The translations under genes were made by a program, and so were the position numbers. A DNA stretch of 64,000 nt from Corythucha ciliata (Eukaryota > Arthropoda > Insecta > Hemiptera > Tingidae), in assembly GCA_038030265.1 (NCBI GenBank), contig CM075941.1:53483952-53547951 (forward strand), written 5' to 3'. The notes below the pieces were generated by a model. The model saw nothing but the letters and a program-made list of their open reading frames with translations, ran no database searches and was not told the origin of the DNA. Numbering within the stretch: position 1 is the stretch's first letter; every line of letters starts with the position of its first letter. Shown here piece after piece: positions 1 through 64,000 of the stretch.

Positions 1-689
1 TGGTGGGTCTTATGTTTAGAAAAATCCTAAATCGAGCGTCATCAGGCGTTAGCAAGGGAGTATACAAGCTCAGGACAGAAGAGTGAGCAGCTTTTCGAAT
101 GCCCCTCCGAGCCCACAACCGTGTTCGTCTCAACAATTAAAGCGTTGAATAGTGATAAAAACGGGGGGGGGGGCTGGGGCTGGGGGTTGGATCGGGGAGG
201 CAGGTCGACAGTATCCCTACGTTTTAGGGTCTAGACTTTAGGATTTGTGGTTGCAGTTGTTCCCGGAGAAGTCGCCAGCCCGGTTCATTAGTTGGCCGAT
301 ACCACCACCAACGCACGAAGTAAGACGCACCGACTGTCAGTAGGAACCACTTCGAGTTAAGAATGCACCAAAAAACCAAATGTATAGCCCCTAGCACTGA
401 ATTAACACATTTTTAGGCTGACTTGACCGTTTTTCCGTACTAAGTAGTGTTCGATGGTGTTTCTTAGCGCCCCCCCCCCTCCATCACCACCAATGACCAC
501 GAACCATACAATTGGTTTATTCCACGCTTCGTGTGAGCGATGACAGCTCTGGAATGGCGGTTAATGCGTACTGCTCAGTGACGACATGCATCAGTTGCGT
601 GCGGCATATGGACACATACCCCGTATATGCACCTCGTGAGCCTTCGACGCCGGCAAGCCCGGGGTCCTTCAAGCCCACAAAAAACGTAA
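1..689. other. Unrecognised AT/GC-mixed sequence
   Basis: I see no gene here. The stretch contains a G run near 165-174 and a C run near 470-480. The open frames are short, lack recognisable motifs and have no convincing splice structure. Confidence 0.4.
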
Positions 690-1175
690 CAAACTTGCAA
701 TTCCGGGAAAATTAAGACCCGAAACTTGCATTTTCGCAGGAATTTAGACCCAAAACTTACAATTGCGCGGATATTCAGCAAGGCAACTTTCAATTTCATT
801 GTTATTCGTAAGATATTAGGCACTGTTCAGAACTGCTAGCCTGCAAGTTCCGCCACCACAGAAAAGGCCTGGAACTCTGCAATTTCGCGAATGTTCAGCT
901 GGGGAACACCCAATCTCTCTTATATATGGAGCCCCAAAGTTGCTCCTATTCGTCAGAATTTGGGCCTTGTCGTCGTGGTCCGCGGTCACTAAAAAGAACA
1001 CCCGGAACTTGGAAATTTGGTGTAAATAAAGGCCAGAAACTTACAATTTCGCGAAAGTAAAGACACAAGACTAGAATGTTCGCGGACATTCAAATCCGAA
1101 ACTCACTGTTTCGCGGGTATTCTGCCATAAAACTTGTAATTTCGCTCGAATTTGTGCCGAAACTTACAAACTCAC
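690..1175. repeat. Degenerate short-unit array, type C
   Basis: A loose tandem array in which words like GAAACTTACAATTTCGCG and ATTCAG recur about every 35-40 bp with heavy divergence. The same pattern returns at 8230-8570. It resembles the array bodies found inside the delimited hAT-like elements elsewhere in this window, but no ends were found for this block. Confidence 0.55.
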
Positions 1176-1249
1176 AAAAAATGTTTAGTTTCTAAATGTT
1201 GCGTTTAGCTGTCGGGACCCCGAATCCCGCAGTCACAAAAATAAAGAAC

Positions 1250-1620
1250 TTGAAATGTTCGCGCTGCTGACTCATTGAAAAATGAATTTCGTGGAATCGT
1301 CTCGTTCAAAACATCACTTTGTGTGTCTTGGCTACCCCGAAAATAAAAATTCACGGTGTTTGGCTACCCCCCTCCCTTAAATCAGATTTTCGCGCTTAAA
1401 ATAGCAACGAGCAGGTATTCTGTACTCATTCTAAAGATAAATTTCACCGATCTGACGCATTTAAAAATCAAAATTTCGCCGAGTTCGCCCATTCAAAACT
1501 AATGGCTCAGCCCCGAGAAAACATATTCGCGGGTTTGGGCCACTAAAAAACCATTTTGGTGAGTTCGACCCCTTCAAAAGTGAAATGCAATCTCGGAATT
1601 GACTCGTTCAAACCCGTGGA
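1250..1620. repeat. Degenerate short-unit array, type D
   Basis: Loose repeats of about 38 bp built from a TTCGCGGGTTTGG-like word followed by CTCATTCAAAA-like sequence. The type recurs at 14560-15080 and inside the element at 19513-21329. No protein is encoded. Confidence 0.5.
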
Positions 1621-2150
1621 TTTACCATTTTTAGGGGAGGGGGAGGGTGAATAGCCAGTTTGGCTTTTTAAAGGGCTCGTATAATCAGTTTTGCCATTAC
1701 AAAGACGGGAATAGTCGGGAAGGCCATTCCTTGGGTTCGAATGGCCAGTTTACCTAGTTTAGGGACCAACTTGCGATTTTAGCAATTTCCAAAGCGCGAA
1801 TGGCCAGTTTGGCCATTTTTGGATCTCGATTGGTCGGCTCTGCCATTTAGGCCACGGATCACCGGTTTACGTAATTTTAACTGCATATAAAAGTCATTTT
1901 GGAAATTTTATTTAGGGGACGAATAGCAACTATAAACTTAAGTTTATAAACTCTATAGAGTGCAAACTGGTTAGTTTAGACATTTTTAGGGCACGAATTA
2001 TCGGTTTTACCATGTTTTGGACGCAAATAATCAGTTCCATTTTTAAGACACGAATAGTCCGTCAAGACATTTTTGCCGGATGCGAAGTGCTGATGGTCAG
2101 TTTGCCATTTGTACTCCGCAACTTTAGTTTAGCAAATTTTTGAGGCGAGA
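1621..2150. repeat. Degenerate short-unit array, type B
   Basis: Loose repeats of about 35 bp of the form GCGAATAGTCAGTTTGGCC followed by ATTTTTAGG. This is the unit that forms the body of the hAT-like element at 31078-33601, so this block is probably a remnant of a related element. I found no terminal repeats for it. Confidence 0.6.
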
Positions 2151-2295
2151 ATATAGTTACTATAGTTTTGTCAACCATATTTAGAGTGAAATTCGAGCAA
2201 AATGTAATCGCATCCAGGGCTATATTCATGCGGGGATTTAGGCTTGCCGAGCGACCAGCAGTTAACCTCCCGTACTACACAGTGACGACGCCAAA

Positions 2296-2515
2296 ATAGT
2301 ATATTACGATCCAAGGGCGTTATGATGTTCATTACGGTCGAGGGAGACAGGAAGTGGCCGAGGTGAAACCGAGGGCAGTTGTCGCCCGAGATCGTAATGA
2401 GGAATACCGCCCGAGTGTTGTACGCTATTTTTTGTACAGCCGAAGTTCCTCGGGCACTTCCTGTCTCCCTCGACCGTAATGAGCATCATACCGCCCTTGG
2501 ATTGTAATATACTAT
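2296..2515. mobile_element. Foldback MITE, about 220 bp
   Basis: The two ends are inverted repeats of about 60 bp. The left arm starts ATAGTATATTACGATCCAAG and the right arm is its near-perfect reverse complement, ending at 2515. The arms include the word CGAGGGAGACAGGAAGTG. The loop is about 100 bp and non-coding. No clear target duplication could be fixed, so the superfamily is left open. Confidence 0.75.
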
Positions 2516-2579
2516 ACTGGCCCAGTTGTCTGCTCTCGTTTTGAAATATTCTCGTCAAACATTGTTTGCACGACATCGT

Positions 2580-5500
2580 AACACAATTTCATACGTTAAC
2601 AATTATATTAATCTCAGACATTGGCTTTTGATAAGCTTTTTAAATTGATACTTATTTCATGCGTACCATAGGAGCGAAAATGAGGAAGCGATTTCATAGT
2701 GCCATTTATAAAACAAACACAAAAGAGAACAGGGGAAACAATTAACGAAAAGGGTGGCCTTGTGAAAACAACGATCCCTACCTGCAATTTTGGTGAAAAT
2801 GCATTTGTAGTGCTTCTAGATGAATATCACTGAGCCAGCAACTTCAATTATCTATTTCATTCAATGTTGTCAAATTAATTAATTAAACGTCCCAGAATTT
2901 AACATTCAATAAATAGCGTACAAGTGGCTAATTGTAAGTCAGAATTATTCGAACGGGCGGTATTGTTTTCACGTGGGAGCGGAGGGGTTTCTACTTCCAG
3001 GCTGATTTTATAAATGTAAGTGAGGAGAAGACTTTCGATGCTATTGGCGATTGTAGCTATCACTAGTGGCGCTAGTGTCGTGTGATAATGAAACCGGTAC
3101 TCCCTTATGTTAAATGATAACATGTTTTGTGTTTTTTTTTTAGTGTTTTTTCGTGGTCAACGTCCGTAACATAATGGGAAAAAAGTAGTCAGTTGGCCTG
3201 TGACGAGAACAGAAGAATATGGTTTCTGATACATTTATACTGAACGTCAAGCAAGCTCCCAAGCCTTTCGGCGGTCGACTTTCTACCAACACTGGGCTAA
3301 TAGCTGACACCGTTGAACCCTCAATTTTTGGGAAACAATGAAATGACAATGTGGTGTCTCGGGTCTCGGATACGACGGGAAGAGCAACCAAAGACACAGC
3401 AGTTTTCTCTGGATTCACCCTTGAGAGACATCCCACGAGCGCCTTATCATTTCTTTATTGGTACTCGCCAGCTCACCGTTTCGTTTTAGTGCTCAGAGAA
3501 CGGCACGGGTTCAGCAAAATGGTCGAAAACATTTTCGAATCGGTGTTTTCGAGTTTTCTTGCTCCAACAAATAGCCGTGAAAGTTTCTGTACGGGTGTAC
3601 TGCGCACCCGCATAACCGTCTTGTTTTCTTGATTCGGTGATGCCAAAGGTACAATATCGAGGCCTCCTCTTCACCGTTGGATTATTTAGCAGTAGTTCAC
3701 AGTAAAAAAGTGTCACTGACCAACATTTTTGATACTTGAACTTCCTCATTGTAGAAAACCTTTGCTGTAGTTTGTTGTCAAACGGCAACAACAAATCACA
3801 TGGAGTACCGGACTCAATGTTTCTCTGAAACGCCGCCAGATATCGTATCCCTTAGCTACAATCGCCAATACGGATGTGCAACAAACCGTGGTTGTATGAT
3901 CTGTTATGTTACGGATGTACGTATAAATAATACTCTGATGAACTTTCTCTTTAGGGCTATCTCTCTGCCAAATCATTATCTTGTACTGTTTTGAAATAGT
4001 TTCTATGCGATTATGATTGATTAGGAGGAGAAATCGTTCATTTTTGAAACTATCGAATCTAATAAGCTATCGAGGTTCAAGAGAGGTGTGTGGAACAATG
4101 GTAGAAAATTCAGTCAACGGTCGTTCGTTGCGAAAATTCGAAAGGAAGAACTGAGTTTATAACCACCTGCCGGCAGTTTATTAATAACCGTTGCAAAAAA
4201 AAAAAAAAAATCGCATTTACGTGCACGAGAAGCCAGAAAAGGTAGTTATGTTACAACGGATAACTTGAAAGTGGGGAAGTGACTTAGCGGGGTCATGAGA
4301 TGGTGAGATGAGATGGTGATGGGGCGCAAAGAGTGAGAGTGTGGGTTGTACATGCAAATGTCAATCTACAACTTGTTTAATAAACTTTTAATAGCCTTTA
4401 ACACGTTTCTTTTGTACGAAACTACTAAGCCTTCTCTAGTTTTTAAAACCACAGCGTAGAGTTGGGGTTTGAACTAGAAAGATTATAGCTTATCGATGGC
4501 CTTCTAAAAATAGAGGAAGTGAAATTAATAAAATATTTTATGTAATTTCACGGATCATACGATTTTTCCCATTATGAAACCTTGTCACAAAAAATGCCGC
4601 GATTAAAAAATTCCAATTTCGTAAGAAAACGTGAAGAACCCTAAAATTCATCCTCGGAAACGCCGTAGGATGCAGGTGCTAGGAACTCTCAGGTGTTGGT
4701 TATATACTGGGTAGGGGAGAGTACTTCCTGGGATGGGGGGACGCCTCACTGCAGCACATCTGCTCTTCTGCTTGGCACGAGAATTGATAAACTAATTTTA
4801 AGGGATGAACACGAAATTAAATTCGTTTGAGAGGTCAACATTTGCTAACACAGTGTTGGCCTCTCTTCAGCTTCTCTGTACAGCCATTGGTGAATAATTT
4901 TCACGATAAATATTTTTGTTTGTTTTTAAAAACGACCTACGGGAGGTTTTTAATTTGTTGTAAAATTCAAGCGGAGGAGAAATGAGAATTATTGGTTGTA
5001 GGTACTCTCCCTGTTTATCTGCTTGTTGTGCTATTAAAAAAAAATGACGAGTGAAAGGACGAAAGTGCACTTAAGAGAGAGAAGTCTGTTGAGGCGGATT
5101 ACACAAAGAGAAAATGAGGACACTTCTCATAAAAATGAAAAATAAATCAAAGTAAATAGGTGGTAAAAATGACGCTAAATAGCACAGTAGAAGCTTGAAG
5201 AAAAATGTTCGCTTCTCTTACGCGTGAGATTCTCTTGTCAAACAAAATAATTTTCACAGCGAGTGGCGCAATAAAATTTAACAATTGGGTAGTAGTGACC
5301 GCACGTAAAAAATAAATAAAATGTAATTTTTTGAGACCAAACCTTGGGTATACGTATGTTCTGAAAGTTGCAGTCATTCAACCGCGACTGTTTTCCTGGG
5401 TCGACGTTACTTTCACTTGCAAATTATTACGAAGTTTTTTTTTGTGTGTGTGTTGTAGCTCAGGGCTCATGTAACATTCAATTAATGAATTGTTAGCCTC

Positions 5501-6270
5501 CGAATAAAGCCCAGCCTGTAGGAGGGGGAGGGAAGCCGCTAATAAACGTCTTATAGCGGATCACCACCGATGGAAAAAACAGGTTTCATTGTGTATCCAA
5601 AGACCTTGATTGGGAACTGTGAATGGTCAAAACCACTCGTACTGCCGAATTTAACAGCGGGATAAATTGAGAATAAATAGTGTGGTTTTGAACTTGAATG
5701 TCAAAGTCCTTAGGAACTGGTTTTCATGATCGCGGTGACAGTCGTGTTTATAACTCAACAAAAGTTGAGTAATAGGCATTGATGGATAGTTAGTTTTTGG
5801 GCTTAAATTGCTCTAGCCCTTCGTTCCAAAAACTAGAGTAAGTTGAAGAGGGTGGAGGAAGGGCGTAGCCAGATCAGGGCAAGGCTGCCTTTTGCGTCTT
5901 CAGGCCTTCTGCGCGAACTGAAGATTGATAGTATGATCATTCTGCAAATTTTCCGTTGATAAGCACGGAAGTACGAAAATTTTGAGTTCTCTGTTAGAAC
6001 TCAATAGTCCTATCTCAAGTACTTTTAAGGTAACCGCGAAAGTTCATGTTTTTCCCCTTTTTTTTCAATCTTTAGGCTCCTTTGCGCGAAGTGACGGATA
6101 ATCATAATTATGTTTTTTTCGCGCATATTTCCATTCATCAGCATGGCAATACGCAACTTTTGCGCGCATTAGCATTCGTGAATTGGAAAATCGACTTTTT
6201 CGACCATCATCCCTTGTAGGCAGGCCCTAAATTTGACGATCCTCGAAACCACATACACTGCAAATATTCG
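2580..6270. other. Unrecognised non-coding sequence
   Basis: About 3.7 kb with no gene I can support. Open frames up to about 100 codons occur at 3140-3794 on both strands but overlap each other, have no recognisable domain and look like chance. An A run lies at 4195-4210. A GCGTAGCCAGA word at about 5865 resembles the ends of hAT-like elements at 56522 and 62905, so an old transposon end may lie there. Confidence 0.35.
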
Positions 6271-6889
6271 GGGTTAAATGTCCATGAAATGTCCGGGCTA
6301 AATAGCAGACAAATTGCAATTGATGGCAAAAAAATAGAGATTCGAAGGGTGGAAATAACCACGAAATTTCATGTTTCGAGGCTAAAGGTCAATACAGACC
6401 ACTCGGGCGTGACGTGGGAACACGCATTCCCACGTGTGATACAAAATTCCAGAAAATACTTTTTTGTACAGCCGGGCATAAAGACTCGAAATTCGCCCGC
6501 TGGGAGAGCCTTGAGCGGGCGACATGAGGTTCATTCCGCCCGCCGGGCGTAAAGAAAAATATCAGCCCACTGCGTCTTCTTTTAAGCCTTTTGTTGTTGT
6601 TTTTAAAAATTGTTCTTCCTAATTTTGTTTTTAAATTGTACATTAGCACTAAAAACCCAAAAATAAACACTATAAATTACGCTGAGCGGCGATTAAAGTT
6701 CTCTCTGTGTCAGCTACGTAATCCTTCCATTCGCTGGCTAGAGTGTGGGTTCACTTCAGTTTATTAAACGAACCATCGTTTGACAAGCATGAATTTGCCG
6801 TTTTTCTGAATTTCAGCCACAAAGCTGCCTTCAGAAGGCGCAAAGGCGCGTATTTAAATTAGAAATTTCACCACACTCTATCCAAGAAT

Positions 6890-7680
6890 TAGTGATGTTC
6901 CTCAATTTTAGCAGCGAATTGCCGCTTTTTCTGAATTGTAGTAGCGTTTCCAACCTGTGCATTACCTACCGAATTTTCTCAATTTAAGCTGAAAATTAGC
7001 CATTTTTTCCATTTTTAGCTGAGAATTGGCATTTTCCCCCAATTTTATCTGAAAATTAGCGTTTTTCTATTGTAGCTCCGCTAATTGGTGATTTTTTCAA
7101 TTTTAGCCGCGAATTAGTGATGTTCTTCATTTTCATCCGCGAATTAACGTTTTTCCTCAACTTTATATCCGCAAATTGTCCATTAGCGATTTTTCCCAAT
7201 TGCAGCTGTGAAACAGCGTTTTATGCTAATTTTGCGGCGATTTAACATCTTTTCCCTTTTTTATACGCGAATGGGCGATTTTTGGCAATCTCAGTTGTGA
7301 ATTTGCCATTTTCGTCCAATTTTAACGTGAAAGCATTTTTTTTTTTTCAATATTATGGCGTGTTTTCTCAATTTTAACCGCGGGGTTGGCCCAAAAACAA
7401 CTTTTTTTGTTTATTTCCACAATTTATTTGTAGAATGGCCTCCATGCTCCGCGAATCAGCGATTTTTTCTCAATTTTAGCCCGTAAGTTGCATCGCGATA
7501 CCACGAATCAGGCTTTTTCGCAGTTATAGCCACGAATATTAGCGATTTTTTTGCCGCGTCAGGAAGTTGCAAGTTGCCGATCAGCACTTTACTTGACTTG
7601 AGGATCTAGCGAAACTGGGGACACGGTGTATTTTCTCTTTTTAGCCGCGGATTTTTTCAATTTGAGCCTCCAGACTAGTG
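6890..7680. repeat. Degenerate short-unit array, type A
   Basis: Loose tandem repeats of roughly 30-38 bp. The unit is TTTTAGCCGCGAATTAGCG followed by a TTTTTCTCAA-like spacer, strongly diverged. The same type recurs, in both orientations, at 18065-18545, 23110-23720, 45585-46080, 46905-47000 and 52005-52360. It has no coding potential. Confidence 0.65.
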
Positions 7681-8093
7681 CTTTCAGGGGCTCGCACACT
7701 CTTTGCTGATATCACTCGCAATGTTTTATATTCTCCAGGTCGGATAGACTGTAATTCGTAGAAAGGAGCTAAATCGCTATCCAACCGTATGACCTCTTCA
7801 CATACCTACATCCACGGATAACCTAAAAATCTTCATTTTTCTGTATTTAAGCTTTTCGGGGGCCCCGTCTGATAGAGGGCCCGGAGTGATCCCCCCCGTC
7901 ACCCGTACCTCGGTACTCTAAGGAAGCAGCTGGACGTACGCGGACCTTTTCGGGCTACTTGAAGTCGAGAAAATCTGCTAAACCTAAATATAACGTGAAA
8001 CGCTCAAATTTGTAGATTTTATGGGGCTCTTTAGAGCGTTGGTATTAGTGTCCCTTCGTTCGTATACTTGTAGCTCGTACACTTAGACCTATC

Positions 8094-8114
8094 CCCCCCG
8101 TACCTACGCCCCTG
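8094..8114. repeat. Possible orphan hAT-like terminus
   Basis: The sequence ends ACCTACGCCCCTG at 8114. Its reverse complement, CAGGGGCGTAGGT, resembles the termini of the delimited hAT-like elements here. It lies about 400 bp beyond the type A array at 6890-7680. No matching left end or target duplication was found. Confidence 0.35.
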
Positions 8115-8229
8115 AAAGTTCCTGTTCTAAACATCCGCAAAACTATTTATTTCTGGCAAGGAACTTTCCAATTTTCAGGTATTGTTTTTGGTTATGCTAA
8201 ATTTCAAGTCGACAGCCTCCAAAGTTTGA

Positions 8230-8570
8230 GCAATAGCTGAAAAATTGCACTATGTTGGAGCTAGGTTTCCGCGAAAAAGGAAGTTTCCTGGCTGAATATT
8301 CGCGAAATTGCAAGTTTTAGGTCTTCATTTCAGCGAAATTGAAAGTTTAGGGGTCTTTGTTTTTGGTTTTTTTAGTGCGCGCTGACCCTGGGCCCCGACT
8401 GCGTCCATCCATACCCTGACGATTAGCTGTAGAGCTAAATATGTTTGAGTTTGCAAGCTTGGGCCCTAATCTGAGTGAAACTACAAGTTTCCTGCGGCTG
8501 AATATCTGCCGCTAGAAATTGACAGTTTCTATAGTCTTCTGGTCATAATAGCGAAATTACAAGTTTTAAA
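8230..8570. repeat. Degenerate short-unit array, type C
   Basis: Repeats of the form ATTCGCGAAATTGCAAGTTT alternating with short spacers, in the opposite orientation to the block at 690-1175. Non-coding. Confidence 0.5.
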
Positions 8571-10747
8571 GCCTTTTGCCACTGCTGGCAGCTGCGGCTT
8601 TGCAGGGACATTTAGAACGGGTGGGCTCATTTTTTGGCCTACCAGGTGGTTTTTAGATGGTTTCACCATTTTTCGACCAAATATGTGGCCATCGGGCATC
8701 GTCAGAAGTGTTTTTTTCAGGGGAGGTATTAAGGGACTGGGCCAGGGAGTCGATAGAGGGCCGAGCCCTATAGAGACCAAAAGGCTTTTGCCACCGTCTT
8801 CGTATTTGGCAGACCATCCGAGCCAACAGATTCCGCCCCTGATGTTTCGGGATGGACTACTCGTGATGATACTGATGATGCCCGGGAAAAATTCTTCCCT
8901 TTACATTATGAATACACCCTTTAGGAGGCGTTAGCGTCGTCGAAGCGGTGTGTCGTTTTGTAACCGCTAAATGAGGTGAGGCAACTTGTTATACGGTAAT
9001 GTGATGCACGCACCAAGTCTTGACGAGAAGAGCGTACACCCCCCACCACATCATGAGCGTCTACAAACGTGTTCACTGTTGCCTGAATATCACGGTAATA
9101 AATAAACCAACTGTAGCAGTCGTCATTTTTATTCGAAGCGCGAAATCTTGAAAGTTCATCGCCCGTGGGTGTTCTGGGCATGTTCCGTAACTGTACATCA
9201 CGCTTATTTTGTGTGTTTTTATTACTTCCGTTCGTTACGTTTTATTTTTATATATTTTTCTAATGGGCCACGGTTGTGACAAATCATGTTTCTCTTCTCA
9301 TTAAGTTGGGCTATAGGAAGAAAATACGTCTTACGTGATTATTTTTGTCCTTCCTTTCGTTGAATTTTAAAAACGAGATTTTTAAGTATAAGTTGAAACA
9401 GGCGCACAATTCGATACGTGACATAACAATAGTCGTTACGATTGCCCCAAAAATTGAATTCACTCCTGCTTAAATGGTCCTCACACAGCCAGCCACACGG
9501 CATGCTTAAACGAAAATTAGTGTGCTGGGCGGCGTTGTTGACCCCAACGGAGAAAACGGGGTCATTCAACAATTGCATAACTTTTTTTTTTTATTCATGA
9601 GAACACTGTCACTCGTTTAACGAACCTAATCAAAGGCGTTGTTGTCGAATGCCAGGTCAACATTATAAGTTAGAACTGCGGAAATGCTTCGAATTAATTC
9701 AAAACGACCACGGTGGACGAGAGGAGTTGTTTACGGTACCGGAAGAAAAACGTTTTTTGACGAAATTTGACACGATCAGATTAAGATCTTGGACGTGTTT
9801 TAATTTCACGCAAAGTATAACTAACCCCCGTAACGGCTGCGCGCCGTTCATTTGAAACCCGTTAACCAATTCCTTTCGTCAAAGAAGTTATTCGCCAAAA
9901 ATCGTTCAGTTCTTTTACCCGAAACATCTCCCCCTCCTCCCCCCCCAATCAACCACGAAAATTCATGACCTCCATAGTTTTTCATAGATGATGTACTACT
10001 TCGCGCATCATTTGGCGACAAACATCGCACCTTACTGTAATCTTTATGTCTGTCGGTAGAATTCCAAAGACCGAGACAAACGCGTATACACTACTATGCG
10101 TGGAATATATGAAGGAGGAGGGGTGGACTCACTATAAAGGTTCATTGCCTCTATTTCTCGCCGAGTACTGCACACAATGGTAAAAAAAAAACGGGTCCTT
10201 CACATATACCAAAGCCAACATAGTCGCGAAACCTCATTCTTTCCAAACACCGTACGTACAGTGAGAAGGAGCGGTGCCGACTTGGGGGTACGCACATTGT
10301 GTGTAAAAATCTTCAAAAGACATAACGCGTCACGCATCATCGACCGTCTTTTTTCTTTTTAAAGAACTTGGGATTGTACTTTCCAATCACGAAGTTCTTG
10401 GAGAGAAAAAAAGATGAAACCAAGTCAAAACCCAAGTTCCTTCCCCCACCCCAACCTGTAAAAAGACACGGATAGTGAATATTCATCAAAAGCAATGAGG
10501 GAAGCACACAAGTTAACTCAAGCGTTTCACTTTTTTTTCGGGGTTTCTAGTTTGTTAGTCTGGCTTGAGTAGAACACGACACCTTCTTCTAGAAGTGGGA
10601 ATTGGGAAACGGTTTCATCCTCACTTCCTCATTCCCTCTCACTCACTTCTCATCAAAGTAGGCCACTAATCGAAGATAAGTCCCGTTTCTGCGGTTTTTT
10701 TTTCTTTCTCTTTCTCCTTCAGAAAAAAAAAGTGATCGGGTTGCGTA
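8571..10747. other. Unrecognised sequence
   Basis: No gene is supported. The least repeat-like open frame is at 9649-9855 (+), 68 codons. It starts with a normal ATG, has no homopolymer or array character and is moderately charged, but I do not recognise it and see no splice partners. It could be a chance frame or an isolated exon. Confidence 0.3.
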
Positions 10748-10865
10748 GAGTAAAGTTCGGTGTACACGATGCATTTTTCGAAGCATGTTTACATGCATGA
10801 AAAAAAACAACATATGATCCCCAATGATGCTTCAAAAAATGCATCGTGTGCACCGAGCTTAACTC
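10748..10865. mobile_element. Foldback MITE, about 118 bp
   Basis: Inverted arms of about 40 bp. The left arm carries TCGGTGTACACGATGCAT and the right arm ATGCATCGTGTGCACCGA, separated by a short loop. The structure can fold into a single hairpin. No coding sequence. Confidence 0.7.
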
Positions 10866-11039
10866 TTTTTTGTTTTGGTTCATAATTAGTTTGCGTTGTT
10901 TATAAAATTTTGATGTGAATTCTGAAGGAAGAGGATCGAGCTTCATTATGCGTGAGGTCCGCTCCAAAGGGTTTTATTTCAATGACTAAAAGAGGGGGGG
11001 GGGCAATTCTGTAATTTTCAGCGAATCGCTATCCTATCG

Positions 11040-11140
11040 GAAGTCTTGTCCAAAATCATATTATTATGTTCCAATTCGGAGAGGACGGGTGGATAACGCC
11101 GGCGCTATCCTCCCCGGAATAGAACATATGTTTTTCGACA
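11040..11140. mobile_element. Foldback element, about 100 bp
   Basis: Inverted arms with AAGTCTTGTC on the left and GACAAGACGC on the right, and an inner palindrome GGATAACGCCGGCGCTATCC at about 11090-11110. It heads a cluster of three small inverted-repeat elements ending at 11443. Confidence 0.55.
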
Positions 11141-11184
11141 AGACGCGGCCGGCGCTTAATGTTAGTGAATAGGGTCTCAGATCT

Positions 11185-11317
11185 GGGGGTCAACCATGAG
11201 CTAGCGTTAAAAATTTAACGCAAGCGGTAACTAAGGACGCTCTATCAAAAATAATGTTATAACGCCATAGATACCGCATTTTGACGGTATTTTTACGCTA
11301 GCTCATTGTTGACCCCC
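11185..11317. mobile_element. MITE with GGGGGTCAAC ends, 133 bp
   Basis: Terminal inverted repeats of about 25 bp: GGGGGTCAACCATGAGCTAG on the left and CTAGCTCATTGTTGACCCCC on the right. The core contains GCAAGCGGTAACTAAGGACG and CGCCATAGATACCG, very close to the core of the neighbouring MITE at 11319-11443 despite unrelated outer ends. Confidence 0.7.
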
Positions 11318-11318
11318 T

Positions 11319-11443
11319 GGGGCCCTAGTTAGAGTTGTCGGGAAATAATCCCCGCAAGCGGTATCCAAGGACGCTTAATCAGAAATAGTCGCCATAGCAA
11401 CCACCTCACGTGAGTTTTTCCCGACAACTCGGAATAAGGCCCC
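11319..11443. mobile_element. MITE with GGGGCC ends, copy 1
   Basis: Terminal inverted repeats GGGGCCCTAGTTAGAGTTGT and, at the right, ACAACTCGGAATAAGGCCCC, about 28 bp with a few mismatches. It abuts the MITE at 11185-11317 with one base between them. A second copy of the whole element is at 44058-44185, differing by small indels and a few substitutions. Confidence 0.75.
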
Positions 11444-11449
11444 TGTACC

Positions 11450-12005
11450 TATATCTTAAATATTAGTGAGTTTTCTCCCGTTAAACCCTCCGGAAACTTT
11501 ATTTTAAAATTTCAACCAATCAGATGTTTCGTAACCAAGCAACAACGTTTGCGTTAGCGGTAGCGGTGGTACGGCTAAAAGTCTCTATTATGGCCGAGGG
11601 ACCACCAATATGGCGAAAATCGGCGTCACCCTTTTCAACTTATGCCCCCCCCTCTCTTTTCCTTTCTCCATATTTACAACAACGCATTCAAGGCTTTTCC
11701 TAATCTCCAGGGAGTTAAGCCATTTTAAAGGCTCAAAACCTCAGATCGGCCATTTTACAAGCATACGAATAGTATTTTTCGTAATTTCCCAGGACATGTT
11801 TGGGTAGAGAACCTTTAAAACACAGGTACTGCAATACGGATTTCAGCGCCATATTTGGTCCCTCAGTCGTTAGGGTAAACACAATATCATGAACGAACAA
11901 ATTGTCATCGTAACAGCAAACAAACGCGGAATGCGGTCGAAATAAATAAAAATATTCTACTTGTCAATGAGAACAGGAGACAATTATAATCATATGGGGG
12001 ACCAA
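11450..12005. other. Unrecognised sequence
   Basis: No gene or clear repeat structure beyond short CG-rich words. The open frame at 11610-11807 (+) lacks recognisable features. Confidence 0.3.
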
Positions 12006-12009
12006 GTAT

Positions 12010-13366
12010 GGCGGCGATTTGCGTGTTACAGTACTCGTGTTTTATAGTGCCTTAGTTTGGGGCATGATTAGCCAGTCAAGCAATTTTACAGCGCGAAAGT
12101 AGTAAGTTTATCCAGTCCTCAGAGTGCGTTTAACAGTAACCAATGCTGTGACGGTTGTGGGGGGGGGGGAAGAAGGGGGAGGTTCGATCATCTGGTAAGG
12201 AGGGAGGGCATGGCCCATGTTCGGTGCGCAAAATGCCAGTGGCCACTTATATCGTTTTAAGGCGTGTAATAGCCATGTTTGGCAATTTTTAGAGAGTGAA
12301 GGCGATTGCCAGTACGAGTGTGCCATTTTTAGGGCGTGAGTACTGAACAGCCAGTTTGGCCATTTTTAGAGCTCAAACTATTAGTATGGCCATTTCTCAG
12401 TCTGTGTGTTTACAGGGCACAATTCATCAATTTTCGAACTTTAGGGTCCGAACGGTCACAGTTTGGCCGTTTTTAGACCGGGAATTGCCAGTTTGGCATT
12501 TTTAAGGGTGCAAAGAGCCAGTTTTGCCATTTATAGGTCGTAAATAGCACGTCAAACCAAGGCGAGAACAGTCAGTTCTGCCGTTTTTCGCGTTCGAATG
12601 ATCGATTTTGTCATTTCTGGAGGAGGGATCTAGACATTTCCAGGATGCAAATTGTGACTTAATCCATTTTTATGGCTCGGTCAGTTCGAACATTTTTAGA
12701 GCGAGAGCTATTTTAACGCATAAAATAATCAGTTTAGCTATTTTCATGGCGCGAATGGTCGTTTTTGCAATTCACAGGGCAAGAGTTCTTCTGTTCAGGC
12801 TTTTCCTGGGCGCGAATAGTCTGTTTAGCCGTTTTTTGGAGCAAATAGCCTGTCAAGCCAAGGCGCGAATCGTCAGTTTGGTCATTTTTGGGACGCATGG
12901 TCGATTTAGCCATCTTCATGGCGGGAATTATTATGATATTTCAGGAATTTCTTGGGCCGCACGAATCGTAGATTTAGCCATTTTTAGGGCGCGTGAAGCC
13001 ACTGCGTCTTCCATTTACATACAATTCTGCCCCAGAACAGTTTATTTCCATTCTTCGTCTCTGTATTAAAACATATGTTAATGGAGAAGATGGGTGGAAA
13101 TAAATTGTTTAGAACAGAATTTCGTGTGAATGGAAAAGGGCACCAGTTTGGCTATTTTGAGGGCTTGAACAGTCAGTTTAGCTATTTCCAAGATGCAAAT
13201 CGTCAGTTTTGTTTTTTTTGGGGCGCACTTTTGCAGCCTAGCCGTATGTGGGCATAGCTAATTTAGCTATTTTTAGGCAGCGAATGGCTGCTAAGAAATT
13301 TTTTGTAGAGTCGAAGAACACAATTTCTCAAGCCCCTCCCTTGAGGAAAACCTTAATCCGCGCCTG
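12010..13366. repeat. Type B array with a hAT-like right end
   Basis: Loose repeats of about 35 bp (GCGAATCGTCAGTTTGGCC-like plus ATTTTTAGGG) fill 12010-13300. The 153-codon open frame at 12608-13069 is an array shadow. The block closes with CCTTAATCCGCGCCTG at 13351-13366, whose reverse complement, CAGGCGCGGATTAAGG, is a typical hAT-like terminus. A left end with the matching 8-bp flank was not found, so the element is probably truncated. Confidence 0.55.
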
Positions 13367-13699
13367 CTCAGAGGTTATTTACCATTGATGCCATGGACTG
13401 TTACTTAGCAGGGCTAAATAGCGAACTTTTAGGGCCAAACAAATCGGTTTTTTTGTTGTGTCTTTTGTTTGTTTGTTTTTTGTTCTTTTACGTCTTTTAC
13501 AGATATTTATTTTACTTATACTTTTGTTTCGTTGTTTTTATCGTCGTTGTTATTATTATTATTTCTCAACTATGATGTGCGCTTTGCAATCTGTAATTAC
13601 CCACTCATTTGTGTAGGGCGAGCGAAATCAATTTTGCGGGTTTGGGCCATTCAAATGCCGCATTATTAGGATTATTGCCACAAATTTAGCCCCCTCTCC

Positions 13700-14430
13700 C
13701 CCACATAGGACAAGTCACGTTTTTCCCAAATCAGAACCGTCCAACTCGCGGTTTTATCCGCAGAACAGAAAACAAGGACGGTTTCTTTATTTTCAGCCTC
13801 GAGACTGCCAAACTCGCAGTTTCTGTCAATTTTACCAAGGAGGAGCGCACTTCGCGTTCCCCCTCCCCTCTATCTCTCTCTTTTCTTGTACGGAACAGTC
13901 AAATCGAGATTTTAGGAGTTTTAGCCGCCAAATAAAACTCGATGAGTTTTTTTTAGATTTAATCCGCGAAACCGCCAGACCAGAATCGCGAGCACTATAA
14001 GAATTTTAGCCACGAAATGGCCAAACTCAAGGTTCTTCCCCCCTCCCCACACTTGTTAACGCAGAACAGCGGAACTCGCGGATTTTTATCAAAGTTATTA
14101 GGTCGCGGAACCGCCTAATTTGCTAAATTCTTCAAAGACTTCAGCTGCAGAATGCGCTGACCCGTGGTTTTGTCTCAATTATTGTCGCCAGAGTACGCAA
14201 AATCCCGAATTTTGATTCGAGGCGCATTATATGACCCAATCGAGTTTCTCTCGATTTAGTTTTGCTGAGCTTTCAAAACTAAGATTTTTGGACATTTATA
14301 GCGGTGAAATAGCGCATCCTTGTGTTTTTTTGTTGTTGCTGTTGTTGTTTTTTTTCTCAAATTTATGGCGGGAAACGGACCAAAATTGCAGCCTCGTGAC
14401 ATTTTAGCCGTGAAATGGTAAAACGGTGGA
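13700..14430. repeat. Degenerate short-unit array, type F
   Basis: Loose repeats in which AACTCGCGG-like words alternate with TTTTATCCGC/GCAGAA spacers about every 40-60 bp. No coding potential. Confidence 0.4.
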
Positions 14431-14559
14431 TTTTTTCCATTTCATAGTCCAAGCATACATAATTCCAACAAAATTCCGCACAAACTATATTTCGAGGGTT
14501 TCGTACTGCATTACAGGCAAAGTTTCGCGCTGCTTAAAAATTATTTGAAAATCACTCTC

Positions 14560-15080
14560 GCTGACTTGGCTTATTGGAAAAAGCACTGTTGACCCATTCA
14601 GAAAGCAATTTCGCTGGATTGAAATGAACTCTTCCGTGGATTTAGCTCTTTCAAGCTCTAAATGCGGATATCTCGCCCTTTTTAAAAACTGGTTTCGCGG
14701 GCTTAGCTCCGGACGGAATTTCGCGAAGCAAGGACCTTTTGAGACCCATTCTGCTGCTATCTGAGTTAGAGAAAGTGAGAGAGAAAAGCCGCCCTAAGGA
14801 CAGGCGGCTATTAGACAGATCTTCATTAGGATTGTTTTTTTCTCTCACTACTTCTCAGACAGTAGTGAAATAGGTATCAAAGGAGCCAACACAGCCAAAT
14901 TTCATTTTCGAAGGAACTAAACCCCTAAAATTTGGTTCTGAAGGTAGCAGATCAGCAAAATTTGGCCCTTGAAAGAATTAATTCAACAAAATTACTCTTT
15001 TCAAGCCAGTAAAATGGCTGTCCGAATGGGTCTACTGAGCGAAATTTTGTGTAAGCCAACCCCGCAAAATGTTTTGGTTT
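14560..15080. repeat. Degenerate short-unit array, type D
   Basis: Loose repeats of AAATTTCGCGGGTTTAGC-like words with TTCAAAA spacers. They match the repeat body of the element at 19513-21329. Non-coding. Confidence 0.45.
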
Positions 15081-15084
15081 ATTG

Positions 15085-17520
15085 TTCATTCTGAATAATA
15101 CACCTATGTTTTCGGTTAGGAAACAATTGTTTCAACCCAGCACCCTGAAACTTCCCAGGACTGGCCATTTCTTGCCCCAGGCCTGCCGAAAAAACTCGTT
15201 CTAGTTTTCGATTTGGGGTCTAGTTGGTCCTAGCATTTGATCAGTTTGATCAACTAAGTTCCTGGGGTTTTAAGGGCCAAAAGCGAGTCCACAATGGGGA
15301 TTTCCAAAGGTTTTGAGAGCCGTTGAGGACGTGGGGTGTCGATATTCATGTAATTTCAAGCTGGATTTGGCTACAATCATGAATAATAAACCCATAGTGT
15401 AAAATTTGCCGCATTTTTTTCTTTAGGAAGCGAACACACAGCCTCCCTCTCCTTTCTGCCACATCATTGGCAGGGCACAGACTGGAATGGTATTTATGAA
15501 AATGATGTTTCAAGGAAACACAAGTACACGAATTATTGTTGACTTTTGCTGTAGCAGGCGAATAGGGACAATCGAATTGGAGTAATCAACAGCTTGTTTA
15601 CAAATGAGCGCTGACGATTGGTAATTTTCAAATTCCCACGGATTACCTCTCTCCATCCCCACCCAACACTAACCTTGCAGCTATAGAGAATTTTTTAACG
15701 TCAGTACAAACTACGTGAATGATTTTTAATATTGTGACGTGGAAACGACGTGTTTACCTTAATATTTAAGTTTATTTACTTTGCAATGCCCATCCCTCCC
15801 CCTCGTTCAAAGAAATATCGCTTCCTTACCTTGGCTTTAAATTCCTCAGTTTGGGCTGAATTATCCTTTTTTCCTTTAATTTAGATTAAAATACGGTCAC
15901 ACACAACTCCCGGCAAACGGTTTCAACTGACAAGCACACAAAAAAACACCTGGTTTATAGGGATGCTAGGGTTGTCAACAACCCTCCGTTTGGAACCCTT
16001 GATGATAGAAAATCGGTAATAACTTTATGATGAGGGTGAAGAGGGGGAGACTTATTCCACTCGGTAAAACTCCCCGATTTTTCCCCCTGTATTGCCGTTT
16101 TTTTAATTAAAAATCCGAAACCGTCTAATTGGGTACCTAACTCACTGGCTCCCATTCAGATGGTACGCGAAAGAACCACCGACTGAGAGACAAGAGGTGT
16201 GTGAACTGGGAAAACAACTGGCGGGGTGGTGGAACCGGTGAGTTTCACGGTTGAGCGGTTGGGGGGAGGGGTGAGACACAGAGGCTCGTTCAACGACTTC
16301 CCCCACTTTTTTATTTTTCTTATTTTTTGTATCTTCAACTTCTTCAGCTATCAGAAGGTGGTACGCTTCATCCTTACCACTCTTCTCCTCCTCCTCATCC
16401 TCACTGGACCCTGCTCATCGTAATCTTGGTGAACGTCAAAAAAAAAAAAAAAAGTTCTAGGACCTCAACCGTGCCCCGTGGGTATGGAAGATGACCTCCT
16501 CTCTCATGTCATCACGCCCCCGAGCGAAGTAAAAACAAAATCCCAGCCCCCCCCTTCACCCGCTGCCCTCTTTCTTTGGTTTCGAAACAGGGCGTTCACC
16601 AAAAGAAGTTCAATGCTGAGAAGTTCGTGTATCTTTTCAAGGATTCTACCCTGAAATGAAACTCCTGAAAGACTCTCTTTTCTCAGACTAAAAACAACGT
16701 CGCCCTACTCGAATTAGTTCGTAACATTTAAAAAGAGTCTTGATAAATCATAGTGCGTTTAAGCAGAGGTCACTGGACTCGAATTAATGAAAAAGAGAAG
16801 GCGACAGGTTATTAAATTACACAGTGTGAGGGAGAAAGTGGCCCATCCACATTTGCATGCGAAGAATGCAACATAAATACACACCTAAAAAACTTGCACG
16901 GAGTTTGCCCTTATTAAAGTTGTTTCATAAAAATACAACTGCTCTTCTAAACAATTGAGTTGTCCCCATTCACAACGAAGAAGGATAATTTGATCAATGG
17001 AGAATTACTCATATTTGCGTAATATTCCTGAGAAACGCCTCATAATTATTTTGATTTATTTTTTTTCCTTATTTGCAATGCTTTCATTTTCGTTAGTAAA
17101 CAACAGTCCCAAGCTCTTAAAGAATCTAAGAAACGAACGACCAACACTGTATACAATTAGGAAAGAATAGTTGTAGTCATCGGGAGAGAAACTAATAGCG
17201 GAAATAGTCTCCGTGAGGCCGGAGGAGGGGGAGCTGCTGTGGTTCTTTGATTTATGGTGGATTTCACCACCTCGGCTTAAGTTTTGACTTAACAAAGCCG
17301 AACCCTGTTAACATTGTAATGCACCGCATTTTTGTTTTCAAGTCCGACTTAATTAACCCAAACCTCGAGCCAAGGGGGGGGGGATCCACCAATATAGAGT
17401 TCAAAATGTATCAAATCTCTTCTGAAATACAGGCATTTTTGTTCGAAAGTCTTCAGGTTCGGCTATTGCTCTTGAAAATAGTTTGCGGGGCGGGACAAAA
17501 CCTAATTTTCCCGCGGGAAA
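15085..17520. other. Unrecognised sequence
   Basis: No gene is supported. Open frames at 15955-16423 and 17056-17295 are short and have no recognisable domain. An A run lies at 16439-16454. Confidence 0.3.
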
Positions 17521-17524
17521 TCAT

Positions 17525-17569
<45 letters not shown>
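17525..17569. repeat. Poly(T) tract of about 45 bp
   Basis: An uninterrupted T run. It could be the antisense poly(A) tail of a retroposed sequence, but I could not identify a retroposon body or target duplication beside it. Confidence 0.8.
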
Positions 17570-17572
<3 letters not shown>

Positions 17573-17993
17573 AAAAAGTGAGATGAACGAGAGAAACCAA
17601 ATAATCCGTTTGCCTTCTTTCAAAAACTGTAATAGAAAATTCATGTCTTTGGCCCCAAAATTTCCATTTAGAACACTTCGCATGTCTGTTACCTTTAATC
17701 CTTTCCTTGACCGTTCCGGCCATTCGATGCGAAGAATAATTTTAGTGAAATTTTAAACCCTTTGAAATTTTGACCGGCTGCACGTTTGTAAACGGTAGTA
17801 TCTCGGTACCTACATTGGGCCTGAAAAAAAAATGTTAACCAGTAAATTTAGCCTTCCAAATTCACTGTACAAATAGGTATTTGTTATTAAATTTCGAAGT
17901 TGAAGAGCGTTAACATTCTTTAAATTTAACGTTCTTTAACATTTTACATGGAATATTATTTTGTCTGTGAAACCTCTGGCGTACCGTGGCAGG

Positions 17994-18545
17994 GGCGAGC
18001 CTCGGTACCCCGTTCGGATGGGGCCCCTGAATAGCTTATAGACGAAAAAATAGGGATTTTTAAGAAGATAAAATGAGAAGGCTAAAAACGCTGATTCGCG
18101 GCTGAAATTGAGAAAAATTGCTGAAATTTATGGCTGTTAATATTGAGAAAAGGCGATAATTCATAGCTGAAATTAGGACGACGCAAAATCACGAATTGTT
18201 AGGGCAAAATCGGGTCTGAAATCAGGAAAAAGCGCTAATTCACGCGGCTCAAACTGAGAAAAGCGCTAATTCAAGGATGAAAAAGAGAAAAACGCAAATT
18301 CGCGTCTTGAAAAAACAAGAAACACACACACAAACACATTCACAAATAAAATTGTGATAAAGTGCTACAATTTAGCAGCTTTAAAAATTCAGAAAAAGCG
18401 CAAATTCACAGTTGAAAGGGAGAAATGCCAACTCTTGGATTCTCGGGGCAACATTGGGACTGAAATTTAGAAAAAGCGCTAATTTACGGGTGAAATAGAT
18501 AAAAACGCGAATTCGCGTCTGAATGTTTGCGGCTTGTGACGCACT
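17994..18545. repeat. Possible hAT-like left end plus type A array
   Basis: CAGGGGCGAGCCTCGG at 17994 looks like a hAT-like terminus and is followed by a type A array in reverse orientation (TGAAATTGAGAAAAAGCGC-like units) over 18065-18545. The right end was not identified. Confidence 0.4.
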
Positions 18546-19002
18546 AAATTCGGCTATAATTCCTTCGCGATCCATGAGGTAGTGGAGGGGGGGGGGCACG
18601 TGGGCTAAAGCCCAACTCAACGGTGACTGTCACATTCACCATAGCAGAGAAAATTATAGCTGCCGAAAGCTGGGGAAAGGGCTTGTACTGGAGGATGTTA
18701 TTTGTATATTACATATTAATAATTGGGTATTGTACATTATTCATCAACGTTATTTATATATTCAGCTGGGTACAACTTGAATGCTGTATGGTATTTATGG
18801 GGCTATAAATTTGTGTACTTAGATATGTCTTTGGTCCAGTTTGATCTCTCTCAGATGATCGAAAATTCGTACCATAGGCGTATCGAGAGCAGTGCATAAA
18901 AATATGCAGCGATAGTGGGATGGGCACGGCCCTTGTGGGCAAAATTATGGATCGCGACCCAAGTGTGGATAATAGATGGCGACCCAGCCACGAAGAGCCC
19001 GC

Positions 19003-19043
19003 GATCCGCTTTTGGGTCGCGACCCACAGGTTTAAAACCACTG
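19003..19043. repeat. Orphan hAT terminus, right end
   Basis: The sequence closes with AGGTTTAAAACCACTG at 19043. Read on the minus strand it begins CAGTGGTTTTAAACCTGTGG and continues GTCGCGACCC, a pattern well known from hAT ends. A matching left end was not found within 1 kb, so this is a truncated copy. Confidence 0.5.
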
Positions 19044-19512
19044 CCTTAATAGCTTGCTTAAATTGAGAAAAATAGCTTCTTCGCGGATAAGATGCGGAAA
19101 AAACGGTAATTCGCGGTTTAAATCAAGAAAATACCATTACTTTACTCATCGCTAGACCATAGTACATCACCTTTTGTTGGATGATATTGTTGAAAATCAG
19201 ATGAAAATACTGGGGGGGGGGGGCGAAAAGGTACCTTTCCCTACCCAATAGGAACATTGGTTGGGCGATGGCCCACCTCCCCCCCCCTAACTCTTCGACT
19301 TTGTAATCGCTAGTTTTTGACATCCTAATGCAACTCTCGGAGTCCCCAGCAAGCCCCCAGGAGGTCAAATCACCAGACCATAAGCACCCAAAAAACTAAT
19401 TATTTTTTCTAGCTCTAAAAGCTTTCGACACTCGGGGGGGGGGGGGGGAATCTTAGCATTTTGGGTCAGATAAACTTGTAGTATCTACAAGTTATTTCCG
19501 ACGTCCCATAGT

Positions 19513-21329
19513 CAGGGGTGTAGCGTGGCATTTTGATTCCTGGAGCGGTGATCATGCTAGATGCCCCCCCCCCCTCACTATCAATTTTTTTTTTTCGTGG
19601 GCGGTGAAAATACGTAAACACAAAAATGTTTGGAATGAGTCAACGGGTTACAGAATTGCCAGGTTGGGCTATAAAACGAATGTTTCCGGATGCTACTTTG
19701 AGGTTAAAATCTAGGAAAAGCGCTATTTAAATCAACCAAAAACGCGAATATTGGGCTTCTCGACTCAATAAAAAATCATCCAGGGGTTAGGATATTGGAA
19801 AATTTCAGGGTTCTGGGGGAAACATCGCCCAAACGTCGCGGGCCAATCATCGTATTCGATTTAGCAGGGAAGGACCACGCCCTATTTTAACTGCGGAAAG
19901 GGTCTCAAAAGGTATGCGCTTATTCCTGTATCAGACCGTGGTGTCAGATTCATTGCGTGGGAATGTTTTTCTCGGCAAAAATCAGCAGTTTCAGAGTTCT
20001 TGTGGGCTAGATTTTCTGTAATTAAGCCAAATATGATGTACGATAAAAAAAGGGGGGGGGGATGTTGAGATGAGAAAACCAACTTTGCGGAAATGGCTGT
20101 TCAAGAAACCGATTCCGTGGGGTTCAATCGTTGAAAAAAACAATCCTGGGGGTTTGGCTCTGCAGAGAAAAAAAATCGTGGGCTTGGCTTACAAAAAAAA
20201 AAAAAAAACACAAACTTTGCGGGGTTCGGCTTTTCAAAAAACCACTTTCACTGGTTTAACTCTTGAAAATCCCATTTTAGAGGATTGGCTCTGAATAGAA
20301 CCAACTTCACAAGTTCAATAATCCAATCTCAAGGGCTTTAGACGTTCAAAAAATCCATCTTGAGCGTTTATATCTTCAAAGAACATGAATTCGCAGAACT
20401 TGGCATACTCAAAATACCAATTTCGCAGGTAATTTGACTGGATAAAAAACCATCTTACGGGTTAGTCTCTTCAAAGAATCAATTTACCTCGTTTAAGCCA
20501 CTGAAAAAACAATTTTACAGGGTTCAGTCGTTGGAAAAACTAATTTTGCTTGTTTGGCTCTAGCAAAGTTAATTTTGAGGGTTTGGGTAATCAAAAATCA
20601 ATTTTGTGGGGTTTCGACTTCAAGAAACCAATTTCAGGGATCAAATTAAGAAATAAAATTTGGCGGATTTGGCTCTTCAAAAAACTATTTTCACAGATTT
20701 GGCTCTTTCATAAAGTCAATATCGCGGATTTGGCTCTTTTAAAAAATCAATTTTACGGATTCTGCTCCCCTTTCACTTCCATGTTTTTTTCCTCTTTTCG
20801 TTAATCAAAATACCTCAATTCCGTGGGTTTGGCACCGTCAAATTCTTCCAGCTTACACTTGGTGTGTGTGTGGGGGGGGGGGGAGGGGGCGTGGGCGGAG
20901 CGTTTTTCCGTGGAAAGTGACCGGTTGTGGGATGCCATTCGCAGACCCTGGCACGCTCTGGATTCGACTGTTTCGTTTCACAACTCCCAAGAGAGTCATG
21001 ATGGCCCAGACTCAGTTTTTACGCCCCCTCCCACCAACTGACAGTCGTTACTGATATACTGGGCCATTTTGTGTGGTTTTGGTACTGGTGATCTCAGCCC
21101 GCGATTTCTTTCACGAGGAGCACCTGGCAACTATGGCCGGTTGAATGAAGAGATGTGGAGTGTTTTGTACCGGTGGTGCGCAAAGGGGCGCTATTATTTA
21201 TCCCGAATGTGCTGGGTTCTTTAACATTTATTCATGCTAAAAATTAATAAAAATCTCAGACTGATGCCCAATTTCAAGTGATGCCCGGGGCGGGCCGCCC
21301 CACCGTTCCCTCTATACGCTAAGCCACTG
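19513..21329. mobile_element. hAT-like array element with 8-bp flanks
   Basis: The left end is CAGGGGTGTAGCGT at 19513 and the right end is ACGCTAAGCCACTG at 21329; the ends are inverted imperfect copies. The flanks are CCCATAGT (19505-19512) and CCCACAGT (21330-21337), a 7/8 match, as expected for an aged hAT target duplication. No transposase is encoded. The body includes a type D array (20065-20830) of about 38-bp units combining a GGGTTTGGCTC-like word with CAAAAAACCAATTT-like sequence. The element ends about 400 bp before the DMAC2L-like start codon. Confidence 0.65.
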
Positions 21330-21473
21330 CCCACAGTCCCTTTGAGGGCAAACATTTTATGACCATACGCGGTTACACGCGTAACTAGCGCATTTCTTCC
21401 TATAGAAACCTGCGGACGACATTTTAGGTTTTCGTGAGGTCAAGACCTTGAGATTTTCGGACGTTATGGGAAG

Positions 21474-21679
21474 AGTAAGGCTTCGGCTACTATGCATGCG
21501 ATTTCTGACGAAAATTTGTTCTGACGAGTTTGTCCCCCGCACGTATTCTGACGAGGATTTCTCTCCCATAGTAACCACTTTCATTGAAAAGCAGACGTTT
21601 GTTTGTTTAAGCGAATTCGTCAGAGCTCGTCAGAACACATTTTCGTCTGAAATCGCATGAATAGTAACCCTAGCCTAAC
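21474..21679. mobile_element. Foldback MITE upstream of DMAC2L-like gene
   Basis: Inverted arms of about 50 bp. The left arm carries CATGCGATTTCTGACGAAAA and the right arm CATTTTCGTCTGAAATCGCA. The element ends 52 bp upstream of the DMAC2L-like ATG, so it sits in the promoter or 5' leader region. The open frame across it (21448-21660) is an artefact of the hairpin. Confidence 0.75.
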
Positions 21680-21731
21680 ACATGGCTCCAGAACATTTTA
21701 GTATAGCAAAATTTAACATTTTTTTTTTACC

Positions 21732-22529
21732 ATGTTTTCAAAATTATTGAGTCACTTCCGCTCGTTTTCCGCTCCCTCCCGATCTGTTTTCTCTGGCCTA
21801 GACAAGGTTTTTAACGCGTAATACTCCCCTCCCCCTACCTATGATTCTTCCAGCGCTCAGCAATAATTCGGAACCTTTTCGCCCAAAAAAAAAGTGTAGA
21901 TCCGATTCGACTGAAACTTGTCGGGCCGGACCGTGCCTGCGCCGAATGGCTGATGCGAAACGGAGCCTTCGTTCGCTGGGTCGGCCAGCCTGATTTTGTC
22001 GAAAGCTACAACCATTTACCGTTGGACGAGACCGATCAGGGCGTGTATTTAATCGAAGAGATCAAAGCCGAAGAATCGTCGATCACATACCACGGGTTTC
22101 CTCATTTCCGTACAGCTAACGCTCTCTCACGGACGGTGAAGAACTTTACAATGAAAAACTTAACGAATTTTTACAGACGGTTGTCACTTCATTGAAACCA
22201 TCGCGTTTCGTAAATGTTGGAATTTAAATTTAAAGTGCCTCGATTATTTGGTCCTTTTAAAAAACAGCCTCAAAAATCTTGAAATTTACGACTGTGGAAA
22301 TGTGACTCGCCCTGGCCTTATGAAACTCGAACAGCTATCGTTAGTACTCGGAACATTAACTTCATCCACCTTGTAACATTTTCTAATAATTAGCAATTTG
22401 AAAACGCTAAAACTCGGGAAATTGTGGACGGTTGACAATTTTGAAGAGGTCGTCACTCTATTGCAACAACGTCTGCCTCAGTGTGACGTTATTATGAAAA
22501 ATACGAGCTTGGAATCAAAACCGCAATAA
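21732..22529 (+). CDS. DMAC2L: DMAC2L/ATP5S-like mitochondrial LRR protein
   Basis: Four exons: 21732-21817, 21895-22109, 22177-22339 and 22394-22529, with GT-AG introns of 77, 67 and 54 bp, total 199 aa plus TAA. The first exon gives an Arg/Ser-rich N-terminus (MFSKLLSHFRSFSAPSRS) typical of a mitochondrial presequence. Next comes a block matching the family: VGPDRACAEWLMRNGA, then YNHLP and SSITYHGFPHF. The C-terminal part has leucine-rich repeat character (LKNLEIYDCGNVTRPGL, LSNLKTLKLGKLW). Known family members (human ATP5S/factor B, about 215 aa) are inner-membrane-associated and linked to ATP synthase coupling or complex I assembly. The acceptor of intron 1 follows an A run, which is atypical; it was chosen because it alone keeps the frame into the conserved VDPIRL block. 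No expression evidence is available. Confidence 0.85.
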
Positions 22530-23105
22530 CAAAAAATCTCTTAGCACTATTTTCTGACAAATCGTTGAACTTTGATAGTAACAAAGAGTGTTGAATAATT
22601 GCCATACATCCCGTCCTCGGAAAACAAAAACAAAATGAAAATCTCGATGGGCTGGATGGGATGATTCCATTCCATTGAAGTGAATGAGTTGAGGGTTCTC
22701 AATTTCCGGAAAATAAGTTTCCTGCCTTTTCAGTACAATAGAAAACAAACTCGATGAAACTGTTATGAATGGTTCAGGAAGTGAACATTTTTTTTATTAA
22801 TGTTATCGATCAATTCACCGTTTTTTGTGCGTCCTTCTGACTGAGGGCTTTCAGAGCCGGCGGTGGGGGTCGACCACCGCACCAACCAGCAAAAGTGCTT
22901 TTTTCCCCGAGGATTTGAGGCTTTTCTCGTGACCGGGTTGGTTTTTCACGGTCAGAGAGATGCTCAGACATATCCATGGCTATTTCGAAATTACGCGTAA
23001 AAAATGTTGTGAAGAACTGGTGTAAATAACGGTCAACCCGAATTCAAGTTATGCAGTAACCCGCATAACGTATAGATCTTGAGTTTGGGGGCATAACTTC
23101 ATAAG
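22530..23105. other. 3' flank of DMAC2L-like gene, unrecognised
   Basis: No canonical AATAAA was seen close to the stop codon. No other gene or clear element is recognisable. Confidence 0.3.
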
Positions 23106-23109
23106 ATTC

Positions 23110-23720
23110 TCGTTTGTAGTTAGCGAGTTAGCGATTTTTCTCATTTTTTGCCGTAAATTAGCGCTTTTTGCTAATTGGCTGCAAAGTTGCCTCCGGAAGC
23201 CTCGGCTTGCCATTTTCCCAATTTTCTGTGAATTAGCTCATTTTCTCAATTTAACCCTCAATTAGCCATTTATCATGATTATAACCACACATTAGCCCTT
23301 TTCCTCATTTTAGCCGCTAAAATTATAGATTTTTATACATTTCAGCCACGAATTAGAGTTTTTCCCCAATTTTTGTCGCGAATTACGTAAAGCTTTTTCT
23401 GAATTTGGCAGTAGATTAGCGATTTTTTCACTTTCTGGCACAAAGCTACCTTTGGAAGCCGCGAATTTGACGTTTTGTCCATTCAAATCGCGGCAAAAAT
23501 TGAGAAAAATAGCTAATTCGCTAATGAAAATGACAAAAAACGTTACTTAGCGGCTAAACTTGGAACAATCCTATTTCGCGGATTTCATTGAAAAGACTAG
23601 ATAATTAATTCGCTACTAAAATTGTAAAAATCCGATAATCTGCTGATAAAGTCTAGAAAAAGCGCAGGTAAGTGCGGGGCAAAAATAGCTCGTACATTGC
23701 TAATTTGCGGCCAATATTGA
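23110..23720. repeat. Degenerate short-unit array, type A
   Basis: The CCGCGAATTAGCG / TTTTTCTCAATTTT pattern runs forward up to about 23480 and then continues as its reverse complement (GAGAAAAATAGCTAATTCGC-like). The array therefore changes orientation in its middle, giving a large imperfect inverted structure. Confidence 0.6.
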
Positions 23721-23744
23721 GAAATTGAGAAATTGCTTCCCGCC

Positions 23745-24215
23745 AAGGGAAAATGCCCCAAGCAGTCGCCGGCAGACGATCATTCTTCCGGATAGTTAAT
23801 ACCCCTTTGCGCAGTTTCACTGGTCACTGAGGGCAAATGCCCCTAGCAGACAACAGCATACGATCGTACTTACAATCATCTCCATAAAACCTGTCGAATA
23901 AGACCAGTTTCATGACTATGTTCTTCCGGTTAATGAAACATTCAAAAATTAAGTGAGTTTGACGAGCAACAGGGGGCAAACGCCCCAGGCAGACGATCAT
24001 ATTCGTAATCAGATCCATGAAACCTTTCTAGACTAGTTTCAGGACTATGATCTTCTGGTTAATAATTTTCCCTCAGTGCGGTTTGACTGGTCACTGAGGG
24101 CAAATGTCCCTGGCAGATGATCATATTTGTAATCATGTTCACAAAACCTATCGATTGAGACCAGTTTCAGGACTATGTTCTTCCGGTTAAATGCATGTCC
24201 CAAATTAAGGACTTT
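23745..24215. repeat. Diverged tandem repeat, about 140 bp unit
   Basis: Three to four diverged units, each holding GGGCAAATGCCCC, a GCAGACGATCAT word and, near the end, TTTCAGGACTATGTTCTTCC. Unit starts lie near 23749, 23829, 23972 and 24107, the first unit being shorter. Non-coding. Confidence 0.65.
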
Positions 24216-24523
24216 AATTAGCGATATTGCGTTTTAATAAGTAGGTATATAGTAAGAAAATCCTTAGGCCCCAGACACTGGGGCTGTCGCCAGCTCTCGG
24301 TCTATTAGGGACCATTACCGAGAACAATTAATCTGCAGTTTTCTCAGGAGTACTGGGATCCGTCAAAGAGTCGTGGGGGAGGGGGCAGGCATCGGCCCTC
24401 CGGCCGCACTGGCCCTCCGGGCTCAGCCCGATCGCTCATTCCCTGTATCCGCCCCAGCCCTATCCTCCTGTTTTACGTATTCACGTTAAAAAACAAAAAA
24501 CAAAACTGAATACTGTGGTTTGG
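24216..24523. other. Unrecognised, partly GC-rich
   Basis: Contains a short direct repeat GGCCCTCCGG near 24397-24420. No gene seen. Confidence 0.3.
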
Positions 24524-24700
24524 AGTTTTGTTGCGGTTTGGAGCTCGGCTGTGGTTTGGAGCTTGGCTGTGGTTTGGAGCTTGGCTGTGGTTTGAGGCTT
24601 TGATGTGGTTGGACTTTCACTGGGGTTTGGAGCTTTTCTGTGGTTAGAGCTTCGATGTGGTTTGGAGATTTGTTGGGATTTTTGTGGTTTAAAATGTTTG
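24524..24700. repeat. Minisatellite, CTGTGGTTTGGAGCTTGG unit
   Basis: About eight to nine units of roughly 19 bp, most of them CTGTGGTTTGGAGCTTGG with substitutions. A closely related unit forms the minisatellite at 30062-30300 in the Kelch intron. The Pro/Ser/Lys-rich open frames on the minus strand are shadows of it. Confidence 0.8.
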
Positions 24701-24944
24701 GCACTATAGCGAGATACTAAAGCTTGGTGGAGGGGTGACGGTGCCATTGAGTTCTATCCCCGGGCCTGAATATTCTCTCCACGGGCCTGGTTGTTGTGCG
24801 GGTCTTTAGAATCGTACTGTCGTGCCAGGCGCTTTGGTGTTTGACAGTTTTTGAAAGAATTGTCCTGGATTACTTTAACAAATTTTGGGAAATAACAAAA
24901 GGGGTATTCATGAAAAATGTTAAACCTTGTATTTGTTAAGCTGG

Positions 24945-25070
24945 GCACACACATGCGCTACTTGCCAAGTACCGAATGTTCGGCAAGTACGTAGCAAGCT
25001 TACTTTGCTTGCTACTTGCCTATTCACAAGTACCTTGGCACACACATGCGTGATTTGCCAAGTTCGACAG
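24945..25070. repeat. Short palindrome with flanking direct repeat
   Basis: GGCACACACATGCG occurs at about 24955 and again at about 25038. Between the copies is the palindrome GCAAGTACGTAGCAAGC with its inverse TGCTTGCTACTTGC. It looks like a small foldback element or a remnant of one. Confidence 0.45.
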
Positions 25071-25458
25071 CCTCCTAGGAAACGATGTAAATTTGAGCAA
25101 GCAGCTCGTTAAAATGAATGACAAAAGACTGTTGTCACTGCAGCAGCTGAGGCTCACTGCCGGAGTTGCAGGTCCCCTCTTTTTCTTTGCTCAAAGTTCA
25201 AGGTTTCTGGTGGTATTTTTTTGAACGTTTTTTTTTTAATGTCTCCCTATCAACAAATTTGCCTTTTGAATCTGCATGTTATCAAAAAAACTTGCGTATC
25301 AATTAAGCCTTCTAATAGACCAAGAGCCAGCGACGTAAAAAGTGCAACCAGAGTGTCTTCAGCTTCCCCAGAACAAAATTCCCTGACTCAGCAAATTTTT
25401 CATGGTTATCCAAATTGATATTGTTAGTAAGATCGCTTAAACTACGAGGGTTAGTAGG

Positions 25459-25633
25459 TAATGTATGCATAAAGTTGTCGCCGTAGGAGCCTACATTGTC
25501 AGTCTTCCTCGTTGAGGTGCGTCAAAAACGAACCGGTTTCGGCTATTCGCCATCCGTTTTGAAGCAGGTCAACGAGGGAAGACTATCAATGTAGGCCCCT
25601 ACGAGCTACGACTATAACTTTATGCATGCATTA
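25459..25633. mobile_element. Foldback MITE, about 175 bp
   Basis: Inverted arms of about 55 bp. The left arm begins TAATGTATGCATAAAGTTGT and contains GTAGGAGCCTACATTG; the right arm ends with AACTTTATGCATGCATTA. The arms meet around a loop of about 60 bp. No coding sequence. Confidence 0.75.
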
Positions 25634-25879
25634 CGTTATCCAAATTCATAATTATATGGGGGGAAAAGGACAAATTCATAACTCTGTCTCTGCCGATCGT
25701 CGAACTCAACAGAAGCTCTTCCTTTTTTTCTAATTCCCAACAGTGTATTCACAATATTATCCCACTCCTTCCATGGGCAAGGCAGTTTTTGTACAACAAA
25801 CCGCACATTGACCAATATCGTATGATGAGGGTGTGAATCGCCCTTTTCCATCCTGGGGTATGCAGCCAGAGGCCTTAGT

Positions 25880-25980
25880 ATGAACGGTCGGGAAAAGCTG
25901 CAAGCAGGATCCAAGGACGTCGAATAAGAAATAACATTATCCGCCATAGCGATCGCGTCTAGCGGCATTTTTCGCACGAG
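25880..25980. repeat. Fragment related to the 11185/11319 MITE core
   Basis: Contains CAAGCAGGATCCAAGGACGT, then AAGAAATAACATTAT and CGCCATAGCGA, matching in order the shared core of the MITEs at 11185-11317, 11319-11443 and 44058-44185. The outer ends are not recognisable here. Confidence 0.5.
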
Positions 25981-25984
25981 TTTG

Positions 25985-27055
25985 TACTATAGGCTCCAGA
26001 TGAGGCAAACAAATTCCTCGATATCGACAGTGATTGAATACGGCTAGGTTCGAGGCCAGGATTCTGGTCGAAGGACACCATTAATACTAAAATACTAAAT
26101 TACTTCTATTTCTATGCATGACAGGGAAAACTTTTAAACTTCAGCTTTATTGTCCAACCTATCTTAGAAATGCTCGTGAGCGTGATTGTCGCGGGCAGCA
26201 GGGAAGCCCTTCCTTGCTCCCTCATGAAGCTTAATGGTCGTTTCTCAATGGTACACATAATAAACTCGCCCGTCACTGCGCCGAGTGCTGTATGTACTGA
26301 ATACGCGGGGCTTCACGTGGTACGTTACAATTAACTGGGCCTTAAAACGGTACATAAAGTCCAAAGAACGACCCCGCCAAATTATATCGCTTTTAAAAAA
26401 AAAATCCAGGCACTTATTTTGGCTTTTCATTCATTTTTTGCTTGATCTACAAAGAAATTCCAAGGGAGAAACCATGGGAGGGGAAGCTTCATATGTGAAG
26501 TTTGGTCCCTCATTATTTTTTTTACTCCCGTGACGTCAATTTTGACAAAAATGTCCTTAGTTACGAGCATACCTCTGTAAGTCTATTTACCTTGTTCTCT
26601 CCCTACAAGGAGTCCTGCTTTAATGACTCCTCATTTTGCTCTTCCTAGCTCATTTTACAATAATGGCTCTAAGTGCTGTCTCGCTTAACAGTTTACAAGT
26701 TACAAGTTGTTGATTAGAGTGATAAACCCCCTAGGAACAAAATCCTTGTGTCGCTGCAGAAATCGTGTCAATGCCCGCGATTCATCAAAACCAATGTCAA
26801 GGACCTTGAAATATACACAGAGGTGACTCATAAAGTCAAAAGTTGTTTTGTCGTTAAGTGTAGCGTTATTTTTCCGCTTGTGTTTATACGTTCATGTACC
26901 GGATCTCCTTGCTCGCTGTATTTTATAGCTTGGAATCTCAAGGTTTTCCCCTCTTTCCCCGGAGGCACCTTTAGATGTTTATTATTCTTTGTTTGGTAAA
27001 AATAACAAAAAAACGGGTTCTGTAAAGTTCCTTCTAGAGAGGGGCGTCCAGTGAA
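25985..27055. other. Upstream flank of the Kelch gene
   Basis: No gene or repeat recognised. The region should include the Kelch promoter, but I cannot place a TATA box or initiator with confidence. Confidence 0.3.
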
Positions 27056-30000
27056 ATGGACGGTAAACCTTCAACTGTCAACGAGCTCGAGTTGACACCG
27101 GGTGAAATGTTTTCGACGTCAGTCGACGCTTCTGGGTAAATAGTACAAAGTGCAATTTCTCAGAATTTTGTTTCGTTTTTGTGTTCTAACCGTCGAGGGG
27201 GCATGTGCAGTGATAAAAGTTCGAGCGGTGGAGGAGGCGACTCTGAATCCAGTCGCAGTCTTTCGGATAATAGCCTGTCTAGTATGCAAGCCCAGGATGA
27301 GCGCGAACTGTTCGTGTCGAGCACTCACGCTGGTTCTAGTTTGGACCGGATGTACGCTTATTATCAGTCACAGCAGCTAACTGATGTTGTTCTTAAAGCT
27401 GGTTAGTATTTGGCGAATTGGTCAAATGTCGAACTATTTGTTTAATATAAAATTTCGAATTCGAAGGTGACACAGTGATAAAGGCTCACCGTATCGTCCT
27501 AAGCTCGGCCTCCGACTATTTCAACGCGATGTTCACGTCAGGGCTTCGCGAGTCTAGTCAGACGGAGATCGAGCTCTACTCAGTCACTGGTGACGCTCTC
27601 AAAGATCTCGTCAAATATTGTTACATCGGGTCCATAGAGCTACGCGATGACACCGTTGAAAACATACTGTCGGCCGCCTCGCTTCTTCAATTGAGTAAAG
27701 TCGTTGAGGCCTGCTCCTTGTATTTAGAGCGACAGTTGGACCCGAGCAATTCAATCAGTATCACTCTGTTTGCCGACTGTCACAGTTGTCACCGATTGCG
27801 TGATGCGGCTTCGGCGTACACTGCTGTATGTTTCGACAAACCAATCAGAATCGTGAGCCATTAACGATTTTGTCATTTCTAGGAACACTTCGTAGAAGTA
27901 CTGAAACACCAAGAATATTTGATGTTGTCATCCGACGAAGTAGCTAAATTGTTAAAGTCCGACGAATTGAACGTACCGTCAGAAGAAGTCATCTTTGAGG
28001 TTAAAACGGCCCCACTGATTAGAAAACTCCATTTATTCCTCATTCATTACACCATAGGGTTTGATGACCTGGGTACAATACGACAATGAAAATCGCTGCT
28101 TGGAGCTTCCTAAACTCTTGGAATACGTGAAACTACCACTACTGTCCCCGACTGTACTGTCTAAATTCATGTTTTCACTCTGTTGATGGTAACGAAATTT
28201 AACAATTGTTTTTTTTTTTTAGTATCTGACCGACGTTGTTGAACCGGCCGTTGGTTCACAAGGACAACATTTCGTCATGGAAGCTCTCAAATATCACGTT
28301 CTTCCCGAGCGTCGAACGAAACTTCACTCATTTCGTACAAATCCCAGAAAATCCACCGCCGGTTACTTGCTCGCGGTTGGTGGTAGAGATGCCAATACAG
28401 GTACTCCCCACCCCTCTTCAGCAAACCCACACTTTTTTTTTTTTTACTACAAAAAACGTGTGTTTTTTTTTAGGAGGAGCCACGAGTATAGAAGTGTACG
28501 ATCCTCGGCACGACTGTTGGAAATTCGTGGGTGAAATGGAACGGCGACGTCTTCAGTTCGGTGTGGTGGCCGTTGGGAAAAAACTGATCGTCGGCGGTGG
28601 TCGGGACGGTCTGAAAACTTTGAACACCGTCGAATGTTTCGATCTCGAGACTCGAAGTTGGCATATAATGGGACAAATGACGAATCACAGGTAAATGTAT
28701 GTGGAAAATCCCGTTGTTTTAGGCGTATAGGAGAGGGGAGGGGGGCTGTTTGATGTAGCTCACGATGAGGCTGGCCGTAGTGTTGCCTTGGTCGGCACTT
28801 TTAGGTAGGGTTGTCAACCGTTTCGGGACAGTCCCGATTTGGCTAATTTTGTCGCGTGTCCCGGGCAAGATCATCCCGGGATTGTTCTTGGTTGTTCAAT
28901 TTTTCTTTGATTAGACTTAATGTGATCAGGGATTGTTGTGGTTAGTGCTTTTTGTGATTTGGGCTTTTAAGGAATCAAGCTTTCGTTGCTAGAGCTTTGG
29001 TTAGAGAAATTGTGGTTAGAGCACTTTTCCACGCTGAGTGTTGTCTGAGTGCTCGTCTGACAACATCCAACGGGCGAGGCGGTCGAGTACTCTGTCTTGC
29101 ACGTGTCGGGCCATCCCACGTTGTACGGCTATTGTCGCCTTGTCACAATGGGAAAGGGTCACATTAATGACCTAACCCATTAGACCCAGGGACAAGACAC
29201 AAACCGGGTTAGAGCATTTTGTGGTTAGAGTATTTTGTGATTGGAGCATTTTGTGGTCAGAGCTTTTTGTGGTTAGTACACTTGTGGTTTTTATTGGCTG
29301 GTGCTGTTATTGTTATTGATGTCGTTGTTATTGGGATTGCTGCTTTCTGGGGTTGAAGCTCTGTTTGATTCATTTATGTTGTTGTTGGAGTCTCGTTGGG
29401 TTCAAGTTTTTGTGGTTTGATTTTTCTTTGATTACAATTGTTGGTAAAAACGATGTCCTCCTCACTTGTTTCGATCCGAATCGATTTTCGGACGGTTCTC
29501 TTGTTTATCGTCAGTGTCTTAAAAGTTCAATAGTGTGCAAAATGCTCTAACCACAAAAGCTTGTTTCCCAAAAAAGTTTGAATCACAAACAATTTGTTTC
29601 ACCACAACTTTGACTGTGATAACCTTTAGTCAGGTCACTACAGAACTTTTAAGACACTGATGATGGACAAGTGAACCGTCCGAAAATCGATTCTGTCTAA
29701 AATGAAAATGAAAACAAGTCAAGAGGACAACATCGTTTACCAGCAATTGACTCAACCTTCACAACCACTTCTTTGATTAGGCTTATTGCGATCGCTGCTA
29801 GTTGTGTTTAGAGCATTTTGTGGTTAGAGCTTTTGAGGTTAGATCTTCTTGTATTGTATTGCTCGGATATGCCACACGTTCACATGGTTGAGTGAAACAA
29901 TGCAAAGTAAAACATTCGCAGCACGGAGCGCGAGACGGAGAAAGATAGCCGTCGAAGACCAAAAAGCGACCGAGAAAAGACCCGACACAACGCTTCAACA

Positions 30001-33000
30001 TGGGGTGCCCAAGAGAGGCGAGAGTGTACTGTGAGTCCCAGGAACTTGACAGTGTCAGCAGACGTCTAGTTGGACCTTTGCTGTGGTCGAGACTTTGGCT
30101 GTGGTTGGACTTTCGCTGTGGTTGGATCTTTCCTGTGGTTGGATCCTTGCTGTGGATAGACCTTTGCTGAGGCTGGACCTTTGCTGTGGTTGGACCTTTG
30201 CTGTGGTTGAGACCTTTGCTGCGGTTGGACCTTTGCAAATGTCTAACCACTGCAGAGCTCTCAACCACAGCAAAGGTCCAACCTATGCAAACCACAGTAT
30301 TAGTGAAGTGGTTTGGTTGTCACTTCTGAATAAGGCGCTTGAGACAAAAAGTATTTTATTTTTTGACAGAACCCAAAAACTCAAAAGTAGAAATTCTAAA
30401 ATCGGAACGGTACTAAATTCATATGTTCCTTATAAAACAATGTGGTCGAAAATTTTCACCACATCACCCCCTTGGAGGAGGAGAGCGTAGCTCGCCCAGA
30501 TCGAAGCGAACCTTCTTGTTTATGGCTGAAGTTGTCGGGTGGGTGAGGGTGGTAGAGTCTACGTCTTCGTGAAGAAAATACGCCGGTTTGACACGGTCGA
30601 TTGAGACTGTTACGTGTTTATCAGAACTGGTCTTGATCGTGATGGTCTTGTAGACTTTGCCGCGTTTAACGACGGGATAGGGTCCTGAGTACCGATTTTG
30701 GAAGGGATGACGAGTGCTGTCATCACGTAACATGACGTGTGTACAAGAGTCGAGATTTTTTGAAGACGAAACTACCAGGTGTCGAATGTCGAGAAGTCGG
30801 TATTGGTCGGATCTGACTGATGATTTTAGCGAGGTGTTCGATTAACTCAGGAGTAGAATTTGTTTCGGGTTGAGGTGACAAGAATTCTCCTAGAAGTCGA
30901 AGACTTTCTCCAAAAACGAGGGTTGCCGAGGTGGTTTGAAGATCTTCCTTGAAGGCGGATCGTATTCCAAGGAGAACGAGGGGAAGTTTTTCGGTCCAAT
31001 TTCTGTCAGCGTGGCAAGTGATGGCGGTTTTTAGCTGACGGTGCAAGCGTTCGACCAAGCCGTTGGATGCCGGGTGGCAGTGGCGTGCCCAGGAATTTTT
31101 CTTGGGGGGGGGGGTTTCAAATTACATAAAGGGCACGGTCCTTTATAGTCAACTCTGCGCCAATAGTCAATTCATCTTTTAAGGGCGCGAATAGCCAGTT
31201 TGGCAATTTTTTCGGTGCAGCATGGCACAAATCGTCATTTAAGCCATCTATACAAGGCGCGAATGATCGGTTCCGGTATTTCTAAGGCACGAATTGTCCG
31301 CAGTTTCACCGTTTTCAAGCCGCGGAAGATCAGTTTTTTTTGCTGGTGCCGATAGCCACTTTGAAGACGCGCAGTAGCCTCTGTAGGGCGCAAAAGATCT
31401 GATTAGCTAATCTTTGGACCGTGAATTTCTGGTACGAGTATGCCATTTTTAAGACTTAAATAGTCAGTTTTGCTATTTTTAGGGAACGAATCGTCAGTTT
31501 AGACATTTTCAGGGCATGAGGTTCAGTTTGGCCATTTTTTATGCTGGATAATGGTCGATTTTGCATTTTCAGGACATGAATCATCCGTTTCGGACCTTTC
31601 AAAGCACGAATCTCGCGGGCCGCTATATGTAGAGTTGGTATTACTAATTTTAGGACGTGAATAGCCAGTTTGGCCATTTTTACGGCGCAAAATGTCAGAA
31701 TGGTCATTTCTAAGGCATGAAGAGTCAGTGCGATATTTTAAGTGCTCGAATCATCAGTTTTACTAGTCGAAATGGTCAGTTTTGCTGTTTTTAGAGCGAG
31801 AAATTTCTATTTTTCAAAGCGCTAATGGTCAGTTTGGCCAATTTAAGGACAGGAATCGTCTGGGTTTAGGCATTTTCAAGGCGCGAATCGTCAGTTAAGC
31901 TATTTTTAGGGCGCATAGAGTCAGTTTTGCCGATTTCATGGCTTGCATAGTCAGTTTGGCCAATTTTAGGGCGTGTAGTCTTGAAGCATGATATTTATAT
32001 AGGGCGTCAAACCAAGGCGATAATGGTCAGTTAGGGCATTTTTGGCGTGCGACTGGTTGATTTTGCCATTTTCAGGGCGCGAATCGTCAGTTATACTTTG
32101 CCCAAACATAACAGCATATAGGCGGGTTCAATTAGTCACTTCTAGCCAATTACGCACGAATCGTTATTTTGACCATTCTTGGCGCGCTAATGGTCTATTT
32201 TGCAGCTTTCAGGACAGGAATATAATCTGTTAAGGCATTTCCAGGCCGCCTAGAGTCATATTGACCATTTTAGAGCGAGAATCGCCAATTTGGCTATTTT
32301 TGGGGCGTGTGAAGTCATTTTGGCGGTTTTATAGAGTGGTAAATGCCAATTTTTAGGGCGCAAATATACATTTTAAATGCAAGAATCGTCAGTTTTGTCA
32401 TTTGCAGGCGCGATTATAGTCAGTTTAGCAGTTGTTAGGTAGTGAATTACTGCCCTGTCAAGCCATTTTTAGTCAGTCTAGCGAAGCACACAATCTCCTA
32501 AGCCCAAGCCCCTCGCTTGAGCAAATCCTAGATCCGTATCTGAGTACGAGTATGCCATTTTTAGGGAGTGAATAGCCAGTTTTATTTTTTTTATTATTAT
32601 TTTTTTTTTTAGGGCACGAATGTTAAATTTAGACATTGTGAAGGCTCAGTTTGGCTATTTTTGACGCGGGAATTGTCGTTTTTGCCATTCTCAGGTCAGG
32701 AATAATCTGTTTAGGCCTTTTTAAGGCGCGAATCGTCAGTTTATTGTTAAACTGACTCTATGTGCCCTTGTCTGGGGCACATGGAATGGTGTTGCCGATT
32801 TTGTGGCTTCATTGCCCAGTCTGGCCATTTTTAGGGCGCGTAGAGTCAGTTTGGCCATTTATATAGGGCGTGAATAGTACGTCAAGTCAAGGCGCGAAAA
32901 CCGTCAGTTTGGCCAATTTTGGCGCGCGGGTGGTTGTTTAGCCATTTTTAGAGCAGGAATCATCTGTTCAGGCATTATCAGTGCACAAATTGCCAGTTGA

Positions 33001-36000
33001 TCCAGTTTTATGACTCTTAAAAAAAGTCAGCTTGGACAATTTTAGAGCGGGAATCACCAGCTTGGATATTTTTAGCGCACTTATGTATAATCAGTTTAGC
33101 TTTTTTCAAGGCGGAATCAGTTTTAGCTATTTTCAGGGCACGTGAAGTCAGTTTGGCTATTTTTATGGCTCAAATACTTAGATTTGCCATTTTGGGGCGC
33201 GAGTATAGTCAGTCTAGGATTCTGTATGGTGGGAATAGCTAATTTAGCTAATTTTAGGCAGCAAATGGCTGCCAAGTCATCTTTAGTAGAATTTCTCAAG
33301 CCCCTCTCTCTTGAACAAATCCTGAATCCACGCCAAGACAGTGGAATAAATACCATATTATGCCGTGGATAGTTACTTAGGGTACTAAATTGCTAAAAAA
33401 AGAACTTTTAGGGTCATACAAATCACGTTTTTGTTGTTTCTTTTGTTTGTTTGTTTTTTTACTTTTTTACTTATTCATTTCATTTTATTTATTTATTTTG
33501 TATTTCTATTTCTTTTTTATTTCTATTTATTTTGGTGGGCTGAAGTACTCTGGGGGGGGGGGTTCTGACCCCCAAAACCCCCCCCCATGGGCACGCCACT
33601 GCCGGGTGGTAAGTCGTTGTGTGACACACATCGATTCCGAAACGTTTCGAAAGTGTGCAGAAAACTGAAAACATGAACTGCATACCGCGATCAGTAGTGA
33701 TCTTTTCTGGAACGCCGTAACGAGAAATCCACGTGGATAGAAAAGCGAGAGCAACGGTGTTAGCTGTGATGTCAGGAAGAGGAGTTACTTCTGGCCATCG
33801 AGTGACACGATCGATGCAGGTGAGACAGTACCTGAAACCATTCGAAAGTGGAAGTGGGCCGATCAAATCGATGTGGACGTGAGAGAAACGATATGTAGGA
33901 GTGTCGAAATGTCCTAGCGGTGAGTGGACGTGTCGCGAAACTTTGGACCGTTGACAAGCAAGACAAGCACGTGTCAATGCGGGAATATCCTTCTTCATTG
34001 ACGGCCAAACGAATCTTTCGGTGATCAGTCTTGTAGTCGCACGAGCACCGGGGTGGCTGGGTGTGTACTGAGGAAAACTGAGCGTCGTAAAGGATGAGGA
34101 ATAAAAGGGCGAGGACGACCTGTTGAGGTGTCACAAATTATCTCAATTCGCGTGCCAGGAACGATGAGTTTTTCGAGAGTAAGAGAAGACGTTTTTGATT
34201 CCCAAGACTGAAGCTCGGGGTCTAATTGTTGCGATTGAGACAACGATTCGAAATCGAGAGCCGTTGAAACAGATTGTACTCGAGATAGGGCGTCCGCGAC
34301 GACGTTGTCAGATCCTCCTACGTGTTGGATGTCGGTTGTGAACTGTGAAATGTATGTGAGCTGATACGTTGGACAGGGGGCAATTTGTCATGTTTTTGTG
34401 TGAAGATATGTGTGAGGGGTTTGTGGTCAGTGTAAGTTGTAAATACTTGGCCTTCCAGAAAATGCCGAAAATGATGAATTGCTTCATAAATCGCTAGAAG
34501 TTCTCTGTAGTAGACGGGCCACGCAGCTTGACGAGCAGAGATCTTTTTTTGAGAAAAAAGCGAGTGGTTGCCAAGCGTCATTGGTCTTCTGCTGGATGAC
34601 AGCTCCGATGGCGTGATTAGAAACGTCTGTGAATAACGCCACTTCTGCTCCGGTTACAGGGAATGTGAGGGAAACTGCCGAAGAGAATTTATTTTTGCAG
34701 TCGTTGAAAGCTTGTTCAAGGCGCGAAAACCGTCAGTTTGGCCAATTTTGGCGCGCGGGTGGTTGTTTAGCCATTTTTAGAGCAGGAATCATCTGTTCAG
34801 GCATTATCAGTGCACAAATTGCCAGTTGATCCAGTTTTATGACTCTTAAAAAAAGTCAGCTTGGACAATTTTAGAGCGGGAATCACCAGCTTGGATATTT
34901 TTAGCGCACTTATGTATAATCAGTTTAGCTTTTTTCAAGGCGGAATCAGTTTTAGCTATTTTCAGGGCACGTGAAGTCAGTTTGGCTATTTTTATGGCTC
35001 AAATACTTAGTTTTGCCATTTTGGGGCGCGAGTATAGTCAGTCTAGGATTCTGTATGGTGGGAATAGCTAATTTAGCTAATTTTAGGCAGCAAATGGCTG
35101 CCAAGTCATCTTTAGTAGAATTTCTCAAGCCCCTCTCTCTTGAACAAATCCTGAATCCACGCCAAGACAGTGGAATAAATACCATATTATGCCGTGGATA
35201 GTTACTTAGGGTACTAAATTGCTAAAAAAAGAACTTTTAGGGTCATACAAATCACGTTTTTGTTGTTTCTTTTGTTTGTTTGTTTTTTTACTTTTTTACT
35301 TATTCATTTCATTTTATTTATTTATTTTGTATTTCTATTTCTTTTTATTTCTATTTATTTTGGTGGGCTGAAGTACTCTGGGGGGGGGGGTTCTGACCCC
35401 CAAACCCCCCCCCCCATGGGCACGCCACTGCCGGGTGGTAAGTCGTTGTGTGACACACATCGATTCCGAAACGTTTCGAAAGTGTACAGAAAACTGAAAA
35501 CATGAACTGCATACCGCGATCAGTAGTGATCTTTTCTGGAACGCCGTAACGAGAAATCCACGTGGATAGAAAAGCGAGAGCAACGGTGTTAGCTGTGATG
35601 TCAGGAAGAGGAGTTACTTCTGGCCATCGAGTGACACGATCGATGCAGGTGAGACAGTACCTGAAACCATTCGAAAGTGGAAGTGGGCCGATCAAATCGA
35701 TGTGGACGTGAGAGAAACGAGATGTAGGAGTGTCGAAATGTCTTAGCGGTGAGTGGACGTGTCGCGAAACTTTGGACCGTTGACAAGCAAGACAAGCACG
35801 TGTCAATGCGGGAATATCCTTCTTCATTGACGGCCAAACGAATCTTTCGGTGATCAGTCTTGTAGTCGCACGAGCACCGGGGTGGCTGAGGTTGTGTAAC
35901 TTGAGAAAAACTGTGCGTCGTAAAGGATGAGGAATAAAAGGGCGAGGACGCGACCTGTTGAGGTGCCACAAATTATCTCAATTCGCGTGCCAGGAACGAT

Positions 36001-39000
36001 GAGTTTTTCGAGAGTAAGAGAAGACGTTTTTGATTCCCAAGACTGAAGCTCGGGGTCTAATTGTTGCGATTGAGACAACGATTCGAAATCGAGAGCCGTT
36101 GAAACAGATTGTACTCGAGATAGGGCGTCCGCGACGACGTTGTCAGATCCTCCTACGTGTTGGATGTCGGTTGTGAACTGTGAAATGTATGTGAGCTGAT
36201 TACGTTGGACAGGGGGCAATTTGTCATGTTTTTGTGTGAAGATATGTGTGAGGGGTTTGTGGTCAGTGTAAGTTGTAAATACTTGGCCTTCCAGAAAATG
36301 CCGAAAATGATGAATTGCTTCATAAATCGCTAGAAGTTCTCTGTAGTAGACGGGCCACGCAGCTTGACGAGCAGAGATCTTTTTTTGAGAAAAAAGCGAG
36401 TGGTTGCCAAGCGTCATTGGTCTTCTGCTGGATGACAGCTCCGATGGCGTGATTAGAAACGTCTGTGAATAACGCCACTTCTGCTCCGGTTACAGGGAAT
36501 GTGAGGGAAACTGCCGAAGAGAATTTATTTTTGCAGTCGTTGAAAGCTTGTTCGAGAGTCGGAGTCCAAGTGATAGGGGTCGAGCCTTTGACGTCGGGGC
36601 CAAGAAGGGCGTGAAGAGGAGCTTGAACTTCTGCTGCCATGGGGATATGTCGTCTGTAAAAATTCAACATGCCGAGAAAACGACGGAGACCTTTTGCATC
36701 AGATGGTTGAGGATAGAATTGAATGGCGGCGACACGATCAGGCGGTGGGGCTATACCTTCGGCGGAAACACGATGCCCGAGAAAAATTACTTCGCTCGCA
36801 GCAAAAACGCTTTTCGAAGTGTTAATGACGACGCCGTAGTGCGACAGGCGTTTGAAAAGAGTTTCGAGATGAGCGATGTGTTCTGCTCTTGATTTGGAAA
36901 ATATGAGGATGTCGTCGATGTAGACATAACAGAAATCTAGGCCTCGAGTTACTTCATCCATGAAGCGCTGGAAAGTTTGAGCGGCGTTGCGAAGACCGAA
37001 GCACATAAATGGAAACTCGAACAAACCGAAAGGAGTTGAGATTGCTGTCTTACAAATGTCCGACTCGTTGACAGGAATTTGTTGATAGGCTTTAACCAAA
37101 TCAACTAGAGAGAAAATAGTAGAACCACTGATTGAATGAGCGAAATCATGTATGTGTCGAACGGGATAACTGTCAGGAATGGTACGTGCGTTTAGAGCGC
37201 GATAGTCGCCACAAGGGCGCCAGCCGGTGCCAGTTTTCTTTGGCACGATGTGAAGAGGGGATGCCCAAGGACTATCCGAAGGACGTGCGGTGCCTTCTTG
37301 AAGCATTGCTTCGAACTCTTTCTGTGCGATTTTTAAACGATCACCAGATAGACGACGTGGGCGAAAAGAAATTGGAGGGCCGGGAGCGGTATGTATGTAG
37401 TGTTTGGTCGAGTGTTTTATATCCCGAGGTACTACAGATGGACGAGTAATTTCTGGAAATCGTGAAAGTAACTCAGCGAACGGATGAGAATCGTCGATTG
37501 TTTTGATGTTGGGGTACGTCTGACTTATTTTTGAACAGGCGACGGAAAGTCCAGTTGTCCCATCGAGAAGACGGTGAGATCGGCAATCTGGCAACAGATG
37601 GAAATGGCCAAAAAAATCAAGAGTTAGCGTGACTGAGCCGTATGTGCTGATGTTCGACGTATTCGCGGCGTAAAGATCGAACGAGGTTTTAGGACGACGG
37701 TTTGAAAGAAAACGTGCCGGGAAACAACAAACGTCAGAACCGGTGTCGAGAAGAAACTGTTTTGCGGAATTACGGTCGGTAATGATAAGGCGGTACTTTC
37801 CGATTTTGCAGTCAGCTGCCGCCGTTACTGGCTGCTGGTGGCGTTTTTTGAATGAAACGAACAGGGCGGTCTGCATTTTGATGCTCGTTCATTGAACTTG
37901 GCGTGGTACCAACAGAATGTCGATTGTAAAGCTGCCGATGGACTGCGAGAACGGGTTGAATGACTTTGACGAGAACGGGAGCGAGAGTGTCGAGGGTTGT
38001 TGGAAATTCGGAGTGTGAGGTCTGCGAGCTGTTGATGAATCTTGGTGAGTTCACGACTGATATCTTGTCCTGGGGGAGATACAGCGTTGACGACGGGGAA
38101 AGAGGGATGAGAAGAAGCTATGGCAGGTTGAATTTCCATTATTTTGTCCGCTATTGCGGAGAGACGGTCGAGCGGCGAGTCAGACTGTGTTTGGAGAATG
38201 GCTTGGACAGGGGGCGGGAGACGTTGGATCCACAAAGATCTTAACAGATTTTCATGCACCGGGGTCGGTCCAGCCAGAGATCGTAAGTGTCGGAGGAATT
38301 GCGATGGTTTCCAGTCACCTAATTCCTCTTGGGAGAGTAGCTGTCGAACACGTTGAGACTCGGAAACAGAAAGGCGTTCGATGAGAGCGTTTTTGAGAGT
38401 TGTATAGGGGTTCTGCGCAGGAGGTGTTGCTACTAGGTCTTCGATTTCGCTGATATATCGTTCGTCGAGTTGAGAGATTAAATGCGAATACTTCGTTGTC
38501 TCTTGAGTGATGCCGGCGAGAGCGAATTGGGCATCTACTTGAGAAAACCACAATGTCGGTTTATTTCTCCAGAACGGAGGAAGTTTCGGAGTGACGCGGC
38601 TGACGAAGGCGGGGTTTGCGTTTTGAGGAGCGGCTTGATTATCGTGGCCGACCGGTGGAGCGGCGGGAGGCGTCAACTCTTGAATTTGTTGGCGTAATTG
38701 AGCGAGTTGCTCAACCAATTCTTCGATGTTGGCCATGTCACGTCGAGCGTCGGGGTCGGATGTCGAATTTTCTTGTTAATGAACGTCGCGGGTCACCAAT
38801 TTGAAGTGGTTTGGTTGTCACTTCTGAATAAGGCGCTTGAGACAAAAAGTATTTTATTTTTTGACAGAACCAAAAAACTCAAAAGTAGAAATTCTAAAAT
38901 CGGAACGGTACTAAATTCATATGTTCCTTATAAAACAATGTGGTCGAAAATTTTCACCACATTAGCTTCAAGCACAAAGAAGAACCAACCACTGCAAAGC

Positions 39001-40385
39001 TCCAACCACAGTTGAGCTCCAGTGAAGCTCACCGTTTTTTCTTCCTTTTCTTGATTTTTGAAATACGTGTCTCCAAGGGAAACCGGGACCGGGGATAAAG
39101 GATTCAGTGCCCCCTCCCCTCAAGTCAGGCATGCAGACTGCATTTTTCAATGGAGTATGGTCTGAGGGACACACTAAAAGAAACAAAAATGTGACGTCCC
39201 TGAAGTTTCTGATATTTGCATGATTGGTCTCAACCTTAAGGGCATGGGGACAGTTCCCACCCCCCACTGGAAATCGCTTGCGCCCCCTCGGTTGAGAATC
39301 ACTTGTCCAGGAGAATATGACACTTCTTGGATCGCCAGAAATTCAGGAACACACATATCATGTTTTATTCAGTCATAGTTTTGGTTTTTTTAGTTAGCCG
39401 ATTTTAAAGAATATTTGTCCATGTTTTTACGTATAAACGTCTTTACATGACTTTCTCCCCTCCAGGATTATTTCCTGTGTTTTCACGCTTTAAAGCAGTT
39501 TTCGTGCTTTGGCAAGCCCTTGAGAAGAATCGTTTTTATACAGACACGGTCTCGGATTGGCTCTTTTATCCGACGACGGCCCACTCTACGCCGTCGGTGG
39601 TCACGACGGATGGTCCTATTTGAACACTGTAGAGCGTCTCGACCCTGACACAGGGATTTGGAGTTATGTCGCACCAATGAACACTCCACGGTCGACAGTG
39701 GGTCTCGCCGTTCTCAACAACAAGTAAAACTCTCCCCTCCTCCCAGTATCCTCCCTAAGACCAGTATTAATTTAATGAAATTGGCGTTAAGGCTATACGC
39801 CGTAGGTGGTCGAGACGGCCTCTCCTGTTTGAAAACTGTTGAAGTTTACGACCCACGAGTCAATAAATGGACAAATTGCGCCCCAATGTCGAAAAGACGC
39901 AGCGGAGTCGCAGTGGCAGTTCTCAACGGGTATCTGTACGCTTTGGGCGGTCATGATGTTCCCACGACTATCAATTCTGCCGCTCGATTCGGATGCGTCG
40001 AAAGGTTAAAATTTACGATTTTTTTTTCCCTTGTCCCCCCCCCTCATTCGCTCCTTACACATCACTTTTCGTCGCTAAATAGGTACGATCCGAACACTGA
40101 TTCGTGGACGAGCGTTGCACCCATGAGCGTTGGGCGTGACGCCATCGGAGCCGGCGTACTGGGTAATCGTTTGATCGCTGTCGGCGGCTTCGACGGTCAT
40201 TCATATTTGCCCATCGTGGAAGCGTACAATCCTTACACTAATTCTTGGAGTCAGGTCAGGTCCCCCTTCGTCCCCTCCCTTGCATTTTAGGTTTTGCCTC
40301 ATGAATTGTGATTTAGGTGGCGTCTTTAAGTACTGGAAGGGCTGCGACGTGCGTCGTATTCGTCAAAAACTTTACGTTCACCTGA
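27056..40385 (+). CDS. KLHL5: BTB-BACK-Kelch protein, KLHL1/4/5 group
   Basis: Eleven exons: 27056-27135, 27211-27401, 27467-27825, 27883-27999, 28058-28153, 28223-28400, 28474-28690, 39544-39723, 39792-40004, 40083-40254 and 40317-40385. All introns are GT-AG and phases match throughout, giving 623 aa. Domains in order: a low-complexity Ser/Gly N-terminus, BTB ([20 protein letters not shown], about residues 80-190), BACK (about 190-300), then six Kelch repeats with diglycines ([56 protein letters not shown]). The phrases [20 protein letters not shown] and PRKST agree with vertebrate KLHL5, but KLHL1 and KLHL4 are nearly as close, so the symbol marks the group. Such proteins act as substrate adaptors for cullin-3 ubiquitin ligases or as actin-linked scaffolds. 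Exon 1 is chosen because the alternative ATG at 27203 lies directly before a good acceptor (CTAAC branch site, GTGCAG). Intron 7 is 10,853 bp and full of transposons. Confidence 0.9.
29410..29760. mobile_element. Foldback element in Kelch intron 7
   Basis: Inverted arms of about 100 bp. The left arm includes TCGATTTTCGGACGGTTC and the right arm GAACCGTCCGAAAATCGA; both continue into ACGATGTCCTC / GAGGACAACATCG. Arms lie at about 29410-29530 and 29640-29760. Indels separate the arms, so it is not recent. Confidence 0.65.
30062..30300. repeat. Minisatellite, CTGTGGTTGGACCTTTG unit
   Basis: About ten units of roughly 17-19 bp reading GCTGTGGTTGGACCTTT, ending in inverted units (AACCACAGCAAAGGTCCAAC). 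The Gypsy element is inserted at its right edge: related CCAACCACAG units reappear at 38985-39020 after the second LTR, so the array predates the insertion. Confidence 0.8.
30304..30463 (-). repeat. Gypsy 1 3' LTR
   Basis: 160 bp, beginning TGTGGTGAAAATTTTCGACC and ending AACCACTTCA on the minus strand. One substitution (C to A on the plus strand, in the run after GACAGAAC) separates it from the 5' LTR. Confidence 0.9.
30464..31077 (-). pseudogene. Gypsy 1 integrase C-half
   Basis: Resumes integrase beyond the hAT-like insertion with [15 protein letters not shown] (catalytic Glu) and [14 protein letters not shown], then the C-terminal domain ([19 protein letters not shown]), close to the 3' end. 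A frame change near 30730 separates two frames (30464-30733 and 30723-31058). Confidence 0.85.
31078..33601. mobile_element. hAT-like array element in Gypsy integrase
   Basis: Terminal inverted repeats CAGTGGCGTGCCCA (31078) and TGGGCACGCCACTG (33601) are perfect over 14 bp, with a perfect 8-bp target duplication CCGGGTGG (31070-31077, 33602-33609). These are hAT hallmarks. The 2,524-bp body encodes no transposase: most of it is a type B array of about 35-bp units (GCGAATCGTCAGTTTGGCC with ATTTTTAGGG), with G-rich stretches just inside both ends. Two internal words, near 32490-32545 and 33290-33340 (AAGCCCCTC then AATCCTGAATCC), resemble hAT ends of another subfamily, suggesting nested or composite growth. 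Confidence 0.85.
33602..34715 (-). pseudogene. Gypsy 1 RNase H and integrase N-half, copy 1
   Basis: A near-identical repeat of 35431-36551 with extra small indels. RNase H ([12 protein letters not shown]) is at 34318-34581 and the integrase core ([20 protein letters not shown]) at 33610-33998. It has one more missing base in a TTA run near 34362 and several differences near 34060-34100, so its frames are more broken than those of copy 2. Confidence 0.85.
35434..35971 (-). pseudogene. Gypsy 1 integrase N-half, copy 2
   Basis: Shows the zinc-binding part ([12 protein letters not shown]) and the first two core aspartates ([11 protein letters not shown] and ITTDRGMQF). The frame runs into hAT-like sequence directly after CHTTTYHPA, before the catalytic Glu. 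The downstream half of the enzyme is missing from this copy. Confidence 0.85.
35854..36417 (-). pseudogene. Gypsy 1 RNase H and linker, frameshifted, copy 2
   Basis: Continues the RNase H domain after the break ([27 protein letters not shown]) up to the linker before integrase ([13 protein letters not shown]). It lies in the second copy of the tandem duplication. A further frame change near 35950 separates it from the integrase frame. Confidence 0.8.
36320..37876 (-). CDS. Gypsy 1 Pol: protease, RT, start of RNase H
   Basis: A 518-codon frame. An aspartic protease motif ([13 protein letters not shown]) lies near residue 40. Reverse transcriptase shows [32 protein letters not shown] and the catalytic [11 protein letters not shown], then the RNase H start ([18 protein letters not shown]). 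The frame is lost around 36380 at a T7 run; the continuation is in another frame at 35854-36417. This could be a real mutation or a homopolymer error. Confidence 0.9.
37825..38736 (-). CDS. Gypsy 1 Gag
   Basis: An intact 303-codon frame. The N-terminus has a coiled-coil-like heptad pattern ([18 protein letters not shown]), and a capsid-like block ([20 protein letters not shown]) follows. The C-terminus carries a Cys/His cluster ([18 protein letters not shown]) instead of a classical CCHC knuckle, as in one common group of animal Gypsy elements. It overlaps the pol frame by 52 bases, with pol in the -1 frame, so programmed -1 frameshifting is plausible. Confidence 0.85.
38802..38961 (-). repeat. 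Gypsy 1 5' LTR
   Basis: 160 bp, near-identical partner of 30304-30463. The primer-binding site lies three bases inside it at 38781-38798. Confidence 0.9.
38970..39543. other. Distal part of Kelch intron 7
   Basis: After the 5' LTR there is a little CCAACCACAG minisatellite, then about 500 bp with no recognisable gene or element, up to the acceptor of Kelch exon 8. Confidence 0.4.
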
Positions 40386-40488
40386 ATGTTCTTCTTCAGT
40401 ATTCACGTGCCAAATTGTAGGTAGGCGACATTTTTCTTTGACTATACGACTGTAATTTTTTATACATTTTTTCTATGATTCGAATTTG

Positions 40489-40494
40489 AATAAA
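40489..40494 (+). terminator. AATAAA polyadenylation signal of Kelch gene
   Basis: AATAAA lies 104 bases after the Kelch stop codon and is followed by a T-rich stretch at about 40498-40506. It is still 80 bases short of the convergent dehydrogenase stop, so the two 3' ends are very close. Confidence 0.7.
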
Positions 40495-40573
40495 ATGTTT
40501 TTTTTTAGACATTCAAAGAAAGAAAGTGAAAATCCGGGTGTGATTTGTTTCATAGGGCGTTTAAAATATTTCT

Positions 40574-43166
40574 TCAGTTATACAAATTTGAATATACAGA
40601 CTGAGGAAAATGCTGAGAGATGAGCGCCTGGATTTTTTCCTTGCGGGTTACAGCCGTGTACCTGCTCAGTGGGAATGTTCGGGTAGCGGCGTCGCCTATG
40701 ATTTTCACTAAATGGCTCAATTCACCCTGATAAAGAAGTGTAAAATTTGTTTTCTTTTCGTTAAAGGGAAAAACGGTTGTTTGTTCAAATTTTTTTTTTT
40801 TTACGTTTGTGCTCTGGTACTCTTTCATAGTGCAAATTTGTCTTTCGAAGTAATCCTCGCCGTAGTCACTCCTCTGATCATCCGTTAATGACGTCCATAG
40901 AGTTCTCGCTTCGTCCAGCATGGCTTTGTTGTCGTACCAAGCCCCTGATTCAAACACACGTGAAAAAAAAAAAAAAAAAAAAAACGTACAGGAATTTTAG
41001 GCAGCTCTCCTTTCTACCTGTAGTCGTCAGGCCCGTTTCCACGAGAACAACATCGACGCCCCAACGTCTCATGTCAAGTCGTAGACACTCGGAGTAGGCG
41101 TCAAGCGCTGACGTGACCACACAAATGGGCGAACGAACCCCCGAAGGTATGCGTCCCAGAATGCTCGCGATGTTAATAATTCGTCCTATTTCAAGATGGC
41201 GGGGGGGGGGGGAATATTAAAATCGAGAGGTTTTTGTTTCTCTCTCGTCCGTACCTTTTGATCTGCGCAATAGAGGGAGAAAAGCGTTAGTCAAAGAGAT
41301 GACGCCCAGTAAATTGACTTCGAGAGTTTTTCTAAAGACAGACGGCGGTACCCATTCGGCTTCACCGAACGCTGACCATTTACCCGCATTGACAACAGCC
41401 CAAGCTCCTGTGTGTGTGTGGGGGGGGGGGGGGAGGAGGGCAGAGAACAGAAGAATTTGCATAAAATGTTCATTTTAGGCGTGAAGTTAGAGGCGTTGAA
41501 CAAACCCTGGCCATATTGTTTGACTCTGTCCAACGCTGCTTTGATGCTTTCATCGGACGTCACATCTAAATCGATCACTTGTAGCCTCCCTGAACATTCT
41601 TCTTTCAGTTTAGCTTTGAGTTCTGGACTGTTTAGAAACCAGCGAATACCGTGAGACCCTGAAAATGGGAAAATTGCCACAAAAAGGAGCACAAAATTGA
41701 TTTCAGGGCTTATAAAAGTTTACTAGTTCGTCCAGATATTTGGCGGTGGCGTAACCAATTTTAGTTTCACAGCCCGAGAGAACAATGCATTTCCCAGCTC
41801 GAGTCACCTGTTTTTTTTTTTTTTTTTCAAGTCGACGGAAACAAAAAAAATTGGAATCGTGCCAGAAATTCTTTCTTTTCTCCTCTGATCATCCGTTAAT
41901 GACGTCCATAGAGTTCTCGCTTCGTCCAGCATGGCTTTGTTGTCGTACCAAGCCCCTGATTCAAACACACGTGAAAAAAAAAAAAAAAAAAAAAACGTAC
42001 AGGAATTTTAGGCAGCTCTCCTTTCTACCTGTAGTCGTCAGGCCCGTTTCCACGAGAACAACATCGACGCCCCAACGTCTCATGTCAAGTCGTAGACACT
42101 CGGAGTAGGCGTCAAGCGCTGACGTGACCACACAAATGGGCGAACGAACCCCCGAAGGTATGCGTCCCAGAATGCTCGCGATGTTAATAATTCGTCCTAT
42201 TTCAAGATGGCGGGGGGGGAGAGAATATTAAAATCGAGAGGTTTTTGTTTCTCTCTCTCGTCCGTACCTTTTGATCTGCGCAATAGAGGGAGAAAAGCGT
42301 TAGTCAAAGAGATGACGCCCAGTAAATTGACTTCGAGAGTTTTTCTAAAGACAGACGGCGGTACCCATTCGGCTTCACCGAACGCTGACCATTTACCCGC
42401 ATTGACAACAGCCCAAGCTCCTGTGTGTGTGTGTGGGGGCGGGGGGGAGGGCAGAGAAGAGAAGAATTTGCATAAAATGTTCATTTTAGGCGTGAAGTTA
42501 GAGGCGTTGAACAAACCCTGGCCATATTGTTTGACTCTGTCCAACGCTGCTTTGATGCTTTCATCGGACGTCACATCTAAATCGATCACTTGTAGCCTCC
42601 CTGAACATTCTTCTTTCAGTTTAGCTTTGAGTTCTGGACTGTTTAGAAACCCAGCGAATACCGTGAGACCCTGAAAATGGGAAAATTGCCACAAAAAGGA
42701 GCACAAAATTGATTTCAGGGCTTATAAAAGTTTACTAGTTCGTCCAGATATTTGGCGGTGGCGTAACCAATTTTAGTTTCACAGCCCGAGAGAACAATGC
42801 ATTTCCCAGCTCGAGTCACCTGTTTTTTTTTTTTTTTTTTTTTCAAGTCGACGGAAACAAAAAAAATTGGAATCGTGCCAAGAAATTCTTTCATTTTCCT
42901 CAAGAAATTCGTCCCTCATTTTTTTTTTTTTTTTTTTTTACCTTCAAATTGTGGTAAAACAGCGTCACAGCCAGTGTCAGACCGAGAAAAATGATAAAAA
43001 GCGAAATGACGGATATTTGCGATATGTTGAGCGTGTTCAAAATTGTCGCGGCAATGACGGCAGCCGCGTGTGAAAAAACGAGCGGCAGTAGACATCTGTC
43101 GATGAGATCCCAAAGAACTTCCGGTTCGTCGGCCGACGACGACGCGAGATTTCCACTTTTTTTCAT
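40574..43166 (-). CDS. SDR9C-type short-chain dehydrogenase, catalytic pair lost
   Basis: Exons on the minus strand: 43166-42942, 42819-42736, 42670-42517, 42420-42268, 42196-42029, 40944-40805 and 40726-40574, giving 358 aa with matching phases and GT-AG introns. Exon 1 holds two hydrophobic segments, so the protein is probably membrane-anchored. The Rossmann start is VLSGCETKIGYATA (family TGxxxGxG), then WAVVNAG and INIASILGR. The family motif YxxxK is replaced: RSPICVVTSALDAYSE has Ile and Thr at the Tyr and Lys positions. The C-terminus (WTSLTDDQRSDYGEDYF, GDAATRTFPLSRY) resembles mitochondrial 3-hydroxybutyrate dehydrogenase BDH1 and RDH-like enzymes. Loss of Tyr/Lys argues against normal dehydrogenase activity. 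Exons 2-5 and part of 6 also occur as a second copy between exons 5 and 6, so intron 5 is 1,084 bp. Confidence 0.85.
40869..42895 (-). repeat. 1.01 kb tandem duplication inside the dehydrogenase gene
   Basis: Copy A is about 40869-41880 and copy B about 41881-42895. Copy A carries exon 6 (complete, with 3' flank), 5 (41018-41185), 4 (41255-41407), 3 (41506-41658) and 2 (41724-41807). Copy B repeats them, but its exon 6 is cut at 41881 after DDQR and has no donor. Exon 3 of copy A lacks one G of a GGG run, breaking its frame. Other differences are almost all in A, T, G or GT runs. The join uses a shared TCCTC word. Confidence 0.9.
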
Positions 43167-44057
43167 CGCCCGCAGTTGTTTTCCAGTTTTTTGTAACGGG
43201 TGAATTTAACAGCGGGAGGGGAAAAGGGAAGGGATCTCTCTCTTTATTTTTTCCCACACACATACACACACAACACCACGAAAAAAAAAAAAAAAAAAAA
43301 AACGCGACCCCCTAAATAAGGAGAGGCTCAGTTTTGTTGGAAAGGTAAATATACGACCGGGAGTTTTTTACTGAATTAACGCTCACCGCACAATGCCGGG
43401 TTTTGCTATGGTAAGGAATTGAGGGGGGGTGAAAGAGGGTTGTTTGCCGCTTTAATTCGTGGGCCGCAGGAGGGGGGACTAAATATAAATGTAGCCTAGT
43501 TTTAGAAATAGAAGCCCAAAAGACAAGACTCCCCCGCCATTCGACAGCAATTTAAAATAAATTCAACGGCGCGAACAAACTGTTATTCTCCGAAAAATTA
43601 CCGATATAAACCGGAAACTTAACAGTAGGAAATCGTGTGGGTGCCAGTGAGTTTAATATGTTGTGATTTCATGCATTTTTCGTCGGAAGTGATCCAAGTT
43701 TTATTCACCAATTATATGATTTCCGCTTAGTTAACGTTGGAGGTTAACTACAAACGGGAAATATATCTATGGATAGTCCGTTTCCAACTGAGCTCCGATA
43801 TTCGTTGTAAGAGGGAGAGACACGTCATGTACTAGGCAGTACGCCAATAAGAGGGTGATACATCTCGCCAAACAAGTCCGAGTTGAAGCTGCCGACAAGT
43901 GGTCGAGTGTGACTCATCTCCACTTTTTTACTAGTTGAGAAAAAAGTTCACAAATCCCTGGGAAAAACCAATGGAAATCTGCAAAATATGCTTGACATGC
44001 AAAGTATCAACATTGAAACTCCTGCGCTGCAAACCTGGACGTCCAGAATCCGCTCCA
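43167..44057. other. 5' flank of the dehydrogenase gene
   Basis: Contains a CACACA stretch (43256-43270) and an A run of about 23 bp (43279-43301). No other gene is recognised. The dehydrogenase promoter should lie at its left side, but no core element could be assigned. Confidence 0.35.
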
Positions 44058-44185
44058 GGGGCCCTAGTTAGAGTTGTCGGGAAATAATCCCGCAAGCGGT
44101 ATCCAAGGACGCTTCATCAGAAATAGTATTATCTCGCCATAGCAACCACCTCACGTGAGTTATTCCCGACAACTCGGAATAAGGC
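44058..44185. mobile_element. MITE with GGGGCC ends, copy 2
   Basis: Second copy of the element at 11319-11443, same orientation, starting GGGGCCCTAGTTAGAGTTGT. It keeps a stretch (TATTATCTCGCC) that is shortened in copy 1 and has a C where copy 1 has an A in the CTTAATC word. The right end stops at AAGGC rather than AAGGCCCC. Confidence 0.75.
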
Positions 44186-44189
44186 AGGG

Positions 44190-45000
44190 CTTTAGAATGA
44201 ACTATAAAAGGCGTTTTTTCATAGCTCAAAATCGCTCGTCTGACCACTTTACCGCAAGAATTACCCCGACGACGAACTCCTAGTACATTCTATTCTCCTG
44301 GTCAAAGAAGGACCAAAACTAGCCAAAAAAGACGATTTTGTGTGCCCCTTTCATTCAAATGTGACGCTAAAGCGGTAGTTTTCTGTATTTCGTCTTAGGA
44401 TAATGTAGGGTTGAAGGAGCTCGGCTGCTGTTGGAATTTTCTTCGTCATCGAGCTCCAAGCACATTCTGTTCTCCTGGTCAAAAAAGGACCAAAACTTGC
44501 AAAACGACTATTTAGTGCGCCCCTTTCATTCAAATGTGACGCTAAAGCGGTAGTTTTCTGTATTTCGTCTTAGGATAATGTAGGGTTGAAGGAGCTCGGC
44601 TGCTGTTGGAATTTTCTTCGTCATCGAGCTCCAAGCACATTCTGTTCTCCTGGTCAAAAAAGGACCAAAACTTGCAAAACGACTATTTAGTGCGCCCCTT
44701 TCATTCAAATGTTATGCTAAATCGGTCAGTTTCTGTATTTCGTATCAGGATAATATAATGCTGTAGGAGCTCGGCGGCCGTTAGAATTTATTTCATCAAC
44801 GAGCTCCCATCGCATTCTATTCTCCTGGTCAAAACCGTACCAAAACTTGCGAAAAATGACAATTTAGTGTCCCCTTTCATTCAAATGTGACGCTAATGCG
44901 GTCGTTTTCTGTCTTCCGTCTTGGGATAATATAGGGTTGAAGGAGCTCGGCTGCTGTTGGAATTTTCTTCATCATCGAGCTCCCAGTGTTGCGTCATTTT
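44190..45000. repeat. 175-bp tandem repeat array
   Basis: Units begin TTTCATTCAAATGTGACGCT at 44349, 44524, 44699 and 44875 (periods 175, 175 and 176), with a diverged unit before them. Each unit includes GGAGCTCGGCTGCTGTTGGA and TTCTCCTGGTCAAA. The units at 44349 and 44524 are nearly identical, so the array is still being homogenised or was recently expanded. Related diverged units lie at 55960-56169 and 59757-60560. The 60-codon minus-strand open frames are repeat shadows. Confidence 0.85.
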
Positions 45001-45048
45001 TTATAATTCCTCCATTAGTTATTACTAAAATATAAAAAAAAAAAAGCA

Positions 45049-45187
45049 GGGGGCTTATTCTCTAACTCCAAAGCAATAGCTTTTTCGAAGTCATATGTTT
45101 ATTTCATTAATTTTCTTCAAACAAATGAATGAAATAGACACATGGCTGGCGAAAAAAATATTGCTTGTTGTTAGAGAATAGGCCCCC
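45049..45187. mobile_element. MITE with GGGGGC ends, 139 bp
   Basis: Terminal inverted repeats of about 30 bp: GGGGGCTTATTCTCTAAC on the left and GTTAGAGAATAGGCCCCC on the right. Non-coding loop. Confidence 0.7.
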
Positions 45188-45204
45188 AGTTTTCAATAAA
45201 AAAA

Positions 45205-45580
45205 GTTTTGTTCCGACAGCAGCCTGTCGGGAAAAGTGCATTTCATTCATGCCCTCATAAGTTAGAAAGATATCAATCAATTATGAATGAAATTTAGGCC
45301 GGGATAAAGATTTTAATTGCAAATAACTCCTCTAACAAGAGTCCGCTTTCCCATATCGTGTAGGCAACCAAACCGACTATGTTTTATTTTTCATTTTCAT
45401 CATTTTGTTCCCCCTCAGTTGGTGCCAAAAAGGGGCCTGCGGTAAAAAGAAACACGATTTTATGATTTTGACTTTCTAAACCACGGCCTAAATGTCATTC
45501 ATAATTGATTGATATCTTTCTAACTTATGAGGGCATGAATGAAATGCACTTTTCCCGACAGGCTGCTGTCGGAACAAAAT
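45205..45580. mobile_element. Foldback element, GTTTTGTTCCGACAG ends, copy 1
   Basis: Inverted arms of about 95 bp, including CAGCCTGTCGGGAAAAGTGC, GCATTTCATTCATGCCC and GATATCAATCAATTATGAA. The centre is about 190 bp with no coding frame. The second copy at 52362-52750 is the reverse complement. The two ends GTCGGAACAAAA are perfect inverses. Confidence 0.8.
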
Positions 45581-45584
45581 TTTC

Positions 45585-46080
45585 TTTATTTTGGCCGCAA
45601 ATTAGCGTTTTTCTCATTTTAGCCGCTATTTATGGATTTTCTACGTTTCATCAACGAATTAAAGTTCCCCGTTCACCACGAATTAATTAACGCTTTTTCT
45701 GAAATTTAGCCGCGGATTAGCGATTTGTTTCACTTTCTGGCACGAAGTTACCTTCAAAAGCCGCGAATTGACGATTTCTCCATTTAAACCGCGATTTAGT
45801 GTTTTCCTTACTTTAGCGCTTCTTATCAATTTTATGAATGAATTAGCAATTTTTCTCCATTTTAGCCGCGAATGAACGATTTTTTGTCATTTTAGCGATT
45901 TGTCACCATTTTAGCTGTGAATTAGCGTGTTTCGTAATTTTCAACGCGAGTTACTGTTTTTTACACTCTATCCGCGATTTTAGTGTTTTTTCTCAATTTT
46001 AGCCGTGAAGTAACGTTTTACGTCGCGAATTAGCTGTGTAGATTTATTAATTTTTTCCGTGATTTAGCACTTACTCTCAC
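45585..46080. repeat. Degenerate short-unit array, type A
   Basis: CCGCGAATTAGCG / TTTTTCTCATTTTAG units of about 30-38 bp, directly abutting the foldback at 45205-45580. The copy-2 foldback also abuts a type A array (52005-52360), so the foldback may have inserted into this array type twice. Confidence 0.6.
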
Positions 46081-46224
46081 TTCATTAGAAACATCCTATA
46101 CAGGTGCCAGACACGATGATGATGATGGGATTTTTCATACGATGGGCTTCCGGACTACAAAGTATTTTTCGGAAGAATCCTATTACTATTCGGATATTTG
46201 GTAGGTTCCAGTTAGTCTGGATAA

Positions 46225-46400
46225 GCTGAGGTAGCCGCGTCCACACAATGCCGAATCGAAAGCGATTGGAGTCGATCGACTCCATTCGATTCGACTTCAG
46301 TCGACTTTTTTGACCGTCCATACTTGGTCGACTTTTCATTCGACTCAAGCCGATCGACTCCATTCGCTTTCGATTCGGCATAGTGTGGACGACGCAGCTT
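46225..46400. mobile_element. Foldback MITE with CGTCCACAC ends
   Basis: Inverted arms of about 50-55 bp. The left arm has CACACAATGCCGAATCGAAA and the right arm TTTCGATTCGGCATAGTGTG. TCGATCGACTCCATTCG occurs in both halves. No coding frame; the open frames on both strands are hairpin shadows. Confidence 0.7.
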
Positions 46401-47416
46401 CACGCTCCGAGTAATGACTCCAACACGGTTTTGCCGGGCCGGCTCGGCTTTGCGGGCTCAGCTGACCGGCGTACGAAAAAGTCCCCTCTTTTAACCAAAG
46501 CGGAGCAGAGTGAGGATCTTCATGGAATCTCCACTCTTATTACGCCCGGGTTACTTGATGACGGGTGGTACAAGCTGCTATCTCCGCAATTTTTGATTCT
46601 TCGAAGATTTCGAGGTTCTGTATTCTGCTATCGAGAACAAAAGGGGTGAGGGATCTCAGAAAATTATCTCCAGTGGACGGGATACATTTTTAACCATCCG
46701 TCACAATTCAGGATTTGTGCCCAGTGGCGCCGAAACGGGTTCAATGAGGCGCTTAGCAGAATTCTTAAAAAAGCCCGACCCACACCTATGAGAGCACCCC
46801 TACGGCGGTGGGGGGAACGGGGTGCAGTTACAACACACTGTATTGCTAACCGCCAGCTAGCTAGTGGTACGCGAGAGGTGATATGGGGGAAAGCGCCATT
46901 TCGCGTAGCTAGAATTTAGAAAAATCACTAATGATTAGCGGATAAATTAAGAAAAATCGCTAATGTGTAAACAGAAAGCTAAAGACAACGAGAAAATAGT
47001 GGCCCATACACGGGCAGATAATTTTGACAGATTTGATCGGCCGATATTTTCAACAGATATCGTTAACGATCTAGGGGAAACGATGACATCGGTTGTCGCC
47101 CCTTAACGTATAAAAGTTATCTGCGACCGATATCTGTTACCCTATCAAATCTGCTCGTTATTTGGGGCACATCTGACAGATTGAGATCTGTCGCCGACCG
47201 AAATCTGACAGATTTCATTTATCGGTCGGCTACGAAAGATATTTTGAGATCGGTGACAGATATGAAGTTAGAAAACTAATAGAGGGAGGTCGACCCACAT
47301 AAATGATAAAAAAAATGTGAGAAAATACATGTTTAAAGAAGTTTTGGTGGTTAAAATTGTTGCGTTAAGGGAAGGGGCGACGCCCGATTCGAAGTCGGTA
47401 GTCGGCCGATCTATGT
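46401..47416. other. Mixed repeat remnants left of Gypsy 2
   Basis: A CAGTGGCGCCGAAACGGG word at about 46730 resembles a hAT-like left end without a partner. A short type A remnant lies at 46905-47000. From about 47001 the sequence is rich in CAGAT/ATCTG inverted words, for example GACCGAAATCTGACAGATTT near 47195, and looks like an older foldback interrupted by Gypsy 2; related words resume at 51841-52010. Confidence 0.4.
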
Positions 47417-47421
47417 CTGCC

Positions 47422-47536
47422 TGTATAGGGATCTAGCTGATGCTAGATCCACATGATTCAATTATTGTTTAAAATAAATCAGTTTTATTTGTGTCGTTTA
47501 ATGAAACGTTATTAAGACAGAACTCATTTTGAAACA
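47422..47536 (+). repeat. Gypsy 2 5' LTR
   Basis: 115 bp, identical to the 3' LTR. It is unusually short for an LTR. Its last base is also the A of the first ATG of the gag region. Confidence 0.95.
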
Positions 47537-47885
47537 TGGTGCCAAGCGATGAATCCGCGCGCAATGTGGCAGGTCTGAACATCGTTGATCAAACTGCTGT
47601 TGGACAGCAAGTTTTCAGGCCTAACGCCGCTGCTCCACTCCACCTCCACATATCAATTTTGATTCCCCGAATTGGGCGAGGTGGCGCACACGGTGGGAAC
47701 GTTACCACCAAGCCACGTTTCTAGGCGTAATGTCTGACGAGTATCAGGTGAATCACTTGGTCTTGGCTTTAGGTGATGAGTCGGAGGATATTTTCGCTCG
47801 CCTGAGATTGACAGAAGCAGAACGAAGGAATTACAATGTGGTTTTACAAGCTTTCGAGCAGCATTTCGAAGGCAAAACTAATTAG
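47536..47885 (+). pseudogene. Gypsy 2 Gag N-terminal part, frameshifted
   Basis: A frame from 47536 changes near 47650 to one carrying FDSPNWARWRTRWERYHQ, a capsid-like block, and then reaches a TAG at about 47883. The remaining gag continues in the frame of 47836-49881. At least two indels are therefore present relative to a working copy. Confidence 0.75.
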
Positions 47886-49881
47886 TTTCGAAAGGAGTAA
47901 GTTTTTTGACCGCACTCAACGGACAGAGGAGCCGGCAGAACATTTTATTAACGACTTGCATTCAATTGCGAGGAAGTGTAATTTCGGAATTTTGCAGGAG
48001 GATTTAATCATGCATAAAATACTGCAAGGCATGTCTAACGTTCGGTTGTCAGAGCAGCTTCAAGCTGACAGCACGCAAACTAAATTGACACTGCAAAGCG
48101 CCGAGGAACGAGTGAAACAGACGGAGCTCATTCACAGCCAACAGACTAGTGTCAGAAAGCATTTTGAAGATACAGAGGTAAACCGTGTCAACAACTCAAA
48201 TTGGTCCACTGATAAAAGTCAGCAAAGAAGAAAGTGCTTTAAGTGCGGGTATGAGAATCATCTGGGAAAGGAATGCCCTGCAGTGAATAGCCGATGCTTT
48301 AAGTGTGATAAGTTGGGGCATTATTCGAGGTTTTGTAAGTCAAAACGAGCTGACTGTGTGTATCAATCTCCGTCGTTACAAACACCCAAAGAGAGAGACT
48401 TTTTCTTATCGGCAGTTGATTCAAAACATCCTGTCTCAAGTGAGGCTCAATGGGAAATTCATTTACGGGTGGGACCTTCTAGAGTCACCTTTCGCATCGA
48501 CACGGGAGCAGATGTCACAATTATTTCGGAAAACTTGTACAATAGAAAATTCAAATCTAAATTTCGCCTTTTGAAACAGAAGAGCTTGTTGTATGGTCCC
48601 GGGAAGAATAAATTAGACATCATCGGAATTTTTAAAGCCCCAATTAGTTACAAGCATAGGTGCAGTTTTGAAGACATTTACGTTCTGAAGAGTGAAGTCC
48701 AAAAACCCTTATTGGGCCGTCCAGCAATTGAAAAGCTACAAATAGTTAAGAGGGTTGACGAAGCAGCTGTTTCTGACCGGAAGTATAATTTAAAACAGTT
48801 ATACCCATCCATTTTTCATGGTATAGGAGTTATGCGTTACAGTTATACAATAAGTCTAAAAGAAGGGGTCAGACCGGTGGCTATCAACACGCCTCGTAGA
48901 ATCCCTGTACAGCTTAGGGACAAGACAGAACAAGAGTTGCAAAGAATGGAGGATCATGGGATTATCTCTCGAATAGAAGAACCAACGGACTGGGTTGCAG
49001 GGATGGTAGTCGTACCGAAGCAGGGCAATAAAGAAGTCCGAATTTGCGTGGACTATTCGGAACTCAATAAGGCCATTAAAAGGGAAAGAGTAGCTTTGCC
49101 TGGGGTGAACGAAATTCTGAATCAACTTTCGGGAGCTCAGTATTTTTCGAAAATAGATTGTAGAAGCGGCTATTTCCAAATTCTTCTAGATCCAAAATCA
49201 CAAAAATTGACATCTTTTCTCACGCCTTACGGGCGATTTGTTTTTAACCGTCTTCCGATGGGTATCTGCAGTGCACCAGAGGTGTATCATCGCACGATGA
49301 CCAAGATTCTCTCAGGTATCCCTGGAGTAGTTACCCTGTTGGATGATTCCCTCATTTATGGCCACACTCTCGAAGAACACAATGATCGGTTACATCAAGT
49401 GCTCAATAGGTTGGTAGCAGAGGGAGTCACGTTGAATGAAGATAAATGCGTGTTTGGGGTCCAAGAGGTTACATTCCTAGGTCACATCATTTCAGATAGA
49501 GGGATCCAACCCGATAGAAGAAAATTGGAAGCAATCAAACAATTACCTCCTCCAACAGACGTTCCCCAATTACGAAGGTTCTTAGGTATGGTAAACTATC
49601 AGCACGTTAAATTTTACTCCAAATTGGCTGAGGCGACGGAGCCTTTAAGGAATTTACTGAAGCATGAAAACGATTGGGTCTGGGATAAAAGTCAACAAGA
49701 AGCTTTCGCCAGGATAATTAGCATGTTGTCCAGCGAGCCAGTTTTAGTTTTTTACAATCCCACTAGACCTATAAGAGTTTCCGCCGATTCAAGTTTGCAG
49801 GGATTGGGGGCTGTCTTGGAGCAAGAAACTCGCCCAGGCGGCTGGCAGCCAGTACAGTTCGCGTCCCGGGGGCTTAACTGA
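47836..49881 (+). CDS. Gypsy 2 Gag-Pol: knuckles, protease, RT
   Basis: A 681-codon frame that joins the end of Gag and Pol without a frame change. Two zinc knuckles (CFKCGYENHLGKEC, CFKCDKLGHYSRFC) lie near residues 135-170. A protease motif (FRIDTGADVTIISE) follows. Reverse transcriptase shows FSKIDCRSGYFQI, TPYGRFVFNRLPMGI and VTLLDDSLIYG, with Leu replacing the usual Tyr of YxDD while both aspartates remain. The frame ends in the RNase H start (RVSADSSLQGLGAVLEQ) at a one-base insertion near 49876, in CTTAACTGAG. Confidence 0.9.
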   Translation: MWFYKLSSSISKAKLISFERSKFFDRTQRTEEPAEHFINDLHSIARKCNFGILQEDLIMHKILQGMSNVRLSEQLQADSTQTKLTLQSAEERVKQTELIHSQQTSVRKHFEDTEVNRVNNSNWSTDKSQQRRKCFKCGYENHLGKECPAVNSRCFKCDKLGHYSRFCKSKRADCVYQSPSLQTPKERDFFLSAVDSKHPVSSEAQWEIHLRVGPSRVTFRIDTGADVTIISENLYNRKFKSKFRLLKQKSLLYGPGKNKLDIIGIFKAPISYKHRCSFEDIYVLKSEVQKPLLGRPAIEKLQIVKRVDEAAVSDRKYNLKQLYPSIFHGIGVMRYSYTISLKEGVRPVAINTPRRIPVQLRDKTEQELQRMEDHGIISRIEEPTDWVAGMVVVPKQGNKEVRICVDYSELNKAIKRERVALPGVNEILNQLSGAQYFSKIDCRSGYFQILLDPKSQKLTSFLTPYGRFVFNRLPMGICSAPEVYHRTMTKILSGIPGVVTLLDDSLIYGHTLEEHNDRLHQVLNRLVAEGVTLNEDKCVFGVQEVTFLGHIISDRGIQPDRRKLEAIKQLPPPTDVPQLRRFLGMVNYQHVKFYSKLAEATEPLRNLLKHENDWVWDKSQQEAFARIISMLSSEPVLVFYNPTRPIRVSADSSLQGLGAVLEQETRPGGWQPVQFASRGLN

Positions 49882-51680
49882 GACAGAGAAACGCTATTCC
49901 AACTTGGAAAGAGAAGCCTTGGCTTTGACTTGGGCGTGCGAAAAGTTCGAAGACCTTTTAATAGGCACTACATTTATTTTACGAACAGATAACAAACCTT
50001 TAGTCACCCTTGCTCGGAAAGAAACCCCTTATTGATTTAAGTGCTCGAATTCAACGGTTTAGAATGCGTTTGTTAAAATTCGATTTTCGAGTTGAACACG
50101 TTTCGGGGAAGGAATTTTATACTCCTGACACTCTATCAAGATCTCCAGCTTCTTCTTCTTCCTTTAAAAATACCGACATTCTTGAAGACCAGATGACAGA
50201 ACTGTTTGTTGATCAAGTCTTTTCAGCCAACGTTAGCGACGTTCGGTTCAAAGAGGTATTGGAGGCTCAATTTGCGGACCCCTTGTTTGATATTCTGAGG
50301 AAATTTATTACGGAAGGGTGGCCAACGGTCCGTGACACAAGGGTAGCTCAATTTTGGAAGTTTAAAAATGACCTATGGGTAAAGGACGACATAATCCAGT
50401 ATAAAAATCGCTTAGTGATCCCATACAAGCTACGTGCCGTGATGTTTGACAGATTACACGCCGCTCATGGGGGTGAAAATAAATGCATCGAACGTGCCAA
50501 ACAATGCGTTTGGTGGCCATCAATTTCGCAGTTTATTCGTGAAAAAGTTGCAACATGCCAAAACTGTGTATCTCATCGTAATCAACGTCCAGAGCCGTTG
50601 ATACCGTCAGCTCAACCTAGTAGGCCTTGGGAACGCATTGCCATGGACTTCTTCAAAGCAAAAGGGGAGTGGCATTTGGTCGTAGGTGATTTTTTCTCCA
50701 GGTACATAGATGTTTGCCCTTTTCCTCGCAGTTTGCAGTCTTCTGAAATAATTGAGTACTTAAAAAAACTGTTTGCACATTTTGGCGTCCCTGAATCAAT
50801 TCGTTGCGATGCAGGATCGAATTTAAATTCTTTTCAAATGAGACAATTCAGTAGAGAACTTGGGTTTAAAATCATTCCCGGAAGTCCAAAACACTATCAA
50901 GGAAATGGATTTGCTGAGTCCATGGCCCGGATAGCAAAAAATTTAATTGAAAAATCACAGGATTTACAACTTGCACTTCTGGCCTACCGATCCACACCAC
51001 AGATAGGTTCATATTCGCCTTCTGAACTTTTAATGGGGCGAAAACTTCGTGGGGTTCTACCGATAGATCCGTCGTCTCTCAAGCCTAGGTGGCCAGATTC
51101 AAATAAATTCAGAGATATTGATGAAAAAGCCAAGCAGGTTCAGAAACGGAGGTTTGATAAGAGGCACGCAGCTCGCCCCTTAAGAGATTTAAAAGAAGGG
51201 GAACACGTTTTCATAACGGATATGAAAAGATTTGGTACAGTACGGACAAAAAGTACGGAAGCACCGCGGCGTTATCAGGTCGGAACCGAAACCGGAATAG
51301 TGACCAGGAACCGTGTCAACTTGATACCAACGAATTATTTGCGACCGAAAAGATGTGATGACATCAAGAAACAAAAATCCATCGAAGTTCCTCATCGATC
51401 CCAAAAATTTGATGACGATTGTGACCCTTGTCTTATTTTCCGCGGCAACACGAAGTCAAACACGACGAATTTCGAACCATCACAACGACCGCTAAATTTA
51501 GGGATGTCAGCTGGGACACCTGATGATCCTCTTCCTCCTATTCGTTTGCCATGGTGGGAAGAAGTGGAAGCAGAAGCAGAAATGGAGCCGGTGGAAGTCA
51601 ACGAGCCGTTCGTCAATAACAAACCAGAGGACACCACCGGACATACAAGAAGTGGTCGAAGATTCCGAAGTCTTAATTAA
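49880..51680 (+). CDS. Gypsy 2 Pol: RNase H end and integrase
   Basis: RNase H continues in a second frame (EKRYSNLEREALALTWACEK) to about 50035, then in a third frame from about 50010 to 51680 (556 codons). The third frame holds the zinc-binding region (HAAHGGENKCIERAKQ, CQNC) and integrase core residues (MDFFKAKG, RCDAGSNLNS, GNGFAESMARIAKN), followed by a long C-terminal tail ending RSGRRFRSLN. Integrase itself appears uninterrupted. Confidence 0.85.
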
Positions 51681-51720
51681 CCCCCCCCCCCTTTCTTCGC
51701 CACTATTGAAGGAGGGGAAA

Positions 51721-51835
51721 TGTATAGGGATCTAGCTGATGCTAGATCCACATGATTCAATTATTGTTTAAAATAAATCAGTTTTATTTGTGTCGTTTAA
51801 TGAAACGTTATTAAGACAGAACTCATTTTGAAACA
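51721..51835 (+). repeat. Gypsy 2 3' LTR
   Basis: 115 bp, identical to 47422-47536 and directly preceded by the purine tract. Confidence 0.95.
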
Positions 51836-51840
51836 CTGCC

Positions 51841-52360
51841 AGATATCTCTCAACAGAAATAGGTTGGTTAGTGGAGGACCACTGACGTATTTTAACTCCC
51901 ACCGATATCGTTCGGCCGATCACGGTTGATCTATCGTCGTTTCTCGCCCACTAACGAGCAGAATGAGCAGATCTTTCCGTCCGATCTCTCAGACACACAA
52001 AATCTGCCGCAGATTGAGAAAAAGTGCTAATTCAGGGCACAAATTGAAAAAAATAGCTAATTTACGGGTAAAATTGAGACAACTCCTACAATTCGTGGCT
52101 AAAATTGGGATAAAAGTCAAGAGTAAGCCGTAAATTGAGGTAAACGTCAAGAGAGTAGAACGCTACAAATCATATCTAAAATTAAGAAAAATCGCTAATC
52201 AGCGGGTAAAGTTTAAAAAAGCGCTAATTCGACGAAAATTGTAGAAGAAAAAATCAATAATACACGGCTAAAATTGATAAAACACCAATTCGCTGCTCTT
52301 GAAGGTAACTTTGTAGCCAAAGTTGAGGAAAAGTGCTAATACACGGCACAAATTGAAAAA
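51841..52360. repeat. CAGAT-rich remnant and type A array
   Basis: 51841-52004 continues the CAGATCTn-type inverted words found left of Gypsy 2. From 52005 the sequence is a type A array in reverse orientation (AAATTGAGAAAAAGTGCTAA units). Confidence 0.5.
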
Positions 52361-52361
52361 T

Positions 52362-52750
52362 TTTGTTCCGACTGCAACCTGTCGGGAAAAGTGCATTTCA
52401 TTCATGCCCTCATAAGTTAGAAAGATATCAATCAATTATGAATGACATTTAGGCCGTGGTATAGAAAGTCAAAATCATAAAATCGTGTTTCTTTTTACCG
52501 CAGGCCCCTTTTTTGGCACCAACTGAGGGGGAACAAAATTATGAAAATGAAAAATGAAACAGAGTCGGTTTGGTTGCCTATACGATATGGGAAGGCGGAC
52601 TCTTGTTAGAGGAGTTATTTGCAATTAAAATCTTTATCCCGGCCTAAATTTCATTCATAATTGATTGATATCTTTCTAACTTATGAGGTTCGACTCGATT
52701 GTCGCATGAATGAAATGCACTTTTCCCGACAGGCTGCTGTCGGAACAAAA
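52362..52750. mobile_element. Foldback element, GTTTTGTTCCGACAG ends, copy 2
   Basis: Reverse complement of 45205-45580, about 7 kb away. It differs by scattered substitutions and by about 14 extra bases (GTTCGACTCGATTG) in the right arm near 52690. Confidence 0.8.
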
Positions 52751-52759
52751 CTTTTTCCA

Positions 52760-53311
52760 GATTACGTTAATTTTCAGATCAGTTAAATTAGGTTAAATGG
52801 TATGTCACTATTTCACCATTGCGGAATGCGGAGTGCCTGGGTTCGAATCCGAAACATTTTTTTTTAAAAAATTTTTTTGTTCCTCCCTTTTTGGCCCACC
52901 TCAGGATTTTTTACTCAAGATTTATTAAGGCTGTAGGCAAATAAAATAAAAGAGACGGCTCAAAATACAATCTCAATGAAATTTTTTGGTAATTGGGTGG
53001 TCCAATAAAGCATAGCGTTAATTTAATAAGCTCCCCTCCGCCGAGAACTCCCCTGCCATATCAACGGATTTGGTTCACAAAGGTCTCATTCGAAAGCGCG
53101 TTCATTTCTCATTACTCGAGTCAATTTTGGGGGCAATTGCAGCAACAGCCGTGCGGTAGCGAATTTTCAACTAATTCAAACCCCTCTTTCACACCGTTCC
53201 CGTGGACCGATTCATCTGGATCACGAACTCGTCCGAGATATTCACGCTATTGATTTTTAGACCAAATTTGGTTGCCCTAAGTAAAAAATACACTCATCAA
53301 CCTCACCTTAT
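52760..53311. other. Unrecognised, with an isolated B-box word
   Basis: GGTTCGAATCC at about 52844, followed by a T run, matches the Pol III B-box, but no A-box or tRNA fold is present upstream. No gene recognised. Confidence 0.3.
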
Positions 53312-53368
53312 CAAAGTTGTGGAAAACTACCCCGCTCTGTGTACTTTCGAACGGTGTCCTGATAGTGC
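53312..53368. repeat. Fragment of the mariner-like element arm
   Basis: About 55 bp (AAGTTGTGGAAAACTACCCC through GAACGGTGTCCTGATAGT) repeats 54404-54460 inside the neighbouring element and is inverted at 55410-55467. It lies just outside the element's left end, so it is probably debris of another copy. Confidence 0.6.
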
Positions 53369-53664
53369 GACCGTGATCGTGCTAACAAGCGAGGGGCCAT
53401 ATATACAGGGTGATTCAGGAGGAATGTGACAAACTTGCACAGGTCGTAGTGCGTACCTAGACGCACAAAAAACGTTATAGGGACGCATAGCCGAAAATGC
53501 TTTGGTTACGAGATATGAGCATTTTCCTGTTGTTTCCCAGTTTCACCAGTTTTTACGGTAATTGTCGTGTTCACGGCTCACCGTTAGTGGTTAGACAAAA
53601 AATGACGGTGGATTCGGAAAGAGAACAAAATCCTGTTCCTGAAACCACCATGAAAATCCAAAAA

Positions 53665-54280
53665 TTTATTTATTTATTATTTATTATTTATTTATTATTT
53701 GCATCATGCATACGATAATCCAATCTACCAATACTATCGTTTAAATATCCACTAAAGATGCCAGCTCCCCAGAGGCAACTCGTGTGGAGAGCTGGAGCCA
53801 GAATTGCCAACCTAACTTATGTAATTTACAATTATATTCGTGCTTTACTATTTTAACTGTATTACCTACCAAAACATTAAATATGACAATAAAAATGGGA
53901 CAACAAATGATATAACTGTTTTACAACCAAGAACAAAATAAACCAACAACAGTATGAAACAAATTAACAATCAATCAAACATCAATAAATATCTCACAAT
54001 AAATAACAAATATGTAAACCTGCAAGAATATCACAGAAATCATCACAGACATCCAGTAAGATCCACCAAAACTAACTTTTTGGCGCTCATCAGTTCATTC
54101 AGGTGTCTTTTCAATGCACTGATGGAATTGAACGAATCAAAGTTAAATTTGTGCGTGATGGCAAATTTTAAGCCAACGATGAGTGCGTGCCTTGAGAATA
54201 AAGCAGTACGGTGAATAGGTACACGAACATTCGTTAAGGAGGCTGAAATGTCGTGATGTCGCTCTGAAATGTCGCTGAAA
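53665..54280 (-). mobile_element. 5'-truncated non-LTR retrotransposon tail
   Basis: On the minus strand a frame down to a TGA at 54042 reads RVPIHRTALFSRHALIVG then SFNSISALKRHLNELM. This matches the usual C-terminal tail of LINE ORF2 proteins (VPxHRTxxFSR, then SxxxFKxxLxxxL). It is followed by about 370 bp of possible 3' UTR and an ATAAATAATAAATAA-type tail (53665-53700). It interrupts the left arm of the mariner-like element, whose right arm shows the uninterrupted sequence. Confidence 0.6.
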
Positions 54281-54848
54281 TGTGAAATGTCGCTTGGGCT
54301 TGGCTACTTCAGCCATGTGAAAAGTTAAGGAAGTAGTTTTTTCAAATACCTGATAAATTTCACATCAGTATCAATCAGCTGCTAGTGGACGCATCGACGG
54401 ACAAAGTTGTGGAAAACTACCCCGCTCTGTGTACTTTCGAACGGTGTCCTGATAGTTGAAGTTTGCAACCCTCCGACTTTAGCAATCAAGTTCCAGTGCA
54501 AAAAAATGTAAACTTGCTTTGTTAAAACAAGCCGAATAGGTCAGTTTAAATGTCGTTTCCTTGGGGTATTGCGTTCCTTCGAGCATGCTCCTCTCAATGC
54601 CTGAAGTAAGAAGTAAGGATTCAATTGACAACGAGGTTTTCCATGTATGGAATGTGAGTTGAGGTGGTGGATGAACAGCGTTAGGGTGAAAATGATGGAC
54701 TTGGACATTTCACCTTATCAGATTCAGCCGGTACCCGTTGTAACACTCGCATCTCTCATTCACGAAGCTCATTGCACATCGTTTGTCCCTCCAACTTGTA
54801 TGAGATCAATTTACAGTAACAGCCTTAAGTTGAAATAACAACATAACA

Positions 54849-55250
54849 TCATTCAAATAAGTGTTGAAAAATTCCTCCCCCTTGTGGACACTCGGACGCT
54901 CTTTTCTGTATATCTCTGGTGGTTCGACGAATTTCGGCATCTCGTTGTCTGATCGATTCAGCACAGGCCACAACTTTGTTGATCAGCTCCTCGCGTTTGC
55001 TGGGCTTGTGTTCGTATACCATTGTCTTCATCCACCCTCAGAGACAGTAATCGAGGGATATAGTTATGACGTAATCGAGGGACGTTAGTTCAGGAGACCT
55101 CGCAGAACAGTTAATTGGTCCTCCTCGCCCACAATTTGCTGAGCTGAGCTGATTCTGATGAGATAGAACGGCCAAGTCCCCGTTCAAGTCCTAACGTAGC
55201 AGTTCATCCACGGCGTCTCTCATGGTGACCCTCGCGTAGTGAATTGAATT
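54849..55250 (-). pseudogene. Mariner/Tc1-like transposase C-terminal remnant
   Basis: The minus strand encodes, across stops, CGRGGPINCSARSPELTSLD and then GWMKTMVYEHKPSKREELIN with GIFQHLFE near the end. The pattern GRGGP...RSPxLTxLDxxxWG...KxxVY...REELxxxI...GGxFxxL is the well-known C-terminus of mariner/Tc1-type transposases. The Trp-Gly after the catalytic segment is lost and in-frame stops occur near 55035 and 55200. The open 60-codon frame is 54849-55031. Confidence 0.7.
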
Positions 55251-55859
55251 CTTACTTTTACTTCAGGCATTGAGGGGAGCATGCTCGGAGGAACACAATA
55301 GCCTAAGGAAAGGCCATTTAACCTGACCTATTCGGTTTGTTTTATCAAAGCAAGTTGCATTTTTTTGCACTGGAACTTGATTGCCAAAGTCGGAGGGTTG
55401 CAAACTTCAACTATCAGGACACCGTTCGAAAGTACACAGAACGGGGTAGTTTTCCACAACTTTGCCCGTCGATGCGTGCACTAGCAGCTGCTTGATACTG
55501 ATGTGAAATTTATCAGGTATTTGAAAAAACTACTTTTTTCACTTTTCATATGGCTGAAATAGCGACGCTCAAGCGACATTTTTTGATTTTCGCGGAGGTT
55601 TCAGGAACAGGATTTTGTCCTCTTTCCGAATTCACCGTCAGTTTTTGTCTAACCACCTACGGTGAGCCCACAATTACCGTAAAAAGTAATGCAACTAGAA
55701 AAAAACAGGAAAATGCTCATATCTCGTAACCAAAGCATTTTCGGCTATGCTTCTATATGACGTTTTTTGTGCGTCCAGGTACGCACTATCACCTGTGTAA
55801 GTTTGTCACATTCCTCCTGAATCACCCTGTATAAATATATATATATGTAGCAAATTGAA

Positions 55860-56169
55860 CCGACCTCGGATTCGTGTTCTAGGGGTTCTGAAACGTGAAA
55901 AAAAAGTATCACAACCCATATGTGCGACCATCAGGGCGAGACCAATAGTGCATTTTTTGAATGAAATGCACTAAAAGTATTGTGCGTTGATTCTAGTTTT
56001 TGTCTCTTCTCGGAAACCTCTAGGCCCCGTTTAGTTTTAATCGAACACCCAGCGCATTCCATTCTCCTGGTCAAAAGAGGACGAAAACTTGCCAAAAACG
56101 ACTATTTAGTGTGCCCCTTTCATTCAAATGTGATGCTAAAGCGGTCACTACCTGTATTTCGTAATACTA
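55860..56169. repeat. Diverged unit of the 175-bp repeat
   Basis: From about 55960 the words TTCTCCTGGTCAAA, CCCCTTTCATTCAAATGTGA and TGTATTTCGTAATACT match the array at 44190-45000. The unit is interrupted at 56169 by the inverted-repeat element 56170-59756 and resumes at 59757. Confidence 0.65.
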
Positions 56170-56929
56170 GAGGTGTGACGTGACAGCTTTTGTCGGTCAC
56201 AGCGACAACTAGCTCCGGTGACTGTGCAGTCACTGTGACAAAAACCAGTGATTTTGTCACTTAAGTGACTACTGAGGGCCTGTTCTATAACTTTTTAATG
56301 TCCCTATCATTGTTTAGTCAGGTTATGGTCCGGTTATGGTCAGGTTTATCAACGAAATTGTCTAGCTCACGTGTTTTTGCATCGGTTACAAAAAAAAAAA
56401 ATAATTCTTTTTCTAACTTTATCCGTGGAAAACTCCTATGAACGGCGAACCCACAGCCTCAAATGCAAACATGAAGGTGAGTCATGGATCAAAAACTGCA
56501 ATGCACGAATTTTACTAGGAACATAGGCATAGCCAGATGGGGGGCAGGGCTAGGCAGCTGCCCTACCCTAGACTCAAAAATGCAGATTCAGTGGGGCAGT
56601 TGCCCACCCCTAGATGCATTCTGAAAGTACAAATCTTTCAGGATAATCACATTTTGTTTCGCCGGCGCTCACTAAAAAAATTACTTCACGGATTTCACTA
56701 ATAAAAAAAAATAAATTTCAACGGGTTTTGTCGCTCACAAAACGGATATCGCAAGGGTGACATAGTTCAAAGACCAAATACGCCGTTTTTGCGTCCTAGA
56801 ATACCATTTTCGCAGACAGACGCGGATTCAGTATTTGCTCATGAGAGGTGCTAGAGAAATGGCGTGGTTCACTCTATTACAACTGGTTTGACAGCCTTTT
56901 CACTGCCTAAAAATAGTAAAAACTAGTAA

Positions 56930-58520
56930 TTTGCACTATTAAAACGGCTAAAGTAACTAAACTAACGCCCAAAAATATAAAACTGTCGATTCGCGTTTTG
57001 AAAATTGCTAAAACTGGACTTCACGCGCCCTAAAAATTGGTGGCGACTGGTGAACTTCTGAAAATGCCTAAAAAGATCATGATTACCCCCCGAAAGTAGC
57101 TAAATCGACCATTCGTGCGCTAAAATTGATCAGACTGGCCACTCTTGAGCCATATAGGACCATAATGCGCGCTCTTGGCTTGACGGACTAATCAAGCTCT
57201 GAAATCGGCCAAAATGACTTCACGTGCTCTGGAAATGCCTAAAATGATGATTCCTTCCCCGAAAATGGCAAAATCGACAATTTGCGCACCAGGAATGGTC
57301 AAACGTCATGGCCTTGGCTTGATGGACTAGGTATTTGAGCCCTGAAAATGGCAAAACTGACGATTCGTGTCTTTAAAATGGCTAAAATTACTACATATAT
57401 TTGAACCCTAGAAATTGCCGAATTTACTTTACTAGCTCTAGAAATGGATTACCTGACGAATCGAGCTCTAAAAATGTCTGAACAAGTGAATCCTGCCCTG
57501 AAAATGGCCAAATAGACCATTCGGAGTGCCGAAAATGGCCAACCTGGCTGTTCTCTCCTTGACTTGGGACGTACTATTCGCTCCTATAACTGGAAAGACT
57601 GACTTTATGCGCCCTAAAAATGGCAATGGCTATTTAAGCCTTGAAATCGTCAAAATTGACTCTTGGTGCTCTGAAAAGCTGTGCCCGACAAAGTAAAATG
57701 TCAATTTTGAAGTAAAATATTCAGTTTTGAGGTAAAGTGATATTTTTTGGGTGGAACCGCAAGTTTCAGGGTAAAATCGTCAGTTTAGGAACGTTTTTGG
57801 GATGAAATCGTAATTTTTGGGGGTAAAATGACCAGTTTTGTATTAACGTCGTCAGTTATGAGGCAACACGTCAGCTGTGGCGTGAAATCGTCTGCATTAG
57901 TATAAAATCGTCACATTTGCGATGAATTTTTTTTTTTTTTTTTTTTGTGAAATCACCCGTTTTCTAGGCAGAATGGCCTAAAATCACCCGTTTTGAGGGG
58001 TAAACTTAAGTTAAAGTGTGACATTGTCAGTTTTGGAGTAAATTATCTAATTTTGAGGGGAAATTGTCGTTTCGGGTGTAAAATATTCATTTTTGAAATG
58101 GAACAGTAAAGTTTAGTTTTAGGTTAGACTCGCCAGTTTTGTGGTAGCATCTTAATTTGGAGGGGGGGGGAGGCACGTCAGCTTTGGCCAGGAATTGTAC
58201 GTTTTTTGTTTTTTTGAACTAAAATCGCCAATTGAAGGATAAAATCGGCAGTTTTCAGTACTGAGTGGTCTGTTAATTGTAATTAAGTTCATTCGTTTTT
58301 GATCCGTTTCGGGTTAAACCCATCATTTTTAGGCGGAACTCCACCAGTTTTGGGGGTAAAGACTTGGATTTTAAAAGTTGTGCTGTGAAATTTTTAGTTT
58401 AGGCGTAAACACTTCGTCTTTGGCGTAGAAACGTCAGTTTTGAAGTAAAATATTCAGTTATACTAGAGTGAAATATTCAGTTTTTTTGTTAAAAAACGTC
58501 AGTTTTGAGTTATAACCCGT
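56930..58520. repeat. Type B (reverse) and type E arrays
   Basis: 56930-57680 reads AAAATGGCTAAACTGACGAT / TCGCGCCCTG, the reverse complement of type B. From 57680 the unit changes to TTTTGAGGTAAAATCGTCAG, type E, about 25-35 bp, with strong divergence. A T run lies at 57927-57946. Confidence 0.6.
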
Positions 58521-58552
58521 TATTGTTTGGTTAAAAAATGTTGAATTTTTAC

Positions 58553-58842
58553 TTAATAAATTAATTAAACTGATGTTATCCGGCTGACGATGGAAGGGCA
58601 TAGCCCAACACAATTCGAGTTTCGAGAAAAAACGGCTCCCCGGCGGGATTTGAACCCGCAACCTCTGGATTACCAGTCCAGCACGCTGCCAATTGCGCCA
58701 CGGAGACGCCTTTGGGAGTCGTACTCCAAGGGATAAGCTATGCCGAACCCCACCCAGGTCCATTGTTTCTTGAAACTCGAATTGTGTTGGGCTATGCCCT
58801 TATATCGTCGTCCGGATAACATCAGTTTAATTAATTTATTAA
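58553..58842. mobile_element. Foldback element carrying a tRNA-like gene
   Basis: Inverted arms of about 72 bp (58553-58626, 58771-58842) share TTAATTAAACTGATGTTATC and GGGCATAGCCCAACACAATT / GAATTGTGTTGGGCTATGCC. The loop of about 145 bp contains the tRNA-like gene at 58635-58707 and 60 bp of other sequence. No coding frame is needed to explain it. Confidence 0.75.
58635..58707 (-). tRNA. tRNA-like gene, predicted anticodon GGT (Thr)
   Basis: A 73-nt cloverleaf on the minus strand. D-stem GCGC/GCGT, anticodon stem CTGGA/TCCAG with loop CTGGTAA (anticodon GGT), a five-base variable loop, and T-stem GCGGG/CCCGC with loop TTCAAAT. The A-box TGGCGCAATTGG and B-box GGTTCAAATCC are both perfect, and a T6 run follows two bases after the gene, as a Pol III terminator would. 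The acceptor stem pairs in six of seven positions; the first pair is G-G. Eukaryotes normally read Thr codons with AGT, CGT or TGT anticodons, so GGT is unusual; a mutated or pseudo-tRNA is possible. No intron. Confidence 0.7.
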
Positions 58843-59636
58843 TTAAAATACCGGCGACAGAAATATTCATTATATCCATCTTGAATTTTTACGTCTCTCA
58901 GACAAGACGTTGATGAAAAGTCGGTCACCCTGTATATTTGAATGCCAAGTATCGATTTCCGGGGAAATCGAATTGTCTGTTAATAGAAAAAGTCTGAATA
59001 GAATTGTCAGTTTTTGGATAGAAAATCAGGAATAGAAGGCTAAAACAGATAATTTCCGAACGAAGATGTTAGTTTTTGATGGATTACGACCCTTTTTTGT
59101 GAAAACTCAGTTTCCGGGGAAGAATTTGACGATTCATTGCGCTACCAGTTCTTTTGTTGGGGTCTCTAGTTTCCATAACGTCCGACATATTCTGCCCACC
59201 CCATGATCAAGGGCTGGCTTCGCCCCTGCCTAGGAATGTGTTTTTCAATAAAGTAAAATTATGCAAGATTACTGTAGCACAGGTCTTGAAAAACGAAGTG
59301 AATAAAAATATATTAACACTAAAGGTTCAATACTAACGATAAGTCCAAGAAAAAAAGTCAACAGACTTGGGGAGAATGCTACTGAGTTCATTGGGCAATA
59401 GAGGAACTGGTAAAGTGTTACGTGGTAACCTACGAGGGTGGCTAGGCGACGGCTCCAATTTTAATTCAAGAGACTCTAGCGCAGTGAAGCGATAGAAGTG
59501 ACGAATGAAGAGGCGATTATAAGTGAAAAGGAATGTCACCGTTAGAGGGTCGGAACGGTGATTTCAATGTGGTCGTCACCGGAGCCAATAGTGACGGAGT
59601 CCCGATGGTGTGAGCGGTGTTGTGGAGTTACGAATT

Positions 59637-59704
59637 AATCGCAAAAAGATGGTTGTCCTCTCCACTTTATTTAAAGTGGAGAGGACAACCATCTTTTTGC
59701 GATT
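59637..59704. repeat. Perfect 68-bp palindrome
   Basis: Two 33-base arms, the left starting AATCGCAAAAAGATGGTTGT and the right being its exact reverse complement, flank two central bases (TT). A transcript would form a perfect 33-bp hairpin. It lies inside the right part of the outer element 56170-59756. Confidence 0.9.
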
Positions 59705-59756
59705 GAGTGACGGAGTAGTCACAGTGACAAAATCACCGACAGTGAAATCACACCTC

Positions 59757-60560
59757 ACCTCTATTTCGTAATACTATATTGTCCTTCGTAATAATATAAT
59801 GTTGAAGAAACTCGGCTGCCGTTAGAATTTTCTTCGTTATCGAACTCCAGCGCATTCTATTCTCCTGGTCAAAAGAGGAACAAATCTTGTCAAAAACGAC
59901 TATGTTTTTTTTTTTTCTCATGGTTTTGGGCAATTCTCGGTTCATTGTACTAGGAAAATATAATGTGCTGGGAGCTCGACCTTCACCTCAACGTTATTCC
60001 TGTTCTATAGGCTCCTGGTTTACCCCATTTATATGATTAGGGGCCAAAACTTGTTAAAATCGACGATTTTGTCCCCTTTTCCCGTCATTTTTGACAGTTT
60101 TGAAACTTTCATGCTAGGAGAATAGGATGGGCTAGGAGCTCTTTCACCGAGGTTTGCCACTGTTATATGAATACTTACGTGTTATTGCTTTGAATGTGCA
60201 TAAAATTCCAACGTTAATAATTAGCGTTAAATATCGCTCTCGAGAGTGATACCGGACACTTCCAGAAATGCCTATCTCCCAACGCAATTAGAACGCTCTT
60301 GAAATTGTATAGTAGGTAGCACGTTATTGAAACGAAGCCACTTTTCGTCAAAAACTTCTCCTGAGCCGAGCTCCTAGCCCTGGCACCCATTAATGGGAGG
60401 CCAAAACGTTTGAAGACGACGATTTTGCCATTTTTTCCAGTGAAATTCAGCGATTTTTAGATATTTCGTACCAGAAGGATATAACTACTTGGAGCGCGGC
60501 TTTCGTCAAATATGACTTTGTAGACGTGCCCTCGGCACATTCCATTATTCTGGTCATAGG
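59757..60560. repeat. Diverged units of the 175-bp repeat
   Basis: Words such as ATTCTATTCTCCTGGTCAAA, GAACTCCAGCGC and AGGAGCTC-type sequence recur three to four times with strong divergence. This is the older relative of the array at 44190-45000. Confidence 0.5.
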
Positions 60561-61847
60561 GGACCAAATTTTGTAAAAAAACAAGATTATTATTTTTTTC
60601 TGTGCAATTCGGAGATTTCATATCTAAAAAATCCTTTAGGTTTTTAACAGGTACAACTTCTGAGGTGCTATGTACATATAAGAAATTGAGCTAGAGGGGC
60701 TATTTAATGAGCAGTGATAATGTTCACGATAAGTATAGAGTATAGTGGCTAAGACGGTGTGTGGAATGATGGTCACAGCATGGCCTTTTCAGCTTCTTTA
60801 CTAACTCTTTCTCCCTCTAAAATAATAATAAATAAAAACTATTTATTGTTCTTTCACGGTCACAGAACCCCCACCCCTCACCCGATTCAACTTAACGATA
60901 GTTTTATCGAGCCCCTAGAAGTATAACTTTGAAAAAATGAACCGACTCCATCAAAAATAATGTCAAATGCAAGCTCTTTCCAACCATAAACAAAGTAAAA
61001 AGTCTCGCGGTAAGAAAATGTCAGATTTATTTTCAGGTTCCCCTCCCCTTCTTATCCCATAAAAAGCTCCCAAAACTTGTGTTGATAAGGTTTGATTTTA
61101 TTTTCAAATTGAATGTACCAGGAAACGAAAGAGTTCTCGACCGTGGGGGACGTTAGCGTCTGGTGACAAGGGCGACGAAAATTCACTCAATCAACAACTC
61201 GTACGCCACTGAATAAATCGTGAGCTGAAAAGATGAATGATGCTAATACAGTGTATTATGCGTCATTTGCGCCCGCCTCTAATAGGAGGAAAACCCGTTG
61301 GATTATAGAAAATTGCAGCACCATAACTCGCCTCATTTCTCCACCCTGCGCCACACATTATTCCCCTTCGTGTGTCATTTTCGTGGCAAAACAGACTTTA
61401 TGTGAGACATCGACCCTCTACTGATGAAATCGCGCCTCTCGATATTCAATAGACCGTCAAACACTGTCGTTAATTGTACAATACGTGGAAAACGAACTCC
61501 CCCACCCCCGCCCACCTATCTCGCGTCACGCAATCACCGTTTGAGTTCTGTTGACATGTTGCCGGACAAATAAAATTAATCAGTGAAATGGGTTAATTAC
61601 AGCAGTTTTTCTCGGATGTTATACCAGCTCGAAATAAGGAAAAAAATATGTTTTTGAATGATGCATAATTAATAAATTATCACCAAGAGTTAGTCATGCG
61701 TCACACAATTTATCAATTCGGTCCAGTTTTAGAGTGAATACAGAACACCAAAATTCTAAGCAAAGAGAGAGAGAGAGAGTGAGTGTGAGAGAGAAAGAAA
61801 TATAAAGTGGCAAAACAAACAAGTATGAGAAAAAAAACCCGCATTAA

Positions 61848-61898
<51 letters not shown>

Positions 61899-62169
61899 AG
61901 AAGAAAATAGAAGGAAGAGCAGCCCCCTAAAAAATGTCTTTTTTTATTCATGAATAAAGAGAGGAAATAATTAAAGATTTGAAACTCAAGGCAACGCGAT
62001 ATTTAAATGTAGTGGAGAAAAAAAGAACTAAAGATTGACCTTGGACAATTATTTTTGCTGTTTCTTTTCCTCCCAGTTCACCAAATAATGAAATAAACCC
62101 ATTTTTCTCAATGTATACCAACGCGAATGTGTCACAGGTCAAACCAAATCTCTCGGATTACGCGTATCT
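60561..62169. other. Unrecognised, with simple repeats
   Basis: No gene supported. A GA-rich run lies at 61766-61800 and an A run of about 42 at 61855-61896. The open frame at 61233-61424 (+) lacks recognisable features. Confidence 0.35.
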
Positions 62170-62450
62170 GAAATCTAAAATAGCCAGATTAGTGATAAAA
62201 TAAGCCGTTTTAAGCATAAATCACAATATGAGTACTTGCTAGAATCGCCATTTTTGTGCTAAAACCACAACTTTGTGCTAATATCACCATTTTTGGGCTA
62301 AAATTCGCCAGTTTCGATGTAACATTTTTAGTAGGATGGTTTTGAGGTAAAACCACTTAATTTATTTTTATGGTGAAATCGCCAGTTTGTAGTGAAAACA
62401 TCTATTTTCTGGTACTTAGCAGTTTTAGGGTTAAAACTTAATTATGGTTT
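62170..62450. repeat. Degenerate short-unit array, type E
   Basis: Units like TTTTGTGCTAAAATCACCA and TTTTGAGGTAAAACCACT of about 28 bp. Non-coding. Confidence 0.5.
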
Positions 62451-62879
62451 AAGGGGGATTTGTACATGTATTTCCTCCACCCCCTCCAATCAAACCCCCT
62501 CCTACTCGGCGTTAGGTAAATTATCGCTGTATTTCTGCACCAATCCTACATTTCAAGGTCTCATTTTAATTTTCACGAAATTCCGCACAACCCTACGATC
62601 TTCTTTTTTCATGTTTCACACCTAAAATGTCTGTAATACGCACATAAACGTTTACCTTAAGAATTATTCACATTTAGTTGAGTCAGATCCGCAAAACGTA
62701 TTTTTAAGGCGCAAAAAGCCTCGATTGGATTTTCTAGGAAGCGAAATTCGAGAAATAATTTTTTTCGTAAGCGTGAACGTAACAAAGTGTGGTGACCCTG
62801 AAGGATTTGCACATTCCGACGGTATTCAGGGGTGGGCAGCTGCCCCACTAAGTCTTCGCTTTCGAGTTCAAGGGAGGGC

Positions 62880-62905
62880 AACTGCCCCCTCTGGCTACGC
62901 TTATG
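62880..62905. repeat. Orphan hAT-like right end
   Basis: CTGCCCCCTCTGGCTACGCT then TATG ends at 62905. On the minus strand it reads CATAAGCGTAGCCAGAGGGG, close to the left end of the element at 56522 (CATAGGCATAGCCAGATGGG). It follows the type E array at 62170-62450; no left end was found. Confidence 0.45.
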
Positions 62906-62909
62906 TTGC

Positions 62910-64000
62910 TATATGCCATATCGGCACGCCAGGGCTAGACATGTATTTCAATTGCACTGAATAACGTAATTTATCTGAATAGTAATTGGTCATTTGTAAA
63001 TGATTGCTATTACGCCATTACTTTATTTCAGATCATCAACCCTTTTGTTACGAGAACTAGAAAGTAGTCCAGTAAATAGAGGAAATCACCATGCATGGTG
63101 TAAGCGATTTTAAGGGTCCTGTTAACAAGGAATCACAGTTTACACACAAAATTTCGAAAGGCACAACTTTTGACTGCCTACAAACCTCTAAATTTTTTGA
63201 CTTGTGTCGCCAAAAATTGCTTCACACGTTGTCAAGCGTCATAAAAACTTTTCCGTTTTCCCAGCTTTCCAACGGTGTACTCGAAAGTGGAATTATCTCC
63301 CTCCTTTGACAGTAAAATTCGAAAGAAGCGAAAAAGTCATACATTTTGGGCTAAAAATGTGAATAATAACAGGTGCCAAAATTAATTTGTTTTGCTCTTC
63401 TTCTTGAGAAATTCAAGCTCTGGCACAGGAAAAATTAAAATAATATTGCATTTGAAGAATAAACAACAAATAAAAAATTAATAAAATGGACGAAGAGGTG
63501 TGCGAATTTAGGACGCCTGCTGGACATTAGTTGTTATCAAAATTGTATGAAATGCCAGCCTTTTAACATTGCGTAATTTTAATTTATTGATGAGCGTGGA
63601 CAAGTTGAAGACAGGAGTGAACAGAAAAGTTGGTGCGGATAACGGCCATTGTCCCACAAAGGAATGCCCTGCTGGAGATTGCGTGATCGAGCAACGGCTA
63701 CGGTTCTATTTTCGAAAATTCGACTGCTGTCAATCGAATGTAGCCAACGGGTGACAACGTCTACAAATTCCATCCTTGGGCCGCAAAACACAACTACTTT
63801 GAGACTCATCCAGAGATTTTAAGCGGAGTGTTGGGTGGAAACCACCCAATCTGAAAAATGGAACGGACGATTCTCTCACGCTTTGGCCACTAGGAAAATA
63901 TATAAGCTGTTTTATTAGCCCCGCAATGCTTTTAGACACTTCCTTTATTGTTCACGATACCACCGGCGCCACCGGTTGGCTGACACCACGTAGGTCACAA
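62910..64000. other. Unrecognised sequence
   Basis: No gene supported. Open frames at 63091-63309 (+), 63569-63754 (+) and 63579-63939 (-) overlap or lack motifs. One could be an exon of a gene continuing beyond the window, but nothing in the sequence shows it. Confidence 0.3.

What the first reader, a model, noticed from the sequence alone, without database searches (positions are those of the whole stretch)
31078..33601. hAT-like elements whose bodies are degenerate 30-40 bp arrays: a window-wide theme
Seen: this element has perfect 14-bp inverted ends and a perfect 8-bp target duplication, and it landed inside an RT-element integrase, so it truly moved. Its body is an array of about 35-bp units, not a deleted transposase. 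Two more delimited elements (19513-21329, 56522-59228) share the design with other unit types, and similar arrays lie at 690-2150, 6890-7680, 8230-8570, 12010-13366, 13700-15080, 18065-18545, 23110-23720, 45585-46080, 52005-52360 and 62170-62450. Known: non-autonomous hAT elements can carry minisatellites. Inference: one hAT machinery spreads many array types, in which the array may be binding-site bait, a stem-forming body or a recombination product.
Basis: partly seen in the sequence, partly recalled or inferred. Interest (0 to 1): 0.8.

Follow-up and report, generated by a model that had tools for sequence, protein, structure and literature searches.

The report
Jumping genes carrying frozen repeat arrays
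In this animal genome a recently active jumping gene carries, in place of a gene, an old, decayed array of about 30-base repeats, and arrays of this kind, built on steps of two or three turns of the DNA helix, fill roughly a tenth of the DNA sampled.

Summary
E1 (31078-33601) is confirmed: 14-bp inverted ends, 8-bp target duplication, inside a young Gypsy element. It belongs to a young non-autonomous hAT family: of 20 end-pair loci fetched, 10 are 2.5-kb copies at least 98.97% identical, 9 with their own perfect duplication. Its body, a degenerate 30-bp array, is copied unchanged: 11 copies show no unit gained or lost, though units are only 58% alike. So it is old cargo, not an active minisatellite or stem. 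E2 has hAT-like ends with a 7/8 duplication. E3 is an ancient hAT insertion inside a larger repeat. The window's arrays form five unit types; with two from elsewhere, all seven consensus units contain CARTTT. In 200 kb sampled elsewhere, 244 of 278 array windows have periods of 19-21 or 28-32 bp (about 10% of the sequence), with A/T-G/C alternation near 10.25 bp. Recognisable hAT-end sequences lie beside an array at 5 of 6 loci, but most arrays show no ends. The helical spacing and shared core look new; function is unproven, no selection was seen, and one stricter null is only borderline.

The parts
31078..33601 (+). E1: non-autonomous hAT element (young family), body a type A array
   Evidence: perfect 14-bp TIR and 8-bp TSD; 10 of 20 fetched loci are copies at least 98.97% identical
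31070..31077 (.). left target duplication CCGGGTGG
33602..33609 (.). right target duplication CCGGGTGG
31130..33330 (+). type A array, 30-bp units, 76 units recognised
33290..33340 (-). internal module resembling a hAT end (GCGTGGATTCAGGATTTGTTCAAG...)
   Evidence: other copies at 32539-, 13363-, 56820+ and 35162-
32887..34720 (+). first copy of a 1.83-kb tandem duplication covering part of E1 and of the integrase; second copy 34716-36556
30304..38962 (-). Gypsy element that E1 entered; LTRs of about 160 bp with 1 mismatch in 161
19513..21329 (+). E2: hAT-like ends, TSD 7/8, type D array (19700-20850)
56522..59228 (+). E3: old hAT-like insertion (TSD 7/8) inside a larger repeat; type A array (minus, 56850-57690) and type E array (20 bp, 57690-58560)
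12010..13540 (+). old relative of E1: type A array, internal end-like module and tail; unit order colinear with E1
690..2160 (+). contiguous arrays of types C (690-1260), D (1260-1620) and A (1620-2160)
6890..7680 (+). type B array
8230..8600 (-). type C array
18065..18545 (-). type B array (weak by autocorrelation)
23110..23735 (.). type B array, plus strand to about 23485, then minus
45585..46085 (+). type B array beside a foldback element
52005..52360 (-). type B array beside the same foldback element
62170..62905 (.). type E array (62170-62450, plus strand) with an E3-like end, reversed, at 62905

Best explanation
E1 is a non-autonomous hAT transposon. A hAT transposase made elsewhere in the genome cuts and pastes it by its 14-bp ends (inferred). 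Its body is not a gene remnant but an old array of about 76 degenerate 30-bp units that is copied unchanged at each jump (shown for 11 copies). The array belongs to a superfamily of degenerate arrays, of at least seven unit types, spread over the genome (shown in the sample). The type consensus units share a CARTTT core and repeat every two or three helical turns, with A/T-rich and G/C-rich stretches alternating about every 10.25 bp (shown statistically, with one stricter null only borderline). Most likely the array formed by tandem amplification of a core-bearing unit, decayed, and was then passed between hAT families as a block by nesting and capture (inferred from shared colinear blocks and internal end-like modules). 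In today's young family it behaves as neutral cargo. Why the units keep whole helical turns is not explained; packaging or binding on one face of the helix at the time of amplification is the likeliest cause (inference).
For: TIR and TSD. 387+405 ends against 13+7 reversed. 17 of 20 fetched end pairs with perfect TSDs, all 17 different; 10 copies of 2514-2526 bp at 98.97-99.33% to E1. Search with the right tail: 695 candidates, 40 scored, all 98-100%, two of them the window's own. 11 copies: 61 substitutions (0.22% per base), 55 variable sites of which 3 shared, largest array indel 6 bp. Units 73% to consensus, 58% to each other, adjacent pairs no closer than all pairs. Unit order colinear with E1 at 12010-13366 and in E3, above all 60 permutations each. 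Internal end-like modules. CARTTT in 7 of 7 type consensus units, at most 5 of 7 in 300 null draws. Periods: 244 of 278 overlapping windows, or 30 of 36 merged segments, at 19-21 or 28-32 bp. W/S spectrum peaks at 10-10.25 bp while R/Y and K/M peak at the unit length. hAT ends beside arrays at 5 of 6 loci. hAT dimerisation domains are abundant: 150 matches among 150 scored of 655 candidates.
Against: No autonomous element with E1's ends was found: none of 11 hAT-domain places on contig 1 below 49.8 Mb lies within 10 kb of an exact E1 end in the partial list. Most arrays have no recognisable ends, and none of the five end-beside-array loci gave a complete end pair. The best core match is CARTTT in 24 of 32 single arrays, not all. 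The array at 1620-2160 is not colinear with E1 beyond chance (0.48; permutations up to 0.70). The helical W/S signal is weaker against a null that keeps run lengths (P 0.08-0.26 per type; types A-D combined 0.055); irregular spacings show no helical step; 3 of 15 window arrays lack a W/S signal at P 0.025. The E1 superblock duplication is not beyond chance (0.91; largest of 100 permutations 0.93).
Confidence: 0.8

Rival explanations
1. Binding-site bait: the CARTTT core, repeated on one face of the helix, is bound by a hAT transposase (BED finger) or host factor and gathers it to the element.
For: Core in 7 of 7 type consensus units, spaced at whole helical turns; core more conserved than the rest of the unit in 25 of 32 arrays (whose choice of window favours this). 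Hermes transposase BED domains bind several subterminal repeats (PMC10368747, passages).
Against: No depletion of new mutations in the core of the young copies: 8 in 430 bp against 37 in 1714 bp (low power). In E1 the array fills the whole body in one orientation. The Hermes paper calls a role for binding further inside the ends unlikely (passage). The same type occurs with different ends.
Confidence: 0.13
2. Coincidence: the arrays are an independent, genome-wide satellite-like component into which, or around which, hAT elements happened to insert; E1 merely captured one.
For: Arrays cover about 10% of the sample, far more than the E1 family could supply (at most about 0.2% of the genome by its end count, own arithmetic). 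In the window 4 of 15 array tracts lie between hAT-like end pairs; in the sample one of six strict end pairs holds arrays. hAT-like end motifs near array blocks: 7 in the right orientation, 4 in the wrong one, 21 elsewhere, no clear excess.
Against: Known hAT end sequences found in the sample lie beside an array in the right orientation at 5 of 6 loci (one, L031, is a copy of the E3 repeat; one, L040, is 1.5 kb off). All five window types occur inside some hAT-end pair (E1, E2, E3, L047; type C in L047 by eye). Blocks are at most about 3 kb, not satellite blocks.
Confidence: 0.15
3. Active minisatellite: units expand and contract inside each copy by recombination or slippage.
For: Tandem structure; possible larger block repeat inside E1.
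Against: 11 copies at 11 places keep the same units; largest array indel 6 bp. No neighbour similarity.
Confidence: 0.03
4. Stem-forming (foldback) body.
For: The array at 23110-23735 and the two arrays of E3 change orientation.
Against: In E1 the inverted pairs all use one reversed 20-nt stretch at 32749-32768; E2 has one weak A-rich pair.
Confidence: 0.02

Closest known systems
Non-autonomous hAT elements / hAT MITEs (for example Mar in Drosophila, PMC3517528, seen in listing and abstract start only)
   Same: hAT-type ends, no coding capacity, many copies (8-bp duplication recalled)
   Different: E1 is 2.5 kb and its body is a degenerate 30-bp array
Helitron-type elements with central tandem repeats (DINE; CgHINE of oyster; PMC9659126, passages and section 2.1)
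   Same: a transposon disperses tandem arrays as its body
   Different: Helitrons make no target duplication; here hAT ends, 20/30-bp units, no unit-number variation in the young family
MITE carrying a satellite motif (miDNA4 of Xenopus tropicalis, PMC9659126 section 2.1)
   Same: tandem repeat born in or carried by a MITE
   Different: there amplification and homogenisation are proposed; here the array is frozen and decayed
Tnat1/Tnat2 of Arabidopsis (central tandem repeats of 60 or 240 bp; PMC10794571, passage)
   Same: central tandem repeats in a transposon
   Different: unit length; no shared core across types in that passage
Periodic An/Tn clusters (PATCs) of C. elegans (PMC7725773, passages)
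   Same: periodic A/T runs (about 10-bp period recalled); 6-10% of the genome
   Different: not described in the passages seen as 20/30-bp unit arrays or as transposon bodies; anti-silencing untested here

Membership tests
hAT superfamily (E1) | 8-bp target site duplication | tested here: met
   E1 perfect; 17 of 20 fetched end pairs perfect
hAT superfamily (E1) | short inverted ends of the CAGNGGCGT type (motif recalled) | tested here: met
   CAGTGGCGTGCCCA at both ends
hAT superfamily (E1) | moved by a hAT transposase | not testable with these tools
   hAT domains abundant but none tied to E1's ends
autonomous hAT element | encodes a transposase | tested here: not met
   no frame of 200 aa or more lies within E1 (one integrase frame overlaps its right end); 6 of the 8 long window frames scanned, no hAT domain
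MITE | short (under about 600 bp, recalled), no coding capacity, high copy number | tested here: not met
   2.5 kb; copies in the hundreds by end count
variable minisatellite (VNTR) | unit number varies between copies | tested here: not met
   11 copies, largest array indel 6 bp
satellite DNA | long homogenised blocks | tested here: not met
   units 58% alike in E1; largest block in the 200-kb sample about 3 kb
PATC | A/T runs periodic near 10 bp | tested here: inconclusive
   W/S power peaks at 10-10.25 bp; the published PATC score was not computed
PATC | protects from germline silencing | not testable with these tools
   needs an experiment
hAT superfamily (E3 as a mobile unit today) | independent insertions with own duplications | tested here: not met
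   3 of 3 copies examined (window, L050, L051) share the left flank, 2 of 3 the right; the ends fit one old hAT insertion

The most novel reading that the evidence does not exclude
The arrays are one superfamily of helically phased DNA, making up about a tenth of the genome. A shared CARTTT core every two or three helical turns and A/T-G/C alternation near 10.25 bp make the hAT body a chromatin-shaping cargo (bent or strongly nucleosome-wrapping, PATC-like). It was selected because it helped elements pair their ends or escape germline silencing, and was kept through changes of unit sequence and of transposon family.
Probability: 0.22. Interest if true: 0.85.

Novelty: new variant of a known kind. 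Interest (0 to 1): 0.62.

Why it matters
Tandem arrays inside transposons are known, and in the review passages seen here they serve as seeds of new satellites. Here a young, fixed-length hAT family spreads an array that was already decayed, so old repeat DNA is being renewed by transposition without homogenising. If the period rule (two or three helical turns, shared core) holds genome-wide, it ties the origin of a large share of repeat DNA to the geometry of the double helix and makes a chromatin role for transposon bodies directly testable.

Tried and rejected
Rejected: stem body for E1; expansion in place; decamer sub-repeats as the source of the 10-bp signal (lag-10 identity given W/S match 0.472; K/M and R/Y spectra peak at the unit length).

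Inconclusive or against: excess of W/S-preserving changes (28.5% of 2258 against 22.4% of 255 in other repeats; saturation confounds). Run-length null, types A-D combined P 0.055, and no helical step in irregular spacings (these spacings were copied by hand). The contrast with 16-18-bp arrays is partly trivial, since such arrays have no harmonic near 10 bp. G/C runs are not enriched beside arrays: 7 in 25.8 kb of flank against 55 in 153 kb elsewhere. Search for inverted ends with any 2-12-bp duplication around 29 arrays gave only weak pairs, longest duplication 4 bp. Four weaker end hits in the sample (E 2e-4 to 0.025; L033, L034 and two in L040) are not beside an array and are not in the 5 of 6. 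Column conservation correlates among type A arrays, but they share ancestry, so this shows no selection. In one search some cross-type profile pairs also scored high (for example 8230 with E3a, z 5.6), so the split into types is not perfectly clean; sample arrays were assigned to types by eye. The end-like module's consensus was made from its own copies, so its low mismatch counts are partly by construction. Viral-contig scans gave one hit, not examined, and none.

Faults of my own: the blast part returned nothing, probably a bad gap setting; searches replaced it. The heading says 60 permutations; 25 were run. My note says 12 young copies; the right number is 10.

Literature: ten searches. Nothing in the titles, abstract starts and passages seen describes hAT elements with such arrays or this period rule; the library holds open-licence papers only. 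PMC2871265 and PMC7599744 were looked at in passages and gave nothing relevant.
Full report
What is there. The Gypsy LTRs differ at 1 of 161 aligned bases, so its insertion is recent and E1's jump is later still. The unit is 30 bp, not 35.

E1 is a young family. The exact 12-bp end occurs 387 times forward and 405 times reverse, against 13 and 7 for the pattern read backwards. I fetched 20 loci with facing ends, all on contig 1 and among the first 100 places listed. Ten are 2514-2526 bp and 98.97-99.33% identical to E1 over the full length; 9 of these 10 have a perfect duplication (L014 does not). Six are older relatives (two best matching pieces 72-94%), all with perfect duplications. Of the other four, L026 (4.3 kb) and L027 (5.0 kb, an E1 copy interrupted by a 2.5-kb insertion) have perfect duplications, L028 has 7/8 and L029 fails. 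In all, 17 of 20 are perfect and the 17 differ from one another. A search with E1's right tail gave 695 candidates; the 40 scored are 98-100% identical, two of them the window's own.

The array is frozen. E1 and the ten young copies, aligned, show 61 substitutions (0.22% per base per copy), at 55 sites of which 3 are shared. The largest array indel is 6 bp, so no unit was gained or lost. Yet the 76 units of E1 are only 73% like their consensus and 58% like each other, and neighbours are no more alike than any two (0.581 against 0.582). The decay is thus far older than the jump. Unit order at 12010-13366 and in E3's left half is colinear with E1, above all 60 permutations each; at 1620-2160 it is not (0.48; permutations up to 0.70). 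So an array of this make-up existed before these elements parted. A larger internal duplication in E1 is suggested but not beyond chance. New mutations are not depleted in the core, 8 in 430 bp against 37 in 1714 bp: no sign of present selection, at low power.

Nesting. A module resembling a hAT end (CAG, then RCGCGGATTCAGGATTTGTTCAAG) lies inside E1 at the array's end, once more within E1, at 13363 and at 56820, with 5-8 mismatches of 37 where the next best place in the window has 15 (the motif was drawn from these copies). It recurs beside arrays in L031 and L039. This suggests that arrays have been inside other hAT-like elements before the present ones. The name hAT end for this module rests on resemblance, not on a duplication.

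E2 and E3. Both have hAT-like ends with 7/8 duplications; among 245 candidate pairs in the window only E1 (twice), E2, E3 and one unconvincing pair have a duplication with at most one mismatch. By simple arithmetic about 0.1 such pairs are expected (25/65536 times 245). A relaxed generic scan alone would not single out E2 and E3: 11 hits against 0-11 in 10 simulations. E3 needs a correction: two other copies, L050 and L051, share its outer left flank, and L050 also the right, with homology in L050 running on to 59595. The hAT insertion is therefore old, and in the copies seen a larger repeat is what multiplied. E3's left and right ends have 1151 and 1487 first-look candidates; the 40 scored for each are 96-100% identical.

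One superfamily of arrays. Profile fits reduce the window's arrays to types A, B, C, D (28-31 bp) and E (20 bp), though a few cross-type comparisons also score high. A and E share AATCGTCAGTTT. Two more types, F (20 bp) and G (21 bp), came from the sample. All seven consensus units contain CARTTT on one strand; in 300 draws of seven native stretches of the same lengths the best shared motif of that form reached at most 5. Without E it is 6 of 6 against at most 4. Array by array, the best core match is CARTTT in 24 of 32; the core is better conserved than the rest in 25 of 32, though the choice of window favours that.

Helical steps. Twenty 10-kb stretches chosen by round coordinates, 14 on contig 1 and 6 on contig 5, were scanned with purine/pyrimidine and keto/amino signals only, blind to A/T content. 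Of 3867 overlapping windows 278 pass (3 of 3900 in simulated DNA): 122 at 19-21 bp, 122 at 28-32 bp, 34 elsewhere, none at 22-25 or 35-40. Merged at a slightly higher cut there are 36 segments: 5 at 20-21, 25 at 28-31, 6 elsewhere (17, 27, 42, 51, 61, 62). About 19.75 kb of 200 kb is covered. The mean A/T-against-G/C spectrum of arrays peaks at 10-10.25 bp, in the window (12 of 15 arrays at P 0.025 or less) and independently in the sample, while the other two codings peak at the unit length. Against native stretches the helical fraction gives P 0.003-0.09 for six types and 0.34 for G, combined 3.9e-5. Against a null that keeps run lengths types A-D give only 0.055 combined. Exceptions exist: 16-18-bp arrays at 24301-24781 and 28921-30481 and one in L046.

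Link to hAT. In the window 4 of 15 array tracts lie between hAT-like end pairs. In the sample six strict end pairs were found and one holds arrays: L047:7456-9887, duplication TGCTCTGG, with types C (by eye) and B. The known end sequences, compared with the sample, hit six loci at E below 1e-5 outside their own; five have an array on the correct side: L031, L036, L039, L040 at 1.5 kb, L045; L030 has none. None of the five could be completed to a pair with a duplication. L031 is a copy of the E3 repeat (90.8% over 1420 bp). E3-like ends face types A, D and E in different copies. A plain motif count near arrays shows no clear excess (7 right way, 4 wrong way, 21 elsewhere). The link is therefore supported, but that hAT elements spread all these arrays is not shown.

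Partner. hAT dimerisation domains are common: 150 matches from 150 scored of 655 candidates, many in long open frames. None of the 11 on contig 1 below 49.8 Mb lies within 10 kb of an exact E1 end in the list. E1's transposase stays unidentified.

Compared with what is known. Transposons with tandem bodies are established: DINE, CgHINE and miDNA4 (PMC9659126, passages and one section), Tnat1/2 (PMC10794571, passage), tandem repeats within Galileo's ends (PMC4168063, passages). Multiple finger-binding sites in hAT ends are known for Hermes (PMC10368747, passages). Curved A/T-tract satellites are reviewed in PMC8122249 (passages). PATCs are 6-10% of C. elegans and protect transgenes from silencing (PMC7725773, passages). 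New here, as far as the searches show, are the frozen decayed body in a young hAT burst and, if it survives a full survey, the rule of two or three helical turns with a shared core.

Noticed in passing
32887-34720 and 34716-36556: 1.83-kb tandem duplication, 98.9% identical, joining part of E1 to part of the Gypsy integrase, so a second E1 right end with the same duplication lies at 35430; true duplication or false assembly join.
   Followed up: partly
58547-58848: A tRNA-Thr gene (anticodon GGT, Rfam 60.6 bits) sits in a hairpin with 89-nt arms 91% complementary; a tRNA-like motif is also present in L050 and L051, so it belongs to the larger repeat.
   Followed up: partly
45190-45590 and 52356-52756: Two copies of a roughly 400-bp foldback element each abut a type B array on the same side.
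   Followed up: no
44273-44983, 56040-56163, 59791-59906: A 175-bp tandem repeat (4 copies) with single pieces on both sides of the E3 repeat.
   Followed up: no
24301-24781 and 28921-30481: Arrays with 16-18-bp units that do not follow the 20/30-bp rule; a 17-bp one lies in L046 at 2701-3360.
   Followed up: partly
40869-41885 and 41880-42901: 1.0-kb tandem duplication, 98.3% identical.
   Followed up: no
L032:1741-4740: 3-kb array of 20-bp units (AAAATTGACAATTTCCTCAT) with type B-like units on both sides in opposite orientation (flanks read by eye).
   Followed up: partly
L027:2826-4703: An E1 copy carries a 2.5-kb insertion with an open frame of 626 codons, reminiscent of piggyBac transposases (recalled, not tested).
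   Followed up: no
1240-1290: The switch from type C to type D units falls in a unit that starts as C and ends as D, near the shared core (read by eye).
   Followed up: no
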